A stretch of DNA of 64,000 nt. Source: Prosthecobacter sp. SYSU 5D2 (GTDB taxonomy: Bacteria > Verrucomicrobiota > Verrucomicrobiia > Verrucomicrobiales > Verrucomicrobiaceae). Position numbers and translations under genes: made by a program. Under the pieces are notes generated by a model. It searched no databases and was not told the origin of the DNA. It saw nothing but the letters and a program-made list of their open reading frames with translations. This document shows positions 1 through 64,000 of this stretch, one piece after another (position 1 is the stretch's first letter; the number at the start of each line of letters is the position of its first letter). The DNA is taken from the NCBI RefSeq assembly GCF_039655865.1, contig NZ_JBBYXL010000005.1:62001-126000 (forward strand). The letters are read 5' to 3'.

Positions 1-388
1 CCACATGCCCCTCTTTGGAAATGATGGCCCCGGACCCCAGCCCGGGAATGATCTGGGCGCGTCCGCTGACGATGCCATACAGCGGATGCCAGGCTGTCTG
101 CCCCCGGCGCACCGTCTTCGTGGTTACACTGACCACACTCGGCAGCACCGCCGCCGAGAGCCGGGAAAACTCATCATTCATCGCGCTCAGGATCTTCACA
201 TCCTCCAGGTCCAGTTTGGGCGCTGAAGTGGAAACGATCCCTGCTTCCTTCGGCGGCTCTCCACGCAGAAAATTCAGCACTCCATATCCCTCCTGTCCGC
301 GCCGCCACATGGAAAAGACCAGTGAGGCGACGAGGAAAACCGTGATGGCGAAGACAATGCGGCGGATAGTTTCCATGGAGATGTCCAT
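1..388 (-). CDS. HtrA/DegP-like trypsin-fold serine protease (N-terminal part, runs off the window)
   Basis: Reading the minus strand from the ATG at 388 gives an open frame to the window edge. It has a short N-terminal membrane anchor (a hydrophobic run with FAITVFLVASLVF), a linker, then the start of a trypsin-like fold: LSAAVLPSVVSVTT and LGSGAIISKEGHV. The GSGxIIxxxGHV stretch is the signature just before the catalytic His in DegP/HtrA periplasmic proteases. The catalytic triad and any PDZ domains lie outside the window, so activity cannot be judged. A second in-frame ATG at 376 is an alternative start. The role in envelope protein quality control is inferred from the family. Confidence 0.75.
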   Translation of the reverse strand, partial: MDISMETIRRIVFAITVFLVASLVFSMWRRGQEGYGVLNFLRGEPPKEAGIVSTSAPKLDLEDVKILSAMNDEFSRLSAAVLPSVVSVTTKTVRRGQTAWHPLYGIVSGRAQIIPGLGSGAIISKEGHV

Positions 389-558
389 ACCTTGCGTAAT
401 TGCGCGCCAATCGCAACCCGCTGCCGCCAGCTTCTTCTTTGGCATCCAGCCTGCCCTTCCCGCCCGATCTCAGTTTTGATAATGATGACCCAACGCTTTC
501 ACCTTCCGGGTTGTCAGAACCCGTTGCGTCCCATAGTTTCCCCCCACGCGCCGCTCTC

Positions 559-1530
559 ATGATTTACGATCCTGCCCCGGACAACGGTGGGCCGCCCCTT
601 TTGGGCAGCTCCAAGCAAGCAGCATTGGCCCAGGCCGCCCAAAAAGCCACCCGTGTGGGCCTTATGCCGACCGAAGGCTGGCGCAAGCGCAACCTGCAGT
701 TCCTGGGGGAGATCCTCATCCCCACCCTGCTGTCCGCACGCACTCCCCGCCGCATCATCGATGGCGTTCCCCTCGTCGGTGACAAAGAAATCGGCGTCAC
801 CTGGCTCGGCCACGCAGGGTTTTTTGCCCAAATTGCGGGTGTGAATCTGCTCATCGACCCCAACTGGGCCATGTGGCACGGCCCCATTAAGCGGATTCAC
901 CACCCCAGCATCTGGGCCAGCGACTTGCCGCCCATTGACCTCGTCCTCGTCACCCATGCCCACTATGACCACCTGCACATGCCCAGCCTGCGCCGGGTGG
1001 CACGCGGCCAGCCCATCATCGTCCCCACCGGCGTGGGCAGCATTGTCAAAAAAGCCGGGTTTGGCCAGATCATCGAGCTGAACACCTGGCAACGCGCCAA
1101 GTTCCGCGACCTCCATATCATGCTCACCCCCGCCCGCCACTGGGGTGCCCGCATGATCCACGACACCCATCGCGGTTTCGGCGGCTATTTGATCACCTCC
1201 CCCACCCGCAGCCTTTTTCATTGCGGCGACAGCAGCATGTTCGACGGTTTTGAGGAGATCGGCAAACGCGCCGACATTGACCTCGCCCTCATGCCCATCG
1301 GCGCCTACCTGGCCCCCAGCGGCCGTCCTGTGCACATGAACCCTGAGGAAGCCCTGGAAGCCTTCGACATGCTCGGCGCCCGCCACATGATCCCCATGCA
1401 CCACAACACCTTCCCCCTCGGCGGCGAGCCCCTCCACGAGCCCGAAGAACGCCTCGCCAAAGCCGCCCTCACCCGCCAGATCCAGGACAAAGTCCGCATC
1501 ATGCACGAAGGCGAATCGGCGATGTATTGA
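559..1530 (+). CDS. Metallo-beta-lactamase-fold hydrolase (UlaG/NAPE-PLD-like)
   Basis: A 323-residue protein of the metallo-beta-lactamase superfamily. It shows TWLGHAGFF near the N-terminus and the metal-binding motif THAHYDHLHMP (HxHxDH). Further His/Asp residues follow in ARHWGARM, CGDSSMFDG and MHHNTFPL. This order matches the UlaG / N-acyl-phosphatidylethanolamine phospholipase D-like branch, whose members hydrolyse phosphodiesters or lactones with two metal ions. The substrate is unknown. The frame is open upstream to an ATG at 400, but that extension is low-complexity and Pro/Ser-rich, so the ATG at 559 (protein starts MIYDPAPDNGG) is preferred. No Shine-Dalgarno sequence is visible. 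The folA-like gene follows 47 bp downstream in the same direction. Confidence 0.8.
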   Translation: MIYDPAPDNGGPPLLGSSKQAALAQAAQKATRVGLMPTEGWRKRNLQFLGEILIPTLLSARTPRRIIDGVPLVGDKEIGVTWLGHAGFFAQIAGVNLLIDPNWAMWHGPIKRIHHPSIWASDLPPIDLVLVTHAHYDHLHMPSLRRVARGQPIIVPTGVGSIVKKAGFGQIIELNTWQRAKFRDLHIMLTPARHWGARMIHDTHRGFGGYLITSPTRSLFHCGDSSMFDGFEEIGKRADIDLALMPIGAYLAPSGRPVHMNPEEALEAFDMLGARHMIPMHHNTFPLGGEPLHEPEERLAKAALTRQIQDKVRIMHEGESAMY

Positions 1531-1577
1531 GTTTGGCCAGTCTTGATCCCGGCGCACTTCTCGTGCATCATGTCACC

Positions 1578-2096
1578 ATGAAACCTTGCCTGTCACTCAT
1601 CGCAGTCATTTCGGCGGATGGCTTTATTTCAACAGGTGACGGCGTGCCCTGGAGCCTGCCCAAGGACCGCGACCACTTTCGCGAATACACGCATGGGAAA
1701 TGGTTGTTGTTAGGCCACAAGACCTATGAGGAAATGCTCGGCTGGTTTTCCGATCATCATCCCCTGGTGCTCAGCCGCAATGACAAATTTATCCCCTTCA
1801 TCGGCCAGCGCGTCTCCAATGTGGAGCAGGCCGTCCAGCTCGCCACGGAGGCCCATCAGCCGGAGCTCGTCGTCTGCGGCGGAGAGGCGGCATATAATGC
1901 CGCCATGCCCCTGGCGGACCGCCTCATCATCACCCATGTGGACCATCTCCTGGGCGGCGGTGTGCCCTTCCCCGCCTTCAGCCAGCAGGACTGGGAGCCC
2001 GTCTCCCGCATTGCCCACCCGCGGGATGATTTTCATGAGCACGGTTTTGCCATCGCCACCTATCAGCGCATCCACCATTACCTGGACGCCGCCTAG
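1578..2096 (+). CDS. folA: Dihydrofolate reductase (FolA-like)
   Basis: A 172-residue protein of normal DHFR length. Family motifs are in order: SLIAVISADGFIS at the N-terminus, GVPWSLPKDRDHFREYT (the conserved G-x-x-PW and the Asp that contacts the pterin), LLLGHKTYEEM (NADPH-binding helix) and VVCGGEAAYNAAMPLAD (the GG motif of the NADPH site). It reduces dihydrofolate to tetrahydrofolate with NADPH in the cytosol. An upstream in-frame ATG at 1527 overlaps the preceding stop, but the family alignment begins at 1578. Diverged DHFR-fold proteins such as RibD-C-like enzymes are the alternative, but the PW-x(4)-D pattern favours a real FolA. Confidence 0.82.
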   Translation: MKPCLSLIAVISADGFISTGDGVPWSLPKDRDHFREYTHGKWLLLGHKTYEEMLGWFSDHHPLVLSRNDKFIPFIGQRVSNVEQAVQLATEAHQPELVVCGGEAAYNAAMPLADRLIITHVDHLLGGGVPFPAFSQQDWEPVSRIAHPRDDFHEHGFAIATYQRIHHYLDAA

Positions 2097-2119
2097 ATGA
2101 CCGCCCTCCTGCCCCTCGC

Positions 2120-2833
2120 ATGAAACGGCCGCTTCATCAGGTCTGGATATTTTCCTTTGTCCTGGCTTTTGCCCTCAAAGCCGCCGCCCAGGACCTGCCC
2201 CCCGCCCCTGCAGACGGTCTTCGCGACGATACCCGCGCCCTGTCCCCTGAAGTGCGCGCCCGGCTGGCCCAGGACATCGCCACCTGCCGCACTGCTCTGG
2301 ATGCCGACATCTGGTTCACCGCAGGCACCTTTCTCAAGTCCGGCCAGAGCATCCGGCTGCAGGCCCGCACCCTGCGCCAGCACTGGAGCCCCGGTGGCCG
2401 CGACGCCATCCTCGTCGCCTACGACCGCTCCAGCGACACCCATGGCCTGTCCCTTTCTCCCGGCATCTGGGAGCGATATCCCTCTGCGGAGATCACTACC
2501 CTCATCCAGCGCAGCATGGCCACCATGGCGGAAAAAAACCAGCCCCTGGAGATCCGTCTCTCACGGATGCTGGGCCAGATGCTGCAAAACCTCCAAACCC
2601 TGGAAAAACAGCGCCACCAATCCGCCCTCACCCTATCCCGCCATCACCTGCGCCTCGCACAGACTTTTGCCATTGGCCTGGGGGGTGGTGGCCTGTTTTT
2701 AGCACTCCTCGGATTCCTCAGCCGCCGGCAGGATGTCCAGGCCGCGTGGCAGTCCTACTTTCCCAGTGCCCACGTCGGCATCCGCTTCGGTGCCCCCCAC
2801 GGCGGTGGCGTCATCGTGGAAAAATCCCCCTGA
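2120..2833 (+). CDS. Secreted TPM-domain protein with C-terminal membrane anchor
   Basis: A 237-residue protein. Residues 1-24 form a signal peptide (KRPLHQVWIFSFVLAFALKAAAQ). Residues about 30-160 match the TPM domain (YgcG/TLP18.3-like): Asp-Asp after the N-terminus, 'GGRDAILVAYDRSS' in the middle and 'YPSAEITTLIQ' towards the end. A single transmembrane segment (about 180-200, GLGGGGLFLALLGFL) and a short basic tail follow. TPM domains are found in envelope proteins and in a plant photosystem repair phosphatase. Phosphatase activity is not established in bacteria, so no function is claimed. It lies 23 bp after the DHFR gene and may be cotranscribed. Confidence 0.65.
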   Translation: MKRPLHQVWIFSFVLAFALKAAAQDLPPAPADGLRDDTRALSPEVRARLAQDIATCRTALDADIWFTAGTFLKSGQSIRLQARTLRQHWSPGGRDAILVAYDRSSDTHGLSLSPGIWERYPSAEITTLIQRSMATMAEKNQPLEIRLSRMLGQMLQNLQTLEKQRHQSALTLSRHHLRLAQTFAIGLGGGGLFLALLGFLSRRQDVQAAWQSYFPSAHVGIRFGAPHGGGVIVEKSP

Positions 2834-2968
2834 TGAGCGCAATCCCTCCAAAACTGTAACCCATGTGCTTGCGAATTAGTGTCACCTTTGTGCTTGAACG
2901 TACATTATACGCCCCCTTCGCCACCCGGCATCACACGTTCTTTCCATCCGCCTCCCCAGCTTCCCCGC

Positions 2969-3274
2969 TCAATACTCTTCCTCCTCCGGCGTCTCCGGTC
3001 CGCCTTCCACCGGGATGGGGATGCCCATCTTATCCATCATCGCCTCCACCGTTTTGATGTGCTTCAGCGGCAGTTTCTTGCGCTGATATTTGCGGAACAA
3101 AAGATTGTGCAGTTTCAGCAAAGTGTCCGCCGTCGGCTGCATGGGCATCCATTCTTCGCCATCAGGGTGCGCCAGGCGGAACAGCCATTCGCGTGAATTC
3201 CAGTGGGCACGGATGTATTGTTTCCGCCCGTCTTCTAGGCGTTCATGCCATTCGTGGATTTGGTTTTTGGTCAT
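2969..3274 (-). CDS. Small conserved-looking hypothetical protein
   Basis: A 101-residue charged protein, not recognised. It is rich in Trp, His and Arg at the N-terminus (IHEWHERLEDGRKQYIRAHW, then REWLFRLAHPDGEEW), with basic helices in the middle (KYQRKKLPLKH) and an acidic Pro/Glu tail (ETPEEEEY). There is no signal peptide or membrane segment, so it is probably cytosolic. The coding frame is supported by good codon bias and by its position: its start is 33 bp from the divergent CPBP protease gene, so the two may share a promoter region. It could be a lineage-restricted nucleic-acid-binding protein, but nothing specific supports that. Confidence 0.55.
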   Translation of the reverse strand: MTKNQIHEWHERLEDGRKQYIRAHWNSREWLFRLAHPDGEEWMPMQPTADTLLKLHNLLFRKYQRKKLPLKHIKTVEAMMDKMGIPIPVEGGPETPEEEEY

Positions 3275-3307
3275 TGAGAGTGCTCAGGATGCGCTAGTAT
3301 CGCCGCC

Positions 3308-4267
3308 ATGCAAGCTGCCAACACCAGCCATACCTCCGCCCTGCCCAAGCTTTTGCTCTACCTCGCCGCCGTCATGCTCGGCGGCGCGCTGCTGGCACCG
3401 GTGCTTTTTGACCTCGGCCAGTGGGCCAAAGGCTGGCTGGCCGGCAGCACCGGTGGCCCTGGAGCCTGGCTGCTTTCGGAGATCAACCGCGCCCATTTCA
3501 CCCGCTACTTCAACCGCGCCGTGCTCGTCTGCGCCATCCTTTTCATCTGGCCCTTCCTGCGCTGGGTGCGGCTGGACCGCAGCCTCCTGCCGGTGTGGAA
3601 GCCCGTCTCTCAGGGGCTTAAACAATGGGCCGTGGGTTTCTTCCTCGCCGCCGGTCTCCTGCTCGCCCTCGGCTTTCTTTTCCTGCAAATGGGTGCCTAC
3701 CGCCTCCGTCCGAACCCCAACTGGCTGAAACTCGGCGAGCCCATCACCGCCGCCCTAGGCGCGGGCATCGTTGAGGAATTTTTCTTCCGCGGCCTGCTCA
3801 TGGGCCTGCTGCTGCGCACCATGAGCGTCCGCAGCGCCCTCATCTCCGGCACCTTCGTCTTCGCCCTCGTCCACTTCCTCAAGCCGCCGGACGGCTGGCA
3901 GCTCGCCGATGCTGACGTCACCTGGACCAGCGGCTTCCTCGTCCTCCGCCAGATCGCCGCCGGCTTTGGCGACGTGCAGTTCCTCCTGGCCGAGTTCGCC
4001 ACCCTCTTTGCCGTCGGCTGGGTTCTCGCCCAGGCCCGCTTAAAAACCGGTGCCCTCTGGGCCGGCATCGGCCTGCACGGCGGCTGGGTTTTCGGGCTCA
4101 AATACTTCAGCTCACTCACCGGTCACCTCCCCGGCTGGCTCCCCTGGATCGGCAACAACCTCAAAATCGGCCTCATGCCCCTCATCGTCGTCCTCTTCAC
4201 CGGCTGGCTCGCCCTGAAGCTCATGCCCACAAATCATTTGCAGCCCGCCCCGCCAGAGGGAATGTAA
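3308..4267 (+). CDS. CPBP-family intramembrane glutamic protease
   Basis: A 319-residue polytopic membrane protein with about seven to eight hydrophobic segments. The CPBP/Rce1 (ABI) motifs are visible in order: AGIVEEFFFRGLLMG (EExxxR, the catalytic Glu pair), FALVHFLKP (FxxxH) and GIGLHGGWVFG (third conserved His). Family members cleave near membrane-embedded segments, mature prenylated proteins or bacteriocins, or act as immunity proteins. No bacteriocin gene is seen here, so a housekeeping or stress role is more likely. The start at 3308 gives a short cytosolic N-terminus before the first helix. tRNA-Leu follows 19 bp downstream and could be read through from this gene. Confidence 0.8.
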   Translation: MQAANTSHTSALPKLLLYLAAVMLGGALLAPVLFDLGQWAKGWLAGSTGGPGAWLLSEINRAHFTRYFNRAVLVCAILFIWPFLRWVRLDRSLLPVWKPVSQGLKQWAVGFFLAAGLLLALGFLFLQMGAYRLRPNPNWLKLGEPITAALGAGIVEEFFFRGLLMGLLLRTMSVRSALISGTFVFALVHFLKPPDGWQLADADVTWTSGFLVLRQIAAGFGDVQFLLAEFATLFAVGWVLAQARLKTGALWAGIGLHGGWVFGLKYFSSLTGHLPGWLPWIGNNLKIGLMPLIVVLFTGWLALKLMPTNHLQPAPPEGM

Positions 4268-4286
4268 CGCCGGTCAGCACCTCCTC

Positions 4287-4371
4287 GCCGGAGTGGCGGA
4301 ATTGGTAGACGCGCCAGACTTAGGATCTGGTTGGGTAACTAGTGCAGGTTCGAGTCCTGTCTCCGGCACCA
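4287..4371 (+). tRNA. tRNA-Leu (anticodon UAG)
   Basis: A complete 85-nt type II tRNA. The acceptor stem GCCGGAG pairs with CTCCGGC, and the 3' CCA is encoded. The anticodon arm is CCAGA-CTTAGGA-TCTGG, giving anticodon TAG (reads CUA/CUN leucine codons). The variable arm is long, as expected for leucine, and the T arm has the GTTCGAGTC loop. It sits 19 bp after the CPBP protease stop codon. Confidence 0.95.
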
Positions 4372-4669
4372 CTGTGAAATAAGGTGAAGAGGGTTGAATC
4401 GTCTGGCAGCAGGAAGCATTCGACGGCTTGTAAAAATATCAGCCACCTAACCAAAAGCGCTTTCAGATCTGCACCTCGCATGGCCAGTCAAAAAAGAGTT
4501 ATCGGAAGCTTGTCATTCCCTGGATCTGAACTAGCCTGATTCACGATGATTCTGTTCTCCTTTGCTTGATCCCTCTGACTTTTGAGGACCTGGCCAATAC
4601 GCCAGGAAGTTAGAATCCCACGCCATGGGCGCTGGGAGGATCAGGCGAATATCAATGCATTAGAGAATC
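4372..4669. other. Intergenic stretch after tRNA-Leu, no gene seen
   Basis: About 300 bp of lower-GC sequence without a convincing reading frame. The only structure noticed is a short hairpin-forming pair (CCTGGC/GCCAGG) at about 4589-4604. No copy of the tRNA 3' end, which would mark an attachment site, was seen here or further downstream in the window. Confidence 0.5.
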
Positions 4670-5959
4670 ATGAATCCCCATCATGGGCAGGCTTCCGCCT
4701 GCCCCCAAGGGCCGGTCTTGCCGGCCATCCTGCACGGGCGTGCCTGGAAGGCGCGCACGCTACGTAACAACTGCCTGCGACAGCATGCGCATGCCCTGGT
4801 CAGGTCCTTCCGGCGCCAGGACCTTCTGCCTCTCAAACAGACCTGCGCACGCCTTGTCATGGTTTTGGAATCCCGCAGCCGGGTTTTCCACGAGATCCAT
4901 CCCAGTGAGCTTGCGCTGGTGCCGGCACTCACTCGGTTAAGTGCCTATGAGGAGCGCTGGCTACGCCAACCGGAGGACTGGCAGCCTGACCTGAACGCAG
5001 ACGCCCCCTCTCAATGGGCACATTTTCTGCGGTATCTCCTGGCCCGCTACCCGGTGCCGCGTTTCATGGACTCTGCCTGGCTGGCCAAAGGTCCGCTGCT
5101 GCACTTCGAGCGTGATTGCTGGTGTGCTCTAGGCTTTGGTCAGAGCTTGCGTCAGGTGCCAGGATTTCCGTCCAGCGTGCCTAACCGGCTTTTGCACAAG
5201 ATGTTAACCTGTGCGCAAAGCAGGTCCTTGCCACTGGCTGTCTGGGAAACACAAATGGACCTCCTGCAAGTCACCCCTGCGTTGCGCCAGGCTGTTTTGT
5301 CGAGTCGCGCGCCGCAGGAGCTCGGCCTCCATGGCCTGTGGACGCGGCTTCTGGAAAAGTTTTCCTCGGGTCCTGAGGCGTCTGCCGACCACTGGGCCAC
5401 TGTCAGCATGGTCCTGATGGCCAAAAGGGAGGAACGTCCGGCCCAAATGGAGGCCTTGCTAAAGCTGCCGTTGGAGGCGCTCATCCGGCACTGTTTCAAA
5501 CGCGCGGCACGGATGCTCCAAATGAACGGTCATTTGCTGACCGAAGAGCAGGTACGACGCGCCGCCGCCCGGTCTGAACTTTCACGGCTGGCTGCCTCCC
5601 GCTGGCCGCCCTTTTTGGGCAGCAGACCCGTGTCGAAGAATGCCATGACTGCATCCTTGAGCCCCTGGCTGATGGAAGAATTGTGTTCTTCAAATGCCCT
5701 GAGAGCAGAAGGAAAAGTGATGAACCATTGTGTGGCGGGCTATGCCCACCGGTGCAAACAGGGACACTCCGCCATCTTCAGTCTGCGCCGTCACGAAACA
5801 GATGCCGAAGGACAGCGCGTGGTGAAGTCGTATGTCACCCTGGAAGTGCGTGCCTGCACTCGCGAGATCGTTCAAATTCGAGCCTTTCATAACCGGCCCG
5901 TAAACAATACCATGATGAACATGGTTCGGGAGTGGGCGACAGCGAATCAGCTCCTCTAA
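4670..5959 (+). CDS. PcfJ-like domain protein
   Basis: A protein of up to 429 residues. The C-terminal third matches the PcfJ-like family: ALRAEGKVMNHCVAGYAHRC (the GxxMxHCVxxY signature), then HSAIFSLR and a beta-rich end with VTLEVR and IVQIRAFHNRPVN. The N-terminal two thirds are helical and unrecognised. PcfJ was named from an enterococcal conjugative plasmid, but chromosomal copies are common and their biochemistry is not established. The start is uncertain. The first 60 codons overlap two GC-rich palindromes (about 4684-4724) and look non-coding, so the in-frame ATG at 4859 (MVLESRSR) is a plausible true start. The gene stands alone and converges on the RGG protein gene. Confidence 0.65.
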   Translation: MNPHHGQASACPQGPVLPAILHGRAWKARTLRNNCLRQHAHALVRSFRRQDLLPLKQTCARLVMVLESRSRVFHEIHPSELALVPALTRLSAYEERWLRQPEDWQPDLNADAPSQWAHFLRYLLARYPVPRFMDSAWLAKGPLLHFERDCWCALGFGQSLRQVPGFPSSVPNRLLHKMLTCAQSRSLPLAVWETQMDLLQVTPALRQAVLSSRAPQELGLHGLWTRLLEKFSSGPEASADHWATVSMVLMAKREERPAQMEALLKLPLEALIRHCFKRAARMLQMNGHLLTEEQVRRAAARSELSRLAASRWPPFLGSRPVSKNAMTASLSPWLMEELCSSNALRAEGKVMNHCVAGYAHRCKQGHSAIFSLRRHETDAEGQRVVKSYVTLEVRACTREIVQIRAFHNRPVNNTMMNMVREWATANQLL

Positions 5960-5987
5960 GAATACCGGAGATGGCTGCCGTTGCCCC

Positions 5988-6024
5988 CAAAGAAAGCGGG
6001 TTCAGACTTGCATCTGAACCCGCT
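5988..6024 (-). terminator. Strong Rho-independent terminator for the RGG protein gene
   Basis: A perfect 12-bp stem (AGCGGGTTCAGA at 5995-6006 with TCTGAACCCGCT at 6013-6024) with a 6-nt loop. On the minus strand it is followed by the T-rich run TTTCTTTG. It lies 27 bp past the minus-strand stop codon at 6051, between convergent genes. Confidence 0.8.
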
Positions 6025-6050
6025 GACATAAATCTATCCAGCCTGATTAG

Positions 6051-8147
6051 TTAGGCCTTCGGCTCTTCAGGTTTTTCTTCCGGGTTGGGAAGGATGACCG
6101 TCGGAGCTTCTTCGGCGGCTGCTGCGTCCGTGGATTCGGCGACTTTTTCCACAACTGTGGGATCGGTCACTTCTTCGACGACGGGCACTTCCGTTTCAGA
6201 TGGCAGCGCGGGTGCTTCCACCGGTTCAGGCTCGGGCTCTGGCTCAGGTGCGCTGGCTGGAGTTTCTTCAACGGCGGCGACTGGTGATTCTGTCTCGGTT
6301 TCAGGGGCGGAGGCCACGGTCTCGACGATCGTCGGATCGGTGACTTCTTCGATCACTGGTGCTTCCGTTTCAGAAGGCAGGCTGGCGGGCTCGATGGCGG
6401 CCACTTCGGTGGTCACAGCGGGTGTTTCTTCGGAAGCAGCCGTTGCGTCTGGCGCTTCAGGGGCTTCTTCAGCAGAGGCGGCCTTGGTCTTGTCCGCTCC
6501 TTTCTCTTTCGGGGCGGCGGGATGGGGCTCTCCCTGGACGCCGAGGAAGACCATGCCATCGCTGTATTCGATGACGTAGCCTTCGTTGGTCAGCCAGCGG
6601 AGGTCTTTGAGCACGGAAATCTGGTCGTCGGTAAGCTGCGGTTTGGCTTCGCCTTCCACCACCGGAGCGGTGCTAGGCACAATGGCCTCCACCAGCTGGG
6701 CCAGGGGCATGCCCGGGGTCGTTTTCAGAACCTCCACAATCTTGGCCACGCGCTCTGAAAATACCACGCCGGGATCAATGGCACGCGGTTTCATGCGGCA
6801 GACGAAGAGCTTGCCTGCGCGGCGTTTAAAGAGTTTCAAACCCCGGCGCTCAAATCCGCCGCCGAGCTTCTGGGACATCTCGAACAGATGCTTGCGGGCA
6901 CCTTCCACAGCGCTGCGCATCATGATGCCCAGGATGTGGGTGATTTTGGATTTGTCCTGGCTGCCGGGAATGACGACTTCACGGCCTTCGAGGACGGCGT
7001 CTTCACTGTGAGTGCGGCGAAAGTGAGCTTCCATCTCGGCACGGCTGCTCAGCACCACCAGATCCGGAGAGTCAATAACGGCAGGAGCGGCGGTTTCCGG
7101 GGCAGCTTCGGGGGCTGCTTCAGGTGCCTCAGCACCCTCTTCCAAAGCTGCTTCTGCATCCTCCACCGGGGCAGGCGCAGGCGCAGACTCAACTGCGACT
7201 GGGGCTGCTGCTTGCGGCTGATCCTTGATATAAATCCAGCGCTGGCCTTTGCGCTGCTTTTCTTTCCACTCAGCCACACGCTCGGGGCTGGTCTCGGTGC
7301 GCACCCGGCGTTTGTATTCCTCCAACGGCATGTTGGCGAAACGCTCACGGTGCAGGCGCAGCAGGGTGGCCTGGAAGCTGTGATGACTAGGCGGGCCCAG
7401 CAGCTCGCCGGTCATCCCGCAAATGCCGATGGATTTGAAGTCCCCCTTCGGCTCCTCCAGTTCCACTTCTTCAGCGCGATAATAGGTCTCAATGGCCGGG
7501 CTGCGCAGCACATGGCTGAGCGCTTCCTCACGGCTCAAAAACAGGCCGCCATCCGCCGGCGTGACGAACAGGCCGGTAGGCCGCTCAGGCGCACAACTGA
7601 AGCGGGCATGAAAGCGATCCCCTTCTGCCAGGATCAGGCGCGCCGCATCAAACATGCTGAAGGCATGGCCGCTGCTGCGGATGTGATTGGCCAGGGCCTC
7701 GGCGGCTTTATCTTCCGGCTCGATGACGACCTTGATGTCCTTTGGAATTTCCACCCATTCACGCTGCGGGCGCTCAGGTCCGCGGTCACGGTCACCGAAA
7801 CGGCGTGGGCCGCCACGGTCATCCCGGCGGGGACCGCCACCCTGGCCTGGAGGGCCGTCACGGCGCGGGCGAAATTCGCCACGGTCACGGTTCTGGCCAC
7901 CGCCAGGGGCACCGCCAAAGCCGCCACCGTCACGACGAGGCGGAGGTCCGCCACGGCGGTCTCCACTGCGGCGGTCCGGGCCGCCATCACGACGAGGGCC
8001 GCGGTCTTCCCGCTCCTCGTACTTGCTCAGGTTGCTCGGAGCACTCATGCCAGCGACCCAGGCGGGCATCATGCGGAGGTCGGAAAGGTCCACCAGCCCG
8101 GCGGGTTTCGGGGTTGGTGTTTCAGGAGTCGCTTCAGGTTCAGTCAT
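6051..8147 (-). CDS. RGG-rich, largely disordered protein with acidic repeat tail
   Basis: A 698-residue protein, not recognised as a named family. Residues about 45-130 are an RGG/RDGG-rich low-complexity region (many GPRRDGG, RRGGPPPRRDGG units) typical of RNA-binding disordered tails. Residues about 135-315 form a conserved-looking globular region that includes SIGICGMTGELLGPPSHHSF and YKRRVRTETSPERVAEWKEK. A second globular region (about 375-540) contains KITHILGIMMRSAVEGARKH and FERRGLKLFKRRAGKLFVCR. The C-terminal 150 residues are acidic and Glu/Pro/Ala/Thr-rich, with a duplicated PSETE-x-PV-EEVTDPT block. RNA binding is inferred from composition only. It is a monocistronic gene with its own terminator. 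Confidence 0.7.
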   Translation of the reverse strand: MTEPEATPETPTPKPAGLVDLSDLRMMPAWVAGMSAPSNLSKYEEREDRGPRRDGGPDRRSGDRRGGPPPRRDGGGFGGAPGGGQNRDRGEFRPRRDGPPGQGGGPRRDDRGGPRRFGDRDRGPERPQREWVEIPKDIKVVIEPEDKAAEALANHIRSSGHAFSMFDAARLILAEGDRFHARFSCAPERPTGLFVTPADGGLFLSREEALSHVLRSPAIETYYRAEEVELEEPKGDFKSIGICGMTGELLGPPSHHSFQATLLRLHRERFANMPLEEYKRRVRTETSPERVAEWKEKQRKGQRWIYIKDQPQAAAPVAVESAPAPAPVEDAEAALEEGAEAPEAAPEAAPETAAPAVIDSPDLVVLSSRAEMEAHFRRTHSEDAVLEGREVVIPGSQDKSKITHILGIMMRSAVEGARKHLFEMSQKLGGGFERRGLKLFKRRAGKLFVCRMKPRAIDPGVVFSERVAKIVEVLKTTPGMPLAQLVEAIVPSTAPVVEGEAKPQLTDDQISVLKDLRWLTNEGYVIEYSDGMVFLGVQGEPHPAAPKEKGADKTKAASAEEAPEAPDATAASEETPAVTTEVAAIEPASLPSETEAPVIEEVTDPTIVETVASAPETETESPVAAVEETPASAPEPEPEPEPVEAPALPSETEVPVVEEVTDPTVVEKVAESTDAAAAEEAPTVILPNPEEKPEEPKA
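6148..6206 (-). repeat. Imperfect direct repeat, copy 1 (in the RGG protein tail)
   Basis: A block of about 59 bp encoding PSETEVPVVEEVTDPTVVE on the minus strand. It recurs as an imperfect copy at 6322-6380, offset by 174 bp. The match holds at DNA and protein level and points to internal duplication of the acidic tail. Confidence 0.75.
6322..6380 (-). repeat. Imperfect direct repeat, copy 2 (in the RGG protein tail)
   Basis: The second copy encodes PSETEAPVIEEVTDPTIVE on the minus strand. Most differences from copy 1 are conservative (Ile for Val). Confidence 0.75.
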
Positions 8148-8305
8148 GACAGGTGATCAGGGCGCGCAGTATGGCGCAACTTAGGCTTTGTCGCCAACTT
8201 TGTTCGCAAACGTTGATTTAGGCAACAGCAGCCTCAACAGGTAAAAGATCGGACCGGCGACTCCTCATGGACGCCTTTTTTGGAAATGCACCCGCCTCAC
8301 CCCCA

Positions 8306-10999
8306 TCAGATCATGTCCATATCCACGAGGATTTCACGGGGTTTGGCTCCTTCACCGGGGCCGATGATGCCCCGGTCTTCCAGGATGTCCATCATGCGGG
8401 CTGCACGGCCATAACCCAGCTTCAAACGCCGCTGGAAAAGGCTGGTGGAGGCCTTCTTTTCCTGGCGGATCACCTCCAGGCATTTTTCCAAAGTGTCCTC
8501 TTCCTCGCTGCTCACGCCGCCTTCTTCGCCGTCGTCATCATCGCCCATCTCACCGGTTTCATCGTCCACCTTGACGTCAAAGATTGGCTTGCCCTGGGCC
8601 ACGCAACGCTCCACCACGGCGTGAATTTCATCATCGGTGACAAGCGCGCCCTGGCTGCGGATGGGCTGGGCACCGCCAGGCGGCACATACAGCATGTCCC
8701 CTTTGCCCACCAAGTTCTCAGCACCTTTGCGGTCCAGAATGACGCGGCTGTCCAGCGCGCTGGAGACCTGGAAAGCGATGCGGGTGGGGATGTTCGCCTT
8801 GATGACGCCGGTAATGACGTCCGCACGCGGTGTCTGCGTGGCGACAATCAGGTGAATGCCGGCCGCACGGGCCATCTGCGTGATGCGGGCGATGGCCACT
8901 TCGATATCCGCCGGGGCGGTTTGCATCAGGTCCGCCAGCTCATCAATAATGACCACGATGTAAGGCAGGGTGTCCGGGATGATGAAGTCCTGGTTGCGGG
9001 CTTTGGGCGGCGGCGGCTGGGAATCGCCGATCCAGTCCCCATTGTGATCCACAGGCAGCTCATCCGGCTCCGTATCCGTTTCCAGTTCCTTGGCCACATC
9101 CGGATCATCCCAGGGCGCGGTGGTGCCATCCACAAGGTGGTCTGCCGCCGCAGCAGCGCGGGCGAAGGCGGAGGAAACGCGCACATCATCTGTGCCTGCG
9201 GAGGTTTTCTGGGCTGCCTTCACCGGCTTGGGTGGTGGCGGGGCGGCCGGCTCCTCTTCAACCACGGCCTGCGGATTGGCCGCAGCTTCGGCCGCCGCAG
9301 CGGCTTTCTTCGCTTCATTGGCCGCCGCGCGTTTGCGGTTGCGGTTGTTGAAGGCCTCAAAGTTACGGCAGGCTTCCTGGGCAAACATCTGGTAGCGGCT
9401 TTCCATCTCCCGAACCACCCAGCGCAGGGCGAGCAGGGCTTTCTTCGGATCTGTCACCACTGGCACGGCCAGGTGGGGCAACTCGGCATAGTTCTGCATT
9501 TCCACCACCTTGGGGTCAATCATGATGAACCGCAGCTCATCCGGGGCAAACCGGCACAGCAGGCTGGTGATGATGCCGTTGATACAAACGGATTTACCCG
9601 ACCCTGTGGCACCGGCCACCAGAAGATGCGGCATGGCGGCCAGGTCGCCAATGATGGTCTTGCCATAGACATCCTTGCCCAGGGCGATGGGGAGCTTGGA
9701 CTTGCCGTTGGTAAAGACATCATCCTCCAGCAGCTCGCGAATGGGCACGATCACCTTGTCGCGGTTGGCCAGCTCGATGCCCACGGTGTCCTTGCCAGGG
9801 ATGGGGGCCAGGATGTTGATGCGCTCCGCACAGGTGGCACGGGCGATGTCGTCATCCAATGCGGCGATGCGGGCCACACGCAGTCCGTCCACAGGACGCA
9901 CTTCATATCGCGTGATCGCCGGACCGCGGGTGATGTCACCGGCCTCCACCTTTACATTGAAGCTGGCCAGGGCCTTGATGATGGTGTCCTGCACTGCCAG
10001 TAGTTCACGCGTGTCCGTAGGCTTGTGCAGCGACTCATCCGGCCAGGAGAGGAGATCCAGCTCCGGCAGCTTGTAGTCCTTAAACCGCACCGCCAGATTT
10101 CCCAACGTACCATGCGGGGCCTGCTCCAGCTTTTGCGCGCGTTTTTTCTCCCACACTTCAGAAAGGCGGGGCTTGTCAGCGCCATCGTTGTGACCGCGGG
10201 AGGCGGAGGAATCAATGATCTTCGGTTTGGCCGGTTCAAAGGTCAGGCCTAGCTCCGGCGTAACTAGCGGACCTGCGGGTGCGGTATCTGCTTTGACCTC
10301 ATTGCTGGCAACCTTGCGCCGGCGGACAGGTACGGGCGCGGTCTCTCCAGCCGCCTCACGGGCGGCGATTTCACGACGAATCTGATACGTCTCCCAGGCA
10401 TTGGTGATCTCCTGGCGGATGGCCTCAATGGCCTGCAGCGGATGGATGCCGCTGGCCAGGAAAAAACCCACCGCGTAAATGCCGGCTAGAAAAACCGTGG
10501 AGCCAATCTTGCCCAAAAGATTGGCCAGGATGCTGCCGCCGATCAGATAACCCAGCCCGCCACCACCGCCGAGAGGCGTGATGTCATCGCGCTGGTTCAG
10601 GATGTCCTGCACCTCAAAGATCGCGGCCGTGGTGATGACCATGAGGGCGACGCCGAGCCAGGAGCGACCCGTGACTTTGACGTTGGAGGCCAGCTTGCAA
10701 ACACCAAACCAGGTCACGCTAAAAGGCACCAAATAGGTGGCCATGCCTGCGAGAAACAGCGAATAACCCGCCAGCAGCGCTCCCATGCGCCCGATGAAAT
10801 TATGAGTGATCACGCTGGGCTGGTCTGTAGGGCTCAAATGGCTCCAGGCGGGCAGATCCCGCGGATCATATGACACCAGCGCCAGCAGATACATGGCCGC
10901 AAGCACCAGCATGGCGATGCCCACTGCATCGTTCCAAGGGCTTTCTTTCTCCTGCACACGGGCACGAGCAGGACGGTTTTTGACGATTTCAGCAGCCAT
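8306..10999 (-). CDS. ftsK: DNA translocase FtsK/SpoIIIE
   Basis: An 897-residue protein with the full FtsK plan. Four N-terminal transmembrane helices lie within about residues 20-190. A linker follows, then the alpha-beta motor with Walker A VAGATGSGKSVCIN and Walker B YIVVIIDELADLM. The C-terminal gamma winged helix (KKASTSLFQRRLKLGYGRAARMMDILEDRG region) recognises chromosomal orienting sequences. It anchors at the division septum and pumps DNA to separate chromosome dimers at dif. An Ala/Pro/Asp-rich insertion of about 120 residues splits the motor between the ESRYQMFAQ helix and Walker B, longer than the equivalent loop in E. coli. The start at 10999 (MAAEIVKNRP) precedes the first helix closely. 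Confidence 0.95.
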   Translation of the reverse strand: MAAEIVKNRPARARVQEKESPWNDAVGIAMLVLAAMYLLALVSYDPRDLPAWSHLSPTDQPSVITHNFIGRMGALLAGYSLFLAGMATYLVPFSVTWFGVCKLASNVKVTGRSWLGVALMVITTAAIFEVQDILNQRDDITPLGGGGGLGYLIGGSILANLLGKIGSTVFLAGIYAVGFFLASGIHPLQAIEAIRQEITNAWETYQIRREIAAREAAGETAPVPVRRRKVASNEVKADTAPAGPLVTPELGLTFEPAKPKIIDSSASRGHNDGADKPRLSEVWEKKRAQKLEQAPHGTLGNLAVRFKDYKLPELDLLSWPDESLHKPTDTRELLAVQDTIIKALASFNVKVEAGDITRGPAITRYEVRPVDGLRVARIAALDDDIARATCAERINILAPIPGKDTVGIELANRDKVIVPIRELLEDDVFTNGKSKLPIALGKDVYGKTIIGDLAAMPHLLVAGATGSGKSVCINGIITSLLCRFAPDELRFIMIDPKVVEMQNYAELPHLAVPVVTDPKKALLALRWVVREMESRYQMFAQEACRNFEAFNNRNRKRAAANEAKKAAAAAEAAANPQAVVEEEPAAPPPPKPVKAAQKTSAGTDDVRVSSAFARAAAAADHLVDGTTAPWDDPDVAKELETDTEPDELPVDHNGDWIGDSQPPPPKARNQDFIIPDTLPYIVVIIDELADLMQTAPADIEVAIARITQMARAAGIHLIVATQTPRADVITGVIKANIPTRIAFQVSSALDSRVILDRKGAENLVGKGDMLYVPPGGAQPIRSQGALVTDDEIHAVVERCVAQGKPIFDVKVDDETGEMGDDDDGEEGGVSSEEEDTLEKCLEVIRQEKKASTSLFQRRLKLGYGRAARMMDILEDRGIIGPGEGAKPREILVDMDMI

Positions 11000-11112
11000 G
11001 TAAATCGGGAGACGAGGATTAACTCAGCGAATTAGACAATCAACATTACCAAATTAAATGCGCAACTCAATCCCGAAGGTTGTCATTTCTCGAATTTCCA
11101 TATTTACCCCAT

Positions 11113-11658
11113 TTAGATGGCTTCACCTTCTGCGGCCATCTCCCGGAACCTGCGTGAAACTTCCACATATTTGAGGGCCAGTTTGGCGTTCGCCGCCTGT
11201 TCTTCGGTCGTCAGGCTGCGTACTACCCTTGCCGGGGATCCCACGACCAGAGAGCCCTCGGGAATGACCTTGCCTTTTGTCACCAACGCCCCTGCCGCGA
11301 TAGTGCTGCGCGCTCCGATGACGGCTCCGTCCAGGATGATTGCCCCCATGCCGACCAGCACTTCATCACCCACCGTACAGGCATGCACCACCGCCCGATG
11401 GCCAACCGTAACCCGTTCACCCAGAACACACGGATGGTCATCACTGACGTGCAGCACACAGCCATCCTGCACATTGCTCTGCGCCCCTACCACGATGCGG
11501 TTGATGTCCCCGCGCAGCACGCTGGTGTACCAGACGCTGGATTCCGCCCCCAGTTCCACAGCCCCCACCACAACCGCCCCAGGAGCGATAAAAGCAGTCG
11601 CATCCACAGCCGGTTTTGCATCGGGCATCAAGAAATTTTTCAAGGGGTGTAGGCTCAT
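11113..11658 (-). CDS. Gamma-class carbonic anhydrase-like hexapeptide-repeat protein
   Basis: A 181-residue left-handed beta-helix protein of the gamma-carbonic anhydrase/YrdA/PaaY group. Hexapeptide repeats run through most of its length (for example VVVGAVELGAESSVWY, VLRGDINRIVVGAQSN). The zinc-ligand region is intact, with CVLHVSDDHP followed by VTVGHRAVVHACTVGD. The C-terminus is a helix (ALKYVEVSRRFREMAAEG) as in this group. Trimeric members bind zinc between subunits, and some hydrate CO2 while many have no proven activity. It is monocistronic and divergent from the HU gene, about 140 bp away. Confidence 0.85.
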   Translation of the reverse strand: MSLHPLKNFLMPDAKPAVDATAFIAPGAVVVGAVELGAESSVWYTSVLRGDINRIVVGAQSNVQDGCVLHVSDDHPCVLGERVTVGHRAVVHACTVGDEVLVGMGAIILDGAVIGARSTIAAGALVTKGKVIPEGSLVVGSPARVVRSLTTEEQAANAKLALKYVEVSRRFREMAAEGEAI

Positions 11659-11697
11659 GAGTCCGCTTAAATACAGGGGTTGAAGCGTTTTTTATGT

Positions 11698-11727
11698 TTG
11701 ACGAAAACGGGCGCTTGGGGTCTTAAT
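11698..11727 (+). promoter_or_regulatory. Possible sigma70-like promoter for the HU gene
   Basis: TTGACG at 11698-11703 is followed after about 18 bp by CTTAAT at 11722-11727. This is a good -35 and a moderate -10 (4 of 6 bases) about 70 bp upstream of the HU start codon. Position supports it; the match is not conclusive. Confidence 0.35.
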
Positions 11728-11797
11728 CGCCCACAATTCCGCTTATCACCAAGCGTGGATGGCCTCAACATCAACATCAACCAACACCGGCATCAAC

Positions 11798-12073
11798 ATG
11801 AACAAAGCTGAACTCCTTGAACTCGTACAGAAAAACCTCGGCGCTGAAACGTCCAAGCGCGCAGCCGCTGACGCTCTGGACGCCGTCCTGACCGCCCTGG
11901 CCAAAGGCATCAAAAAAGAAGGCAATGTCCAGCTCATCGGCTTTGGCACCTTCAAGGTTGCCAAGCGCGCAGCCCGCACCGGTCGTAACCCGAAGACCGG
12001 CGAATCCATGAAAATCAAGGCTTCCAAGAACGTCCGCTTCGTCGCTTCCAGCGCACTGAAGGGCTCCCTGTAA
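11798..12073 (+). CDS. HU-family DNA-binding protein
   Basis: A 91-residue histone-like protein of standard HU length from the ATG at 11798 (MNKAELLELVQKNLG). The helical N-terminus forms the dimer, and the beta-arm signature GFGTFKVAKRAARTGRNPKTG carries the intercalating-tip Asn-Pro. The family bends and compacts DNA in the nucleoid as a dimer. An in-frame ATG at 11759 would add a Ser/Thr-rich leader of 13 residues (ASTSTSTNTGIN) that is unlikely to be real. A strong terminator follows 32 bp after the stop, so the gene is transcribed alone. Confidence 0.92.
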   Translation: MNKAELLELVQKNLGAETSKRAAADALDAVLTALAKGIKKEGNVQLIGFGTFKVAKRAARTGRNPKTGESMKIKASKNVRFVASSALKGSL

Positions 12074-12104
12074 TTGAAAGCACCTGATTCCGCACAGGAT
12101 CAGC

Positions 12105-12142
12105 AAAAACCCCGCGCTCTGCCCGAGACGCGGGGTTTTTTT
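12105..12142 (+). terminator. Rho-independent terminator after the HU gene (probably bidirectional)
   Basis: The stem CCCCGCG / CGCGGGG, extended by flanking A and T runs (AAAAA before, TTTTTTT after), lies just past the HU stop. The A-run on the left means it can also stop transcription of the convergent AraC gene ending at 12173. Confidence 0.88.
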
Positions 12143-12172
12143 GGCACGGCTTACCTAACAAATTTTGCCGAA

Positions 12173-12994
12173 TCAGACACCCGCCATGGAAGGCGCATGT
12201 CCGTCCTTCATCCGGCCACGATACTCCGTGGGGGATTCGCTGGCGATGCGGCGGAAGCTGCGGTTAAAATGGGACAGGCTCTGGAAGCCGACATCATAGG
12301 CCACCTCGGTGATCCTGGCCGCAGGCTTCATGAGCATCCGCTTGGCCTTCTCCACCCGCGCACGGTTCACAAAGTCCGTGAACGTCAGCCCAGTAGCCCG
12401 CTTGAAGATCTTGCAGAAGTGGAAGGGGCTCACATTCACCGCCTTGGCCACCGCTTCCAGCGTCATCGGTTCTGCCAGATGCGCATGGATGAAGATCTTG
12501 GCATTGCGCACCGCCTCCGGCTCGTGCGTGGCATGGGCAAAAAGCAGACGATGGGCGCTTTCACCGAGCTGCAGGGCGAAGGAGCGCAGCAGCGCCAGGG
12601 CGGCTTCATAGCGCTCCGGCACCATCACCGGCACATGCTGAAAATGGACCTGCGCCGTGCGCACCTCATGGGCGCTGCGGTCATCATCCAGCAGGGAACT
12701 GGCCAGCGGAGCAAACGTCTGTGCATTGGCAGGCTCCAGACGCACACCGCCCGTCTGCAAAAGCGCCACCGGGTTTTTCCCTACCCGCACCGGCACCAGA
12801 GTCTCCACCACGCCAGAGACCGATTTCTTCGTCACCAGAGTTTCGATGTGCTCCATGTCCCCCTGCGCACGCAACGTCAGCGGCAGGTCCGTCAGTGTAT
12901 GAAAAGCACGCTGATATTGCTGGAAAAGATCACTCTCAGAAAGAGTTTCGATGAAACGCTGGCGGCCGTTGGCTTGGGAAGTCTGGGTTTGCAT
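12173..12994 (-). CDS. AraC-family transcriptional regulator with PocR-like sensor domain
   Basis: A 273-residue regulator from the ATG at 12994 (MQTQTSQANG). Residues about 10-140 resemble the PocR ligand-binding domain (FIETLSESDLFQQYQRAFH, then VSGVVETLVPVRVGKNPVALLQTG). The C-terminal 100 residues carry the two AraC helix-turn-helix motifs: LEAVAKAVNVSPFHFCKIFK and ITEVAYDVGFQSLSHFNRSF, then the conserved P-T-E-Y-R. The longer frame from 13105 adds 37 residues unlike the family. The ligand and targets are unknown. It lies beside a FixL-like two-component pair, so it could belong to the same regulatory network, but that is only positional. Confidence 0.82.
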   Translation of the reverse strand: MQTQTSQANGRQRFIETLSESDLFQQYQRAFHTLTDLPLTLRAQGDMEHIETLVTKKSVSGVVETLVPVRVGKNPVALLQTGGVRLEPANAQTFAPLASSLLDDDRSAHEVRTAQVHFQHVPVMVPERYEAALALLRSFALQLGESAHRLLFAHATHEPEAVRNAKIFIHAHLAEPMTLEAVAKAVNVSPFHFCKIFKRATGLTFTDFVNRARVEKAKRMLMKPAARITEVAYDVGFQSLSHFNRSFRRIASESPTEYRGRMKDGHAPSMAGV

Positions 12995-13132
12995 AGGGTG
13001 TCGTCGGTTGATTGGGTGACGCCCTGAGACTAGCCTGCGCTCCGCCCCGCCTCTATTGGGGTCGGCTACGGCACAATGCATGATGGACCCCCGCAAGGAA
13101 TGCATAGTGGAAACCAGTAGCCCCTCCTCTGC

Positions 13133-13777
13133 TTACACCTTCGCCCGGCTCTCCACCCACTGCACGGCGTACCGCACCAGAGCGGCTCCATCGGTGATTG
13201 CCAGCTTGTCCTTGATGTGTGCCCGGTGCGCTTCCACCGTCCGCGCACTGATGCACAGGCGTTCGGCAATGATCTTCGTTGCCAGGCCGCGGCCGATCAT
13301 TTCCAGCACCTCCAGTTCGCGGTCGGTCAGCGCCTCCAGACTGGCTGTCTTGGCCCGGTTGCCGATGACCTGCTCCATCATCCGGCTGGCCATGCTTTCG
13401 CTCACATAAATGCCGCCCGACAATACCTTGCGGGCAGCGGTGATGAGGTGGTCTGCGGCGGCCTCCTTCATGATGTATCCGCGCGCTCCGGCACGGAGGG
13501 CGCGCTCTCCATACATGGCTTCATCGTGCATGGACAGCACCAGGCAAAGAGTGCCCGGATGCATGGCCTGGATGTCCTTCAGCAGTTCCAGTCCGTTCTT
13601 GTCCGGCAGCGTCAGGTCAATGACCACCAGATCCGGCTTCAGCTCCCCCACGGCTACCAGCCCGTCGCGGGCATTGCCGGACTCTCCGCACACATCCAGC
13701 CCTTCCTCAGCACGGATGAGCTGCGCCAGGCCGTGGCGCATGATGGGATGGTCATCAATGAGGAGCAGACGTTTCAC
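13133..13777 (-). CDS. NarL/FixJ-type response regulator
   Basis: A 214-residue response regulator. The N-terminal receiver has LLLIDDHPIM (acidic pair), the phospho-acceptor Asp in LVVIDLTLPDKNG, the conserved Ser in LCLVLSMHDE and the Lys in GYIMKEA. The C-terminal LuxR/NarL helix-turn-helix reads LTDRELEVLEMIGRGLATKIIA... with ISARTVEAHRAHIKDKL as the recognition helix. Its start overlaps the upstream kinase stop by 4 bp (ATGA), so the two are translationally coupled and almost certainly a cognate pair. Given the kinase's FixL-like sensor, the regulator probably controls oxygen-responsive genes (inference). Confidence 0.92.
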   Translation of the reverse strand: MKRLLLIDDHPIMRHGLAQLIRAEEGLDVCGESGNARDGLVAVGELKPDLVVIDLTLPDKNGLELLKDIQAMHPGTLCLVLSMHDEAMYGERALRAGARGYIMKEAAADHLITAARKVLSGGIYVSESMASRMMEQVIGNRAKTASLEALTDRELEVLEMIGRGLATKIIAERLCISARTVEAHRAHIKDKLAITDGAALVRYAVQWVESRAKV

Positions 13778-15351
13778 GGTTTCTGTATGTGACGGGCGGC
13801 GGGTTTCGGTTTCACAGACACCGGCACGCGGCAGTTCACGACGGTGCCGCCAAAGTCATCATGAGCCACCGTCAGCATGCCGCCCATCATGCGCGCGCGG
13901 TGGGTCATCGTCAGCAGGCCCATGCCCGTGCTTTTACCGGTGACATTGTCCGGAATGCCGACGCCATTGTCGCGGATGCAGAGCAGCAAATGGCCGTCCT
14001 CTTCCGCCAGTGTCACCTCGATGCGCTCCGCGTGGCTGTGTTTGATGGCATTGGCCACCGCCTCCTGCGCGATGCGGAATAGCTGCGTAGCCATCTTGTT
14101 GTCCGGCACCTCCACCGGGCGGTCACAACGGAAGGGGCAGCTCACCCGGAAAATGCGCTCCGTGCCCTTGGTCAGCTCTGCCAGCGCCGCCATCAGGCCG
14201 GCGGAATCCAGAACCACAGGCATCAGCCCGCGTGACATTTCCCGCGCCCGCACATTGGCCTGCGTCACCAGTTGCACGATCTCATTCAGGCTCGCCGCCT
14301 GGGCATGGCTGCCTTTTTGCAACTGCTGGTGCGCCACCTTCGCCAGGCAGCCGATGGCCGCCAGCTGCTGGCACAGGTCATCATGGATGTCCTGGCCGAT
14401 GCGGTGCTGCTCCTCCTCGCTGATCTGCAAAATTTTCTCCTCCAGCATCTTTCGGTCGCTCAGGTCACGGATGATGCCCGTGAAGACCCGCCGCCCCTCT
14501 GACAACAGCGCCTCTCCCACCGACAGGTCCATGGGGAAAACGGTGCCGTCCTTGCGCTGCCCCACCACCTCACGCCCGATGCCGATGATCTTCTTCACAC
14601 CGGAATCCAGGTAGTTCTGCACATACCCGTCATGCTTGTCCCGGTAGGGCTGCGGCATCAGCATGCGGATGTTCTGCCCGATCATCTCACCCCTGGTATA
14701 ACCAAAGATGCGTTCAGTCGCGCTGTTAACGGTTTCGATCACTTTGTCCTCATTGATCGTGATGATCGCATTCACCGCCGTCTCCAGCACCGCGCTACTG
14801 CGCTTTTCTGAGGAGACCAGGGCCTCACGGGTCAGCTGCAGCTCGCTCACATCCCGGCCCATGCACAGGATGCCAGTCACTTTGCCTTCGTCATTCTTGA
14901 TGTCAGAGTGAAACCACTCCACATGCCGCAGGCCGCCGTTCTTTTGCAGCAGCGGCTTTACATGGCTGCGGCTGCGGTCCGTGCCAATGCTGCCCCGGCA
15001 CAGCAGCGCCGCCGCGGCCCGATGTTCTGGCGGGATCAGGCTTTCCACCCATTCCCTGCCCATCATCTCCTCACTGTTCCAGCCTGTCAGCAGCTCCAGC
15101 CCACGACTCATCCACTGGATGCGGCCACGTGTGTCCAGTCCCATCACCAGCATGCCGGCATGGTCCATCAGACTTTGGAGCAGGGCAGGATCGGTAATGG
15201 GTATCATTTCGGCGTGGTCATCATCATCCCCGTCATGATGATGACTGTCAAGGCAGCCGCCCTTCCCCCCGCATGTGCCCTTGCCTGTGCATAGGCAGGC
15301 ATGTTTATGCGCCTGGACGGGGGGTGTTGCGGGAGTGGCAGGCGTGATCAT
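13774..15351 (-). CDS. PAS-PAS histidine kinase with FixL-like heme PAS domain
   Basis: A 525-residue soluble kinase. The N-terminus is Cys/His-rich (Cys19, Cys21, Cys27, Cys33, His37-39), followed by an Asp run. PAS1 is at about 55-170 and PAS2 at about 183-300. PAS2 closely follows FixL: YRDKHDGYVQNY, IIGIGREVVGQRKDGT and FPMDLSVGE. His240 and Arg260 fall where FixL has its proximal heme ligand and its oxygen-sensing Arg, with the same 20-residue spacing. HisKA_3 has DIHDDLCQQLA (His323), and the ATPase lobe ends with DNGVGIPD and GMGLLTMTHRARMMGG. There are no transmembrane segments. It is coupled to the response regulator by a 4-bp overlap and followed upstream by a universal stress protein gene. 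Confidence 0.9.
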   Translation of the reverse strand: MITPATPATPPVQAHKHACLCTGKGTCGGKGGCLDSHHHDGDDDDHAEMIPITDPALLQSLMDHAGMLVMGLDTRGRIQWMSRGLELLTGWNSEEMMGREWVESLIPPEHRAAAALLCRGSIGTDRSRSHVKPLLQKNGGLRHVEWFHSDIKNDEGKVTGILCMGRDVSELQLTREALVSSEKRSSAVLETAVNAIITINEDKVIETVNSATERIFGYTRGEMIGQNIRMLMPQPYRDKHDGYVQNYLDSGVKKIIGIGREVVGQRKDGTVFPMDLSVGEALLSEGRRVFTGIIRDLSDRKMLEEKILQISEEEQHRIGQDIHDDLCQQLAAIGCLAKVAHQQLQKGSHAQAASLNEIVQLVTQANVRAREMSRGLMPVVLDSAGLMAALAELTKGTERIFRVSCPFRCDRPVEVPDNKMATQLFRIAQEAVANAIKHSHAERIEVTLAEEDGHLLLCIRDNGVGIPDNVTGKSTGMGLLTMTHRARMMGGMLTVAHDDFGGTVVNCRVPVSVKPKPAARHIQKP

Positions 15352-15357
15352 ATAAAA

Positions 15358-16263
15358 TCAGTCTTCCTTGCCGAACCCTTCAGGCTTCACCGCCAGGATG
15401 GAGCAGGGCGCATTCGCCACGATCTTTTCCGCCGTCGTACCGATGAGCAGCTCCCGCAGTCCTGTCTTGCCGCGGGTACCCAGGACCACCATGTCCGCAT
15501 GGGTGTCCTTCACGTGATCCAGAATAGCCTCGCGGATGTTCACCCGCTCGATCACCAGCGTCTTCACCTCCACGTCGGGAAACTGCGCCCGGAAAGGAGC
15601 CATAAATTTTACCATCTCATCATCCCATACGGCCAGAGCCTGCGCATCCGTGCCCATGGGCATCGGTGCCACCAGGCCGCCATAATCCAACGACATGGCC
15701 AGCGCAGACTGGTATACATGGAGGCAGTCCAACGAGGCCCCGTTCTGCTGCGCCAGCACCAGCGCGTGGCTCACTGCTTTGTTGGAGTTCTCCGAAAAAT
15801 CCACACAAGTGACCAGGTGTTTAAACGGACCTACGGCATCCTCACGCACCAGCAGCACATCCACCGGCGCTTTACGCACACACTTCGCGGCGATAACGCC
15901 CACCCGCCCCGGTTCATTGATGGAGCCCTTCGCCCCCATGATCAACAGATCCGCCTCATGCACCCGGCAGGATTCTGACAGCTCCAAAAACGGGTGCCCA
16001 ATGCGCACCTCCAGCTCCATCGCCGCCGCGCCCAGATCCGCCTCCTCCACAAATTTCTGGAGCCGGTCCTGCCAGTCGGAACGCACCGTGGCCAGGTCGG
16101 TGGAAAGAGCCCGCTTCAGTTCATGCGCCAGGAATTCATCCATGACATGGACCGCCGTCAGCTTGGCCTGGCTGGCCGCCGCCATCCGCACCGCCTCTCG
16201 CAGCGCATTCCGGCAGGAAGGGGTAAAATCAATAGCGGCGATGATGTTGGAGTAAGCTTTCAT
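15358..16263 (-). CDS. Universal stress protein, tandem UspA domains
   Basis: A 301-residue protein with two UspA domains in tandem. Domain 1 (about 1-148) begins NIIAAIDFTPSCRNALREAV and domain 2 (about 150-298) begins HLVTCVDFSENSNKAVSHAL. The ATP-binding signature G-x2-G-x9-G-S/T is clear only in domain 2 (VVLGTRGKTGLRELLIGTTAEKI). Domain 1 has MGAKGSINEPGRVG and may be degenerate. Tandem Usp proteins support survival under low oxygen or stationary conditions in many bacteria. It lies 6 bp upstream of the FixL-like kinase start in the same direction, so an operon of usp-kinase-regulator is likely. Confidence 0.92.
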   Translation of the reverse strand: MKAYSNIIAAIDFTPSCRNALREAVRMAAASQAKLTAVHVMDEFLAHELKRALSTDLATVRSDWQDRLQKFVEEADLGAAAMELEVRIGHPFLELSESCRVHEADLLIMGAKGSINEPGRVGVIAAKCVRKAPVDVLLVREDAVGPFKHLVTCVDFSENSNKAVSHALVLAQQNGASLDCLHVYQSALAMSLDYGGLVAPMPMGTDAQALAVWDDEMVKFMAPFRAQFPDVEVKTLVIERVNIREAILDHVKDTHADMVVLGTRGKTGLRELLIGTTAEKIVANAPCSILAVKPEGFGKED

Positions 16264-16346
16264 ATCGTGAGTTGGTTAGATGGTAATCGTTTTAGACACC
16301 CTTTTGCCCCTCTCTGTTTGTTTTGTTCTGACCGCCGCTTGTCCAG

Positions 16347-18722
16347 TCAGACCAAAACAGGCTGCCTAACAGGTGATTGAATCTGCCTTTTCGGGATCTC
16401 AGATTTTCTCCGCTGCGCCGCAAAAGTCCCCGCCACCAGACTCAGTGTCACCACCGAGCTCAGCGGCATCAGGATGGCCGCCGCCAGCGGGCTCAAATGT
16501 CCCATGAGCCCGGCCACCACCGTCACCAGATTATACAGCACGGAAAAAGCAAACACCCGCCTCGTCGCCCGCCGGTGCAGACGGGCCGTCTCCAGCAGCC
16601 CGCTCACAAAACGCAGACTGTGCCCCAGAAAAAAGAAATCCGCCTTCTGCTCCAAAAAGCTGCGCCCCGTCACCGGACTGCCGGCGCAAAGCGCCGCATC
16701 AAAGGCCAGGCTGTCATTGGCGCCGTCCCCAATGTAAAGGGTGTCATCCGCATCCCGCTCTGCCACCCACGCCGCTTTGGCCTCCGGCGTCATGCCCGCC
16801 CGCCATTGTTTGTTAGGCAACCCAAGCTGCACCGCGATGTGCGCCACCTTCGCTTCCCGGTCACCGCTTAAAATGTGCACCCCAAGTCCCCGCTTCTCCA
16901 AAGCGTGAACCTCCTCCACTGACTCCCCGCGCAGCTCATCCCGAAACAGGAAAGCCGCCACAGGGTGTCCGTCTTTCGTCAAGGCTGCATCACTTCCCTT
17001 CCCCCGCCCCAGTTCCCATACCGCGCCGGCTTCATCCACCCAGCGCAAGCCCTGGCCGATGACCTCCGTTACCTCCGCCGCGGACTCCGTTTTTCCAGGC
17101 CCCACGGCATCAAAAAGACTGCGGCTTACCGGATGCAGATTCCCCGTTACCAGACTGCGCAGAGCGTAAAGGGATGCCTCATCCAGACCCTTCAGCACCT
17201 GCGAATTTTCCAGCACCGGATTCTCCAGCGTCAGCGTTCCCGTTTTGTCAAAAACCACCCGCCGCACCCTCATCATCCGCTTCCACAGGCCGAGATTCCG
17301 CACAAAGACCCCTAACCGCTCCGCGCGCGAAGCCGCCAGTTCCTCCGCCAGCGGCACCGCCACCCCCAGCGCACAAGGGCAGGACACGACAAAGATGGAA
17401 ATCATCACCTGCAAGGCCGCCACGATTCCCGCCCCATTGACCAGCCACCACACTGCCCCACCGATGCCCACAATCACGACCACGGCGAGGTAAATGCGCA
17501 GCAATTTCTCAAGCCGCAGATCGCGAAATTCCCCTGGTCTGCGTGCCTCCAGCAGCTTCCGCAGCGTGCTCTCCTGCCAGCCTTCCAGCGCCTCCGCCTC
17601 CAGCGTCCGTGTGCCGATGTTCAGCGCCCCCGAAGGCAGCATCTGCCCCGCCTCACGCATCTGCGCCTCGCTCTCCCCGTTGATCCATTCCAGGCTCACC
17701 GAGGCCTGCCCGCCCAGCAACCGGCACGCCACCGGAATGGACTGCCCCGGCTTGATGGCAAACCGCGTCCCCGCCTTCAGCGCACTCAGCGGCCTGGCCT
17801 TGCTCCCCTCCAGCAGCGTCACCGTTTCCGGGATGGAGGTGTCCCGCATCAGCCGCCGCCGGTTGCGCTCCACCGCCGCCTGCTGCGCCCAGCGCCCGGC
17901 CAGCATCAGAAAAATGAACACCGCCACAAAATCAAAATACTTCAGCCCGCCCACCCCCGCGATCCATCCGCCCACGGACCCCGCATACGCCGCCAGGATG
18001 CCCAGCGCGATGGGCGTATCAATGTGCAGCGCCCCCATTCGCAAACTGTGCCAGGCTTTTTCGATGAAGTAGCTGCCGCCCACCAGCATCGCCAGCGTGG
18101 CCGATACCGCCGCGATGAGGTCAAACCACGACGCAAAAGCAAAGTCCTCCGGCATGCCAAAATACGCTGGCAGGGAAAAAGCCATCGCATTCATTGCAAA
18201 CGCCCCGCACACCCCCATCCGCCGTTCCAGGCCGGAGCCCTGCTTCCGTTCCTCCCCCTCCAGCGCTGGCCCCAGCAGATAACCAAAAGCCTGCAAATCC
18301 CGCGCAAACTGCACCGCATCAAAAATCGTCGGCGCATAAACCAGCGTCAGCTCCCCATGCACTACATCTACATTTACCCGCAGCCCCCCCGCATGCCGGG
18401 CGAAGACCTTCTCAATCAGCCACACGCAGCCGATGCAGGAGATTCCTTGCAGCGACAACCGCAGTTCCGCCGTCACCGCTTCCGGATCCGCCTCTCTCCG
18501 CCCGCTCACCAGCTCCACCAGCCAATCATAGTCCCGCTCACGCAAGCTCTGCGGCGAGACCGGCGGCAGCGAAAGATCCCCCTTCAGATCATAAAAATGA
18601 TCCAGCCCCTGCCGGAGCAGAAGATCATGAACATAAAGGCACCCCGTGCAGCAAAACCCGTCATCACGACTGGCCGGCACCGGCGTGCCACAGTGCTTGC
18701 AGAGAACAGACGATGACATCAT
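16347..18722 (-). CDS. ccoI: CcoI/FixI-type copper P1B-ATPase
   Basis: A 791-residue heavy-metal P-type ATPase from the tandem ATGs at 18722/18719. The N-terminus carries a four-Cys cluster (CKHCGTP and CCTGCLYVHD) typical of CcoI/FixI. Next comes a heavy-metal-associated domain with GISCIGCVWLIE (CxxC), about eight membrane helices, the CPC metal site in VVSCPCALGVAVPLAE, phosphorylation motif DKTGTLTLENP, the HP motif (NLHPVSRSL) and hinge GDGANDSLAF. CcoI/FixI enzymes export Cu(I) for cbb3 oxidase assembly, so it acts in the inner membrane for microaerobic respiration. No cbb3 structural genes are in the window, but the nearby FixL-like kinase fits that theme. Confidence 0.9.
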   Translation of the reverse strand: MMSSSVLCKHCGTPVPASRDDGFCCTGCLYVHDLLLRQGLDHFYDLKGDLSLPPVSPQSLRERDYDWLVELVSGRREADPEAVTAELRLSLQGISCIGCVWLIEKVFARHAGGLRVNVDVVHGELTLVYAPTIFDAVQFARDLQAFGYLLGPALEGEERKQGSGLERRMGVCGAFAMNAMAFSLPAYFGMPEDFAFASWFDLIAAVSATLAMLVGGSYFIEKAWHSLRMGALHIDTPIALGILAAYAGSVGGWIAGVGGLKYFDFVAVFIFLMLAGRWAQQAAVERNRRRLMRDTSIPETVTLLEGSKARPLSALKAGTRFAIKPGQSIPVACRLLGGQASVSLEWINGESEAQMREAGQMLPSGALNIGTRTLEAEALEGWQESTLRKLLEARRPGEFRDLRLEKLLRIYLAVVVIVGIGGAVWWLVNGAGIVAALQVMISIFVVSCPCALGVAVPLAEELAASRAERLGVFVRNLGLWKRMMRVRRVVFDKTGTLTLENPVLENSQVLKGLDEASLYALRSLVTGNLHPVSRSLFDAVGPGKTESAAEVTEVIGQGLRWVDEAGAVWELGRGKGSDAALTKDGHPVAAFLFRDELRGESVEEVHALEKRGLGVHILSGDREAKVAHIAVQLGLPNKQWRAGMTPEAKAAWVAERDADDTLYIGDGANDSLAFDAALCAGSPVTGRSFLEQKADFFFLGHSLRFVSGLLETARLHRRATRRVFAFSVLYNLVTVVAGLMGHLSPLAAAILMPLSSVVTLSLVAGTFAAQRRKSEIPKRQIQSPVRQPVLV

Positions 18723-18914
18723 CCCACCCTGCCCGGAGTCGCCTGGACTTGCTTGCCTCCCCTTGGCCAATACACCGCTCCCATTGCTGGCGACGTTCTG
18801 GTGCCCAGTGCTCCGTCCGCAGTACTCAGACCAAAAAACAGGTGCTTGAAGTTGTTACCATGAACATGCTGACCATGATCTGAGAACTGCGCACTACTCC
18901 AAAAAGTCAGAAAA

Positions 18915-19358
18915 GTGGGTCGGCCATCATAAGCCGGATTTTGTACCGTCAGCCTCGCGGCTTCCGGCGTGGTCATTTATCTGGCGGTGCCTCTCAGCAC
19001 CGTCTCCTGCTTGCGCAGGATGCGACTATTACCCGGAGTTATCCACCCCTCCGCTTGCGCGGAAGAGCTTGCGGCCAGGCGGGCCTTTCTCCTGTTCTGT
19101 CTTGCACCGCATGGGGTTTGTCGTGCCTCCTTCATTGCTGTCGGAGCGGTGGGCTCTTACCCCGCCGTTTCACCCTTACCCTCTGGAGCCGGAGCTTCAA
19201 AAGGCGGTTTGTTTTCTGTGACACTTTCCATTGCCCTGGGTTGCCCCAGAACCTCCGACGCTTGCGCGCGGCATGCTGCCTTGTGGTGTCCGGACTTTCC
19301 TCTCATCCGCAAGCACCGCAAGCGGTCCTCCGATGAGCGACCACTCCGGCCGACCCAG
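18915..19358 (-). ncRNA. rnpB: RNase P RNA (bacterial type A)
   Basis: A minus-strand RNA of about 440 nt. The conserved 5' core GAGGAAAGTCCGGAC and the 3' end (AATCCGGCTTATG region) are both exact. The terminal P1 helix is formed by GGGTCGGCC at the 5' end (19356-19348) and GGCCGACCC at the 3' end (18925-18917), a perfect 9-bp pairing that fixes the boundaries. A good -10 box (TAGAAT on the minus strand, 19368-19363) lies just upstream of the 5' end, with no clear -35. The catalytic RNA processes tRNA 5' ends. Low-similarity open frames crossing this interval are not genes. Confidence 0.95.
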
Positions 19359-19405
19359 CGTCATTCTACCTGCCCTCAATCGCTGACGCCACCAGAAAGA
19401 GTCTT

Positions 19406-20092
19406 TTACTCCGCTTTCTTCCCCAGCTTGCGCATCTCCACCCAGCGGATGGCAAAAGAGGTCAGCGAGGTGCCTTCCGTCAGCTTCAGCTTCTGGCGAA
19501 TCTTCAATTTATGCACATCCACCGTCTTCGGACTGATGCGCAGCGTCTCGGCGATCTGCCCAGTGCTGCGCCCTTCCCCAATGAGCTGGAAGACTTCAAA
19601 CTCCCGGTCACTCAGGTGATGGATGGCGCCGTCCGGCCCAGGGTTGGCCCCGGAGGAAAACGCCAGGAGGATGGTCTCGGACATTTTTTCACTCAGCGCG
19701 ATGCCGCCGGAGAGAATCCGGCGCAGGGCGGTTTCAAACGCACCGTGGGGAGCGTCCTTCATCACATAACCCTTGGCTCCGGCCTTCAAGGCGCGCTGGG
19801 CATAGAGGGTTTCGTCATGCATGGAGACCACCAGGATGGGCAGGTCCGGATTCAGCACGCGCACATCCTTGATCAGTTCCAGTCCGTTGCGGCCCGGCAG
19901 GGTGATGTCCACGACCAGGATGTCCGGCACATCTTTCTCCAGGAATTTCAGAGCCTCCTGGGAATCTGGAGCCGTCCACGCACAGGCAAAGTCTTCCAGG
20001 TTTTCCACAAACATTTTCAGGCCTTCACGCATGAGCGTGTGGTCATCAACAATGGCAATACGGTGGGGTGCGGTGGCGGTGGTGGTGTTCAT
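19406..20092 (-). CDS. NarL-type response regulator (partner of the downstream-listed kinase)
   Basis: A 228-residue response regulator. The receiver has IAIVDDHTLM, the phospho-Asp in ILVVDITLPGRNG, LVVSMHDETLY and the Lys in GYVMKDAP. The LuxR-type helix-turn-helix follows: LSDREFEVFQLIGEGRSTGQ with recognition helix ISPKTVDVHKLKIRQKL. The start is 5 bp after the kinase stop at 20098, which places it last in a three-gene operon (binding protein, kinase, regulator). It resembles the regulator at 13133-13777 in layout but is clearly a distinct paralogue. Confidence 0.9.
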   Translation of the reverse strand: MNTTTATAPHRIAIVDDHTLMREGLKMFVENLEDFACAWTAPDSQEALKFLEKDVPDILVVDITLPGRNGLELIKDVRVLNPDLPILVVSMHDETLYAQRALKAGAKGYVMKDAPHGAFETALRRILSGGIALSEKMSETILLAFSSGANPGPDGAIHHLSDREFEVFQLIGEGRSTGQIAETLRISPKTVDVHKLKIRQKLKLTEGTSLTSFAIRWVEMRKLGKKAE

Positions 20093-20097
20093 AAAGT

Positions 20098-21867
20098 TTA
20101 AGCAGTCTGGGTTTCAGCAATGATGGAGAGGGGGATGAGGCATTCGACGGAACAGACCGGCTCCTCCCCCTGGACCGGAGGATGAAAGTGCAAAGAGGCG
20201 CCCAGGGCATCCAGTCGCTGTCTGACAAGATGCATGCCCATGCCCTCAACTGCTGTCGCGGTCGGTTTATAGGGCTCGCCGTTGTGGGTGATGAGCAACC
20301 GCGCTTCCTGGGCGGTCATGTCAAAACTGATTTCGATCCAGGCGGCACCGGAGTGTTTGGCCGCATTCGTGGCCAGCTCCTGGGCCACGCGGAAGATATG
20401 GGTGGCGGATTCACCCGTGAGATCCGTGTCGGAAGCAGAGCATTCCACCCGGCAGGGGATCTTGAAACCATGCGTAATAAAATCGGCGAGATCTGACAGG
20501 GCCGCCGTGATCCCCAGTGCCTCCACCCCCACCGGGGCCAGACCGCGGGCAAAGCCGCGGGCGATCCCGGTCGCCTCCGAAAGGTCCTTCGCCAGCTCCG
20601 AGGCCAGAGGCTCCTGGCTGCCTCCCGCACGTGCCAGCGCGGATTGCAGCACGCCTGTCTTCATCAGGGCTGCCGCCAGCCGCTGGCACAGGTCATCATG
20701 GAGGTCCATGCCGATCCGGCGACGCTCGTTTTCAGCCGTGTCCAGAAGCCGCCTCTCCAGGGTCTTGCGCTCACTCACATCCATGGCGATGCCAGCTACG
20801 GCACAGTCATCCCCTTCATATGGTCCGGGGACGGCGAAACCGCGGCAGCGAACCCAGCGCAAATTTCCTTCGGCCGTGGCCACCCGCACCTCGATCTCCT
20901 GACGGGGCCCGCCTTGGCGGAGCGTCCGCAGCATCTCCAGGCAGCGGCGGCGGTCCTCTTTCACAATGGCATGCAACCAGTCCCAACGGCTCCTGCTCAG
21001 CCCGGATATCGTCCTGCCAAAAACCGTCGCATACGCTTCGTTTACAAAAGGAGTGGTATCAGGCTCCGTGGGGGCAAGCCAGAAAACATCCCGCATCGTG
21101 GCCGCGATCTGCCGCAGCCGCTGCTCAGACCTTTTCAGCCGGTCATGGGTCAGCTTCACGGCCTGGGATACCTGCGCCAGTTCATCACGCCCGCTCATCG
21201 CGGGCATGGGCTCCGTTTCCAGGGACATCCCCTGCACCTGGCTCACCAAATTCTCCACCCGCTCCGTCACCACCTTCTTCAAAAGCAGCCACAACGCCAG
21301 GCAGCCCCCCATCAACGCCAGGGACTGCGCGAGCAAAGAATGCAAAGCCAATGCCGAAGCCGAAGACAGCGGGATCTCCAGATCATACTCCAGGATCACA
21401 GCGCCCTTTCCCTGCTCCAGCCCCTCCCAGAAGGGAAAAACCGCCACCAAAGATTTCCCCGGCTCCAGTTCCGCCACCCGGCCCTCCATGGATTCCCTCA
21501 CCTGCATGAGCATCTTGCCAACTTTGGCCAGCGGTGTCTCCTGCAGTTTCAGGCCCCGCATCTGCTGCATCGTCGCGTGGCGGATATTGTTATCCCCGTC
21601 AATAATAAGCCCCAGCCGCAGATCCTTGTTGGTCGAGCTGTAGCTCAGCTCCAGATCCGCCGCCCGCGAAACCTGTCTCCGCAACAGATGCTGTGACATT
21701 CCAGACAGCCTTGACCCCTCCGCAAAAGCCTGGTTAATCATCGCATCCTTACGTACCTGCTGCGAGCGCACATTGACCCTCAGGGCACTCAGTGCAATCA
21801 AGAGAACCCCCACCACAAAGAGGGACATGGAGATCTTAAACTGCAGGGAGTGAAACAGTCTCTTCAT
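20098..21867 (-). CDS. Membrane sensor histidine kinase (HAMP-PAS-HisKA_3)
   Basis: A 589-residue kinase. TM1 is near residues 12-30 (ISMSLFVVGVLLIALSAL). A periplasmic sensor of about 150 residues follows, then TM2 near 180-205 (SLALMGGCLALWLLLKKVV), a HAMP-like linker, and a PAS domain with an extra PAC motif (DVFWLAPTEPDTTPFVNEAY, WVRCRGFAVPGPYEGDDCAV). HisKA_3 reads RRIGMDLHDDLCQRLAAAL with the phospho-His in LHDD, and the HATPase N-box is RVAQELATNAAKHSG. The last four bases of the upstream binding-protein gene overlap its start (ATGA), so it is translationally coupled. It probably senses the state of that binding protein. Confidence 0.9.
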   Translation of the reverse strand: MKRLFHSLQFKISMSLFVVGVLLIALSALRVNVRSQQVRKDAMINQAFAEGSRLSGMSQHLLRRQVSRAADLELSYSSTNKDLRLGLIIDGDNNIRHATMQQMRGLKLQETPLAKVGKMLMQVRESMEGRVAELEPGKSLVAVFPFWEGLEQGKGAVILEYDLEIPLSSASALALHSLLAQSLALMGGCLALWLLLKKVVTERVENLVSQVQGMSLETEPMPAMSGRDELAQVSQAVKLTHDRLKRSEQRLRQIAATMRDVFWLAPTEPDTTPFVNEAYATVFGRTISGLSRSRWDWLHAIVKEDRRRCLEMLRTLRQGGPRQEIEVRVATAEGNLRWVRCRGFAVPGPYEGDDCAVAGIAMDVSERKTLERRLLDTAENERRRIGMDLHDDLCQRLAAALMKTGVLQSALARAGGSQEPLASELAKDLSEATGIARGFARGLAPVGVEALGITAALSDLADFITHGFKIPCRVECSASDTDLTGESATHIFRVAQELATNAAKHSGAAWIEISFDMTAQEARLLITHNGEPYKPTATAVEGMGMHLVRQRLDALGASLHFHPPVQGEEPVCSVECLIPLSIIAETQTA

Positions 21868-22847
21868 GGCAGTTCCTCCAATAAACTCGCATCAAACACC
21901 TCTTCAGGACTTAGCCTGGTTCCCACCGCCGTGTCTTCCACAAGCCCTACCTGCAAGGAGACAAAATGCTCCCCAAGCCACGCGTCCTGCTGCAGCAACA
22001 ACTTCCGGTTTTGCTCCAGATCCACCCGTTCCAGGCGGCTGAGAATATTTTGAAAAACCTCGGGAGAGATGCCTTCCCGGCGGGAGACCGGATTCATGAT
22101 TGCCCCGCCTTCTGTCAGCTTCGGCATCCACTTGAAGTGCGCACGGATCAGCGAAATCAGCGCCTCGCGATGCTCTATCATCGCATCCGGATGCACTGCC
22201 AGCACCCGCACGATGGAGGCTCCCGGGTGTGCGGAATCATACACATTGTTAAGATTCAGATTGCGCATCCTCTCTTTCCAGGGCTCCGCCAGCACCACGC
22301 CGTCCAGAGCCAGTTCTTTGAAAATCTCCTCCACTTCCGCCGGGTTCAGTGGCACGGGCTGGACCTCCGACAGCTTGAGGTCCGAATTTTTCAACGCCTT
22401 GCTCAGCAGCCAGGCTCCGGATGTGCGAGGTTCATAGCCGATTCTTCCCCCTTTGAGTTCCGCGACTGAGTCAATCCCCGGCCTGGTCATCAGCAAATCA
22501 GCCCCGCGGGAGATGTCCGTCACCATCACGATTCTCAGCGGATAGCCCTGGTGGATCTGCCTGATCACTTCGTCCAGGGAAAGAACCGCCGCATCCACCA
22601 CCCGGTTTCCCACCGCCCGCATCGCCGCAGAAGTCCAGTTCATCTCCACCAGATTGACCTGCCTGGCATCCAGGTCACCCGCTTCACGGGCCAGGATCCA
22701 GGGCTCAGCTCCGGCCCACATTCCTACAGCCACCCGCAAGGGCTCTGTCTGGGTCGGAGTCGGGAGTTGCAGAGCGGCGGTCCATAGCAGCAGCACCAAG
22801 GCTGCAATCGCAACACTGCCAAAGGTGATGACGGGACGATGTTTCAT
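21864..22847 (-). CDS. SsuA/NMT1-like periplasmic binding protein in a two-component operon
   Basis: A 327-residue protein with an N-terminal signal or anchor helix (ITFGSVAIAALVLLLWTAAL). The rest follows the NMT1/SsuA/TauA solute-binding fold: LRVAVGMWAGAEPWILAREAG, VDAAVLSLDEVI, ELKGGRIGYEPRTSGAWLLSKAL and DGVVLAEPWKERM. Such proteins normally feed an ABC importer for sulfonates, nitrate or pyrimidine-like solutes. No permease or ATPase lies nearby. Instead the gene overlaps a membrane histidine kinase gene by 4 bp, so a ligand-capture role for signalling is inferred. The hydrophobic N-terminus lacks a clear cleavage site and may be a membrane tether. Confidence 0.85.
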   Translation of the reverse strand: MKHRPVITFGSVAIAALVLLLWTAALQLPTPTQTEPLRVAVGMWAGAEPWILAREAGDLDARQVNLVEMNWTSAAMRAVGNRVVDAAVLSLDEVIRQIHQGYPLRIVMVTDISRGADLLMTRPGIDSVAELKGGRIGYEPRTSGAWLLSKALKNSDLKLSEVQPVPLNPAEVEEIFKELALDGVVLAEPWKERMRNLNLNNVYDSAHPGASIVRVLAVHPDAMIEHREALISLIRAHFKWMPKLTEGGAIMNPVSRREGISPEVFQNILSRLERVDLEQNRKLLLQQDAWLGEHFVSLQVGLVEDTAVGTRLSPEEVFDASLLEELP

Positions 22848-22939
22848 GGGTTAGGTCGCTGCATTCTGCATGCACCTATAGCCTAACCACAAACTGACCT
22901 TGGGGGTCAATAGTCCTTTCCTTTATCTGTCTCTAAAGA

Positions 22940-24406
22940 TCACGCCAAAATTCCTTTAACCACGTGATGTTCCTCCACTCCGGTGAGCCTCTGGTCCAAT
23001 CCCTGGAACTTAAAGCTGAAGCGGCTGTGATCTATCCCCATCAGATGCAGGATCGTCGCATTCAGGTCATTGATGTGAACCGGGTCCTTCACGATGTTGT
23101 AGCTAAAATCATCCGTCTCTCCCCACACAGAGCCGGGTTTCACACCACCTCCGGCCATCCACATGCAGAAGTTGCGCGGGTGATGGTCGCGCCCATAATT
23201 GTCCTGGGTCAACGCACCCTGGGAGTACACCGTGCGGCCAAATTCTCCACCCCATACGACGAGGGTGTCTTGCAGCAGTCCGCGCTGCTTTAAATCCATG
23301 ACCAGGGCAGCACAGGCCTGGTCGGTATCCTTGACCTGGTTGCGCAGGTGCTTGGGCAGGCCGTTATGCTGGTCCCAGCCACGATGCAGGATCTGCACCA
23401 CCCGCGTTCCTCGCTCGATGAGCCGCCGCGCCATGATGGCACTGTGGGTGAAGCTACCGGCCCGGTGCACGTCCTCACCATACATTTCCAGAGTGGCCTT
23501 GCTCTCCTTACCCAGGTCCGTCAGCTCCGGTACGCTGGTTTGCATGCGGAAAGCCATTTCATACTGGGCGATGCGAGTCTGGATCTCAGGATCACCGATA
23601 CGGCCATGATTGATTTCATTGAGCTTGTTCAGCGCGTTCAGCATCGTCCGCCGGTCACCCGGATTCACGCCGGGCGGATTCTTCACAAACAGCACAGGAT
23701 CCCCCTGCCCACGCAAAGCGACCCCTGTATATTTGGTGGGGAGGAAACCACTGCTCCACATGCGCGTAAAGAGTGCCTGGGCCGCGCTTTCTGGCGGGAA
23801 ACTAGGCGTGAACACCACAAAAGCCGGCAGGTCATTGCTCTCGCTGCCCAGGCCGTAGGCCAGCCAGGAACCGATGCTCGCCTTGCCCGGCACCTCATTG
23901 CCGGTCATCACAAAAGTGCAAGCCGGATCGTGGTTGATGGCTGTGGTATTCACCGTTTTCACCAGCGCCAGCTCGTCCACAATCTTGGCGGTATGCGGCA
24001 GCAGCTCGCTCACCCAGGTGCCGCACTGCCCATGCTGCTGGAAATTGAACATGGAGGGTGCCACCGCCAGCCGCGACTGGCCGCTCGTCATCGTGGTGAT
24101 GCGCTGCCCGTTGCGCACACTTTCCGGCAGGTCCTTGTCAAAATACTCTTTCAGGCCCGGCTTGTAATCCCACAGGTCAAGCTGCGAGGGCGCCCCGTTC
24201 ATGTGCAGGTAGATCAGGCGCTTGGCCTTCGGGGCAAAGTGCGGCAGTCCTGGCATTGGCGGATGGATCATGCCTGGCGCAGGCGCGGCGGCAAACGTCT
24301 CGCGTCCGAGCATCCCCGCAAGTGCAATGCTGCCTGCCCGCAATCCCACATCGCCAAAAAACTGACGGCGTGTCTGGGCGAGGTGATAATCTAAAAGCGG
24401 ATTCAT
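22940..24406 (-). CDS. DUF1501 protein with Tat signal
   Basis: A 488-residue DUF1501 protein, related to the alkaline phosphatase/sulfatase fold. The N-terminus has a twin-arginine motif ([16 protein letters not shown]), then [60 protein letters not shown] and [20 protein letters not shown], and it ends with [23 protein letters not shown]. These are family-wide motifs in Planctomycetes and Verrucomicrobia. Members usually sit next to a DUF1549/DUF1553 cytochrome-domain partner, but none is present here. Function is not established. Export folded through Tat to the periplasm is a reasonable inference. Confidence 0.9.
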
Positions 24407-24497
24407 GACAGGCTTAATACGCTTTTACCCACCACCGAATATCTCGACAAGCCCAGTTCTTTCCCAAAATGGCAAGTGGGTGCCTGGAGTATCCGGC

Positions 24498-25778
24498 TCA
24501 GCGCGCCAGCAGTTCATCGCCCCGATAGATGACCCGCTCCACCATCCCCTCCAGCGTCTTGTCCAGAAACGGAGTATTGGTGCTTTTGGATTTCATGAAA
24601 TCCCGGGAGAATGCCGTTTTCCGCTCCGGGTTAAAGAGGATAAAGTCGGCCAGACCGCCTTGTTTGACCGGGACAGGCTCCAGCTTCATGACACGGCGGG
24701 GCTCCGCCGAGAGCCGTCTGACGATGAGGCCCCAGTCCAGGACACCTTTGGAAATGAAACGGTCGTATAGGCTGGGCAGGGCCGTTTCCAATCCCGTGAT
24801 GCCAAAAGGGGCACTTGCAAAGTCCTGGTTCTTTTCAAAGGCCGTATGCGGCGCGTGATCCGTGGCGATGACGTCAAACCACCCGTCAATGAGACCCTGG
24901 AGCAGAATGGCATTGTCCTCCTTGGTGCGAAGAGGCGGATTCATTTTGTAATGGGTGTCAAAATCGCCGATGTCCTCGTGGCTGAACATGAGGTGGTGCG
25001 GGGCGATCTCGCAGGTGACACGAATGCCCCGGTCCTTGGCGCGCTTGATGGTGCGCATGCCCTCCGCCGTGGTGACGTGCTGGATGTTCAGGTGCACGCC
25101 CGTGTATTCGGCCAGGCGGATGTCGCGGGAGATGCAGATTTCCTCGCTGATGCTGGGGATGCCGGGCAGGCCCAGGGAATAGCTGATCTTGCCCTCATGC
25201 ATGCAGCCTTTGCCGCTGAGCTCCTTCACCTCGCAATGGCTGGAGAGAGGGATGTCAAAGTCGCGGGCGTACTCCATGGCCCGGCGCAGGACCTGGGGAT
25301 TGTCCACCGGGAAACCGTCATCGGTGATCATGACGCAGCCAGCAGCCTTCATGCCGGCGATGGCGGCCAGTTCCTGGCCCTGGCGGCCTTTGGTGATGGC
25401 CCCGGCAGTGTAGATCGAAGCACCGATGCGAGTGCTGCGTGCGCTTTCCAGGACTGTGCGGACCACCCCGGCGTTATCAATGGCCGGGGATGTATTGGGC
25501 ATCATGACAAATCCGGTGAAACCGCCATTGATGGCCGCTTCCGCACAACTGGCGATGTTTTCCTTGTCCTCCTGTCCCGGTTCTCTCGCATGCACATGGA
25601 TGTCAAAGAGCGAAGGCAGCAGGATGCGGCCCGTGCAGTCAATGACCTCGGCATCCGTCACGCCGCTGATCTCAGCCTCCACACCGATGATGCGGTCTCC
25701 TTCCACCAGCACGTCCCCGTGCATGAGCTTGGGCGAATCTTCGGATGCGATCTGGGCGTGGCGGTAGAGTCGTTTCAT
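24498..25778 (-). CDS. pyrC: Dihydroorotase
   Basis: A 426-residue amidohydrolase of the type-I (PyrC/CAD-like) dihydroorotase group. Metal ligands are visible: FDIHVHAREPGQEDKE (HxH), MMPNTSPAIDN, SSHCEVKEL, LNIQHVTTAEGM and VIATDHAPHTAFEK (catalytic Asp). It interconverts carbamoyl aspartate and dihydroorotate in pyrimidine synthesis. The start at 25778 (MKRLYRHAQI) fits the family. An ATG four codons upstream (25790) is also in frame. The length suits an active enzyme rather than an inactive PyrX-type subunit, and the His and Asp residues are complete. It is divergent from the RND adaptor gene. Confidence 0.93.
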   Translation of the reverse strand: MKRLYRHAQIASEDSPKLMHGDVLVEGDRIIGVEAEISGVTDAEVIDCTGRILLPSLFDIHVHAREPGQEDKENIASCAEAAINGGFTGFVMMPNTSPAIDNAGVVRTVLESARSTRIGASIYTAGAITKGRQGQELAAIAGMKAAGCVMITDDGFPVDNPQVLRRAMEYARDFDIPLSSHCEVKELSGKGCMHEGKISYSLGLPGIPSISEEICISRDIRLAEYTGVHLNIQHVTTAEGMRTIKRAKDRGIRVTCEIAPHHLMFSHEDIGDFDTHYKMNPPLRTKEDNAILLQGLIDGWFDVIATDHAPHTAFEKNQDFASAPFGITGLETALPSLYDRFISKGVLDWGLIVRRLSAEPRRVMKLEPVPVKQGGLADFILFNPERKTAFSRDFMKSKSTNTPFLDKTLEGMVERVIYRGDELLAR

Positions 25779-25975
25779 GCGGCGCGGCATGATATGACGC
25801 GCAGAAGGCGGGTGGCAAGAGGCAGGCTGGGCATTCCAGGCGGAAACTTTTCTGCAGAGCTACGGAATATCTTTGTGTTTTGCCGCCTCTCAAACTGGAC
25901 GTGGATTTTCCTTTTCCCAGACGTAAGCACTGCAAGGAAGGCGAAAACCCACTTCCCCTCCCGTATATTCCCCCC

Positions 25976-27157
25976 ATGCATCGTCTCCTTGCCTTCAGCC
26001 TGGTGCTGGCTGCGCTTTCCTCCTGTCAGCGCGCCCAGCAGAAATCCAATGCCGCAGCCCCGCCTCCGCCGGTAACGGTGGCCAAAGCCCTGGATACCGA
26101 ATTGATTGAATGGGATGAATTCATCGGCCGGCTGGCGGCTCCGCAAGCGGTGGAAATCCGCGCCCGGGTTTCCGGCTATCTGGCGGAGATCCACTTCCGT
26201 GAAGGCAGCGATGTGAAGGCTGGCGACCTTCTTTTCACCATTGACCGGCGGCCCTACCAAGCCGTGGTGGACCGCACCCAGGCGGATGTGGAGCGCGCCC
26301 AGGTGCGGCTGGAGCTGGCCAAGATGGAAGCCCGGCGTGCAAAAGCGCTCATTGAGTCCAAGGCCATCGCCGTGGAGGAGATTGACCAGCGCAACCAGGC
26401 CCTGGCCGAAGCGGAGGCCAGCCTGCGCTCAGCCAAAGCCACCGATTCCCAGGCCCGGCTGGACCTGGAATTCACCGAATTGCGCTCCCCCATCAGCGGC
26501 CGCATTGGCAATGTGCTCATCACCCAGGGAAACCTGATCAATGGCGGCACCAACAACTCCAATGCCAGTGTGCTGACCACCATCGTCTCTGTGGATCCGA
26601 TCCACTGCTATCTGGATGTGGATGAGCAGAGCGCGCTCAAATACCGTGAACTGCGCCGCCTGGGCCAGCGCGCCAGCGCCCTGGATGAGCAGATCCCGGC
26701 GGAAATGGCCCTGGCCAATGAGCAGGGCTATCCGCATAAAGGGCATATTGATTTTGTGGACAACCGTCTCGACCCCGGCACCGGCGTCATCCGCTCACGC
26801 GCCCTTTTCCCCAATCCTGGCGGCCTCATGGCTCCGGGCTTCTTCGCCCGTGTGCGCATCCCCGGCAGCGGGAAATACAGAGGTCTTTTGGTTCAAGACA
26901 ACGCCGTCGGCAGCGACCAGGGCAAACCTTTCCTGTATATCGTCGGCCAGGACGAAACCGTGAAGCAGGTGCCCGTGGAACTGGGCCCCATGCATGAGGG
27001 CATGCGCGTAGTGAAAACCGGCATCACCAAGGATGACCGCATCATCGTCAACGGCATGGCCCTGGTCCGCAACGGCACGAAAGTGACGGTGAAGGAGGAA
27101 CTCGAGATGAAAACCGCCATGCTGCCTGCGGCGGCGGCAAGCTCAACGAAGCAATGA
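25976..27157 (+). CDS. RND efflux periplasmic adaptor (MexA/AcrA family), lipoprotein
   Basis: A 393-residue membrane fusion protein. The signal peptide ends in a lipobox with Cys17 (LAALSSC). The barrel-sandwich half-motifs VEIRARVSGYLAEIHFREGS and LEFTELRSPISGRIGNVLIT flank a coiled-coil hairpin (about residues 95-160, VERAQVRLELAKMEARRAKA). A beta-barrel and membrane-proximal domain follow. It bridges an inner-membrane RND pump to an outer-membrane TolC-like channel. The cognate pump gene lies at 27703, but the usual short spacer is replaced by a divergent toxin-antitoxin module. The end of this gene overlaps the toxin remnant by 15 bp. An upstream in-frame ATG at 25880 gives a non-homologous leader. 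Confidence 0.92.
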   Translation: MHRLLAFSLVLAALSSCQRAQQKSNAAAPPPPVTVAKALDTELIEWDEFIGRLAAPQAVEIRARVSGYLAEIHFREGSDVKAGDLLFTIDRRPYQAVVDRTQADVERAQVRLELAKMEARRAKALIESKAIAVEEIDQRNQALAEAEASLRSAKATDSQARLDLEFTELRSPISGRIGNVLITQGNLINGGTNNSNASVLTTIVSVDPIHCYLDVDEQSALKYRELRRLGQRASALDEQIPAEMALANEQGYPHKGHIDFVDNRLDPGTGVIRSRALFPNPGGLMAPGFFARVRIPGSGKYRGLLVQDNAVGSDQGKPFLYIVGQDETVKQVPVELGPMHEGMRVVKTGITKDDRIIVNGMALVRNGTKVTVKEELEMKTAMLPAAAASSTKQ

Positions 27158-27437
27158 TCGCTTCAGCAGCTGCTTCCTGTGCAAAACCAGGCCTATTCTA
27201 AGTTCATCACCGGCGATTTTATGGATAATGCGATAATTCCCCACATGAGCGTCGAGCCAGCCGCTGGCGGGGAACTCATGAATGGGATGGGATTTCACAG
27301 GATTGGCAGCCAGCCACTCCGCCCGTTCCATGATTCTGCCGATTTGCGCCTGGGGCATGGGTCTCCGAGTCTTCAGCAATGAAGGCATGAATGGAGCGCA
27401 GGTGCTGACGCGCCCGAAATGACCAAACTATCTTCAC
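27143..27437 (-). pseudogene. ParE-family toxin gene with an apparent frameshift
   Basis: Two overlapping minus-strand frames together make one ParE/RelE-superfamily toxin of about 97 residues. The first starts at a GTG (27437) that overlaps the antitoxin stop and encodes VKIVWSFRARQHLRSIHAFI and AEDSETHA. The second continues QAQIGRIMERAEWLAANP, WLDAHVGNYRIIHKIAGDEL and ends at 27143. They meet at a run of four C on the minus strand (27352-27355). Removing one C joins them into a full toxin. Either the gene is inactivated, or the run is a sequencing error. An in-frame ATG at 27388 would give an N-truncated 81-residue product lacking the first helices. Confidence 0.75.
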
Positions 27438-27682
27438 AATACCGGTGCGAATTCCTTTTTCATATCCTCATGCGAAACGACCCTTCCAGATGCAAAGTCA
27501 GACTCGGCGGCATCCAGTTGCTCTCTGAGGTAAAACTTGTGCATCAATTCATCCCAGGTGGCTTCTTCAGGCAGGTCACGAATGATCTCCGAAGCGAGTT
27601 CCTTCACCTTGGGCTTGGGGGTCGTTGCGACAACGCTCATGTCTGAAAGATGCTTCATCCCTGCCTTTTTGCAATCTCGCAT
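27434..27682 (-). CDS. Antitoxin of the ParE-type module
   Basis: An 82-residue antitoxin-like protein. The core ELASEIIRDLPEEATWDELM, then HKFYLREQLDAAESDFASGR and VVSHEDMKKEF, matches a widespread small antitoxin family that precedes ParE/RelE toxins. The N-terminal DNA-binding part is short. Two starts have Shine-Dalgarno support: 27682 (GGAGGAG about 8 nt upstream) and 27658 (AAGG, MKHLSDMS). The stop TGA overlaps the toxin's GTG start, a typical coupling in such modules. The pair sits between an RND adaptor and its pump, on the opposite strand. Confidence 0.8.
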   Translation of the reverse strand: MRDCKKAGMKHLSDMSVVATTPKPKVKELASEIIRDLPEEATWDELMHKFYLREQLDAAESDFASGRVVSHEDMKKEFAPVL

Positions 27683-27702
27683 TCACTCGTCTCCTCCCCC
27701 CA

Positions 27703-30700
27703 ATGAACATCGCCCGCTTCTTCGTTGACCGGCCCATTTTTGCCACGGTCCTCAGCATTGTCATCACCCTGCTGGGGGGCCTGTCATACTTCGGCCTGGC
27801 GGTGAACCAATACCCGGATGTGGTGCCTCCCACCGTGGTGGTGACCGCCACCTACCCGGGGGCCAATGCCCAGACGGTGGCGGATACCGTGGCCACGCCG
27901 CTGGAGCAGGAAATCAACGGCGTGGAGGGCATGCTTTACCTCTCGTCATCCTGTACCAACGACGGGCGCATGAACCTGACGGTGACCTTTGCCCTGGGCA
28001 CCGATCTCAACCAGTCGCAGGTGCTGGTGCAAAACCGGGTGAATGCCGCCCTGCCTCGTCTTCCAGAAGATGTTCGGCGGCTGGGCGTGCTGGCGCAGAA
28101 ACGCTCGCCCGACCTGACGCTGGCCATCCAGTTCTATTCCCCGGATGATTCGCGGGATGTGATTTACCTGTCCAACTACGTGCTGCTGCAGGTGCAGAAC
28201 CAGATCGCCCGTCTGCCGGGCGTGGCGGAGGCATCCACACTCGGTGGGCTGGACTTCTCCATGCGCATCTGGCTGGACCCGGACAAGATCGCCGGTCGCA
28301 ACCTGACCGCAGGAGATGTGCTGCGCGCCATCCGCGAGCAGAACGTGCAGGTGGCTGCCGGCCAGCTCGGTGCGATGCCTGCGCCGGAAGGGAACAGTTT
28401 TAATTACACCCTGACCACCAAAGGCCGTCTCATCACCCCGGAGGAATTCGGGGACATCGTCATCAAAACGAATGAGGACGGCCAGGTCATTCGCGTGGGC
28501 GATGTGGCCCGCATCGAACTGGGAGCCCGGGACTATGCGGTGAAAAGTTACATGGACGGCAAGAACGCCGTGTCCCTGCGGGTCTTCCAGCTTCCTGGAA
28601 CGAACGCACTGGAGACCGCCGACGGCGTGTATGCCAAGATGGAAGAGCTGAAAAAGCGCTTCCCGCCGGGAGTGGACTATCGCATCAATTACGACCCGAC
28701 CCGCTTTGTCCGTGCCTCCATGGAATCTGTGCTCTGGACCCTGCTGGAGGCGCTGGTGCTGGTGGTGTTTGTCGTCGTGGTTTTCCTGCAAAACTGGCGT
28801 GCCTCCCTCATTCCCCTGCTGGCTGTGCCGGTCTCCCTGGTGGGCACCCTGGCCCTGATGCAGGCCTTTGGATTCACGCTGAACAACCTGTCTCTTTTCG
28901 GCCTGGTGCTCTCTATCGGGATCGTGGTGGATGATGCCATTGTGGTGGTGGAAAATGTAGAGCGCCACATCGCCAAAGGCCAGTCGCCCCGGCAGGCGAC
29001 CATTCTGGCCATGAAGGAGGTGACGGGGCCGATTATTGCCATGTCGCTGGTGCTTTTCGCCGTGTTCGTCCCCACCGCTTTCCTGGGCGGCATCACGGGT
29101 GAGTTTTACCGCCAGTTTGCTCTCACCATCGCCGGTTCCACCGCCATCTCGGCCTTCAATTCCCTGACGCTCAGCCCGGCCCTCACCGCCCTGTTGCTGC
29201 CTCCTCACGGCTCCAAGCCGGACATGCTTCAGCGTTGCATCAATTTCACGTTCGGGTGGTTTTTCCGCATCTTTAACACCTTCTTTGAAAAGGTCTCCAA
29301 CCTCTTCGGCAGACTGGTCGGCAAGCTGGTACGCATCGGCATCATCATCCTGTTTGTCTATGGCGGCCTCATCGGTCTCTCCGCGCATCTTTTCAAGATC
29401 ACCCCGACCGGCTTCATCCCCAGCATGGACATGGGCTACCTCATTGTGGTGGCGCAGCTTCCTGACGGCGCCTCTTTTGAGCGGTCCGATGCCATCGTGC
29501 GTGAGCTGGATGCCATTGCGCGGGAAACCCCTGGCATCGCCCACACCTTCGGCATTTCCGGTTATTCATCCGTGCTCCAGGCCAACCAGTCCAACGTTGG
29601 CGCCGCGTTCCTGGTCTTCGATCCGCATGAGCTGCGCAAAGACCCCTCGCTAAGCGCCAATGCTATCGTGGAGACGATGAAAAAACGCTTCTCCAGCATC
29701 CAGGGCGGGCGTGTCATCGTGCTGCCGCCGCCCTCGCTCCGCGGTCTGGGCAATGCCGGCGGCTTCAAATTCCAGGTGCAGGACCTGAACAATGCGGGAC
29801 TTGGGCCTCTTCAGGAGGCCACTAACCTTTTGCAAGAAGCGCTCAGCAAGGAGCCGGGTTTCACCTCCATCATTTCCGGCTTCCGCGCCAATACGCCGCA
29901 GTTCTTCCTGGATATTGACCGGCGGGCCGCCAAGAACATGGGTGTCTCCCTGGCGGACATCAATGAGACCCTTCAGGTGTATCTGGGCTCTGCGTATGTG
30001 AACGACTTCAACCTCTTTGGCCGCACCTACCAGGTCACCGCCATGGCGGAGCCGCGCTTCCGCGTGCGCCCTGAGGATGTGCTGCACCTGCAAACACGCA
30101 ATCAAGCAGGGGACATGGTACCTCTGGGTGCCCTGGTGAAAATCAGCCGCATTGGCGGCCCGGACCGGGTGGCCCGGTATAACATGTATGTGACGGCGGA
30201 CATCAACGGCAGCACACTGCCTGGCATCAGCTCCGGCCAGATGGTGGAGACGGTGGAAAGACTGGCCGCTGAAAAACTGCCGGATGGATTTGCCATCGAA
30301 TGGACGGACCTGACCTATCAGCAGCTACTGGCGGGGGATACCATCATGTTCGTCTTCCCGCTTTGCGTGCTGTTTGTCTTCCTCGTGCTGGCCGCCCAGT
30401 ATGAAAGCTGGAGCCTGCCGCTGGCGGTCATCCTCATTGTGCCGATGTGTTTGTTAGGCGCGCTGGCCGGGGTGTGGTCACGGGAAATGGATAACAACAT
30501 CTTCACGCAGATCGGCCTCGTCGTGCTGGTGGCGCTGGCGGCGAAAAACGCCATCCTCATCATCGAATTTGCCCGTCAGCTCCAGGAGGAGGGCATGGAC
30601 CGTTTTGAGGCGGCCAAGGAGGCCACCAAGCTGCGCTTCCGTCCCATCCTGATGACCAGCTTTGCCTTCATCCTCGGCGTGCTGCCGCTGGTCATCGCAC

Positions 30701-30867
30701 GCGGTCCTGGGGCGGAAATCCGCCAGGCTCTCGGCACCGCCGTCTTCTTTGGGATGATCGGCGTGACCTTCTTCGGCCTGCTGTTTACCCCCGTGTTCTT
30801 TGTCCTGCTGAGCCGCAAGGTGAAAAAGAAAACCGAAGATGCCCACGCTCACGTTACCGAACTGTGA
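27703..30867 (+). CDS. RND multidrug efflux pump, HAE-1 type (AcrB/MexB family)
   Basis: A 1,054-residue inner-membrane proton antiporter from the ATG at 27703 (MNIARFFVDRPIFATVLSIV). Features include the porter domains, twelve transmembrane helices, the TM4 relay Asp pair in GIVVDDAIVVVENVERH, the FRPILMTSFAFILGVLPL segment and an internal repeat of the large periplasmic loops. It trimerises and exports hydrophobic compounds with the adaptor encoded at 25976 and a TolC-like channel that is not in the window. A low-molecular-weight phosphatase gene overlaps its stop by 4 bp. No local regulator gene was seen. Confidence 0.95.
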   Translation: MNIARFFVDRPIFATVLSIVITLLGGLSYFGLAVNQYPDVVPPTVVVTATYPGANAQTVADTVATPLEQEINGVEGMLYLSSSCTNDGRMNLTVTFALGTDLNQSQVLVQNRVNAALPRLPEDVRRLGVLAQKRSPDLTLAIQFYSPDDSRDVIYLSNYVLLQVQNQIARLPGVAEASTLGGLDFSMRIWLDPDKIAGRNLTAGDVLRAIREQNVQVAAGQLGAMPAPEGNSFNYTLTTKGRLITPEEFGDIVIKTNEDGQVIRVGDVARIELGARDYAVKSYMDGKNAVSLRVFQLPGTNALETADGVYAKMEELKKRFPPGVDYRINYDPTRFVRASMESVLWTLLEALVLVVFVVVVFLQNWRASLIPLLAVPVSLVGTLALMQAFGFTLNNLSLFGLVLSIGIVVDDAIVVVENVERHIAKGQSPRQATILAMKEVTGPIIAMSLVLFAVFVPTAFLGGITGEFYRQFALTIAGSTAISAFNSLTLSPALTALLLPPHGSKPDMLQRCINFTFGWFFRIFNTFFEKVSNLFGRLVGKLVRIGIIILFVYGGLIGLSAHLFKITPTGFIPSMDMGYLIVVAQLPDGASFERSDAIVRELDAIARETPGIAHTFGISGYSSVLQANQSNVGAAFLVFDPHELRKDPSLSANAIVETMKKRFSSIQGGRVIVLPPPSLRGLGNAGGFKFQVQDLNNAGLGPLQEATNLLQEALSKEPGFTSIISGFRANTPQFFLDIDRRAAKNMGVSLADINETLQVYLGSAYVNDFNLFGRTYQVTAMAEPRFRVRPEDVLHLQTRNQAGDMVPLGALVKISRIGGPDRVARYNMYVTADINGSTLPGISSGQMVETVERLAAEKLPDGFAIEWTDLTYQQLLAGDTIMFVFPLCVLFVFLVLAAQYESWSLPLAVILIVPMCLLGALAGVWSREMDNNIFTQIGLVVLVALAAKNAILIIEFARQLQEEGMDRFEAAKEATKLRFRPILMTSFAFILGVLPLVIARGPGAEIRQALGTAVFFGMIGVTFFGLLFTPVFFVLLSRKVKKKTEDAHAHVTEL

Positions 30868-31193
30868 AGCTGCTTTTTCTCTGTTCCCGCAACCTCTGGC
30901 GCAGCCCCACGGCGGAAGCCATTTATCAAAACGACCCCCGGGTGCAGGTGCGCTCAGCGGGCATCAGTGCTGCCGCCCGCATCCGTGTGACGGAAAAGCT
31001 GCTGCGCTGGGCCGACCTCATCTGCGTGATGGAGCACTGGCAAAAGAAACGCCTGCGAGACGACTTCCCGGAGCTCTTTCGTGATCTGGACATCCAGGTG
31101 CTGGACATTCCCGATGAGTACCAGCCGATGGACCCGGCGCTCATCGAGATGATCCGTGAGCGGGTGGAACCTTTGCTCGCCACCGGGCATTAA
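30864..31193 (+). CDS. Low-molecular-weight phosphotyrosine phosphatase-like protein
   Basis: A 109-residue protein starting with GTG at 30864, overlapping the RND stop (GTGA). The P-loop is FLCSRNLWRSPTAEA, which fits C-x5-R-S of the low-molecular-weight tyrosine phosphatase superfamily. The C-terminal part is shorter than in classical Wzb-type enzymes (about 145 residues), and the general-acid loop DP is replaced by a LDIPDEYQPMDP segment with two candidate Asp residues. Similar short proteins exist as 'protein tyrosine phosphatase' in many genomes. The substrate is unknown. Coupling to the RND gene suggests cotranscription. Confidence 0.75.
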   Translation: MKLLFLCSRNLWRSPTAEAIYQNDPRVQVRSAGISAAARIRVTEKLLRWADLICVMEHWQKKRLRDDFPELFRDLDIQVLDIPDEYQPMDPALIEMIRERVEPLLATGH

Positions 31194-31223
31194 AAAAGCG
31201 GCAGACCCAAAAGGCCTGCCGCT
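31191..31223 (-). terminator. Rho-independent terminator of the Cys-rich secreted protein gene
   Basis: An 8-bp stem AGCGGCAG (31197-31204) with CTGCCGCT (31216-31223), followed on the minus strand by a run of six T. It lies between convergent genes and directly after the phosphatase stop. Confidence 0.82.
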
Positions 31224-31242
31224 GATGAAATGATGGCTGAAA

Positions 31243-31602
31243 TTACTGGCGCACTTCCTTGATGTGCTTGTCAGGAGCCGCATCAAAGGTGGCCTTGCTA
31301 GCGGCATCCGCAAAAGCGACCTGGCGGGCGTAAGTCACCTTTTTGGAAGGATCCGCCTTCTTTTTGCTCAGCGGGCACTGGACGCCATTGAAGGTGAGGA
31401 TGTTGCTCAAATAGGCCTTAGGGGTCGTATTGAACTGGCTCACGCAACGGTCACAACAGACGGCCACCGTTTTGCTGTAATTGCTGGTGATGGCGGCATT
31501 GGCCGGCTTGCCGGTAATGGGGCAGACAGTGTTCAAGGGTTCAGCAGCAGGAGCCAGGGTCGCAAAAGCGGCGACAGCGAGGAGAGAAAGAAGGTGTTTC
31601 AT
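31243..31602 (-). CDS. Secreted small protein with CP-x-TG and CC-x-x-C motifs
   Basis: A 119-residue exported protein. The signal peptide is about residues 1-20 (KHLLSLLAVAAFATLAPAAE). Two Cys motifs follow: TVCPITGKPANAA, and VAVCCDRCVSQFNTTP. A further Cys lies in FNGVQCPLSKKK. The pattern resembles YHS/TRASH-type metal-binding modules, in which CPVTGKP and CC..C motifs bind metal. Function is inferred to be periplasmic metal binding or trafficking, but is not proven. It has its own terminator and stands alone, divergent from a TauE-like gene. Confidence 0.65.
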   Translation of the reverse strand: MKHLLSLLAVAAFATLAPAAEPLNTVCPITGKPANAAITSNYSKTVAVCCDRCVSQFNTTPKAYLSNILTFNGVQCPLSKKKADPSKKVTYARQVAFADAASKATFDAAPDKHIKEVRQ

Positions 31603-31695
31603 AGGGGCAGTGTTTTTGTCTGTCTTTATGACGTAACAAGAGATAACGGATTCAAACGTTTTTCAGCAATTAAAAATACAAACCTTTTCTCCCCC

Positions 31696-32067
31696 ATGCC
31701 ATTTTCTGAAATCCTGACCTGCCTGGGCATTGGCATCATCAGCGGTGTTGTAGCGGCCCTGTGCGGCGTGGGCGGCGGGGTGGTAATGGTGCCGGCCTTT
31801 GTTTTCCTCCTGGCCATGCCGCAGAAAATGGCCGTGGCCACCAGCCTGGCCATCATCATTCCCACCGCTCTGATGGCCACCACGCAGAACACCCGCAATG
31901 ACCTGGTCAACTGGAAGGTGGCGGCCATCACGGCCATCTCGGCCTCCATCTTCGCCTACTACGGCGCAGGCTGGCTGAAGACCATGAGCAACGAGACCCT
32001 GACCCGCATCTTCGGCACCATCCTGGTCGTCTTCGGCCTGCGCATGCTCCTTCAGGGGAAGGCGTAA
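31696..32067 (+). CDS. Half-size TauE/SafE-type membrane transporter
   Basis: A 123-residue membrane protein. It starts at ATG 31696 (MPFSEILTCLGIGIISGVVA) and has about four hydrophobic helices. The motif SGVVAALCGVGGGVVMVPAF is the N-terminal TauE/SafE (TSUP) signature. The family normally has two such halves (about 250 residues), so this copy would have to dimerise. A long upstream open frame is not part of the protein. Half-size TSUP proteins do occur in other bacteria. Family members export sulfite, sulfonates or organic acids. The substrate here is unknown. Confidence 0.8.
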   Translation: MPFSEILTCLGIGIISGVVAALCGVGGGVVMVPAFVFLLAMPQKMAVATSLAIIIPTALMATTQNTRNDLVNWKVAAITAISASIFAYYGAGWLKTMSNETLTRIFGTILVVFGLRMLLQGKA

Positions 32068-32116
32068 CCGTTCTTTCCTTGTTGCGCGAATCCCGGCCTG
32101 CCGCCACCATCGCGCC

Positions 32117-32920
32117 ATGTTGAAACTTGGCCTCATCGGATGCGGAAAAATGGGCGGCGCACTTCTGCGCGGCGTGGAAAAGGCATTGGGCAGCGCGGAG
32201 CTGTCAGTCTCCCTGAGCGATGTGGTGCCCGCCGCTGTGGAGGCGCTGCAGAATTCCCTGACCTGCCTGACCTCCGCAGGCACACCCGCTCAGGTGGGCA
32301 TTGAATCTGACGTGGTGCTGCTGGCCGTGAAACCGGGGGATATGAAAAACCTGTGTGAGGGCCTAGCCAAGCTGGAAGGCAGCCGCCTTTTCATCAGCAT
32401 TGCCGCTGGCATCCCGATCAAGGACCTGGAAACCTGGCTGGGCGGCGAGCAGCGGGTCATCCGCTGCATGCCGAATACCCCTGCGCTTGTCGCCACTGGA
32501 GCAGCAGCTTTTTCACGTGGAGCCAAAGCCACCGCCGAGGACGCCGCGATGGCCGTCAAAATCCTCGGCAGCGTCGGCACCGCCGATGAAGTTTCTGAAA
32601 AGCTGCTGGATGCCGTCACCGGCCTCAGCGGCAGCGGCCCTGCCTATGTTTATACCATCATCGAGGCCCTTTCAGACGGCGGAGTGCTCATGGGCCTGCC
32701 CCGTGCAGCCGCCCTGCGTCTGGCGGCCCAAACCGTGGCCGGAGCAGCCCAGATGGTGCTGGAAACGGGCAAACACCCTGCCGCCCTGCGGGATGAAGTG
32801 ACCAGCCCCGGCGGAACCACCATCGCTGGTCTTGAGCAACTCGAAGCCCACGGCCTCCGCCACGCCCTCATTCAGGCGGTGCGCAAAGCCACGGAACGCA
32901 GCCAAGCTCTGGGAGCCTGA
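32117..32920 (+). CDS. proC: Pyrroline-5-carboxylate reductase
   Basis: A 267-residue enzyme of standard length. The Rossmann motif LGLIGCGKMGGALLRG is at the N-terminus, then VVLLAVKPGDM and CMPNTPALV. The C-terminal dimer domain has SGSGPAYVYTIIEALSDGGV and DEVTSPGGTTIAGLEQLE. It reduces pyrroline-5-carboxylate to proline with NADPH in the cytosol. Its stop is 28 bp from the stop of the convergent asnB gene. No other proline genes are present. Confidence 0.94.
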   Translation: MLKLGLIGCGKMGGALLRGVEKALGSAELSVSLSDVVPAAVEALQNSLTCLTSAGTPAQVGIESDVVLLAVKPGDMKNLCEGLAKLEGSRLFISIAAGIPIKDLETWLGGEQRVIRCMPNTPALVATGAAAFSRGAKATAEDAAMAVKILGSVGTADEVSEKLLDAVTGLSGSGPAYVYTIIEALSDGGVLMGLPRAAALRLAAQTVAGAAQMVLETGKHPAALRDEVTSPGGTTIAGLEQLEAHGLRHALIQAVRKATERSQALGA

Positions 32921-32948
32921 ACCCGCCTTCCGCCGCGTTTGCCGTTGC

Positions 32949-34937
32949 CTACGGGATCGTGACCGGAGCCACGGCCCCAGCGTGACTGGGCAGCTCGGAA
33001 AGACTGCCCTCAATGAACTGGTGGTGCCAGAGCTGCGTGGCCACCACGGCCGCCAGCCCCATCTCCACCGACAGACGCGGCAGCGAGCCGTCCCGCATCT
33101 CCTTGTACGCCTTGCGCCAGTGGCGCACTTCCTTGGCATCAAAGTAGCCTGTGCGTTTGAGCGAGTCTTCACTGAGAAGCTGGGCCACGAAGGGCGGTTC
33201 AGGATCCATGTGAAAGCTGTCCAGCGGAGCGCGAAAAATGACCTTGCCGCGTTTGTAAATGGATTCCGGCAGCCAGCGCTCCGCCAGCAGACGGAGAAGA
33301 TGTTTGTCGCGGAAGCCCTTCAGCTTCCAGTCCGGGTGCAGCTGGGCGCAGAAATCAAAAACGTCTTCATCCAGGAAGGGATACCGCACTTCCACGGAAG
33401 AGTTCATCGCCACGCGATCACCTTTGCCCTGAAGCAGGTGGCCAGCCAGGGTCACGCGGCCCGCCACCCAGATGCCACGGTTCAGTGGCGACCATTTTTT
33501 GGCACGGTCCAGGTTCATGCCCAGCCCTGCCCAGGGATCGGTGGACTCCCGGAGCTGATGCATTGATTCGGAGTAAAACCGCAGTTTGGAAAGTCCCAGA
33601 AGCCCATAGGAATCAATCCAGGCATTCGGCCCGCCCACATTTGCTTCTGTACGCTGGCGGAACCATTTGGGATATTGGGGCACCTTGCTCACCCGCAGGA
33701 AAGCGCGACGGGCATAATCGCTCACACGCAGCCCTGGCATCATGTCCAGATAACCCGCCAGTTTCGCCGCCTTGTACCAGGGATAGCCCACCAGCCATTC
33801 ATCCGCGCCTTCGCCGGTCAGCACCACTTTTTGGCCACAGGCGTGCACTTTTTGGGCGAGCTGTAAAAGAGCCGCGCAGGAGGTGTCAATGACGGGTGCC
33901 TCAGCTGCGTTGATCAGCTTTGGATAAGTGACCAAAGCGTCTTCATTTCTGAATTCCTGCACCACAGGCGGCGGTGCGCCAATGAACTTGGCCACCATGC
34001 TGGCGGCATCCAGTTCATCCAGCTCCGGGTGGTCCACCTGGACGGTGTAGGTGGAGATGGACTTACCCCGCAGGTGGCAGGCCAGGGCCAGGATCATGCT
34101 GGAATCCACCCCACCGGAGAGATAAGAGCCCACCGGCACATCCGCCCGCAGGCGTTTGTCCACGGCTCGGAGCATCACGGCCTCAAATTCATCCACCAGC
34201 TTTTTTTGGTCCGGCTGCGGTTCTTCCTGCCCGGCATCCGGGAAGTCCATTTCCCAGTATTTCCGCTCCCGGACACCGGCATTGCCTCCATGGGCATGAC
34301 CAGGCAGCACTTCCAAAAAATGCGCTGGAGGCAGCATCTGCACGCCTTCAAAACAGGTGATCGGTCCTGGCAGCGCGGAAAACGTAAACACGTGGTCAAT
34401 CCCCCGGCGGTCCGGGCGGGCGGGCACCATTCCAGAGGCCAGCAGGCTCTTGATCTCTGAGGCAAACAGCAGCCAGTCTCCCTGGCGGGACCAGTAAAGC
34501 GGAGCAATGCCAAAACGGTCACGGCCTAACATTAACTTCTGCTGTTTTTCATCCCATAAAGCGATGGCGAACTGGCCGCGCAAGCGCGCAAACATGCCCT
34601 CCTGGCTCTCCTCCCACATGTGCGGAATGATCTCCGTATCACAGTGTGTGACCAGACTGTGCCCGCGAGACATCAGGTCCGCCCGCTTTTCCACATGGTC
34701 GAAAAGTTCTCCATTGAAGACCACAGAGACATTCCGGTCTTCGTTGTGCATCGGCTGCTGGCCGTCTGCTAAACCGACAATGCTCAGCCGCCGGGAAGCC
34801 ATGGCCAGACCCGGGCGCATGAAGAAACCCTCTTCATCGGGTCCCCGATGATAAAGCGCCCGGGACATTCGTTGAATGACCTCATCGGGCACGGTGCGCC
34901 TGCCCGCCATATCCATCACGCCTGCAATACCACACAT
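32949..34937 (-). CDS. asnB: Asparagine synthetase (glutamine-hydrolysing), AsnB type
   Basis: A 662-residue class II glutamine amidotransferase with synthetase domain. The N-terminal nucleophile is Cys2 (MCGIAGVMD), followed by RGPDEEGFF and ALYHRG motifs. The synthetase part has the PP-loop SGGVDSSMILALACHL and ends with VRYPFLDEDVFDFCAQL and GKVIFRAPLDSF. It could make asparagine or, as AsnB paralogues do in secondary metabolism and surface-polymer clusters, amidate another carboxylate. Its start faces the PKS gene across a 300-bp AT-rich intergenic region with dyad symmetry, so co-regulation with the lipid cluster is possible. That is inference only. Confidence 0.88.
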   Translation of the reverse strand: MCGIAGVMDMAGRRTVPDEVIQRMSRALYHRGPDEEGFFMRPGLAMASRRLSIVGLADGQQPMHNEDRNVSVVFNGELFDHVEKRADLMSRGHSLVTHCDTEIIPHMWEESQEGMFARLRGQFAIALWDEKQQKLMLGRDRFGIAPLYWSRQGDWLLFASEIKSLLASGMVPARPDRRGIDHVFTFSALPGPITCFEGVQMLPPAHFLEVLPGHAHGGNAGVRERKYWEMDFPDAGQEEPQPDQKKLVDEFEAVMLRAVDKRLRADVPVGSYLSGGVDSSMILALACHLRGKSISTYTVQVDHPELDELDAASMVAKFIGAPPPVVQEFRNEDALVTYPKLINAAEAPVIDTSCAALLQLAQKVHACGQKVVLTGEGADEWLVGYPWYKAAKLAGYLDMMPGLRVSDYARRAFLRVSKVPQYPKWFRQRTEANVGGPNAWIDSYGLLGLSKLRFYSESMHQLRESTDPWAGLGMNLDRAKKWSPLNRGIWVAGRVTLAGHLLQGKGDRVAMNSSVEVRYPFLDEDVFDFCAQLHPDWKLKGFRDKHLLRLLAERWLPESIYKRGKVIFRAPLDSFHMDPEPPFVAQLLSEDSLKRTGYFDAKEVRHWRKAYKEMRDGSLPRLSVEMGLAAVVATQLWHHQFIEGSLSELPSHAGAVAPVTIP

Positions 34938-35011
34938 ATTTTTTTGGGTCCGTTCTGCGGTTAAAGATTTTCCTATTGATGTATCGGTTTGGACACGTTT
35001 TATGCGTTTCT

Positions 35012-35041
35012 TATAGCGAAATTCATCTGAAATCCGCTATA
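35012..35041. promoter_or_regulatory. Inverted repeat, candidate operator 1
   Basis: Seven-base arms TATAGCG and CGCTATA separated by 16 nt, located 75 bp upstream of asnB and about 200 bp upstream of the PKS start. The arms and AT-rich setting suit a dimeric regulator site. No regulator gene is adjacent. Confidence 0.45.
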
Positions 35042-35169
35042 TTATCTCTTCGTCCGCCGTGAAAAGCACTCAGCAGACGGCCAAATATGTCCATGGATTC
35101 GTTTATATTGCCCATTCCACGAATAGCTTTTGCTGGAACATTAAAGCGCATTTCGGGCAGCTCGCACGA

Positions 35170-35187
35170 TTGAATTATTTAATTCAA
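35170..35187. promoter_or_regulatory. Perfect palindrome, candidate operator 2 for the PKS operon
   Basis: The 18-bp sequence TTGAATTATTTAATTCAA has 8-bp arms and a 2-bp centre. It is near the expected promoter position for the PKS gene (start 35238). Such a site often binds a TetR- or MarR-type dimer, which is inferred. Confidence 0.5.
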
Positions 35188-35237
35188 ACCGCGTCCCTTT
35201 AAATCTCCCCTCTTATCTACCCCCACGATTGAACTGC

Positions 35238-38200
35238 ATGCATAAAGAAGGAATTGCCATCATTGGTATCGGTTGCCGTTTCCCCGGCGGAATCAACGAC
35301 GTCGAAGCATTTTGGAAACTGTTGGCGGAGGGAAGGGATGCAGTATGCGAAGTTCCGGCTGACCGATGGAACATTGAACGGTTCTATGATGCGGAGCCGG
35401 GACTGGCTGGCAAATCCATCGCCAAACGCGGCGGATTTTTGGATAACATTGACCAGTATGATCCGCAGTTCTTCGGCATCTCCCCCCGCGAGGCCCCGTA
35501 TGTGGACCCGCAGCAGCGGCTGGTTTTGGAGACAGCCTGGGAGGCCATCGAAGATGCTGGCATTGTGCTGGATCTGGAAAAGGGCACCGACATCGGGGTG
35601 TATGTGGGCGTTTCCCACACGGACTACCAGGTCATCCAGGGCACGCCATTTGATTCCGCCGGCATCGGCGCGCACTCCTCCACCGGCAGCGCGCATTCCA
35701 TCGCGGCTAACCGCATTTCGTACTCTCTGAACCTGACCGGCCCCAGCGTGGCCATGGACACCGCCTGCTCCTCTGCACTGACGGCAGTACATGCGGCCTG
35801 TGAATACATCTGGACCGGGCGCGGCCATACGGCCCTGGCCGGCGGCGTGACGGTGATGATCACCCCAGGCGGCTTCATCGGCTTTTCCCAGGCTTCCATG
35901 CTGTCCCCGGACGGCATGTGCAAAGCCTTCGATGCGGATGCCAATGGCTTCGTGCGTGCCGAAGGTGCAGGCATGGTCATGCTGAAAAGCCTGTCCAAAG
36001 CGATTGCAGATGGCGACCCGATCCAGGGCGTCATTCTCGGCACCTCCACCAACCAGGACGGCCACACCAACGGCATCTCTTTGCCGAGCCCCGAAGCCCA
36101 GGCGCGTCTCGTCAAGGACGCCTGCATTGATGCTGGCATCAGCCCTAGCGAGGTCGGATATATCGAAGCCCACGGCACCGGTACCGCCGTCGGTGATCCG
36201 ATTGAGGCCACCGCCCTTTCCGAGGCCCTGTGCGCCGACCGCGCGGAGGATCTGCCTTTGGCCATGGGATCCGTCAAAACCAACCTCGGCCACATGGAAA
36301 CCGCCGCCGGCGTGGCCGGTCTGGTCAAGGCGCTTCTGGTACTGAAGCACGGCAAGATCCCGCCGAGCCTGCACTACAAGACGCCGAATCCGCACATTGA
36401 TTTTAAGGCGCTGAAACTGCGCATCCCGACGGAGATGGAAGACTTCCCGGAAAGCTATGCCGTGCGCATGGCCGGGGTGAACTCCTTCGGTTTTGGCGGA
36501 GCCAATTCCCACGTCATCGTCGCGGAAGCGCCTAACAAACCGCATGTCAAGCTGCCTGCCTCCGCCTTCGAGCGCCCGTGGCCGCTGGTGCTTTCCGCCC
36601 GCTCCGAAGAGGCGCTGAAGGCCACTGCTTTCCGCCTCTCCACGTGGCTGGAAGATCATGAAAAATCCAACGGCACCTCACCGGTGCTGCCGGACCTTTG
36701 TTATACCCTCGGCGCACGCCGCAACCATCATCAGCATCGCCTGACGATGGTTGCCCGCACGTCTCATGAGGCCATTGCCACATTGAATGCCTTTGGTGTC
36801 GGGCAGGAAGTTCCCAGCGTGCGCAGCGGCTTCTCCCCGCGCCGTGAAAAACCCGCCCGTGTGGGCTTCGTCATGAGCGGCCAGGGCCCCCAGTGGTGGG
36901 GCATGGGCCGCGAGCTGATGAAACATGAGCCGGTCTTCCGCAATGCCATGGAAACCTGCGCCGAGGCGCTGAAGCCTTGGACAAAATTCTCGCTGCTGGA
37001 GGAACTTGCCCGCGATGAAAAGGATTCGCGGATGAGCCAGACCGAGGTGGGCCAGCCAGCCATTTTCGCCATGCAGGTTTCCCTTTCCGAGCTATGGAAA
37101 TCCTGGGGTGTGCAGCCGGACGCCATCGTCGGCCACAGTGTGGGTGAAATCGCCGCCGCCTGTGTGGCCGGTGTGCTCAGCCTGGAAGAGGGTGCCAAAG
37201 TGATTGCCCTGCGTGCGCGTTTCATGAACGAATGCGCCCGTGGAGCCGGCACGATGCTGGCCGTGGGTCTGGATGAAGACGCCGCCCTCGCCGCCATCGC
37301 CAAGCATGACCGTGTGGTCAGCATCGCCGCCTTCAACGGCCCGCGTTCCCTGACACTCTCCGGTCCAAAACCCGCCCTCGAAGCTATCCAGGCTGACCTG
37401 GAGGCGGACAATGTTTTCGCCCGCTTTGTGCGTGTGGACCACCCCTTCCATCATGCTTACATGCAGCCTGCTGCAGATGAGCTGGTGGCCGCGCTGAAAG
37501 ACCTGAAACCACGTGAAGAAACGGTGCCGTTTTTCAGCACTGTCACCGGGACCAAAATCTCCGGTACCGAATGCGATGCCGGCCACTGGGGCCGTGGCAT
37601 CCGCCAGGCGGTGATGTTTGCACCCGCCGTGGATGCACTGGCTGATTTCGGTGTGGATGTGTGGCTGGAAATCACCGCGCACCCTGCCCTTTCCCTCTCC
37701 ATTCAGGAATGCCTCGGCGCCCGCGGCATGAAGGCCCCCGTCGTGGCCTCCGCACGTCGTGACCGCGAGCATGAAGCCATGCTGGAAGCGGCACTGGAGC
37801 TTCACCGCGCCTGCGTGGACCTGGACTTCAAGGGCATGACGCCCTCCCGCCATCAGCTTTCCCTGCCCACCTATGCCTGGGACAAAGCCCGCTGGTGGAA
37901 TGAATCTCCTGATTGGCGCGAAGGCCGTCTGGGTGCCGGAGGCAAAGGCCTGCTGGACATCCGCCTGCCACGCGCCACCCCGACGTGGATCGCCCGCCTG
38001 GATAACCGCCACATGGCCTTCCTGAAAGATCACAAAGTGGACAGCCACGTCATTTTCCCTGGGGCTGGTTTTGTGGAGCTCATCCTGGAAGCCGGCGCGC
38101 AGTACTTTGAAGGCCGTCCGTTCGCCGTTGAAGACTTTGAAATTCGCAAGCCTCTCATCCTCACGGAAAACCCGTCCGGCGTGGTGCTGGAAGTGACGTA

Positions 38201-41200
38201 TGAGCCGAACGAGCGCACCTTCACCATCCAAAGCAAATTTGACCAAGGCGCTGCCTGGTCTGTGCACGTGGTCGGGTCCATGCGCGGCGAGCGCACCGAG
38301 TCCAATTTCAATTCCACCACCTGGGAAGGCGCCACCGACGGCCTCACCTCACTGGACGTGACGGACTTCTATCAGCACATGAGCGACCTCGGTCTGCGCT
38401 ATGGCGATGAGTTCCGCCCGGTGCGCGAGCTTTGGGCCGCTGGTGGCAAGGCCGCCGGGAAAGTCTCGCTATCGGAAAACATCGCGCATCGTGCCGGTGA
38501 ATACTGCCTGCATCCGGTGCTGCTGGATGGTGCCCTGCACACCTTCTCCGCCGGATCCAAAACGGTGGAAGACCGCAAGGCCAAGATGAAGCTGCCTGTG
38601 CGCTTTGGCCGCATCCTCTTCCTCAAATCCCCCGGTGCCGTCACCCATGTGCAGGCCAAGGTGGTGCAGTTCAATGAGGAGTTCATCGAAGGCAACATCG
38701 GTCTCTATGACGCTTCCGGCCAGCCCTGCGTCCTGGTGGACGGATTCCGCGCCATCAGCATGGCCGCTGCCCGCCGCGCCGGAACCACCGGCACTCGCGA
38801 TCTCCTTTATCACGTGGACTGGGAGCGCACCGCCACAGCAGGCACTCCTGCCCCGCTGGCTCCCGTGCCGCTGGAGGAGCTTAAACAGGCTGCGCAGAAG
38901 ACATTGGAAGAAGTCATCTCCGTCCGTGGCAAGGCCAAACTGGAGGCCACCATGGCCGCCGAAGACGACCTCGCCGCCGCCCAGATTGCCCAGGGTCTCA
39001 GCCAGATGGCTGAAGGGCTGAAGGACAAGGATGTCTGGACCGTGGAGACCCTCAAGGTCGCTGAGCCGATGCGCCGCGTTTACAAACATCTGGTTAACGA
39101 TCTGGCCAATCGCGGCCTGCTGGAAGCCAAAGGCGACGGCCACGTGCCGACCGCCAAGTTTGCCGCAGCCGCCGAATCCGCCACAGCGGAACTGAACAAG
39201 TTCATCTCGCTGCATCCCGGCCACCTGCCGGAAGGCATGCTCTGCACCATCACCTGCGCCGAACTTGGCCCGATTCTTCGGGGCGAAAAAGACGCGGTCC
39301 AGGTGCTCTTTGGCGGCTCCAACAGCGACCTGCTGGACCAGTTTTATGGTGACGGCCTGCTTTCCAGCCACTGGATGGCTGCCATCACCAGCGCGGTGAA
39401 TGAAGCCGCCCGCAAGCTGCCGGAAGGGCGCGGTCTGCGCATCCTGGAAGTGGGTGCCGGTACCGCCGGTCTCAGCTCCTACCTGCTGCCGCTGCTGCCA
39501 CGCGGCCTGCATTCTTATACGTTTACTGACGTCTCCGCCGGGTTCTTCTCCCTGGCCGGACAGAAGCTGGCGGCTTTCCCGGAAGTCGAATACAAGGTCT
39601 TCAACCTGGAACAATCCGGCCTCAACCAGGGCTTCGACGCAGACAGCTACGACCTCGTCATCGGCACCAACGTCATCCATGCCGTGGCCGATGTGCGCGC
39701 CACATTGGGCTATATTCACGAACTGCTCAAACCCGGCGGCAGCCTCGTCTTCATGGACGTGGCCACACCTCAGCTCTGGACGGAATCCGTCTTCGGCCTC
39801 ACCAGCGGCTGGTGGCATCTGACCGACCGCGAGTTGCGCCCGGATCAGCCCCTCATGCAGCGCCCGCAGTGGGAGTCTGCCATGAAAGAAGCGGGCTTCG
39901 CCGAAACGACCTCCATCCCCGGTCTTACCGGACCGCGCGGCGGGGAAGGCCAGATCGGCCTCTTTGGCCGCAAAGCCTGGACGGAAGCCGTTTCCGCTCC
40001 GGCGGCCGCCGAACCAACGATTGAACAAACACCCGCCCAGTCCTGGCTCATTTTTGCCGACAATGGCGGCCTCGGCGACAAGCTCGCTGCCCAGCTCAGC
40101 AGCAGCGGGACGCGCGTACGCATCGCCCGTCGTGGCGCCAAGTATGCGGTCAAGGGCGATGAATACACCCTGCGTGCCGATACGCCGGAAGACTGGATGA
40201 ACCTGGTCACGTCCTATGCAGACGATGCACCGCCGGACCGCATGACCTACCTTTGGTCCCTGGATGAACCGGCCGGCAAAGGCGAAGGCGACGCCGCCCT
40301 CATGGGCATTGACGCGCTTCTGCACTTGACGCAGGCCATCGAGAACACCACGCCGGCGGCCAAGCTGCGCATGGACCTCATCACCCGCGGTGCCCAGCCT
40401 GCGGGCCAGCGCATGGGCCTGACCAACGTCGCCCAGGCACCATCCATCGGTGTCTTCCGCGTGATCCTCAGCGAGCATCCTAACTTCGCCTGCCGTGGCC
40501 TGGACCTTCCGCCGGAAAATGCCGATGCGGATATCGCCATCCTTTGGCGCGAGCTGCATGAGGAGCACGGTGAGCGCGAGATCGCCATCCGTGGCGAAGC
40601 CCGGTATGTGCAGCGCATCAAGCGCGGCCTGCCCGTGCAGGAAACCACGCTGGACCGCAACATCCCCCTACGCCTGGAATCCCGCGAACGCGGCATGCTG
40701 GACACGCTGAAGCTGACCGCATTCTCCATGCCCGTCTGTGGTGACGGTGAAGTGCTCATCGAAGTGAAAGCCGCCGGCATGAACTTCCGCGACGTGCTCA
40801 AAGCCCTCGCCCTTTATCCGGCGGAAACACCCGATGCCCGCATCTTTGGTGACGAAGTGGGCGGTATCGTGGTCGCCGCTGGCAAGGACATCAAACACGT
40901 CGCCGTCGGTGACCGTGTCTTTGGTTTGGCCGTCTATGGCCTGTCCACCCACACCCTCGCCCGTGGTGGCGATGTGGTGAAGATTCCGGAAGGACTGTCC
41001 TTTGAAGATGCGGCCACCATTCCTGTGGTCTTCATGACCTCCTGGCACGCTCTGAACAATGTGGCCCGCATGCGCAAGGGCGAGAAGGTCCTCATCCACG
41101 CCGGAGCCGGTGGTGTCGGCATGTCCGCCATCCAGATCGCCCTGCATCTGGGTTGCGAAGTCATCGCCACCGCAGGCAGTGCCTCCAAGCGCACCCTGCT

Positions 41201-42947
41201 GAAGACTATGGGTGTGAAACACGTTGTTGATTCCCGCCGCGCCGACTTTGCCGACGCCGTCATGGAACTCACCAACCGCAAGGGTGTGGATGTGGTGCTC
41301 AATGCCCTCGCCGCTGAAGCCATCCCGATGGGCCTTTCCTGCCTGTCCGAGTTTGGCCGTTTCATCGAGATCGGCAAACGCGACATTTATTCCAACTCGC
41401 GCATTCCTCTGTGGCACTTGCGCAAGAACGCCTCCTTCCACGTCATCGCCATGGATGCCGTCTTTGGCGGAGACGAGGAACTGACACGCAATTTGTTAGG
41501 CGAAGTCGTGGAGCTGGTGGATAAAGGCGCTCTGCGTCCTCTGCCCTTCCGCGCTTATCCGGCCAGCCGTGTGGATGCCGCCTTCCGCCTCATGGCGGCT
41601 GGCAAGCACATCGGCAAAGTGGTGGTCACTTTTGCAGACGCCTTTATCAACCGGCGCGGCGAAGCTCCGCTGCCAGGCTTTGAAGTCAAAGCGGACGGCA
41701 CCTACCTCATCACCGGCGGTTTTGGCGGCTTCGGCCGTGTGCTGTCGGAGTGGCTGGTGGATTGCGGCGCACGCAACCTGGTTCTCGCCAGCCGCAGCGG
41801 TGCCTCTACGCCGGAAGCCAAAGATTTCTTGAAGTCCCTGGAAGCCAGAGGCGTCAACACGCAGATCGTCAAAGCAGACTCCGGCGAACCGGCGGACGTG
41901 ACGCGCATGCTTCAGGAAATCGAAGCCGCTGGTGTGCCGCTGAAAGGTGTCTTCCACCTGGCCATGGTCATTGATGATGCGCCAATGGGCGTGCTGAACC
42001 GTGAGCGCATGCGCACCGTTCTGGCCCCGAAAGCGCTCGGTGCCTGGATGCTGCATGAAGGCACGCTGGACCAGAACCTGGACTGCTTTGTCATGTTCTC
42101 CTCCATCTCCAGTGTCTTCGGCAATCCGGCCCAGAGCAACTACTCCGGTGCCAATGCCTTCCTGGATTCCCTGGCCCATCACCGCCGTGCGCTGGGCCTG
42201 CCCGCCCTGACCATCAACTGGGGCGTGCTGGGTGGCGAAGGTTACGTGGCCCGCAATGAAAAAGTGGCCGAGTTCCTGGCACGCCAGGGCACCTCCGCCA
42301 TCACTCCTGGCGAGGTCGTCTCGCTTCTGGAAACCTTCCTCAATGCTGGCTCCGCCCAGGTGGCCTCCATCCGCGTGGACTGGGCCAAATGGCGCCAGTC
42401 CTTCCGCGGTCTGCAGGAAAATCCGCTGCTGGAGCACATCTTCGCCTCCGGTGTGGAAAGCGCCGAATCCGGCGGCATGACCGGCGACTGGCGGGCCAAA
42501 ATTGACGCCGCTTCGGCGGATGATCGCGCGGGCATCATCGCCCAGGCGCTGCGGGAAGTCGTTGGCTCCGTGCTCCGCGTCAAAGCGGACAGCCTGCGCG
42601 ATGACCAGCCGCTGACGGATCTCGGGCTCGATTCCCTCATGGGCGTGGAGATTGAAAACCTCATCGAAAGCACCATCGGCGTGGCCCTGCCACCGACCAG
42701 CCTCATGCGTGCCCGCACCATCGGCCAGCTTGCCGCCCTCATCGGCGAGCATCTGGGCGGCGGCTCTTCCACAGGTGCAGCCAAGCCTGCGATTGCTCCG
42801 GCCGTTGTCGAGGCCCCCACCTCCGTGGACGAAGTGGATCTGGACGCCATCTCCGATGACGACATCGCCAGCCTGCTGGATGATGTGACAGCGGCTGAGG
42901 AAACCCCGGCTCCCGCTGCCAAGGCCGCACGCAAAGCCGGTGCCTGA
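35238..42947 (+). CDS. Highly reducing type I polyketide synthase (KS-AT-DH-cMT-ER-KR-ACP)
   Basis: A 2,569-residue multidomain synthase from ATG 35238 (a TTG at 35229 is alternative). Key residues: KS Cys177 (DTACSS) with EAHGTGT and KTNLGHMETAA; AT Ser634 (GHSVGE) with HPFHHAYM, nearer to the malonyl than the methylmalonyl motif; DH His932 and Asp1097 (HPVLLDGALHTF); C-methyltransferase SAM motif EVGAGTAGLSS at about 1404; ER Rossmann motif GAGGVGMSAIQI at about 1955; KR ITGGFGGFGR at about 2159 with Tyr2302; ACP Ser2466 (LGLDSLMGVEI). It iteratively makes a reduced, alpha-methylated acyl chain. There is no thioesterase; the chain stays on the ACP until transferred. The C-terminus ends with an acidic DLDAISDDDIASLLDD helix, possibly for docking. 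Confidence 0.95.
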   Translation: MHKEGIAIIGIGCRFPGGINDVEAFWKLLAEGRDAVCEVPADRWNIERFYDAEPGLAGKSIAKRGGFLDNIDQYDPQFFGISPREAPYVDPQQRLVLETAWEAIEDAGIVLDLEKGTDIGVYVGVSHTDYQVIQGTPFDSAGIGAHSSTGSAHSIAANRISYSLNLTGPSVAMDTACSSALTAVHAACEYIWTGRGHTALAGGVTVMITPGGFIGFSQASMLSPDGMCKAFDADANGFVRAEGAGMVMLKSLSKAIADGDPIQGVILGTSTNQDGHTNGISLPSPEAQARLVKDACIDAGISPSEVGYIEAHGTGTAVGDPIEATALSEALCADRAEDLPLAMGSVKTNLGHMETAAGVAGLVKALLVLKHGKIPPSLHYKTPNPHIDFKALKLRIPTEMEDFPESYAVRMAGVNSFGFGGANSHVIVAEAPNKPHVKLPASAFERPWPLVLSARSEEALKATAFRLSTWLEDHEKSNGTSPVLPDLCYTLGARRNHHQHRLTMVARTSHEAIATLNAFGVGQEVPSVRSGFSPRREKPARVGFVMSGQGPQWWGMGRELMKHEPVFRNAMETCAEALKPWTKFSLLEELARDEKDSRMSQTEVGQPAIFAMQVSLSELWKSWGVQPDAIVGHSVGEIAAACVAGVLSLEEGAKVIALRARFMNECARGAGTMLAVGLDEDAALAAIAKHDRVVSIAAFNGPRSLTLSGPKPALEAIQADLEADNVFARFVRVDHPFHHAYMQPAADELVAALKDLKPREETVPFFSTVTGTKISGTECDAGHWGRGIRQAVMFAPAVDALADFGVDVWLEITAHPALSLSIQECLGARGMKAPVVASARRDREHEAMLEAALELHRACVDLDFKGMTPSRHQLSLPTYAWDKARWWNESPDWREGRLGAGGKGLLDIRLPRATPTWIARLDNRHMAFLKDHKVDSHVIFPGAGFVELILEAGAQYFEGRPFAVEDFEIRKPLILTENPSGVVLEVTYEPNERTFTIQSKFDQGAAWSVHVVGSMRGERTESNFNSTTWEGATDGLTSLDVTDFYQHMSDLGLRYGDEFRPVRELWAAGGKAAGKVSLSENIAHRAGEYCLHPVLLDGALHTFSAGSKTVEDRKAKMKLPVRFGRILFLKSPGAVTHVQAKVVQFNEEFIEGNIGLYDASGQPCVLVDGFRAISMAAARRAGTTGTRDLLYHVDWERTATAGTPAPLAPVPLEELKQAAQKTLEEVISVRGKAKLEATMAAEDDLAAAQIAQGLSQMAEGLKDKDVWTVETLKVAEPMRRVYKHLVNDLANRGLLEAKGDGHVPTAKFAAAAESATAELNKFISLHPGHLPEGMLCTITCAELGPILRGEKDAVQVLFGGSNSDLLDQFYGDGLLSSHWMAAITSAVNEAARKLPEGRGLRILEVGAGTAGLSSYLLPLLPRGLHSYTFTDVSAGFFSLAGQKLAAFPEVEYKVFNLEQSGLNQGFDADSYDLVIGTNVIHAVADVRATLGYIHELLKPGGSLVFMDVATPQLWTESVFGLTSGWWHLTDRELRPDQPLMQRPQWESAMKEAGFAETTSIPGLTGPRGGEGQIGLFGRKAWTEAVSAPAAAEPTIEQTPAQSWLIFADNGGLGDKLAAQLSSSGTRVRIARRGAKYAVKGDEYTLRADTPEDWMNLVTSYADDAPPDRMTYLWSLDEPAGKGEGDAALMGIDALLHLTQAIENTTPAAKLRMDLITRGAQPAGQRMGLTNVAQAPSIGVFRVILSEHPNFACRGLDLPPENADADIAILWRELHEEHGEREIAIRGEARYVQRIKRGLPVQETTLDRNIPLRLESRERGMLDTLKLTAFSMPVCGDGEVLIEVKAAGMNFRDVLKALALYPAETPDARIFGDEVGGIVVAAGKDIKHVAVGDRVFGLAVYGLSTHTLARGGDVVKIPEGLSFEDAATIPVVFMTSWHALNNVARMRKGEKVLIHAGAGGVGMSAIQIALHLGCEVIATAGSASKRTLLKTMGVKHVVDSRRADFADAVMELTNRKGVDVVLNALAAEAIPMGLSCLSEFGRFIEIGKRDIYSNSRIPLWHLRKNASFHVIAMDAVFGGDEELTRNLLGEVVELVDKGALRPLPFRAYPASRVDAAFRLMAAGKHIGKVVVTFADAFINRRGEAPLPGFEVKADGTYLITGGFGGFGRVLSEWLVDCGARNLVLASRSGASTPEAKDFLKSLEARGVNTQIVKADSGEPADVTRMLQEIEAAGVPLKGVFHLAMVIDDAPMGVLNRERMRTVLAPKALGAWMLHEGTLDQNLDCFVMFSSISSVFGNPAQSNYSGANAFLDSLAHHRRALGLPALTINWGVLGGEGYVARNEKVAEFLARQGTSAITPGEVVSLLETFLNAGSAQVASIRVDWAKWRQSFRGLQENPLLEHIFASGVESAESGGMTGDWRAKIDAASADDRAGIIAQALREVVGSVLRVKADSLRDDQPLTDLGLDSLMGVEIENLIESTIGVALPPTSLMRARTIGQLAALIGEHLGGGSSTGAAKPAIAPAVVEAPTSVDEVDLDAISDDDIASLLDDVTAAEETPAPAAKAARKAGA

Positions 42948-42964
42948 GCCGATGTCATTGAAAA

Positions 42965-44317
42965 ATGTCCCAAGACCTCCGAGCCAACCTCAAACAGTGG
43001 CTGGCCAGCGGCGAAATCCGCCTCCAGCCACTGAGCCTGCCCCAGCGTGAGCTGTGGGAAACCTCCCCCATCGCCCCCGGCGACATCGGCAATCACATCT
43101 GTGCTTTCATCGAGGTGAAAGGCAACATCACCGCCGAGGACTGCCGTGAGGCCATCCGCTTGGTGGTGGAGCGCCAGGAGGTCCTGCGGCTGTCTTTTCT
43201 CCCTGGCAAGGAGCAGCCCTTCCAGATGATCCGCAAGACCGGCACCGTCGTGATGAATTATCGTGAGCTGACGCCGGAACAGTGCTCCAAAGAAGGTTTG
43301 GAAGAGGTGATGAAGGAGATCTTCAACCAGCCCTTCGACATGCTGCGCGGCCCCCTTTACCGGGTGGAGATGCTTCAGCGTGGACCGGGGGAACTGGTGC
43401 TCGTATTTGCCATCCACCATGCCATTGCCGATGGCTGGACCCTGGGCGTCTTTGTCCAAGAGCTGGCCGGGGCGTATATCCAGAACAAGATGAACGGCGG
43501 GGGCTCCCTGCCGGAGGTGGAGATGTCTTATACCGCCTGGGCCGCTGCGGAACGCGCCACCTGGCAGCCGGCGGAGATTGAATCCAGAACCGTATTCTGG
43601 CAAAAGCATCTCGCTGACACCGTCCGCCTCTGGGACCGTCCTGCCGATCCCAGCCAGCGGGCCGGCAAGCTGACCTATTGGGCCGCCAGCATCCCGCCAG
43701 AACTGGTGCGTGAAATCCGTGCCGTGGCCAAGACTACCGGCACCACTCTTTTTAACACCTTGCTCACCGCCTTTCAGGCCACCCTGGCCCAGTGGACCGG
43801 CAAGACGGACATCGTCGTCGGTACGCCCGTGGCCAACCGCACACGCCAGCAGGCCAAGGAAACCATGGGCTACTTTGCCGGAGTCGTGCCGCTGCGCGGG
43901 AAAGTGGATGCCTCCCAGACCTTTGCTGCCGCCGCCCGTGCCGTACAGGAGACCAGCATGGACTGCTTCGCCCAGGCCATGCCCTTTGCCGAGCTGGCCA
44001 AGGCGCTCGGCATCTGTCAAGAGGAAGGCCACAACCCCATTTTTGATGTCCGTTTTGCCCTGCAAAATCATCCGGTGCCGGACATCACCCTGCCCAGCCT
44101 GTCCTTTAAACTGCGCATGCGCTCCACCGGCACCGCCCGCTTTGATCTCGCCTGTGAAATCACCGAGGATGGGGATGAATTTGAGATCGTCTGGCTTTAC
44201 CGCCCCTCTCTTTTCCTGCCGGAAGATGTGCAGGAATTGAACCGGCGATACCAGACCCTGCTGGAAAACGTATCCCGTTCACCCCATAGTCCGCTTTCCG
44301 CCGCCATGGCCTGTTGA
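42965..44317 (+). CDS. Stand-alone condensation-domain acyltransferase
   Basis: A 450-residue protein that is a single condensation (C) domain, like PapA5 or NRPS C domains. The catalytic motif is HHAIADGWT (His151, His152, Asp156). Other C-domain landmarks are LSLPQRELWETSP, VVERQEVLRLSF, NTLLTAFQATLAQWTGKTDI and VVGTPVANRTRQQA. It lacks adenylation and carrier domains. It lies 17 bp after the PKS stop, so it is a strong candidate to take the chain from the PKS ACP and form an ester or amide with an unknown acceptor, acting as the release step (inference). It is translationally coupled to the desaturase gene (TGATG). Confidence 0.9.
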   Translation: MSQDLRANLKQWLASGEIRLQPLSLPQRELWETSPIAPGDIGNHICAFIEVKGNITAEDCREAIRLVVERQEVLRLSFLPGKEQPFQMIRKTGTVVMNYRELTPEQCSKEGLEEVMKEIFNQPFDMLRGPLYRVEMLQRGPGELVLVFAIHHAIADGWTLGVFVQELAGAYIQNKMNGGGSLPEVEMSYTAWAAAERATWQPAEIESRTVFWQKHLADTVRLWDRPADPSQRAGKLTYWAASIPPELVREIRAVAKTTGTTLFNTLLTAFQATLAQWTGKTDIVVGTPVANRTRQQAKETMGYFAGVVPLRGKVDASQTFAAAARAVQETSMDCFAQAMPFAELAKALGICQEEGHNPIFDVRFALQNHPVPDITLPSLSFKLRMRSTGTARFDLACEITEDGDEFEIVWLYRPSLFLPEDVQELNRRYQTLLENVSRSPHSPLSAAMAC

Positions 44318-45345
44318 TGATGAATGCCGCCAACCCATCCTCCGACCCTCTGGACATGAATGTCAAAGGTGACCTTGCCGATCCGCATGAGCCGCATTGG
44401 ATCAGCCGCTCCGCTTTTCAAATTTTGGTTTTTATCCTGGCTGGCATCCATGCAGTACTCTTTGCCGCGCTTTATTATGAAAATTGGTGGCTGGCTGTGC
44501 CAGTGATCCTGCTGGCCGGTCATTTTATGCATGGCGTCTTGATCGGTTTTCACGAAGCATCCCATGGCCTGCTGAGAAAAAACCGCACGTTCAATGAATT
44601 TGACGGCGTCCTGATCGGCACACTCGGCCTCTTCAGCTTTACCCTGTACCGGGTCGTGCATCAAAAACATCACATGTATCTGGCCACAGAAAAAGATGAA
44701 GAGCTATGGCCCTTCAATGACCCCAGCAAGCCCCGCTGGTTCCGCTGCACGGCGGCGTTTCTGGAGCTGACGGTGAGCCTCTTCTCCACCCCCTATTTGT
44801 TTTTGCGCTGCTTTTTTGCCAAGGACACCACTATCCGCAGCCCGCGTGTGCGCAAGCGCATCTGGAAGGAACTCATCGGCACGGTGGTCTTCTGGACCCT
44901 TGTCGTGAGTATTGTTGCCTGGTTCGACCTGTGGAAGTACTTCCTCTGCATGTACCTGATCCCGGCCATGCTGGCGGCGAATCTGCAAAGCTGGCGCAAA
45001 TATGTGGAGCACGTAGGGTTGCGCGGTACTAGTGCCACCGGGGCCACCCGCAGCATCGTCAGCGAAGGCCTGGCCGGCCGCCTGCTGGCCTTTAGCCTGC
45101 TGCATGAGCCTTTCCATGGTCTGCACCACCGCCATGCCGGATGGCACCATTATGAACTCCCGGCTCACGCTCCCGAGCTTAATCCCCAAACCCCGGAAGA
45201 AACCACTCCGTATCCGAATTATCGCTCAGCGGTGATGGATCTCCTGCGTTGTCTTGCAGACCCCAAAGTGGGTCCCCAATGGTATCGCAATGAAACATCG
45301 GCCCAGCCATCCCCCTCCCCTGCTGCGAATACCCTGACGGCCTAA
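44317..45345 (+). CDS. Membrane fatty-acid desaturase
   Basis: A 342-residue integral membrane protein of the desaturase/hydroxylase superfamily. Three His boxes are visible: HEASH, HQKHH and HGLHHRHAGWHH. Several hydrophobic helices occur (for example AFQILVFILAGIHAVLF, LIGTLGLFSF). It uses a di-iron site, oxygen and an electron donor to desaturate or hydroxylate acyl chains at the membrane. The start overlaps the C-domain stop (ATG 44317 within TGATG). Its presence suggests the polyketide lipid, or its partner acyl chain, is oxidised after transfer. Carotenoid- or sphingolipid-type substrates are alternatives. Confidence 0.88.
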   Translation: MMNAANPSSDPLDMNVKGDLADPHEPHWISRSAFQILVFILAGIHAVLFAALYYENWWLAVPVILLAGHFMHGVLIGFHEASHGLLRKNRTFNEFDGVLIGTLGLFSFTLYRVVHQKHHMYLATEKDEELWPFNDPSKPRWFRCTAAFLELTVSLFSTPYLFLRCFFAKDTTIRSPRVRKRIWKELIGTVVFWTLVVSIVAWFDLWKYFLCMYLIPAMLAANLQSWRKYVEHVGLRGTSATGATRSIVSEGLAGRLLAFSLLHEPFHGLHHRHAGWHHYELPAHAPELNPQTPEETTPYPNYRSAVMDLLRCLADPKVGPQWYRNETSAQPSPSPAANTLTA

Positions 45346-45382
45346 TCTGGACATAACTGTCAGTAACCGTCGTTATACACGC

Positions 45383-46138
45383 ATGAATTTCCTCCCCCGT
45401 CCCGCCGCCCCAAACCCGGCCTCCGATACGCCGGTCTATGAGGCGCTGGATCTAAAAAAAGAATACGACGGCGGCCAGGTCCAGGCCCTGCGCGGAGTGA
45501 GTTTTAATGTCAATGCGGGTGAGTTTGTGGCCATCACCGGCCCCAGCGGCTGTGGGAAAAGTACCCTGCTCCAGATGCTCGGGGCTCTGGACCGCCCCTC
45601 TTCAGGCACCCTGAATTACCGGGGGAAATCCCTGCCGAATGATGTGGAGCCTTCCGCCTACCGAGCCCACCAAATCGGCTTCATCTTCCAGGCCTTTCAT
45701 CTCCTGCCAACGTGCACCGCTGTCGAAAATGTGCAGATCCCCATGTTCGAAGGAAAGCTGGGCATGAAACAGCGCCGCGAGCGTGCGGTGGAATTGCTGG
45801 AGCAGGTCGGCCTTGGCCACCGGCTGGATCATTATCCCGGCAAGCTCTCCGGCGGTGAAAGGCAGCGCGTAGCCATCGCCCGCAGCCTGGCCAATGCTCC
45901 CTCCGTCCTTCTCGCGGACGAGCCCACCGGCAATCTGGACAGCACCAATGCCACCCATGTGCTGGACCTCCTGGTGAAGCTGCATGAGGTGCAAAAGATG
46001 ACCCTCATCATGGTCACCCATGACATGGAAATCGCCCGCATGGCCGGACGCACCCTCCTCATGAAGGATGGTCACATCATCTCCAACGGCCTCAACAAGA
46101 GCGCCTCATCCCCCAATTCCGAAGCTGCTGCCGTATGA
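45383..46138 (+). CDS. ABC transporter ATPase, LolD/MacB type
   Basis: A 251-residue ATPase. Walker A is GPSGCGKSTLLQMLGALDRP, the Q-loop lies in IGFIFQAFHLLPTCTAVENV, the signature is LSGGERQRVAIARSLA, Walker B is VLLADEPTGNLDS, and the H-loop lies in IMVTHDMEIARM. The 'ADEPTGNLD' stretch and Q-loop are typical of the LolD/MacB/FtsE branch that pairs with FtsX-type permeases. Its stop overlaps the permease start by 4 bp (ATGA), so the two form one transporter. Given the cluster, the substrate is probably the lipid product. Confidence 0.92.
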   Translation: MNFLPRPAAPNPASDTPVYEALDLKKEYDGGQVQALRGVSFNVNAGEFVAITGPSGCGKSTLLQMLGALDRPSSGTLNYRGKSLPNDVEPSAYRAHQIGFIFQAFHLLPTCTAVENVQIPMFEGKLGMKQRRERAVELLEQVGLGHRLDHYPGKLSGGERQRVAIARSLANAPSVLLADEPTGNLDSTNATHVLDLLVKLHEVQKMTLIMVTHDMEIARMAGRTLLMKDGHIISNGLNKSASSPNSEAAAV

Positions 46139-47250
46139 CTTTCTTTTCCATTGTCGTACGCGGCCTATTGCGCCGCCCAGTGCGCACCGCCCTCACCCTG
46201 GTGGGCATCTCCCTGGGCATCGCCGCCGTGGTTGCCCTCGTGGGCCTCTCGGAAGGTTTTGAAAAAAGCTGGCAGACAGGCCTCAAGGTGCGCGGCACCG
46301 ACATCGTTGTCAGCAACATGGGCGGTGCCATGGTGCCCAAGCCCTTCAGCCCCCTCATCCGCGACCGTGTGGCCAAGATCCCCCAGGTGGCTGAGACCTG
46401 CATGCTCATGGTGGAGCTGATGAGTGTGGAGGAGGCGGAAATGATCATGGTCTCCGCCCGCGAATGGGGCGGCTTCACCTGGGACAATCTGGAGATCCTT
46501 TCCGGACGGCTGCCCAACGATGCCACCGAACAGGCCGCCGTCCTGGGGCAGACCGCCGCAGAAGTCTTGAAGAAAAAAGTCGGCGATACCCTCCAGATCG
46601 AAGCCACCGAGCTCACCGTCGTTGGTATCGTCAATGGCGGCGCACTTGTCGAAGACGGCTCCATCATCCTGGCCCTGCCCGTCCTTCAGACCATCATGTC
46701 CAGCGAGGACAAGATCAACGTCATTGATGTCCGCGCCGTGCCCGGCCTCACTGAGGAACAGTTGGATGACCTGAGCAAACGCATCACCGATGCCATCCCA
46801 GAAATCCGCGCCGTCTCCGTGGCCCACCACTTCAACAACAGCCAGGGTTTCAAAATGATCCGCGCCATGAGCTGGGGCACCTCCCTCCTGGCCGTGCTGG
46901 TGGGTGTGCTCGGTGTGATGAACACCATGCTAATGACCGTTTTTGAACGGAAGCAGGAAATCTGCGTGCTCCTGGCCATCGGCTGGAAGCGCGGCCGCAT
47001 CGTCCGCATGGTGCTGCTGGAATCTGCCATCCTCGGCTTTGCGGGAGGCGTCTGTGGCATCCTTTTAGGCGTTATCGGGGTCAAGGCCATGCAGTCCACG
47101 CCAGCCCTCCGCGGCCTCCTGGAGGCAGACGTGGGTGCTCCCCTGCTCCTGACCGCCCTGCTCATCTCCGTGCTAGTTGGCGTGCTCAGCGGCCTCTACC
47201 CAGCGTGGCGCAGCTCCCGCCTTAACCCGGCCGCGGCTCTTAACGGCTGA
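46135..47250 (+). CDS. FtsX/MacB-type ABC permease
   Basis: A 371-residue inner-membrane protein. TM1 is near residues 14-36 (PVRTALTLVGISLGIAAVVAL). A MacB-like periplasmic domain follows (about 40-245), then three C-terminal helices (TSLLAVLVGVLGVMNTMLMT, ILGFAGGVCGILLGVIGVKA, LLTALLISVLVGVLSGLYPA). This is the mechanotransmission architecture of MacB and LolC/E. Such permeases extract lipids or drugs from the inner membrane rather than pump across it. It is coupled to the ATPase gene and followed 54 bp later by a LolA-like protein gene. Confidence 0.9.
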   Translation: MTFFSIVVRGLLRRPVRTALTLVGISLGIAAVVALVGLSEGFEKSWQTGLKVRGTDIVVSNMGGAMVPKPFSPLIRDRVAKIPQVAETCMLMVELMSVEEAEMIMVSAREWGGFTWDNLEILSGRLPNDATEQAAVLGQTAAEVLKKKVGDTLQIEATELTVVGIVNGGALVEDGSIILALPVLQTIMSSEDKINVIDVRAVPGLTEEQLDDLSKRITDAIPEIRAVSVAHHFNNSQGFKMIRAMSWGTSLLAVLVGVLGVMNTMLMTVFERKQEICVLLAIGWKRGRIVRMVLLESAILGFAGGVCGILLGVIGVKAMQSTPALRGLLEADVGAPLLLTALLISVLVGVLSGLYPAWRSSRLNPAAALNG

Positions 47251-47304
47251 ACCGGCCACGCATTCTTTGCGTACAAATTGCCGTCCCCATACGAATCCTT
47301 TGTC

Positions 47305-48105
47305 ATGAAACGCCGCTCCGCCCTTTTTACCCCCTTGGCCGCAGCCCTGACTCTGCTCGCGTCCTTTGGCCCTTCCCTTCACGCCGCTGACGGTCCTGCC
47401 CTCACCGCCGCAGACCTGGCCTCGCGCATGAATGCCATCCGCGTGGACGGCACCTCCTTTGTGCGCCTGCGCATGGAGATCAATGGCGGTGGCTCCATCC
47501 AGATCCAGGCCAAACAACGCATGACCCAAGGTGGCTCAGATGTGGTGTACCAGATCCTCTTCCCCAAGGAACGCAAAGGTGAATCCGTCCTGCTGCGCAA
47601 ACCCTCCTCCGGTGCTGCCACAGGCACCGTTTACCTTCCGCCCGATACACTCAAGCCCCTCACCGCCGCTGAGATGAAAAACGGTCTCTTCGGCAGCGAC
47701 CTCACCCATGAGGATGTCATGGAAAACTTCTTCGCCTGGAGCCAGCAGACCTTGGTCGGCACCGAGGACATTGGCCGCATCTCCTGCCAGATCCTTGAGT
47801 CCAAACCCTCCGTCTCCGACCGCTCCAGCTATGCCTCTGTCCGCACCTGGATTGATCCCCGGCGCATGGTGCCAATGCGCGTGGAAAAGAACAATGCCTC
47901 CGGCTCCGTGCTCGTCCGCATTGAGACGCTAAGCGTGGCCAAGGACGATCTTGGCCGCGAGGTTCCTTCCAGTGTCCACATTGCCCGCGCCGGCATCACT
48001 GGCAAAGGCACCACGCTGGACGGCTCCCGCATCAAGCATGGCGTGACATTGACCGATGCGGACTTCACTCCAGACGCTTTAAAGTCGCTATCGGCTCCCA
48101 AATAA
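47305..48105 (+). CDS. LolA-like outer-membrane lipoprotein-sorting protein
   Basis: A 266-residue exported protein from ATG 47305. The signal peptide is about residues 1-28 (RRSALFTPLAAALTLLASFG). The mature part follows the LolA/LolB-like beta-sandwich family: RLRMEINGGGSIQIQAKQRM, YQILFPKERKGESVLLRKPS, ILESKPSVSD, RTWIDPRRMVPMRVEKNN and VHIARAG. Members carry lipid-linked cargo across the periplasm. Together with the LolD/MacB-type ABC pair it forms a likely export line for the cluster's lipid. Cargo identity is inference. The in-frame ATG at 47278 is a poor alternative start. Confidence 0.85.
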   Translation: MKRRSALFTPLAAALTLLASFGPSLHAADGPALTAADLASRMNAIRVDGTSFVRLRMEINGGGSIQIQAKQRMTQGGSDVVYQILFPKERKGESVLLRKPSSGAATGTVYLPPDTLKPLTAAEMKNGLFGSDLTHEDVMENFFAWSQQTLVGTEDIGRISCQILESKPSVSDRSSYASVRTWIDPRRMVPMRVEKNNASGSVLVRIETLSVAKDDLGREVPSSVHIARAGITGKGTTLDGSRIKHGVTLTDADFTPDALKSLSAPK

Positions 48106-48109
48106 ACGA

Positions 48110-48709
48110 ATGGACCTGTTTACCCCGGATCCCGGGCAGAATCTTTTGCCCTGCGATGGCATCGTCAACTACCACGGGCCCGTCTTCAGCCCGGAGGAAG
48201 CCCAGGAACTGAATGCTGCACTGATGCAAAACATCATGTGGCAAAACGATGAAGTCGTCCTCTTCGGCAAGCGCATCATCACCTCCCGAAAAGTGGCCTG
48301 GCATGCTGACAACGGCCTAACTTATTCTTATTCTGGAAGCATCAAACAGGCTCATCCCTGGACCCCGGCACTGATCCAGATCAAGGACACCATCCAGCAA
48401 ATCAGCGGAGCCGTTTACAACGCCTGCCTGCTCAACCTCTACCACGATGGCAGTGAAGGCATGGGCTGGCACAGTGACGATGAAAAATCCATTGTTCCCG
48501 CCTCAGCCATCGCCTCCGTCAGTTTTGGTGCGGAACGCAAATTTTCCTTCAAGCACAAACGCAAGCCTGAGGCATTGTCCCTCCTGCTTGAAGACGGCAG
48601 CCTGCTGGTCATGAAAGGCAGCACTCAGACTCACTGGTTGCACAGCCTGCCCAAATCCAAAAAGGTGACCCAACCAAGGATCAACCTGACCTTTCGGAGC
48701 ATGCTCTGA
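48110..48709 (+). CDS. AlkB-like Fe(II)/2-oxoglutarate dioxygenase
   Basis: A 199-residue AlkB-family dioxygenase. The iron ligands are in EGMGWHSDDEKS (His and Asp of HxD) and in THWLHSLPKSKK (distal His). The 2-oxoglutarate-binding Arg lies in TQPRINLTFRSM. NLYHDGSEGMGWH is the nucleotide-recognition-lid region typical of AlkB. It repairs alkylated bases in DNA or RNA by oxidative demethylation. It starts only 4 bp after the LolA-like stop, so it may be read in the same transcript, but a role in the lipid cluster is unlikely. Confidence 0.88.
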   Translation: MDLFTPDPGQNLLPCDGIVNYHGPVFSPEEAQELNAALMQNIMWQNDEVVLFGKRIITSRKVAWHADNGLTYSYSGSIKQAHPWTPALIQIKDTIQQISGAVYNACLLNLYHDGSEGMGWHSDDEKSIVPASAIASVSFGAERKFSFKHKRKPEALSLLLEDGSLLVMKGSTQTHWLHSLPKSKKVTQPRINLTFRSML

Positions 48710-48762
48710 ATAAGCAAGGCGTGAGGGCATCCCCGCCCTCATCAGACCGCATACCGCCAGCA

Positions 48763-49236
48763 TCAGGCCGGCGGACTGACCTGTCCGTTGTCAATTTCCC
48801 CGCGCCAGCCTTCAGCAATCGTCGTGCGCTTTTCCATCGTGTCTTTGAAGCGCTGGAGATCCCCCTGCACTTTTAGGGATACAAGGCCCAGCACATCCCC
48901 CACTTTTTCCAAAGTGCCTTCAGGCTCATAATTCAGGATCAGCGTGACCAGGGTGCGCTCAGGTTCCAGGGCTTCAAAAAGCACCATGCCGTTGTTCACC
49001 GCCCCGCTGGTGCTGTGCCAGGCGATCCGGCTGTCCGGCACCTGCTCCACGATGTCTGCTTCCCAGGTTTTGATAATGCCGGCGATTTCCACATGCCAGA
49101 TCAGCCGTTTTTCATTCACCTGCCGCACCGATTTCACACCTTCCATGAAAAGCGGAAAGCTCTCAAATTGTGTCCACAGATTATACACTGAGCGGATGGG
49201 CTGATCCACTTCGATAGACTTTTCGATGGTTTCCAT
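48763..49236 (-). CDS. SRPBCC (polyketide cyclase/START-like) family protein
   Basis: A 157-residue protein of the SRPBCC superfamily (CYC2-like). Motifs: TIEKSIEVDQPIRSVYNLWT at the N-terminus, QFESFPLFMEGVKSVRQVNE, RLIWHVEIAGIIKTWEADIV, and RTLVTLILNYEPEGTL. This branch resembles the 'cyclase/dehydrase' proteins found beside osmotic-stress genes. Binding a hydrophobic ligand is likely, the ligand is unknown. Although close to the PKS cluster, it faces the other way, so a link is speculative. It is separated from the fusion gene that follows by about 90 bp. Confidence 0.78.
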   Translation of the reverse strand: METIEKSIEVDQPIRSVYNLWTQFESFPLFMEGVKSVRQVNEKRLIWHVEIAGIIKTWEADIVEQVPDSRIAWHSTSGAVNNGMVLFEALEPERTLVTLILNYEPEGTLEKVGDVLGLVSLKVQGDLQRFKDTMEKRTTIAEGWRGEIDNGQVSPPA

Positions 49237-49323
49237 GGCGGTGTCATTTGGAGGTTAGGCGCAGGTTAGTGCGCTGATTCTGCCAAAGGATTCGCTTCCC
49301 CACCTAATTTTGGCCCCCATTAC

Positions 49324-50856
49324 TTACTCCCCCACCAGCCTCGAACCAAAGTGCCACAGCGGCCCGATGACAAACCAGACCATATAGCTCAGGGCCAGCA
49401 CCAGCAGCCCGTCCATCCTCCCTTCACGCGGTTCGCGGACCTGCCGGAGCAGCTGCCATCCCAGTGCCAGTGCATGTCCCAGAATGGCCATCGTTACCAC
49501 CAGCGGAGCTTCCCTGGCAAACAGCATCAGCTGCACCGCTGCCGCCAGTCCCGTGCAGGCACACGCCACCATCGCTGCCGCCCGCCTACCCAGCCCGACT
49601 GCCAGCGTGCGTTTTCCCACCGCCAAGTCCGCCTCGTAGTCTGGAAAACCCGCCAGGATGATGGAAGGCAGAATGGCCAGAAACATCGGGGCAATGAACC
49701 GCCACGGTATCTCATCCCCCACACTGCCACCTTGGGAAACATAGCCCACCATCACCACGAGGGCACTGTGCGTGAAGGCAACGATCAGCTCTCCGAAACC
49801 ACGATACACCAGCTTCATCGGCGGTGCGGTATAACCAATCCCCATGATGCCGCCCAAGAGCAGCAAGGCACTCATTTCCAAGCCCGCGCCCGGTGTCATC
49901 ATCCATAAACATCCGGCCAAAACGACCAGTCCGGCCATCACCATCAAGCGCGCCCGCTTCACCTCCGCCACGGTCAGATGCCCGTCCACCAGCATCCGCG
50001 AGCCACCAGTCATGGGTCCGCTGTTGGCATTCGCTGTGTCCGTTTTCAGATCGTGGATTTCATTGGTCAGCACCGTGATGAATTCCAGCGCGGCAGCCCC
50101 CAGCAGAGCCACTGCCAGTACCGCCCACGACCTCTGCTCCGGATAAGCGCTCATCCCCGCCAGACCACCTGCCGTGACAGCCATGGCCGGAAAGCCATAA
50201 AACTGCAAACGCGCAATGCGTAACCAGTTTTTAAACCTCACCATGGGCCGGGTGTAAAACTGATGCTCCAGACTTTTGCCAGCCATCTTGCTCTCCGCCA
50301 GCCACCCTGACCTCCTCTCTGCCGTGGAAGTTCTTATCGGTCCGAAGAGAATCACCTGCGTAGGTCCTATACCGCAAAAGCCCAGGGTCGCATCCCGCAA
50401 CGCCCGCACTGCCGGTGATCCCAGCAGCCAGCGGAAAATAAAGTGTGGCGTATCCAGGGTCAGAATGATCGTTGCCGTCCGCCCTTTCAGCAGTCCTTCC
50501 CAGCCTCCGTCAGGCCTTTCAGCAAAGGCGAATCCCGGCTTCAGCACCCGGTCCAGCCAGCCCTTAAGCAGTGCAGGCATCGTGCCCCACCACACCGGGC
50601 ACACCACCGTCACATGCGTGGCCCAGGTCAGGCAGCCCTGGCTGGTCACCACATCTCCTTCCAGTTCCTGCCCCACCTCATCCCTGTCAAAGGCGAGATC
50701 CCGCAAGGCCAGAAACCTCACCTCCTGCCCGCATTCCCCCGCCCCGTTGTAAAAAGCTTCTGCCAGGCTGTGGCACAGGCTGTCTGCCCGTGGATGTCCG
50801 TCTATAACCAGCACCCGCTGAGGCCCTCTGGCCGGATGGCGTGACGTTTCAGACAT
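49324..50856 (-). CDS. Fusion of flavodoxin-fold quinone reductase and UbiA prenyltransferase
   Basis: A 510-residue two-part protein. Residues about 13-195 are a flavodoxin-like NAD(P)H:quinone oxidoreductase (RVLVIDGHPRADSLCHSL, VVCPVWWGTMPALLKGWLDR, FAFAERPDGGWEGLLKGRT). Residues about 205-505 are a UbiA-family membrane prenyltransferase with eight to nine helices. The two Asp motifs are NEIHDLKTD (Asp269, Asp273) and PDYEADLAVGK. A quinone-reducing domain joined to a prenyltransferase suggests making and reducing a prenylated quinone on one chain. The frame is continuous across the junction, so this is not two adjacent genes. Substrate and order of steps are inferred. Confidence 0.88.
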   Translation of the reverse strand: MSETSRHPARGPQRVLVIDGHPRADSLCHSLAEAFYNGAGECGQEVRFLALRDLAFDRDEVGQELEGDVVTSQGCLTWATHVTVVCPVWWGTMPALLKGWLDRVLKPGFAFAERPDGGWEGLLKGRTATIILTLDTPHFIFRWLLGSPAVRALRDATLGFCGIGPTQVILFGPIRTSTAERRSGWLAESKMAGKSLEHQFYTRPMVRFKNWLRIARLQFYGFPAMAVTAGGLAGMSAYPEQRSWAVLAVALLGAAALEFITVLTNEIHDLKTDTANANSGPMTGGSRMLVDGHLTVAEVKRARLMVMAGLVVLAGCLWMMTPGAGLEMSALLLLGGIMGIGYTAPPMKLVYRGFGELIVAFTHSALVVMVGYVSQGGSVGDEIPWRFIAPMFLAILPSIILAGFPDYEADLAVGKRTLAVGLGRRAAAMVACACTGLAAAVQLMLFAREAPLVVTMAILGHALALGWQLLRQVREPREGRMDGLLVLALSYMVWFVIGPLWHFGSRLVGE

Positions 50857-50872
50857 GGGGAAAACAGGTGAT

Positions 50873-50906
50873 AAAAAATCCCGAAGGGCGTTTCCACCCT
50901 CCGGGA
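50873..50906 (-). terminator. Rho-independent terminator of the glycine-zipper protein gene
   Basis: Stem TCCCGaAGGG (50879-50888) with CCCTcCGGGA (50897-50906), with one internal mismatch, preceded on the plus strand by six A (six T on the minus strand). It sits between the glycine-zipper gene and the fusion gene. Confidence 0.78.
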
Positions 50907-50925
50907 GATCTGTGTTTATCGAATG

Positions 50926-51471
50926 TTAGACCAGGGGATAGACCACCGGCTCATCCTTCACTTCGCCCGGCTTGCGGCCGGCACGGTCCCACGCTGCGCG
51001 GGAGGCGGCCTTGGCCTTCTCCCATTCCAGCTTGGATGTGCCACGGGACTCATTGTAGTCACGCTCCAGCTCGGCCTGGGCCGCGTCGAAGTCCCGCCCT
51101 TCTGCTGCATGCTTACCGTATCCGGTATAACCCGTACGATAAGCAGGCGCATAGTCGTCATACGTCAGATCTTTGTCATAATAGGCCTCATTCTGGTAGC
51201 GGTCACGCCAGTAGGCTTCCTCCGCGGTCGGGTCAATGGCCTCTGCCACGCCCTTGCCGATCAGCCCGCCGGCCACCGCTCCGACAGCCGCGCCCACAGC
51301 AGCGCCCACAGGCCCTGCCGCCATGCCGATGGCAGCTCCCGTCGCTCCGGCTGTGGCCGCACCTACGCCCACACCTACAGGGTGGGCTCCAGGTGCTCCG
51401 CTGATGGGATCACGGTTTTCATCTTTGTTCTCGATAACAGGTTTAACAGTAGGTTGGGTAATTGTACTCAT
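50926..51471 (-). CDS. Glycine-zipper protein, hypothetical
   Basis: A 181-residue protein with a central Gly/Ala-rich stretch (residues about 33-75: ATAGATGAAIGMAAGPVGAA, AVGAVAGGLIGKGV) fitting a glycine-zipper membrane segment. The remainder is soluble and rich in Tyr and Asp/Glu (PTAEEAYWRDRYQNEAYYDK). No signal peptide is clear. The same layout occurs in uncharacterised proteins of several phyla, so it is probably a real family. Function is unknown. It might be a membrane-associated stress protein. Confidence 0.7.
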   Translation of the reverse strand: MSTITQPTVKPVIENKDENRDPISGAPGAHPVGVGVGAATAGATGAAIGMAAGPVGAAVGAAVGAVAGGLIGKGVAEAIDPTAEEAYWRDRYQNEAYYDKDLTYDDYAPAYRTGYTGYGKHAAEGRDFDAAQAELERDYNESRGTSKLEWEKAKAASRAAWDRAGRKPGEVKDEPVVYPLV

Positions 51472-51561
51472 AACAACCGGTATTCGCCCCGGCGGTTTGA
51501 GCTGCGCGTGTATGAATCCTTTTCATTCTTCCGTTACGCCCCCGACTAACGCCGTTGTGCT

Positions 51562-52278
51562 TCATCGCACCTGCAAAGCCGCCACTTCATTTTCCTGCAA
51601 ATGCCGCCACTTCCCCTTAGCCAGATCTCCCAAAACCAGGCTGCCGATGGATACCCGCACCAGCCTCATCACCTCGATTCCATGCGCATCCAAAATACGC
51701 CGGATGTGCCGGTTGCGCCCCTCATCCAAAGTCACGTCTAACCAACTGTTCTTCACACCGATGCGCAGCACGGAGACCTTGCGCATCCGCAGTTTCTCCC
51801 CGCCATCCACCACCCCGTCACGGAGGCGCTGCAGCAGTTCATCATCCACCAGCCGCGCCACCTGCACATGATAGTTCTTTACCAAATGGGTTTCAGGATC
51901 CGTGATGCCATGCGCCCAGGCATTGTCATTGCTGAAAAGCAGCAGCCCTTCACTTGCCTTGTCCAGCCTGCCCACCGGCGACAGGTGCGGCAGTCCGGCT
52001 CCTTCAAAGCAGTCGTAAACCGTCGCCCGTCCCTCCTCATCGCTGGCCGTGGTGACCAGTCCGCGCGGTTTGTTCAGCATCACATACACCCGCTTCGCTG
52101 CCGCGACGGAGGCTCCCTGCACCTGTACCACATCCCGCTCCAGCAGCACCGGCTGCTCCGGATCCCGGCAGATGCGCCCGTTCAGCATCACCTGTCCCGC
52201 CCGGATGAGTGCAAAACCCTGGCTGCGGGAGCAGTGTCCCAACTTGGAAAGAGCACGGGCCAGTCCGGTGCGTGTCAT
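51562..52278 (-). CDS. Pseudouridine synthase, RsuA/RluB/E/F family
   Basis: A 238-residue enzyme from MTRTGLARALSKL (ATG 52278; a further ATG lies 3 codons upstream at 52287). The N-terminal S4 domain (LGHCSRSQGFALIRAGQVML) is followed by the catalytic motif GRLDKASEGLLLFSND, with Asp as the nucleophile, and NRHIRRILDAHGIEVMRLVR near the C-terminus. It isomerises uridine in rRNA. Assignment to a specific site (RsuA, RluB, RluE, RluF) is not possible from sequence alone. It precedes rpmA/rplU on the same strand, but a terminator separates it. Confidence 0.88.
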   Translation of the reverse strand: MTRTGLARALSKLGHCSRSQGFALIRAGQVMLNGRICRDPEQPVLLERDVVQVQGASVAAAKRVYVMLNKPRGLVTTASDEEGRATVYDCFEGAGLPHLSPVGRLDKASEGLLLFSNDNAWAHGITDPETHLVKNYHVQVARLVDDELLQRLRDGVVDGGEKLRMRKVSVLRIGVKNSWLDVTLDEGRNRHIRRILDAHGIEVMRLVRVSIGSLVLGDLAKGKWRHLQENEVAALQVR

Positions 52279-52306
52279 GGAGTGCAATCAGGAGAGCCAG
52301 TATCAA

Positions 52307-52340
52307 CAAAAAAAGGCGGGCTCACAATGGAGCCCGCCCG
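52307..52340 (-). terminator. Rho-independent terminator of the rplU-rpmA operon
   Basis: Nine-base-pair stem GGCGGGCTC (52315-52323) with GAGCCCGCC (52330-52338), followed on the minus strand by a run of seven T. It lies 28 bp after the rpmA stop. Confidence 0.87.
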
Positions 52341-52365
52341 GGATCAACAAAAAATGCGGTATTGA

Positions 52366-52623
52366 TCAGGCCTGAAGAGCAGCCTCATCAATGTTGACCC
52401 GACGACCATCTTTGTCGAAACGAACACGCCCGGCGACCAGGGCGAAAAGGGTGTGGTCACGGCCGATGCCGACATTCGCGCCAGGGACCCACTTGGTGCC
52501 GCGCTGGCGGATGATGATGTTGCCGGAGATGACGCTCTCACCACCGTACTTTTTCACGCCGAGACGCTTGCTGTTGCTGTCGCGACCGTTTTTAACACTA
52601 CCTTGACCTTTCTTATGAGCCAT
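52366..52623 (-). CDS. rpmA: 50S ribosomal protein L27
   Basis: An 85-residue L27 with [20 protein letters not shown] at the N-terminus and [33 protein letters not shown] after it. The N-terminus reaches the peptidyl-transferase centre. A strong Shine-Dalgarno (AAGGAGG about 8 nt upstream) is present, unlike most genes here. It follows rplU by 37 bp in the usual order rplU-rpmA. Confidence 0.95.
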
Positions 52624-52660
52624 AAAATATTCCTCCTTGGGGGGGTGAACTGTTTGAAAA

Positions 52661-52975
52661 TTATGCGTTGATGGAGACGACCTGCACGCGGGTCAGCGGC
52701 TGGCGGTGACCTTTGGTCAGGTGGTAGCCCTTGCGCTTCTTGAATTTGAAGGCGGTGACCTTAGGAGCCTTGAACTGCTTCAGTACCTTGAAGTCAACCG
52801 TGGCACCAGCAACGGTAGGAGTGCCGATTTTGAGGTCTGCACCTTCACCGGCGGCGAGCACCTGGTCGAAGGAAGCGGTTTCACCTTCAGCAACTTCCAG
52901 CTTCTCCACGTCGAGGTATTCACCCACGGAAGCTCTGTATTGTTTGCCACCAGTTTTGAAGATTGCGTATGCCAT
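52661..52975 (-). CDS. rplU: 50S ribosomal protein L21
   Basis: A 104-residue L21 from ATG 52975 ([20 protein letters not shown]). It carries [40 protein letters not shown] and ends VVSINA. It binds 23S rRNA. The in-frame ATG at 53074 would add 33 residues lacking homology, so 52975 is chosen. A small palindromic hairpin in the 5' leader (53019-53032) is described separately. The gene is the first of the rplU-rpmA pair. Confidence 0.95.
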
Positions 52976-53018
52976 AACGTTGTCTGCTGAAGTTTTGTCT
53001 CTGCCTGCCGCGCGGAGT

Positions 53019-53032
53019 GGTCTCAAGAGACC
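53019..53032 (-). promoter_or_regulatory. Leader hairpin upstream of rplU
   Basis: On the minus strand the leader reads GGTCTCTTGAGACC, a perfect dyad that folds as a 5-bp stem with a stable CUUG tetraloop. It lies about 45 nt before the rplU ATG and could be part of an autoregulatory leader. That is inferred. Confidence 0.4.
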
Positions 53033-53164
53033 AAGTCTTCCGGCATCGGGGGCGACGATCATGCCACAGGTCACGCGCCGGGCAACCGAATTTTTGAGGT
53101 TTTCCGTTTTCCGCCGTGAAATCCCCTCATCTTTCAGATACGTTTCAAAAAGCCTCGGCAGACG

Positions 53165-53194
53165 TTGACATCGTCCCAGCTTCCCTGATATTAC
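53165..53194 (+). promoter_or_regulatory. Sigma70-type promoter before a lipoprotein gene
   Basis: A perfect TTGACA (53165-53170), an 18-bp spacer and TATTAC (53189-53194, 4 of 6). The predicted start of transcription (about 53201) is only a few bases before the ATG at 53205, which would make the message almost leaderless. Confidence 0.5.
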
Positions 53195-53204
53195 CGGTCA
53201 ATTC

Positions 53205-53699
53205 ATGGCCTACGAGTCACGCTCATCTTTTTGCCGTCTTTTCGCCCTGGCTTTGCTGGCGTCAGCTATTGCTTCCTGCTCCTCCGTCAGTGTGGGTCCT
53301 GGAGGCGAGATTTCCAAGGTCAAATATTACCACCTGCATCCTGGTAATCCCGTCAGCACAGTGGATCCTGCCGTTCAGTTTGAGCGTGATTACCTGCTCT
53401 TCGGCGCAGTGACCAAGGCAGAGGTCACCGACCGCTTTGGCCATTATTACACCATCTTCTGGAAAGCGAATGACCGCAGCCAGCCCGTCACCGTACGTTT
53501 TGAATACCGCCAGGCCAATACCGGGCTTGAGGCCAGAGCCGTAGAACAGGAGGTCACAGACCTCCAGCGCACCAACAGCACCAAATTTCAGGTGAGTGGC
53601 AGTGAATATAATGCCGCAGGACGCGTCACAGCTTGGAAGGTTACTCTCCTGCGCGGGCAGGAGGAACTGGCCAGCCAGCAGTCCTATCTCTGGAACTGA
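53205..53699 (+). CDS. Small lipoprotein, hypothetical
   Basis: A 164-residue lipoprotein. The signal peptide ends at Cys25 (ALLASAIASC). The mature part has no named family: VKYYHLHPGNPVSTVDPAVQ, FGHYYTIFWKANDRSQPVTV and FEYRQANTGLEARAVEQEVT. It is short, beta-rich and Gln/Thr-rich, so an envelope structural or binding role is possible. It starts right behind a good promoter. It is divergent from rplU. Confidence 0.72.
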   Translation: MAYESRSSFCRLFALALLASAIASCSSVSVGPGGEISKVKYYHLHPGNPVSTVDPAVQFERDYLLFGAVTKAEVTDRFGHYYTIFWKANDRSQPVTVRFEYRQANTGLEARAVEQEVTDLQRTNSTKFQVSGSEYNAAGRVTAWKVTLLRGQEELASQQSYLWN

Positions 53700-53843
53700 G
53701 CCCCCAGCTTCAAATCCCCCCCAATGAATCTTCCGCTCGAATCCCCCGTCTGGCAACGTGCCGGCCGACATTGTAGTGTCGGCATTGCATCTGCTCACCG
53801 TTTTCAAGCGAACTGATTTCTAACCAACTTTTCTCTGCTTGCC

Positions 53844-54380
53844 GTGACCCCCCCATCCACCATTCTTGTAGGCCGAATAGGCAAGCTTTTTTGGCTTCGG
53901 GTTGAAGGTCGCGGCACCTTCCAAAACTCTGTCCAGGTCAAAAAAGCTCTCCAGGCAGTCGTTGCCAACGGCACCCATGATCTCGTTGTTGATCTGGAGC
54001 GCTGTCCCATGATGGATTCCACCTTCCTGGGCACCCTCACAGGAGCCGCCCTCCAGCTCCGCGAAAAAAATGGTGGATCCCTCAGCGTCCTGAACGCCAA
54101 CGCCCGCAACCTGCAACTTCTCACCGACCTCGGGCTGGACCACATCATGGAAGTGGACAGCGCAGGCAATGCCTGGCCGGAAGAACGGGAAATGGCCTGC
54201 GCCCAGCTCGCCACTTGCAGTGAAAAAGGTGCCAGCAACAAGATCGAGCACACCCAGCATGTGCTCATGGCCCATCAAACTCTGGCTGACATGAGCAACA
54301 TGAACGAAGGCCGCTTCCGCGATGTCATTCATTTTTTAGAGAAGGAGCTTGAGGAACAGCCAGAACTGGCCACCTCCTAG
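53844..54380 (+). CDS. STAS-domain protein (anti-anti-sigma factor type)
   Basis: A 178-residue protein starting with GTG at 53844. Residues about 1-108 form a STAS domain, with the phosphorylatable Ser in PMMDSTFLGTLTGAAL and SLSVLNANARNLQLLTDLGL after it. The C-terminal 70 residues (from about 110, AWPEEREMACAQLATCSEKG) are a helical extension that is not part of STAS. STAS proteins bind and release anti-sigma kinases depending on Ser phosphorylation. The next gene encodes a PP2C-type SpoIIE phosphatase, the enzyme class that dephosphorylates such proteins, so a partner-switching pair is likely. Confidence 0.85.
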   Translation: MTPPSTILVGRIGKLFWLRVEGRGTFQNSVQVKKALQAVVANGTHDLVVDLERCPMMDSTFLGTLTGAALQLREKNGGSLSVLNANARNLQLLTDLGLDHIMEVDSAGNAWPEEREMACAQLATCSEKGASNKIEHTQHVLMAHQTLADMSNMNEGRFRDVIHFLEKELEEQPELATS

Positions 54381-54441
54381 CAGTGCAGGCAATCATGCTT
54401 GATGGCCGTCCGCTGCCATCATCTGCCTTCTCCCCGCTCCC

Positions 54442-55890
54442 ATGATCAGCATCATCATCATTATCGTGCTGAGCCTCCTGCTGGCCGGGGCTGGCATCGC
54501 CCTGGTGCTGATCTCCAAAAAGAAAGACCAGGCCATTTTGGCACTCCTGCAGGAGGAGCAGGAAATCGTGGAGGAAGAGCGCCGCATGTTCGGCTTTCTA
54601 CATGATCTTGGCGAGGCCATCACCCGCGAGGACAGCCATTCCGCCATGTATCGTCTCATTGTCGAAGGAGCCATGCGCGTCCTCAAGAGCAATGGCGGCG
54701 CCCTCTACCTCCTTGACCCGACCGGTAAATCCCTCGTCCCCCGTTTTCATTCCGACCATTGCGCCCCCCTCATTGACCTGCCGGAGCGCATCGCCGCCAT
54801 GGGCAAGACCAACCCCTCCGCCCTCCTCAGCTTTCTCCGGCTTCATTCCCTGCGGAGGGATGAAAGCGTCGTCGGCGGCGTCTTCTCCACCCAGCGCCCG
54901 GAAATCATTGAGGACCTCCGCAAGGACAGCCGCCTCAAAAACGGCAGCAGCTTTCAAAACAACGTCACCGTCCTCATCGGCCCCCTTAGCTTTGGGCCCA
55001 AAAAACTCGGCGTCCTGGCCGTTACCTCACCCAAAGGAGCCCGCATCTACAAGGCCAACGACTTCGAGGTCTTCAAATCCATCGTCGAGCAGTCCGCCTT
55101 CGCCCTCGCCAATGCCATGGCCCATCAGGCCGCTTCAGAAAAAAAACAGATCGAGGCCGAGCTCCGCGCCGCCAGCGACATCCAGCGCATCCTTTTGCCA
55201 GACCACAATCCCGTCCTGAATGGCTACACCATCGCCGGACGCAACATCCCCGCCAAGGTTCTCAGCGGCGATTATTACGACTACATCCCCCTTGCCGATG
55301 ACCGCCTCGGCGTCGTCATCGCCGACGTCTCAGGCAAAGGCACCGCTGCTGCCATTATCACCGCCATGTGCCGCAGCATCCTGCGCAGCAATGCCGCCAG
55401 CAGCCACTCTCCCGCCGCCGTCCTGGCCGCCGTCAACCGCCAGCTCTCACCGGACATCCGGGAGGACATGTTTATCAGCATGATCTACATGGTTTTCGAG
55501 CCTGCCACTGACACCATCACCCTGGCCCGCGCCGGCCATACCCTCCCCCTCATCTGGCGCCAGGCCTCCGGCAAGGTGGACAGCCTCCACAGCGGCGGCC
55601 TCGCTGTCGGCATTGACAAAGGCGACGTCTTCGAGCGCGTCACCAAAGACCTTACCTTTCAGATGCACCCCGGGGACTGCCTCCTGCTTTATACCGACGG
55701 CATCAATGAAGCCCTGGATGCCAAAGGCCTCGAGTTTGGTGAAGAGCGCATCCACACCACCCTCGCCACCTTTGCCCCCCACGGAGCCGCAGGGATTGTG
55801 GATGGCATCGTCGCCGATGTGGACAAGTTTCTCGGCGGCAAGCGGTCTCACGATGACATCACCTTGATTGCCCTCCAGAAGGAGGCATAA
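54442..55890 (+). CDS. GAF-SpoIIE (PP2C-type) serine phosphatase, membrane anchored
   Basis: A 482-residue protein. A single N-terminal TM helix (about 2-26, SIIIIIVLSLLLAGAGIALV) is followed by a short coiled coil, a GAF domain (about 50-215, EDLRKDSRLKNGSSFQNNVT) and a SpoIIE/RsbU phosphatase domain (from about 235, AASDIQRILLPDHNPVLNGY). Metal-binding residues lie in AKVLSGDYYDYIPL and GVVIADVSGKGTAAA, with LLYTDGINEALDAKG near the end. It probably dephosphorylates the STAS protein encoded 61 bp upstream in response to a GAF-bound signal (inferred). Confidence 0.9.
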   Translation: MISIIIIIVLSLLLAGAGIALVLISKKKDQAILALLQEEQEIVEEERRMFGFLHDLGEAITREDSHSAMYRLIVEGAMRVLKSNGGALYLLDPTGKSLVPRFHSDHCAPLIDLPERIAAMGKTNPSALLSFLRLHSLRRDESVVGGVFSTQRPEIIEDLRKDSRLKNGSSFQNNVTVLIGPLSFGPKKLGVLAVTSPKGARIYKANDFEVFKSIVEQSAFALANAMAHQAASEKKQIEAELRAASDIQRILLPDHNPVLNGYTIAGRNIPAKVLSGDYYDYIPLADDRLGVVIADVSGKGTAAAIITAMCRSILRSNAASSHSPAAVLAAVNRQLSPDIREDMFISMIYMVFEPATDTITLARAGHTLPLIWRQASGKVDSLHSGGLAVGIDKGDVFERVTKDLTFQMHPGDCLLLYTDGINEALDAKGLEFGEERIHTTLATFAPHGAAGIVDGIVADVDKFLGGKRSHDDITLIALQKEA

Positions 55891-55990
55891 TACCCGCCCC
55901 CACGCTCAGCAGATGTCTGCCGCGCTGCGCATCTGCCGATGCTGGTCCCTCTCTTTATCCAAGCCTTAACCCCTGAAAACCAACCCTGAC

Positions 55991-56566
55991 ATGTCCGAGC
56001 CGAGTCCCACCCCAGAGACCCAGCCTGAAATCCCAGAGTCCCCCGTCACCGTGGAAACCAACCCGGAGGCCGAAGCCGTGACCGAACCCGCCCCCCCGGC
56101 AGATCCCCTGGAGGCCGCCCTGGCCGAGGTCACCCAGTGGAAGGATCTTGCCTACCGCAACGCCGCCGAGCTGGACAACTTCCGCAAGCGCGCCACCCGC
56201 GAGGCCCAGGAAACCCGCGCCTTTGCCAATGCCGACCTCCTCCGCTCCCTCTTCCCCATCCTCGACAATTTCGAAATGGGTCTGGAAGCCGCCCGCGCAG
56301 AGTCTGAAAAATCCATGATCTTTATGGGCATGAGCATGGTCCACCGCCAGATCACTGACTTCCTCCGCGAGCAGGGCGTCCAGGAAATCGAAGCCCAGGA
56401 CAAGCCCTTCGATCCTAACCTCCACGACGCCGTCTCCCAGGAAGTCAGCCCGGACGTCCCAGAAGGCACCGTCATCCGCGTCACCCGCCGAGGTTACAAG
56501 CTCAAAGACCGCCTCCTTCGCGCCGCCAGTGTCATCGTCTCCGGCACCCCCACACAAGCCGCCTAA
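55991..56566 (+). CDS. grpE: Nucleotide exchange factor GrpE
   Basis: A 191-residue GrpE. The first 55 residues are an acidic, Pro/Glu-rich disordered extension. The coiled coil starts near ALAEVTQWKDLAYRNAAELD, then NFRKRATREAQETRAF, the signature ILDNFEMGLEAARAE, and LREQGVQEIEAQDKPFDPNL with the C-terminal beta domain. It releases ADP from DnaK and acts as a thermosensor. It is followed after 30 bp by dnaJ. dnaK is not in the window. Confidence 0.93.
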   Translation: MSEPSPTPETQPEIPESPVTVETNPEAEAVTEPAPPADPLEAALAEVTQWKDLAYRNAAELDNFRKRATREAQETRAFANADLLRSLFPILDNFEMGLEAARAESEKSMIFMGMSMVHRQITDFLREQGVQEIEAQDKPFDPNLHDAVSQEVSPDVPEGTVIRVTRRGYKLKDRLLRAASVIVSGTPTQAA

Positions 56567-56596
56567 ACCACCCCTCCCGTCTCCTTCACTCCCATC

Positions 56597-57763
56597 ATGG
56601 CAGAAAAACGCGATTATTATGAGGTATTGGGCGTCTCCCGTGACGTCTCTGCCGATGACCTGAAAAAAGCCTACCGCAAACTGGCCGTCAAATTCCACCC
56701 CGACAAAAACCCCGGGGACAAAACCGCCGAAGACAAATTCAAAGAAATCGGCGAGGCCTACGACATCCTCAGCGACGACCAAAAACGCGCCGCCTACGAC
56801 CGCTATGGACACGCCGCCTTCGCCGGTGGCATGGGCGGTCCAGGGGCTGGCGGTGGAGGCGGCTTCCACGACCCCTTTGACATCTTCCGCGAGGTCTTCG
56901 GCGGCGGCGGTGGTGGTGGCAGCGGTGTCTTCGAAAGCTTCTTCGGTGGCGGCGGCGGTGGCCGCCAGCAGCGCCGGGACGGCCCCCAGCGTGGTAGCGA
57001 CCTCCGCTACGGCCTGGAAATCAGCCTCGAAGAAGCCGCCAAAGGCTGCGAGCGCGAGATCGAATACGAGCGCCTCAACAGTTGCAAAACCTGCTCCGGC
57101 AGCGGTTCCGCCAGCGGTGGTGGCAAAAAAACCTGCCGCACCTGTGGCGGCGTCGGCCAGGTCATCTCCTCCCGCGGCTTCTTTCAGATCCAGCAGACCT
57201 GCCCGGACTGCAGCGGTTCCGGTGAGGTCATCAGCGACCCCTGCAAAGTCTGCTCCGGCACCGGCCGCTCCAAAGAGCGCACCAAAATCCGCGTCAAAAT
57301 CCCCGCCGGCATCGAGGACGGCTCCCGCCTCCGCTCCGGTGGCAATGGCGATTACGGCAGCAAAGGCGGCCCTGCTGGCGACCTCTACATCGTCGTTCAG
57401 ATCCGCCAGCACGAAATCTTCGAGCGGGAAGGTGACGACCTCCACTGCCAGATGCCCCTCAGCTTCTCCACCGCCGCCCTCGGTGGCGAGACCACCGTCC
57501 CCACCCTGGAAGGCAAGGCCACCCTCAAAGTGCCCTCCGGCACCCAGAACGGCACCACCTTCCGCCTCCGCGGAAAAGGCATCAAAACCCTCGGCGAAGA
57601 ACGCCACGGCGACCTCTACGTCCACGTCCAGATCGCCGTTCCCACCAAGCTCAACGCCGAGCAGAAGGCCCACCTCCAGGCCTTCGCCGAATCTTTTGGT
57701 GAGACCCACTCCTCCACCATGGAAGAAAGTTTCTTCGAAAAGGCCAAAAAGTTCTTCAAATAA
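56597..57763 (+). CDS. dnaJ: Chaperone DnaJ (Hsp40, type I)
   Basis: A 388-residue DnaJ with all canonical parts. The J-domain has [20 protein letters not shown] and the HPD motif in [11 protein letters not shown] Gly/Phe-rich linker is followed by the zinc region with four CxxCxGxG motifs ([32 protein letters not shown]) and the C-terminal substrate-binding domain. It stimulates DnaK ATPase activity and binds unfolded clients. It follows grpE directly, and a glutaredoxin-like gene lies 50 bp downstream. Confidence 0.95.
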
Positions 57764-57813
57764 GCCCCCGCTCCAAAGCGTAACCCTTCATTGAACCCAG
57801 ATTTCCCCTCTTT

Positions 57814-58170
57814 ATGAATCCGCCCAAAATCACCGCCTACCTCAAAACCTACTGTGGCTGGAGCGAAGGCGTCCGCGCCATCTTCCGCAAGTATGACCTT
57901 CCCTACGAGGAAAAGGACATCATCAAAAACCCCGCCTTCCGCTGGGAGATGGAACAGAAAAGCGGCCAGCCCCTCAGCCCCTGCGTCGAGATCAACGACA
58001 CCATGCTCGCCGACATCAGCGGCGAAGAAGTCGAGCGCTGGATGATCTCCAACAACCTCCTCCAGCCGGACGATACCCCGCCCGACGCACCCATTGACTC
58101 CGCCTGCACCGACGCCCAGCACGCCGCCATGGCCGCCGGCCAGGTTGGCAAGATCAGCTTCATCAACTGA
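57814..58170 (+). CDS. Glutaredoxin-like protein (CGWS active site)
   Basis: A 118-residue thioredoxin-fold protein. The active-site motif is TYCGWSEGVRAIFRKYDLPY (Cys-Gly-Trp-Ser), so only one Cys is present, as in monothiol glutaredoxins, which use CGFS. The cis-Pro segment QPLSPCVEINDTM and DISGEEVERWM match the family. A C-terminal extension (SACTDAQHAAMAAGQ) is unusual. It may handle glutathione or Fe-S trafficking; this is inferred. It lies 50 bp after dnaJ and may be cotranscribed. Confidence 0.8.
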   Translation: MNPPKITAYLKTYCGWSEGVRAIFRKYDLPYEEKDIIKNPAFRWEMEQKSGQPLSPCVEINDTMLADISGEEVERWMISNNLLQPDDTPPDAPIDSACTDAQHAAMAAGQVGKISFIN

Positions 58171-58183
58171 TTCCCCCTCTTCT

Positions 58184-58216
58184 CCCAGGCTCCCGCCTCG
58201 TCAGGCAGAGCCTGGG
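58184..58216 (+). terminator. Hairpin after the glutaredoxin-like gene (possible terminator)
   Basis: A perfect 9-bp stem CCCAGGCTC (58184-58192) with GAGCCTGGG (58208-58216). No T-run follows on either strand, so it may be a weak or factor-dependent terminator or a transcript-end hairpin. Confidence 0.4.
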
Positions 58217-58242
58217 CCAAAAAGACTTGTCATTCACCAAGG

Positions 58243-58271
58243 TTGACACGACCCCGGACAAGTCTTATAGA
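58243..58271 (+). promoter_or_regulatory. Sigma70 promoter of tRNA-Cys
   Basis: A perfect TTGACA (58243-58248), a 17-bp spacer and TATAGA (58266-58271). The tRNA begins about 22 bp after the -10. It is one of the clearest promoters in the window. Confidence 0.78.
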
Positions 58272-58292
58272 CACCTCTGCTCTCTGAGCAAT

Positions 58293-58367
58293 GGCGAGGT
58301 AGCAAAGTGGTAATGCACTGGTCTGCAAAACCGGTATGCGCGGGTTCAATTCCCGCCCTCGCCTCCA
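58293..58367 (+). tRNA. tRNA-Cys (anticodon GCA)
   Basis: A complete 75-nt tRNA. The acceptor stem GGCGAGG pairs with CCTCGCC, and CCA is encoded at the 3' end. The anticodon arm is CTGGT-CTGCAAA-ACCGG (anticodon GCA, cysteine), and the T arm is GCGGG-TTCAATT-CCCGC. A gene cluster of apparently foreign character follows it within 90 bp. Confidence 0.95.
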
Positions 58368-58372
58368 CTTTC

Positions 58373-58397
58373 ATTTTCAACGAGTACGTTTGAAAAT
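58373..58397. repeat. Inverted repeat after tRNA-Cys
   Basis: Eight-base arms ATTTTCAA and TTGAAAAT with a 9-bp spacer, directly behind the tRNA-Cys gene. It may be a weak terminator or part of an attachment site; neither is shown. Confidence 0.4.
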
Positions 58398-58453
58398 CTG
58401 AAAAGTCTCAACGCCTGTCTCACGTGGTTACAGAAATCACCGTTGGGAAATGG

Positions 58454-58954
58454 TCACTGTTTTTCGACGTGGATGCTCGCTACGTTAATAATAAGCGCAT
58501 CTTGGGTTGAAGATGCATCTACCGTGCCGGCGACAACAACGGTGCTCAGTTCCTTCAGTCCACTGAACCCGCGCAGGCTTGTCCTGAGCAATTTCCCATT
58601 CTCGCCTTTCACCTGAATGGTAGCCGTTCCGGCTTTCAGTTTTTCCGGACTTTCACAACAGTAGTCCCAGGGAGTTTTACAGGAATCGGCAGGATTTGCG
58701 TCGCATGGCACAATGGACTTTTCGTCTGCCAGGACCGCAATGGCGGCTTTGTCCATCAAGGACATGGCTCGGCCTCCGATCCTTCCCCTCACGACAATGG
58801 CTTCGCCCGCTTTAGCCGTTTGCCGTGCTTTCACCACGCTCAGCGCACCGGAAGGAGACTTGACCGTCAAAAGAGAATCAGGAAGCTGGTCAGCAGCGCG
58901 GCTCATCGGAGCGGCCAGGAGAATCAGAAGGATGGAAGCGAGTGTTTTTTTCAT
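58454..58954 (-). CDS. Secreted protein with TPWDYCC motif, export-cluster associated
   Basis: A 166-residue exported protein. The signal peptide covers about residues 1-20 (KKTLASILLILLAAPMSRAA). The mature part shows EAIVVRGRIGGRAMSLMDKA, IVPCDANPADSCKTPWDYCC (four Cys in a short span), and a beta-rich tail ending SIHVEKQ. The TPWDYCC motif recurs in uncharacterised proteins that accompany efflux ABC/HlyD clusters, as far as family memory allows. A periplasmic metal-binding or assembly role is inferred. It is the last gene of the minus-strand cluster. Confidence 0.7.
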   Translation of the reverse strand: MKKTLASILLILLAAPMSRAADQLPDSLLTVKSPSGALSVVKARQTAKAGEAIVVRGRIGGRAMSLMDKAAIAVLADEKSIVPCDANPADSCKTPWDYCCESPEKLKAGTATIQVKGENGKLLRTSLRGFSGLKELSTVVVAGTVDASSTQDALIINVASIHVEKQ

Positions 58955-59001
58955 AGTAGGTTAGGTTTGGTTTGGTTTGAGTGGATTGTGAATGAAAGTG
59001 T

Positions 59002-60150
59002 TCAAGCGGAGCGCAAGGCAGAATGGAGTTGGGGGTTGAGACAAGTCCAGGCAGGCGGCAAAGCTCCCAGGATAGCGAGAGCAGCGCCACCCAGGGCACC
59101 AATGCCCAATATTTCGGAAGTGATTTCCAGGGCGAAAGTTCCGATGGAAAACGAAACGGTGTAGCCATCCGCCAGCCCCATGGCCATCACCCCGGCCACA
59201 AACACCGCCAACAACGAGGCAAGCAGGCATTCCTGCACCAAACTCACCAGCAATGCAGTTCGTGTGTAGCCGATGGCTTGAAGCGTTGCCATTTCTCGAA
59301 TGCGCGATGCAAAGGCTGCATACAACGTGTTAAAGCCTCCAAAGACTGCCCCAACAGCAATCAATGCGGTGGTCAGCCAGGTCATGGCGCGAATGGGCCG
59401 GTAAAAGACGGAAAGCTTTTGGTAATAGTCACTTTCTCGCATCGCCACCAGTTCCAAGTCCAGGCGCTGAAGCGTGAATATTTCCACATCGTCAAAGGTC
59501 GCCTCCCCAAGCCTAACCACCACGCAGGACAGAGTGTCCCTCTGACCAACCGCCCGCAGGTCGTTCACATCCGCCCATACCTCCCCCTCCATGACAGTAC
59601 CGGGTGCTTGGAAGTGCCCCACAACGTCAAAGTCGGATTCTCCAATCCTTACTCTGCCCCCAATCGCCAGTTCATCATGGGGTAGGCCAAGCTTGTTTGC
59701 CGCGAGCTTTCCCACCATGACCTCTCCCGCGTGGGGAAAACGACCTGCCGTGAGCCGGATATCTGGATGGACCAAAAGTGCGGCAGGGGTCACTCCACGA
59801 ATCAGCGCTTGCCGGGGCATTCCGCTCTTCGGCGTCAGCAGTCCGTTGTAGTGGATCTCTGCTGAGACTGCTGGCTTTCCGAGTGTGGTCTTTATACCAG
59901 GAACCGATGCGGCAAGCAGCGATGGCAAGGAGGCCGCCACCTCACTGCGCTCCACGCTTTCTTCACTTCCTGAACCAAGCACAATGACATTTTCTTCGGA
60001 TCCTGAGGCTTTGATCACCCCATCCATGCCTTTAGAAAGCGCACTGGTGAGCATGAGCAGCAGAATAACAATCGCAGCCCCAAGGACAAGCTGCGTGAGC
60101 CTTGCTGGAGCGCGAAAGAGGTTTCGGACGGCGTATGAAAGCGGCAGCAT
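59002..60150 (-). CDS. ABC transporter permease, FtsX-like (second of two)
   Basis: A 382-residue membrane protein. TM1 is near residues 15-35 (LTQLVLGAAIVILLLMLTSA). A large periplasmic domain follows (about 45-250), then three C-terminal helices (AMTWLTTALIAVGAVFGGFN, LLASLLAVFVAGVMAMGLAD, ILGIGALGGAALAILGALPP). It is MacB/FtsX-like, paired with the ATPase at 61302. Its start directly abuts the stop of the other permease gene. Two different permeases with one ATPase suggest a heterodimeric permease unit. Confidence 0.88.
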   Translation of the reverse strand: MLPLSYAVRNLFRAPARLTQLVLGAAIVILLLMLTSALSKGMDGVIKASGSEENVIVLGSGSEESVERSEVAASLPSLLAASVPGIKTTLGKPAVSAEIHYNGLLTPKSGMPRQALIRGVTPAALLVHPDIRLTAGRFPHAGEVMVGKLAANKLGLPHDELAIGGRVRIGESDFDVVGHFQAPGTVMEGEVWADVNDLRAVGQRDTLSCVVVRLGEATFDDVEIFTLQRLDLELVAMRESDYYQKLSVFYRPIRAMTWLTTALIAVGAVFGGFNTLYAAFASRIREMATLQAIGYTRTALLVSLVQECLLASLLAVFVAGVMAMGLADGYTVSFSIGTFALEITSEILGIGALGGAALAILGALPPAWTCLNPQLHSALRSA

Positions 60151-61305
60151 TTAGGTGGATCTAAGAGATTCAACAATCGGCCGGTGGGAAGCTTTCCACG
60201 CGGGAAACAGGCTCGCCAGCAGGCCCAGAGCGAGTGCCGTGGCCAGGCCCTTAATGACAACGGCAGCATCGGGAGCAATCGCCATGGTGACGCCCTCGTT
60301 GCCAATCGTGTAACTTTGCCAGCGCAGGAACACAAAGGCAGTGGCGACCCCAACGGCACCGCCCATAGCGCCGAGCAAAATCCCCTCGATGGCCACGACC
60401 AGAGCAATGGCGCTCTGTGAAAAGCCTAGGGTTTGCAGCACCGCATTCTCTTTCACCCGTGACCTCACCACAAGCAGGATCGAATTGGCCACCAGTCCTA
60501 GCACCGCAGCCACCGCCCCCAGCCCAAGCCATCGGGTAAACCCAACGAGCTCCACCAAGGCTGCGGCAGTATCCGCAAAGAAAGCTTTTTCAGGACGGGT
60601 TCGCGTGGGCGCTTGCTCACTGCGAAAATACTCGTCAATGTCCTTGGCCACCCGATCAAGCCCGGCCCCCGGCTGCACACGAACATTGAATTGGGTCACG
60701 ATACCGAGCCCTGCGTTGGAGGCTTGCTGGAGAAACGAAAGGTGTACATATCCCACATTGTTATCTTGTGGCTCATCGCTTTGAATGATGCCTGCGACAT
60801 GCACCACCACACCGGCTGCGTCAAAGCGGTCGCCCACTTTTAAGCCGCGCCTGGCAGCGAAATGACGGCCCAAAAGCACTGCGTCGTTGCGCTTTTTCCA
60901 ATCCTCAAAAGAACCCTCGAGAAACTCAATTTGCGGTGCATATCGCAAAAGGTTTTCAGCAGGCACTCCACGAAATGCGATGATGTCCAAGCTCGCACCG
61001 CAGTTGTTGACCACGATTTGAATCGGAATGACCTCTTTAACTCCTGAGATCTTCCGGATGCCCATTTCATAATGCTCAGGCAGCCGGCTCGTGGCCGGAC
61101 AAAACCGGTTTTCCCGATAGACCACCAACGTCGTGTCATCGGCTTCGGATTGCGTCGCAAGCCGCAAACTTCGCTGCATGGTCTCCACTGTAGAAAAGAG
61201 AAACATTCCAGCAGCGACGCCAAGGATTGTCAGCGATGACCGGACCTTGTGACGGACCACCTGCTTAAAGGCAAGCGTGGCTAAACTGATGAGTTTGCCT
61301 GTCAT
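60151..61305 (-). CDS. ABC transporter permease, FtsX-like (first of two)
   Basis: A 384-residue membrane protein. TM1 is near residues 22-40 (SSLTILGVAAGMFLFSTVET). A periplasmic domain is followed by C-terminal helices (FTRWLGLGAVAAVLGLVANS, IALVVAIEGILLGAMGGAVG, VIKGLATALALGLLASLFPA). It is clearly a paralogue of its neighbour with the same FtsX/MacB layout. Its start overlaps the ATPase gene stop by 4 bp (ATGA), so it is coupled. Confidence 0.88.
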   Translation of the reverse strand: MTGKLISLATLAFKQVVRHKVRSSLTILGVAAGMFLFSTVETMQRSLRLATQSEADDTTLVVYRENRFCPATSRLPEHYEMGIRKISGVKEVIPIQIVVNNCGASLDIIAFRGVPAENLLRYAPQIEFLEGSFEDWKKRNDAVLLGRHFAARRGLKVGDRFDAAGVVVHVAGIIQSDEPQDNNVGYVHLSFLQQASNAGLGIVTQFNVRVQPGAGLDRVAKDIDEYFRSEQAPTRTRPEKAFFADTAAALVELVGFTRWLGLGAVAAVLGLVANSILLVVRSRVKENAVLQTLGFSQSAIALVVAIEGILLGAMGGAVGVATAFVFLRWQSYTIGNEGVTMAIAPDAAVVIKGLATALALGLLASLFPAWKASHRPIVESLRST

Positions 61306-62012
61306 GGCGTGTGAAATCCCTCTGGTTGAGATTCGATCAGTCTGCCTTTGTCCAGTTGCAGTAACCTGTCGGCAGCGGCAGCAGCCCTGGGGTCGTGCGT
61401 CACCATGATGACTGTTTTGCCGTGCTCGTTCACCAGTTCCCGGAGGAGCCCGAGAATCTGAGTGGCCGATTCCCGGTCCAGGTCCCCAGTCGGTTCATCT
61501 GCCACGATCAAAGACGGGTTGGCCACAATCGCCCTGGCAATGGCTACCCTCTGTTCCTGGCCGCCTGACAGTTCGGCAGGAGTATGCTGGGCACGATCAG
61601 TGAGGCCCACCAGTTCCAGCGCGGTCAGCACTCGCGCCCGCCGCTCTTGGCGGGAGAGCGATGACAGAAGCAACGGCAGTTCCACATTCTCGAAGGCCGA
61701 GAGAATCGGCACCAAATGATACAGCTGGAAGATGTAGCCAACATTCTCCGCCCGCCAGCGGGTGAGTTTTCCCCGTGACATGCCAGCAATGTTGCTGCCG
61801 CCAATGTCGAGACTTCCTGAAGTCGGACTGTCAATGCCTGCAATGAGATTTAGAAGGGTTGTCTTACCGCTCCCGGAAGGCCCCATGAGTGCTAAAAAGC
61901 TCCCTTGGCCCACATCCAGATTGAGGTCTTTTAACGGTGTAACCACCGTTGTCCCTTTATGGTACACCTTGCTAAGCCCCCGGCAGCGGATGAATGGTAG
62001 TGAATCAGGCAT
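61302..62012 (-). CDS. ABC transporter ATPase, LolD/MacB type (export cluster)
   Basis: A 236-residue ATPase. Walker A is MGPSGSGKTTLLNLIAGID, then ENVGYIFQLYHLVPILSAFE, signature LSGGQEQRVAIARAIV, Walker B LIVADEPTGDLDR and the H-loop in VIMVTHDPRAA. This is the LolD/MacB/FtsE-type branch. The stop lies over the first permease start, and the HlyD gene ends 2 bp upstream of its start. It powers the two-permease exporter. Confidence 0.92.
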   Translation of the reverse strand: MPDSLPFIRCRGLSKVYHKGTTVVTPLKDLNLDVGQGSFLALMGPSGSGKTTLLNLIAGIDSPTSGSLDIGGSNIAGMSRGKLTRWRAENVGYIFQLYHLVPILSAFENVELPLLLSSLSRQERRARVLTALELVGLTDRAQHTPAELSGGQEQRVAIARAIVANPSLIVADEPTGDLDRESATQILGLLRELVNEHGKTVIMVTHDPRAAAAADRLLQLDKGRLIESQPEGFHTP

Positions 62013-62014
62013 GG

Positions 62015-63487
62015 CTAGTCTTGGAGGTAGGAAGGTTTGACACGGCCACCCTCTTTGAGTCCTTCATATGGCGGGAAAATGACGAGTTCCCCCGGCAAAA
62101 CTCCAGAGACAATGGCGCGGTAGTCTTCTCTGATGACCGACCCCAGAGACACAGCACGCTTTGATGCGGTGACTCCATCCATCCCGACGACCCAAAGGAT
62201 GGCCTTGGCATCCTCTTCGGAGGTAATCGCGGCTATTGGCACCATAACGGCACGGGTGCTGTCTGCGCTTGAGGCAGAAGCAGCAGCAGTTTCGGAGTCG
62301 GATGCTGGCGTGCCAGAGGCTTCAAGGAATTTGACGCGGCAAAGCATTTCCGGCCGTAGCCGGGGATCTGGATCAACGACCCGCACCTTGGCTTGCAGCG
62401 TATTCCTTTGAAGGTTTGCCGATCCCACGATTTTCGTCACGACTCCTCGAAACTCAATGTTTGGAAGGAAGTCGGATGTGATGACCGTCTCCTGTCCCAA
62501 AGTGATCCCTCTTGCATCGGCCAAGGGCACATCCACTCGGGCTTGAAGTTTATCTTTTTCGAATAGTGCCGCGATGGTGGCCGAAAGGTGGTTGTCCCCG
62601 CCAAACATCTTTTTCTGCCCGGGTGCGGCGTGCAATTCCAGGATGACGCCATCCACCGGAGACAGAATGCGAGTGCGGGACAAGGCCAGTTCCATCTTTT
62701 CCACCTCGACCTTGGCGGTTCCGCTGTCCGCCTCTAAGACCACCAATTGCGCACGTGAGGCGCTGACCTTGGCCAGTGCTGCTGCATGCTGGGATTTCTG
62801 TGCTGCGACTGCGGCAAGCTGCCCCTCCACCCCAAAACGTGCCTGTGCACGTTCCTGGGCTGAAATGGAACCATCTTGAGTGCGATCAACGCGGCTTAGC
62901 TTGTCCTGTTCCTGAGCCAGCTTCGCTTCGGCTGCTGCGATGAGGTCTTCCATGGCAGACGCGTCTGCCTCTGCGACTGAGACCATCACCTTTTGCAGGT
63001 CATATTCAGCGACGGCCCGCTCGTATTTTCTTTCAGCGGCAGCCAGAGCTATTTCCGCGTCATCAGGAACCAGTTCGGCCAATAGCTGGCCCTTCTTCAC
63101 CTCCTGGCCTTCTTGAACATGCACCGCCAGGAGGGTGCCATCCGTCAGGGCGGATGCGTAGATCGGCCGGGGATCAGGTTCAATCCACCCCCCCGCCTGA
63201 AAAAGCAACTTGCCACTCTCCCCGCTGGCAGGAAGACCTGCGGTAGCGGCAGGTGCTGCTGCCGTTTCAACATCTGGCAAAAGAATGGCTACCGCAACGT
63301 TCACCGGCGTGGCAGGCAAAAGCCTGTCCCGAAGGACAACGGCGAAGAGCGATCCAAGCGCGAGAATGAGGAAAGCGGGGAATGTCCAGGCGGGCAGTTG
63401 TAACAGCCTTTGGTAGAAGGCACGTCGAGGCAATAAAGGAGGTTCCCCGAGAGGTGGGGAACCCGAATAAAGGGTGGATAGGGACAC
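62015..63487 (-). CDS. HlyD-type periplasmic adaptor (membrane fusion protein)
   Basis: A 490-residue adaptor. An N-terminal membrane helix (about 30-50, PAWTFPAFLILALGSLFAVV) precedes the first lipoyl half-motif (IYASALTDGTLLAVHVQEGQ, EVKKGQLLAELVPDD). A long coiled-coil hairpin (about 150-265, ALAAAERKYERAVAEYDLQK) is followed by the second half (LSRTRILSPVDGVILELHAA), a beta-barrel and a C-terminal domain. It links the ABC exporter to an outer-membrane channel that is not in the window. It is the first large gene of the minus-strand cluster, 80 bp after the Cys-rich gene. Confidence 0.9.
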   Translation of the reverse strand: MSLSTLYSGSPPLGEPPLLPRRAFYQRLLQLPAWTFPAFLILALGSLFAVVLRDRLLPATPVNVAVAILLPDVETAAAPAATAGLPASGESGKLLFQAGGWIEPDPRPIYASALTDGTLLAVHVQEGQEVKKGQLLAELVPDDAEIALAAAERKYERAVAEYDLQKVMVSVAEADASAMEDLIAAAEAKLAQEQDKLSRVDRTQDGSISAQERAQARFGVEGQLAAVAAQKSQHAAALAKVSASRAQLVVLEADSGTAKVEVEKMELALSRTRILSPVDGVILELHAAPGQKKMFGGDNHLSATIAALFEKDKLQARVDVPLADARGITLGQETVITSDFLPNIEFRGVVTKIVGSANLQRNTLQAKVRVVDPDPRLRPEMLCRVKFLEASGTPASDSETAAASASSADSTRAVMVPIAAITSEEDAKAILWVVGMDGVTASKRAVSLGSVIREDYRAIVSGVLPGELVIFPPYEGLKEGGRVKPSYLQD

Positions 63488-63567
63488 AAGTTTACAGGTT
63501 CAATTGAGCAAGACAAACAGGCACGAACCTCCCGAAAGGAGGATCGCCTTAATAGCTGCTCAAAGCT

Positions 63568-63999
63568 TCAAACTTGAAGCGAACCGAAGAGATATCTTCG
63601 TGAAATCCCAGTCAGGGATAGGCTCTCGGGCCTTGCATCCCGGTGGGTACCGAGATTCCACGGGGCCTCAGGAGGCACCATGAGCGTTAGCACAGCAGAC
63701 AGAAGAGGAGGCGCTTTGATTTCAACCTTGCCGCTGGCAGCGGAGAGATTGACGCCGCCTTTGGAAACAATGACAAAACATCCGTCCCGGCAATCATAAC
63801 TGGGAAAGGGGCTGATCTCATTCCCAATGGCCTCCGAGACGGTGATGCTTGTTTCTTCGCAGTCATCGCAGCAAGTCTCTGGACCCGCCCCCTGAAATAA
63901 AGATCCCGTGCATTGGCAGCGCACAATCACAGCTCCATGCATCGCGCATGAAATCGCCATGAAGATAAGCATGATGGATGCTACTGCCCGCCGGATCAT
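63568..63999 (-). CDS. Cys-rich secreted protein at the head of the export cluster
   Basis: A 143-residue exported protein starting at the window edge (ATG 63999). The signal peptide is about residues 1-22 (RRAVASIMLIFMAISCAMHG). The mature N-terminus is Cys-rich: VRCQCTG, GAGPETCCDDCEE, YDCRDGCFVIVSKG. The C-terminal half is hydrophobic, then Arg-rich. Metal binding is inferred from Cys pairs. A start further upstream (outside the window) cannot be excluded, but the signal peptide fits the visible ATG. Confidence 0.6.
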   Translation of the reverse strand: MIRRAVASIMLIFMAISCAMHGAVIVRCQCTGSLFQGAGPETCCDDCEETSITVSEAIGNEISPFPSYDCRDGCFVIVSKGGVNLSAASGKVEIKAPPLLSAVLTLMVPPEAPWNLGTHRDARPESLSLTGISRRYLFGSLQV

Positions 64000-64000
64000 T

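Follow-up and report, generated by a model that had tools for sequence, protein, structure and literature searches.

What is made, and where is it sent, by an operon in which genes for a reducing polyketide synthase (PKS), a condensation enzyme and a desaturase are followed by those for an ABC transporter and a LolA-like protein? Such an operon is present in the window analyzed here, a stretch of 64,000 nucleotides from Prosthecobacter sp. SYSU 5D2 (Verrucomicrobiota). The first-pass annotation of this DNA had described it as a Gram-negative counterpart of the mycobacterial methyl-branched lipid pathway. To our knowledge, the outer-membrane lipids of the Verrucomicrobiota have been little studied. 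Judging from the sequence, the locus is probably a dedicated operon for a polyketide lipid directed to the outer membrane, made and moved according to the scheme proposed below.

The six-gene operon

The ORF list and the Pfam domains define six genes, all on the + strand, which form a single tight operon. Their order is: a fully reducing type I PKS (35238-42947, from the first ATG of an ORF at 35229-42947), a free-standing NRPS-type condensation enzyme, called Cond below (42965-44317), a membrane enzyme of the fatty-acid desaturase family (44317-45345, ATG at 44317 in an ORF at 44314-45345), a LolD-like ABC ATPase (45383-46138), an FtsX/MacB_PCD permease (46135-47250) and a LolA_like (PF17131) protein, predicted to be a periplasmic carrier (47305-48105, with 47305 as the likely ATG in an ORF at 47278-48105). 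Read from the sequence, the gap between the PKS and Cond genes is 17 bp, Cond and desaturase meet in a TGATG, 37 bp separate the desaturase from the ABC gene, the ABC and FtsX genes overlap by 4 bp and the LolA-like gene follows after 54 bp. The gene set, domains, common direction and tight spacing given in the first-pass annotation are borne out by the ORFs, by Pfam and by these junctions. On the other hand, its interval opens one base past a gene for an asparagine-synthase-family amidotransferase (AsnB-type, 32949-34937, - strand, Pfam GATase_7 and Asn_synthase), divergent from the PKS: the six genes were right, but this cassette-linked gene was omitted. The 300 bp between the AsnB and PKS starts (34938-35237, read from the sequence) probably contain a divergent promoter region. 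A 2OG-Fe(II)/AlkB-like gene (48110-48709) lies 4 bp past the LolA-like gene. We have rejected it as a seventh operon gene, since tblastn finds no counterpart of it at the other loci compared.

Conservation of the cassette

We have compared the 30 loci which have the PKS at an identity of at least 61%. Seven loci with a distant PKS or Cond (L046 to L051 and L068) are outside this set, and L063 duplicates the contig of L052. The gene-order search found conserved co-occurrence: order and direction of the six genes are unchanged in 25 of the 30 loci, window included, and the genes are rearranged in one further locus. A lack of such co-occurrence, which the first-pass annotation had named as a ground for refuting its idea, is thus not what the related genomes show. 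The pairwise distances of seven families are also correlated, with r values from 0.71 to 0.95; none of 500 permutations reached any of the 21 values. Both the conserved order and this correlated divergence support the idea of a unit which makes, releases, modifies and exports a product.

Carriers of the cassette have a patchy distribution. In a draw of genomes from the class, a Cond ortholog at 45% identity or more is found in 16 of 384, and 14 of these 16 keep the full order. A draw of 387 genomes from the phylum gave four carriers; the class draw had included each of them, and no carrier came from another class. The class draws for Cond, AsnB and the amidase described below are taken as the same 384 genomes (equal size, same listed handles); no more than 3 or 4 candidates per genome are scored in them, and a match could be missed. 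In a set of 46 genomes, a LolA-like protein with at least 40% identity is found in 24 of 25 carriers and in 1 of 21 non-carriers, which were hand-picked from earlier results, while the class draw was not. Two genomes with PKS fragments (G011 and G015) were left out of the 46, and G069, whose 32% Cond match is part of a longer ORF, was not included among the carriers.

It might be supposed that the PKS only happens to lie beside housekeeping genes for lipoprotein sorting, the ABC, FtsX and LolA families being widespread. Nevertheless, the order is conserved in 25/30 loci and the LolA ortholog follows the cassette from genome to genome. For these reasons we reject a chance neighbourhood, whose probability we consider negligible.

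Some loci depart from the general pattern. Genome G148 keeps the PKS, Cond, desaturase, AsnB and amidase but has no ABC, FtsX or LolA gene at the locus, with a LolA relative (34%) elsewhere. At L043 only the PKS and Cond are present, and at L045 the LolA gene is missing. Conversely, G053 has a 42% LolA relative and no cassette. L037, L038, L039 and L042, four loci that belong to the 25 full ones, have an extra hydrolase gene between the desaturase and the ABC gene. A few genes are interrupted: Cond in L037, ABC and FtsX in L059 and FtsX in L035.

Other families were considered as cassette-specific and discarded. A TPR protein (cl5) is absent from the cassette of the window, whose genome has relatives elsewhere at 51, 43 and 28%. 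An alpha/beta-hydrolase lipoprotein (Lip52) is too common to be more than weak evidence: at E 1e-20, 41 of 49 genomes have a relative. We have found no previous account of a Verrucomicrobia lipid locus with PKS and LolA in the literature covered, which leaves out most subscription journals.

The polyketide synthase

Pfam and motifs give the domain order KS (35247-36377), AT (36867-37811, motifs GHSVG and HPFH), DH (37965-38771), C-methyltransferase or cMT (39387-39902, with a SAM-binding motif), ER (40740-41627), KR (41697-42230) and ACP (42543-42743, GLDSL), all on the + strand. The active-site motifs look intact by eye, save for a Ser in place of Gly in that of the DH (HxxxSxxxxP, a variant of HxxxGxxxxP). 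Pfam gives no thioesterase match in the PKS, and no second PKS within the six conserved genes.

The closest solved relative by sequence is the mycobacterial MAS. However, the scores with NF041183 (Pks2-type, 1214.8 bits, cutoff 2400) and NF045894 (1340.4 bits, cutoff 1740) do not reach the cutoffs, and none of the best 25 of the 78 models which match the PKS is Mas-specific. The best-matching ATs (those ATs, not MAS's own) have GHSQGE and YASH instead of GHSVG and HPFH; we take the former to be methylmalonyl-type motifs. The motifs of the window point to a malonyl-type AT.

Release and modification

In Cond the HHxxxDG motif is intact, and its residues H151, H152, D156 and G157 are invariant in an alignment of 16 orthologs. 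Sequence comparison gives tyrocidine synthetase 3 as its best solved match. All 56 solved matches listed are NRPS or PKS-linked C-type enzymes by name; no PapA entry is among these 56, an absence from the list rather than an exclusion. The free-standing condensation fold with HHxxxDG is, in any case, a feature common to Cond and PapA5-type enzymes. We propose that Cond is a trans-acting release acyltransferase.

The desaturase-family enzyme has three His boxes, invariant in an alignment of 18 desaturases; a search up to E 1 gave no related solved structure. It may be either a desaturase or a hydroxylase.

The transporter and the carrier

LolD is the top-scoring model of the ABC ATPase, yet its 239.4 bits are below the equivalog cutoff of 307.75. 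The permease behaves in the same way: its lolCE equivalog score is 62.6 bits, with a cutoff of 362.45. Foldseek matches it to a LolCDE chain (E 4.9e-19), and it aligns with 5xu1_M (VIA Z 25.3, rmsd 5.1, 353 aligned) and with 9rlc_E (Z 24.7, rmsd 7.6, 359 aligned); its fold is equally near to HrtB and 5xu1 and to LolE. The FtsX and MacB_PCD domains and the fold place the pair in the MacB/LolCDE/FtsX-type superfamily. The fold does not decide the cargo: such ABC pairs and LolA-like proteins can move lipoproteins or small molecules.

The LolA-like protein belongs to the PF17131 branch of the LolA superfamily, both by domain match (77.3 bits, cutoff 30) and by fold: 4z48_A gives Z 26.5 (rmsd 2.5, 226 aligned) and the LolA3 structure 9tp6_B gives Z 25.6 (rmsd 3.0, 229 aligned). 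LppX (E 1.8e-4, TMq 0.25) and LprG are found among its weak Foldseek matches. By eye, a Sec signal seems to be present and a lipobox Cys is lacking.

Two other cargoes have to be weighed. The product might be a diffusible secondary metabolite, such as a signal or an antibiotic-like ester or amide, exported or sequestered by a MacB-type pair and the LolA-like protein, with no envelope lipid involved. Free-standing NRPS-type C enzymes and a patchy distribution are common in secondary metabolism, and both are found here; a permease fold equally close to LolE, HrtB and 5xu1 also fits. Nevertheless, Pfam detects an adenylation domain in none of the six genes, and for the two HlyD-type adaptors which the window has outside the cassette tblastn at E 1e-3 finds no counterpart in any of the loci fetched (remote adaptors could escape). 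In addition, the combination of a fully reducing PKS with a membrane desaturase and a carrier of LolA type suggests a very hydrophobic product. We consider a diffusible metabolite rather unlikely.

The other possibility is that the PKS chain is attached to a lipoprotein or to lipid A, and that the ABC/LolA-like set moves the acylated molecule. This agrees with LolD as top model, with the LolCDE-type permease fold and with the LolA-superfamily fold of the carrier, and the lipobox proteins described in the next section also favour it. Against it, the ATPase and the permease both score under the LolD and LolCE equivalog cutoffs, and no sugar enzyme, lipid A enzyme or small lipoprotein is found by Pfam among the six core genes. 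Such an acylation seems improbable to us, more so than a diffusible product.

The amidotransferase and its partner amidase

The AsnB-type enzyme has the motifs MCG, SGGVDSS and GEGADE, by eye, and its best solved relative is the hydroxyamidotransferase 7ylz. It scores 402.9 bits with the asparagine synthase equivalog TIGR01536, above the curated cutoff of 267.1, so plain asparagine synthesis is a possible activity. Its distribution, on the other hand, follows that of the cassette: at 69% identity or more it is found in 13 of the 16 carriers of the class draw and in none of the other 368 genomes (Fisher p 1e-21), and the 46-genome set gives 20/25 carriers and 0/21 non-carriers. This tight linkage argues, though not as proof, for a different role or for one linked to the cassette. 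There is a precedent in the fungal soa cluster, with the reducing PKS SoaA, the hydrolase SoaB and the AsnB-type SoaC: according to the part of the paper used here, the AsnB-type enzyme amidates the polyketide acid and makes no asparagine (PMC13284220). Both loci have a dedicated AsnB-family enzyme encoded with a reducing PKS, but the soa cluster is fungal, makes a short acid, releases it by hydrolysis and, in that part of the paper, has no export set described (PMC13284220).

An amidase-signature lipoprotein, whose gene is in the genome of the window but outside the window itself, has a similar distribution, 13/16 carriers and 1/368 other genomes of the class draw. AsnB and amidase are both absent from the same three carriers, and G063 has the amidase without the cassette. 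Of the 30 loci as fetched, 11 contain an amidase whose lipobox can be seen by eye, and several contain hydrolases with such a lipobox. These two co-travelling genes suggest that the exported lipid, or its partner, is an amide. The first-pass annotation had stated that nothing identifies the acyl acceptor. This is still correct in that neither gene identifies it, but AsnB and the partner amidase had been overlooked. If Cond releases the chain as an ester or amide, no free chain carboxylate would be left for AsnB, and the amide would therefore sit on the acceptor.

In carriers without the AsnB-amidase pair, the uncharacterised protein cl12 (about 370-430 residues) and an alpha/beta-hydrolase lipoprotein might do an equivalent job, as part of the bolder version of the scheme given below. 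We have discarded a methyltransferase assignment for cl12, which came from a SAM-motif impression by eye: three members gave no Pfam family under E 0.1, and no solved relative was found (best E 0.3).

Proposed pathway

From the gene families, the intact motifs, the conserved order and the co-occurrence we infer the reactions, the cargo of the carrier and the roles of AsnB and the amidase as follows. The PKS would build a C-methyl-branched, largely saturated acyl chain on its own ACP, from malonyl-CoA and SAM, and Cond would take the chain off the ACP and place it onto an amine or alcohol. The desaturase-family enzyme would desaturate or hydroxylate the product, the ABC permease pair would extract it from the inner membrane and the LolA-like carrier would ferry it across the periplasm. 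AsnB would most likely put a carboxamide onto the product or the acceptor, using ATP and glutamine, and the amidase, encoded elsewhere in the genome, would act on this amide in the envelope.

A bolder version of this scheme is conceivable, although we regard it as doubtful: a distinct class of Verrucomicrobiota envelope lipid, with a SAM-methylated chain, release by a trans C enzyme, a Lol-like route for a cargo other than lipoproteins, and a carboxylate capped as an amide by AsnB in the cytoplasm and uncapped at the envelope by the amidase lipoprotein.

The locus supplies candidates for the enzymes and for the dedicated carrier of one outer-membrane lipid of the Verrucomicrobiota, whose structure, function and transport can be tested in a single operon. 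For the chemistry of the head group, the AsnB-amidase pair offers a point of entry.

Comparison with known systems

In mycobacteria, Mas, PapA5, DrrABC-MmpL7 and LppX provide an iterative reducing PKS, a trans condensation-fold acyltransferase, an exporter and a LolA-fold carrier, and the window has the same four elements. This logic, the conserved unit, MAS as best solved PKS relative and a LolA-superfamily carrier are what stands of the counterpart proposed in the first-pass annotation. Mas-type mycocerosic acid synthases are not known to have an embedded cMT, however, and the window also differs in its AT motifs, its NRPS-type C enzyme, the class of its transporter (LolCDE/MacB/HrtB-type), the branch of its carrier, and the presence of AsnB and amidase. 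The analogy holds as logic, not as membership. In fact, a literal Gram-negative version of the mycobacterial pathway, with a methylmalonyl-derived chain on a diol, is very improbable: the relationship with MAS and the weak LppX and LprG matches would favour it, but the embedded cMT with malonyl-like AT motifs, the type of Cond, a transporter of another fold class and a single PKS in the conserved six speak against it.

Parts of the logic of the window are already known in Gram-negatives, from the heterocyst lipid, aryl polyene and flexirubin clusters. In the heterocyst system an adaptor works with TolC, and the head group is a sugar; the window differs from hgl/DevBCA in its LolA-like carrier, trans C enzyme and AsnB-type enzyme. 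A DevA-family model is among those matched by the ABC ATPase. With the hgl genes and DevBCA, an envelope lipid is made by a PKS and depends on a dedicated ABC transporter for its export, and HglB contains a thioester reductase, according to the part of the source used (PMC8064123).

If the LolA-like protein of the window is tied to a lipid product rather than to lipoproteins, this would help settle whether Lol-fold carriers move such lipids, as has been proposed for aryl polyenes (PMC8253772) and flexirubin (PMC11885536), in the portions of both papers considered here. In the E. coli aryl polyene cluster, the acyl chain comes from dedicated condensing enzymes, and the product is proposed by the authors to reach the outer membrane by way of a set that includes a chaperone resembling LolA and a protein resembling LolB (PMC8253772). 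That cluster has separate FAS-like enzymes and an RND-family transporter (PMC8253772). The window has instead one type I reducing PKS, together with a C enzyme in trans and the FtsX-type ABC pair. The flexirubin locus (LolA2/LolB2) encodes a LolA-like protein in a lipid-pigment operon; as possible cargoes of this protein the authors suggest the pigment, pigment precursors or lipoproteins encoded at the locus (PMC11885536). In contrast to this LolA2, the nearest folds to the carrier of the window are LolA3-type and PF17131 structures.

Conservation of the gene cassette

The six genes proposed by the first-pass annotation, all in one direction and with the close spacing it described, are borne out by open reading frames, Pfam domains and the junctions read from the 5.87 Mb Prosthecobacter genome. 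They code for a polyketide synthase (PKS), a free-standing condensation protein, a desaturase, an ABC ATPase, an FtsX/MacB_PCD permease and a LolA-like protein. The PKS has the complete reducing domain set, KS-AT-DH-cMT-ER-KR-ACP, with no Pfam match to a thioesterase. Its active-site motifs read intact, with a Gly to Ser change in the DH motif. The HHxxxDG motif of the condensation protein is kept in an alignment of 16 orthologs, as are the His boxes of the desaturase in 18. Elsewhere in the window, an ORF at 49324-50856 (minus strand) joins a flavodoxin-fold domain and a UbiA prenyltransferase domain (Pfam), which looks unusual as a fusion.

The gene-order search across genomes, a check named in the same annotation, speaks against a chance neighbourhood. 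Similarity to the PKS or to the condensation protein led to 30 distinct loci (window included) with a PKS of at least 61% identity, and 25 of them have all six genes in the same order and direction; in four of these an additional gene separates the desaturase from the ABC gene. As for the remaining loci, L062 has all six genes with LolA shifted to before ABC, L035 reaches a contig end, L043 has only PKS and condensation genes, LolA was not found at L045, and ABC, FtsX and LolA were not found at L058. A draw of 384 genomes of the class contains 16 carriers, defined by a condensation protein ortholog. The full order is found in 14 of them; G195 is rearranged and G148 has no transport genes at the locus. 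Among the matches of the condensation protein, the named ones come from a MAG of Chthoniobacter flavus and from three MAGs of Verrucomicrobiaceae, which places the window in the Verrucomicrobiota.

Genes associated with the cassette

The gene divergent from the PKS (32949-34937, minus strand) codes for an AsnB-type amidotransferase. It was missing from the otherwise correct first-pass gene set, though it tracks the cassette carriers. At 69% identity or more, it is present in 20 of the 25 carriers and none of the 21 non-carriers in a set of 46 genomes, and in 13/16 carriers versus 0/368 other genomes of the class draw. More distant relatives are found in non-carrier G043 (47%) and in 11 of those 368 genomes (34 to 38%). 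Some copies are incomplete: in G195, one of the 13, part of the gene is seen where a contig ends. Among the five carriers counted as misses, G021 has part of the gene at the edge of a contig (L036), and in G040 the PKS is split across two contig ends. The search of the 46 genomes did not find AsnB in carriers G213, G237 and G310.

A gene for an amidase-signature protein lies near the cassette in 11 of the 30 loci as fetched, in many cases with a TPR gene beside it. At E 1e-80, the amidase is found in 21/25 carriers versus 0/21 non-carriers; in the class draw, in 13/16 versus 1/368 (G063). It is lacking in G040, G213, G237 and G310, the same carriers that lack AsnB, apart from G021. All four contain cl12, an uncharacterised protein of about 370-430 residues, which at E 1e-20 is present in 6/25 carriers and 0/21 non-carriers. 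In the Prosthecobacter genome the amidase and TPR genes are located outside the window, roughly 16 kb ahead of its first base (L078). This amidase matches Pfam Amidase and has, by eye, a lipobox-like LTGC; its solved relatives include GatA, FAAH and ClbL. A second partial cassette in G363 (contig C13, L072) contains amidase, TPR, a desaturase fragment, ABC, FtsX, cl12 and LolA, with no PKS match.

Of the 25 carriers, 24 have a LolA-like gene of at least 40% identity, against 1 of the 21 non-carriers; weaker matches are found in carrier G148 (34%) and non-carrier G214 (29%). For seven families, one of them AsnB, the pairwise distances are correlated at r 0.71 to 0.95 (17 to 28 rows per pair), and in 500 permutations not one of the 21 correlation values was reached. 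Common descent by itself can inflate such correlations, so they serve as support only.

Predicted carrier and permease folds

The model of the LolA-like protein (pLDDT 88) is closest to 4z48 (Z 26.5, rmsd 2.5, 226 aligned), 3bk5 (Z 26.0, rmsd 2.9, 228 aligned), LolA3 of P. gingivalis (Z 25.6, rmsd 3.0, 229 aligned) and 3buu (Z 21.3, rmsd 3.1, 218 aligned). LolB and LolA proper are far lower (Z 14.0 and below), and LprG and LppX are weak Foldseek matches.

For the permease model (pLDDT 81, pTM 0.63), three matches tie in Z: 5xu1 of S. pneumoniae (Z 25.3, rmsd 5.1, 353 aligned), a LolE chain (Z 24.7, rmsd 7.6, 359 aligned) and the heme exporter HrtB (Z 24.4, rmsd 3.9, 333 aligned). The predicted fold is thus no guide to whether lipoproteins, lipids or small molecules are exported. 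MacB 5gko follows (Z 20.6, rmsd 8.2, 360 aligned). We favour a lipid as the probable cargo, since the permease has a LolA-like partner and the biosynthetic genes point to a hydrophobic product. A second ABC system, separate from the cassette (59002-63487, minus strand), consists of two FtsX/MacB_PCD permeases, an ATPase and an HlyD-type adaptor.

Proposed pathway and known systems

The AT motifs suggest malonyl-CoA as the PKS extender, in which case SAM would supply the methyl branches via the cMT domain. The condensation enzyme would then take the chain off the PKS, with an amine or an alcohol as acceptor; this is the natural reading for a PKS that shows no releasing domain and a condensation enzyme encoded 17 bp downstream.

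AsnB-family enzymes need glutamine and ATP. Our best guess for the product head group is a carboxamide, attached either to the polyketide chain or to its acceptor, by analogy with two precedents. Among solved structures, the window AsnB is best matched by 7ylz, the hydroxyamidotransferase TsnB9, which puts hydroxamate onto trichostatic acid (PMC13418202). In a fungal reducing PKS system, a dedicated co-encoded AsnB-type enzyme amidates the polyketide acid and makes no asparagine (PMC13284220). Against the amide reading, the window AsnB scores above the NCBI cutoff for asparagine synthase; its proposed role in the cassette is argued from linkage, not from family membership.

The logic of the cassette is already known in Gram-negative bacteria, where three systems show parts of it. 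Aryl polyene clusters (PMC8253772) and flexirubin clusters (PMC11885536) also have LolA-like genes beside lipid synthesis genes, and in heterocyst glycolipid systems a PKS goes together with an ABC exporter (PMC8064123). Our literature search, with little coverage of subscription journals, found no earlier description of this particular gene combination.

PKS relatives

The PKS of the window (35238-42947) shares 87-93% identity with four copies in the same genus, 69% with the copies in three Verrucomicrobiaceae MAGs and 64-66% with the other copies of the genus. Two genomes (G008, G031) contain two copies each. Either transfer or an old duplication is likely behind this pattern.

More distant relatives (about 39-40%, 2928-2941 aa) are found in G008 (contig C9), G028 (C45) and G001 (C87), loci L046, L047 and L048. 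They adjoin a 788-aa ORF on the opposite strand, weakly similar (22-23%) to the window permease, and the L046 protein has a C-terminal thioester-reductase-type domain (Pfam). This type is perhaps a second lipid system of the genus. Three other loci (L049, L050 and L051) contain PKS-NRPS-type ORFs of 4007-4022 aa. The L049 protein has KS, AT, DH, cMT, ER, KR, two ACP/PCP, condensation and adenylation domains (Pfam), a set which resembles fungal PKS-NRPS hybrids, for example psoA.
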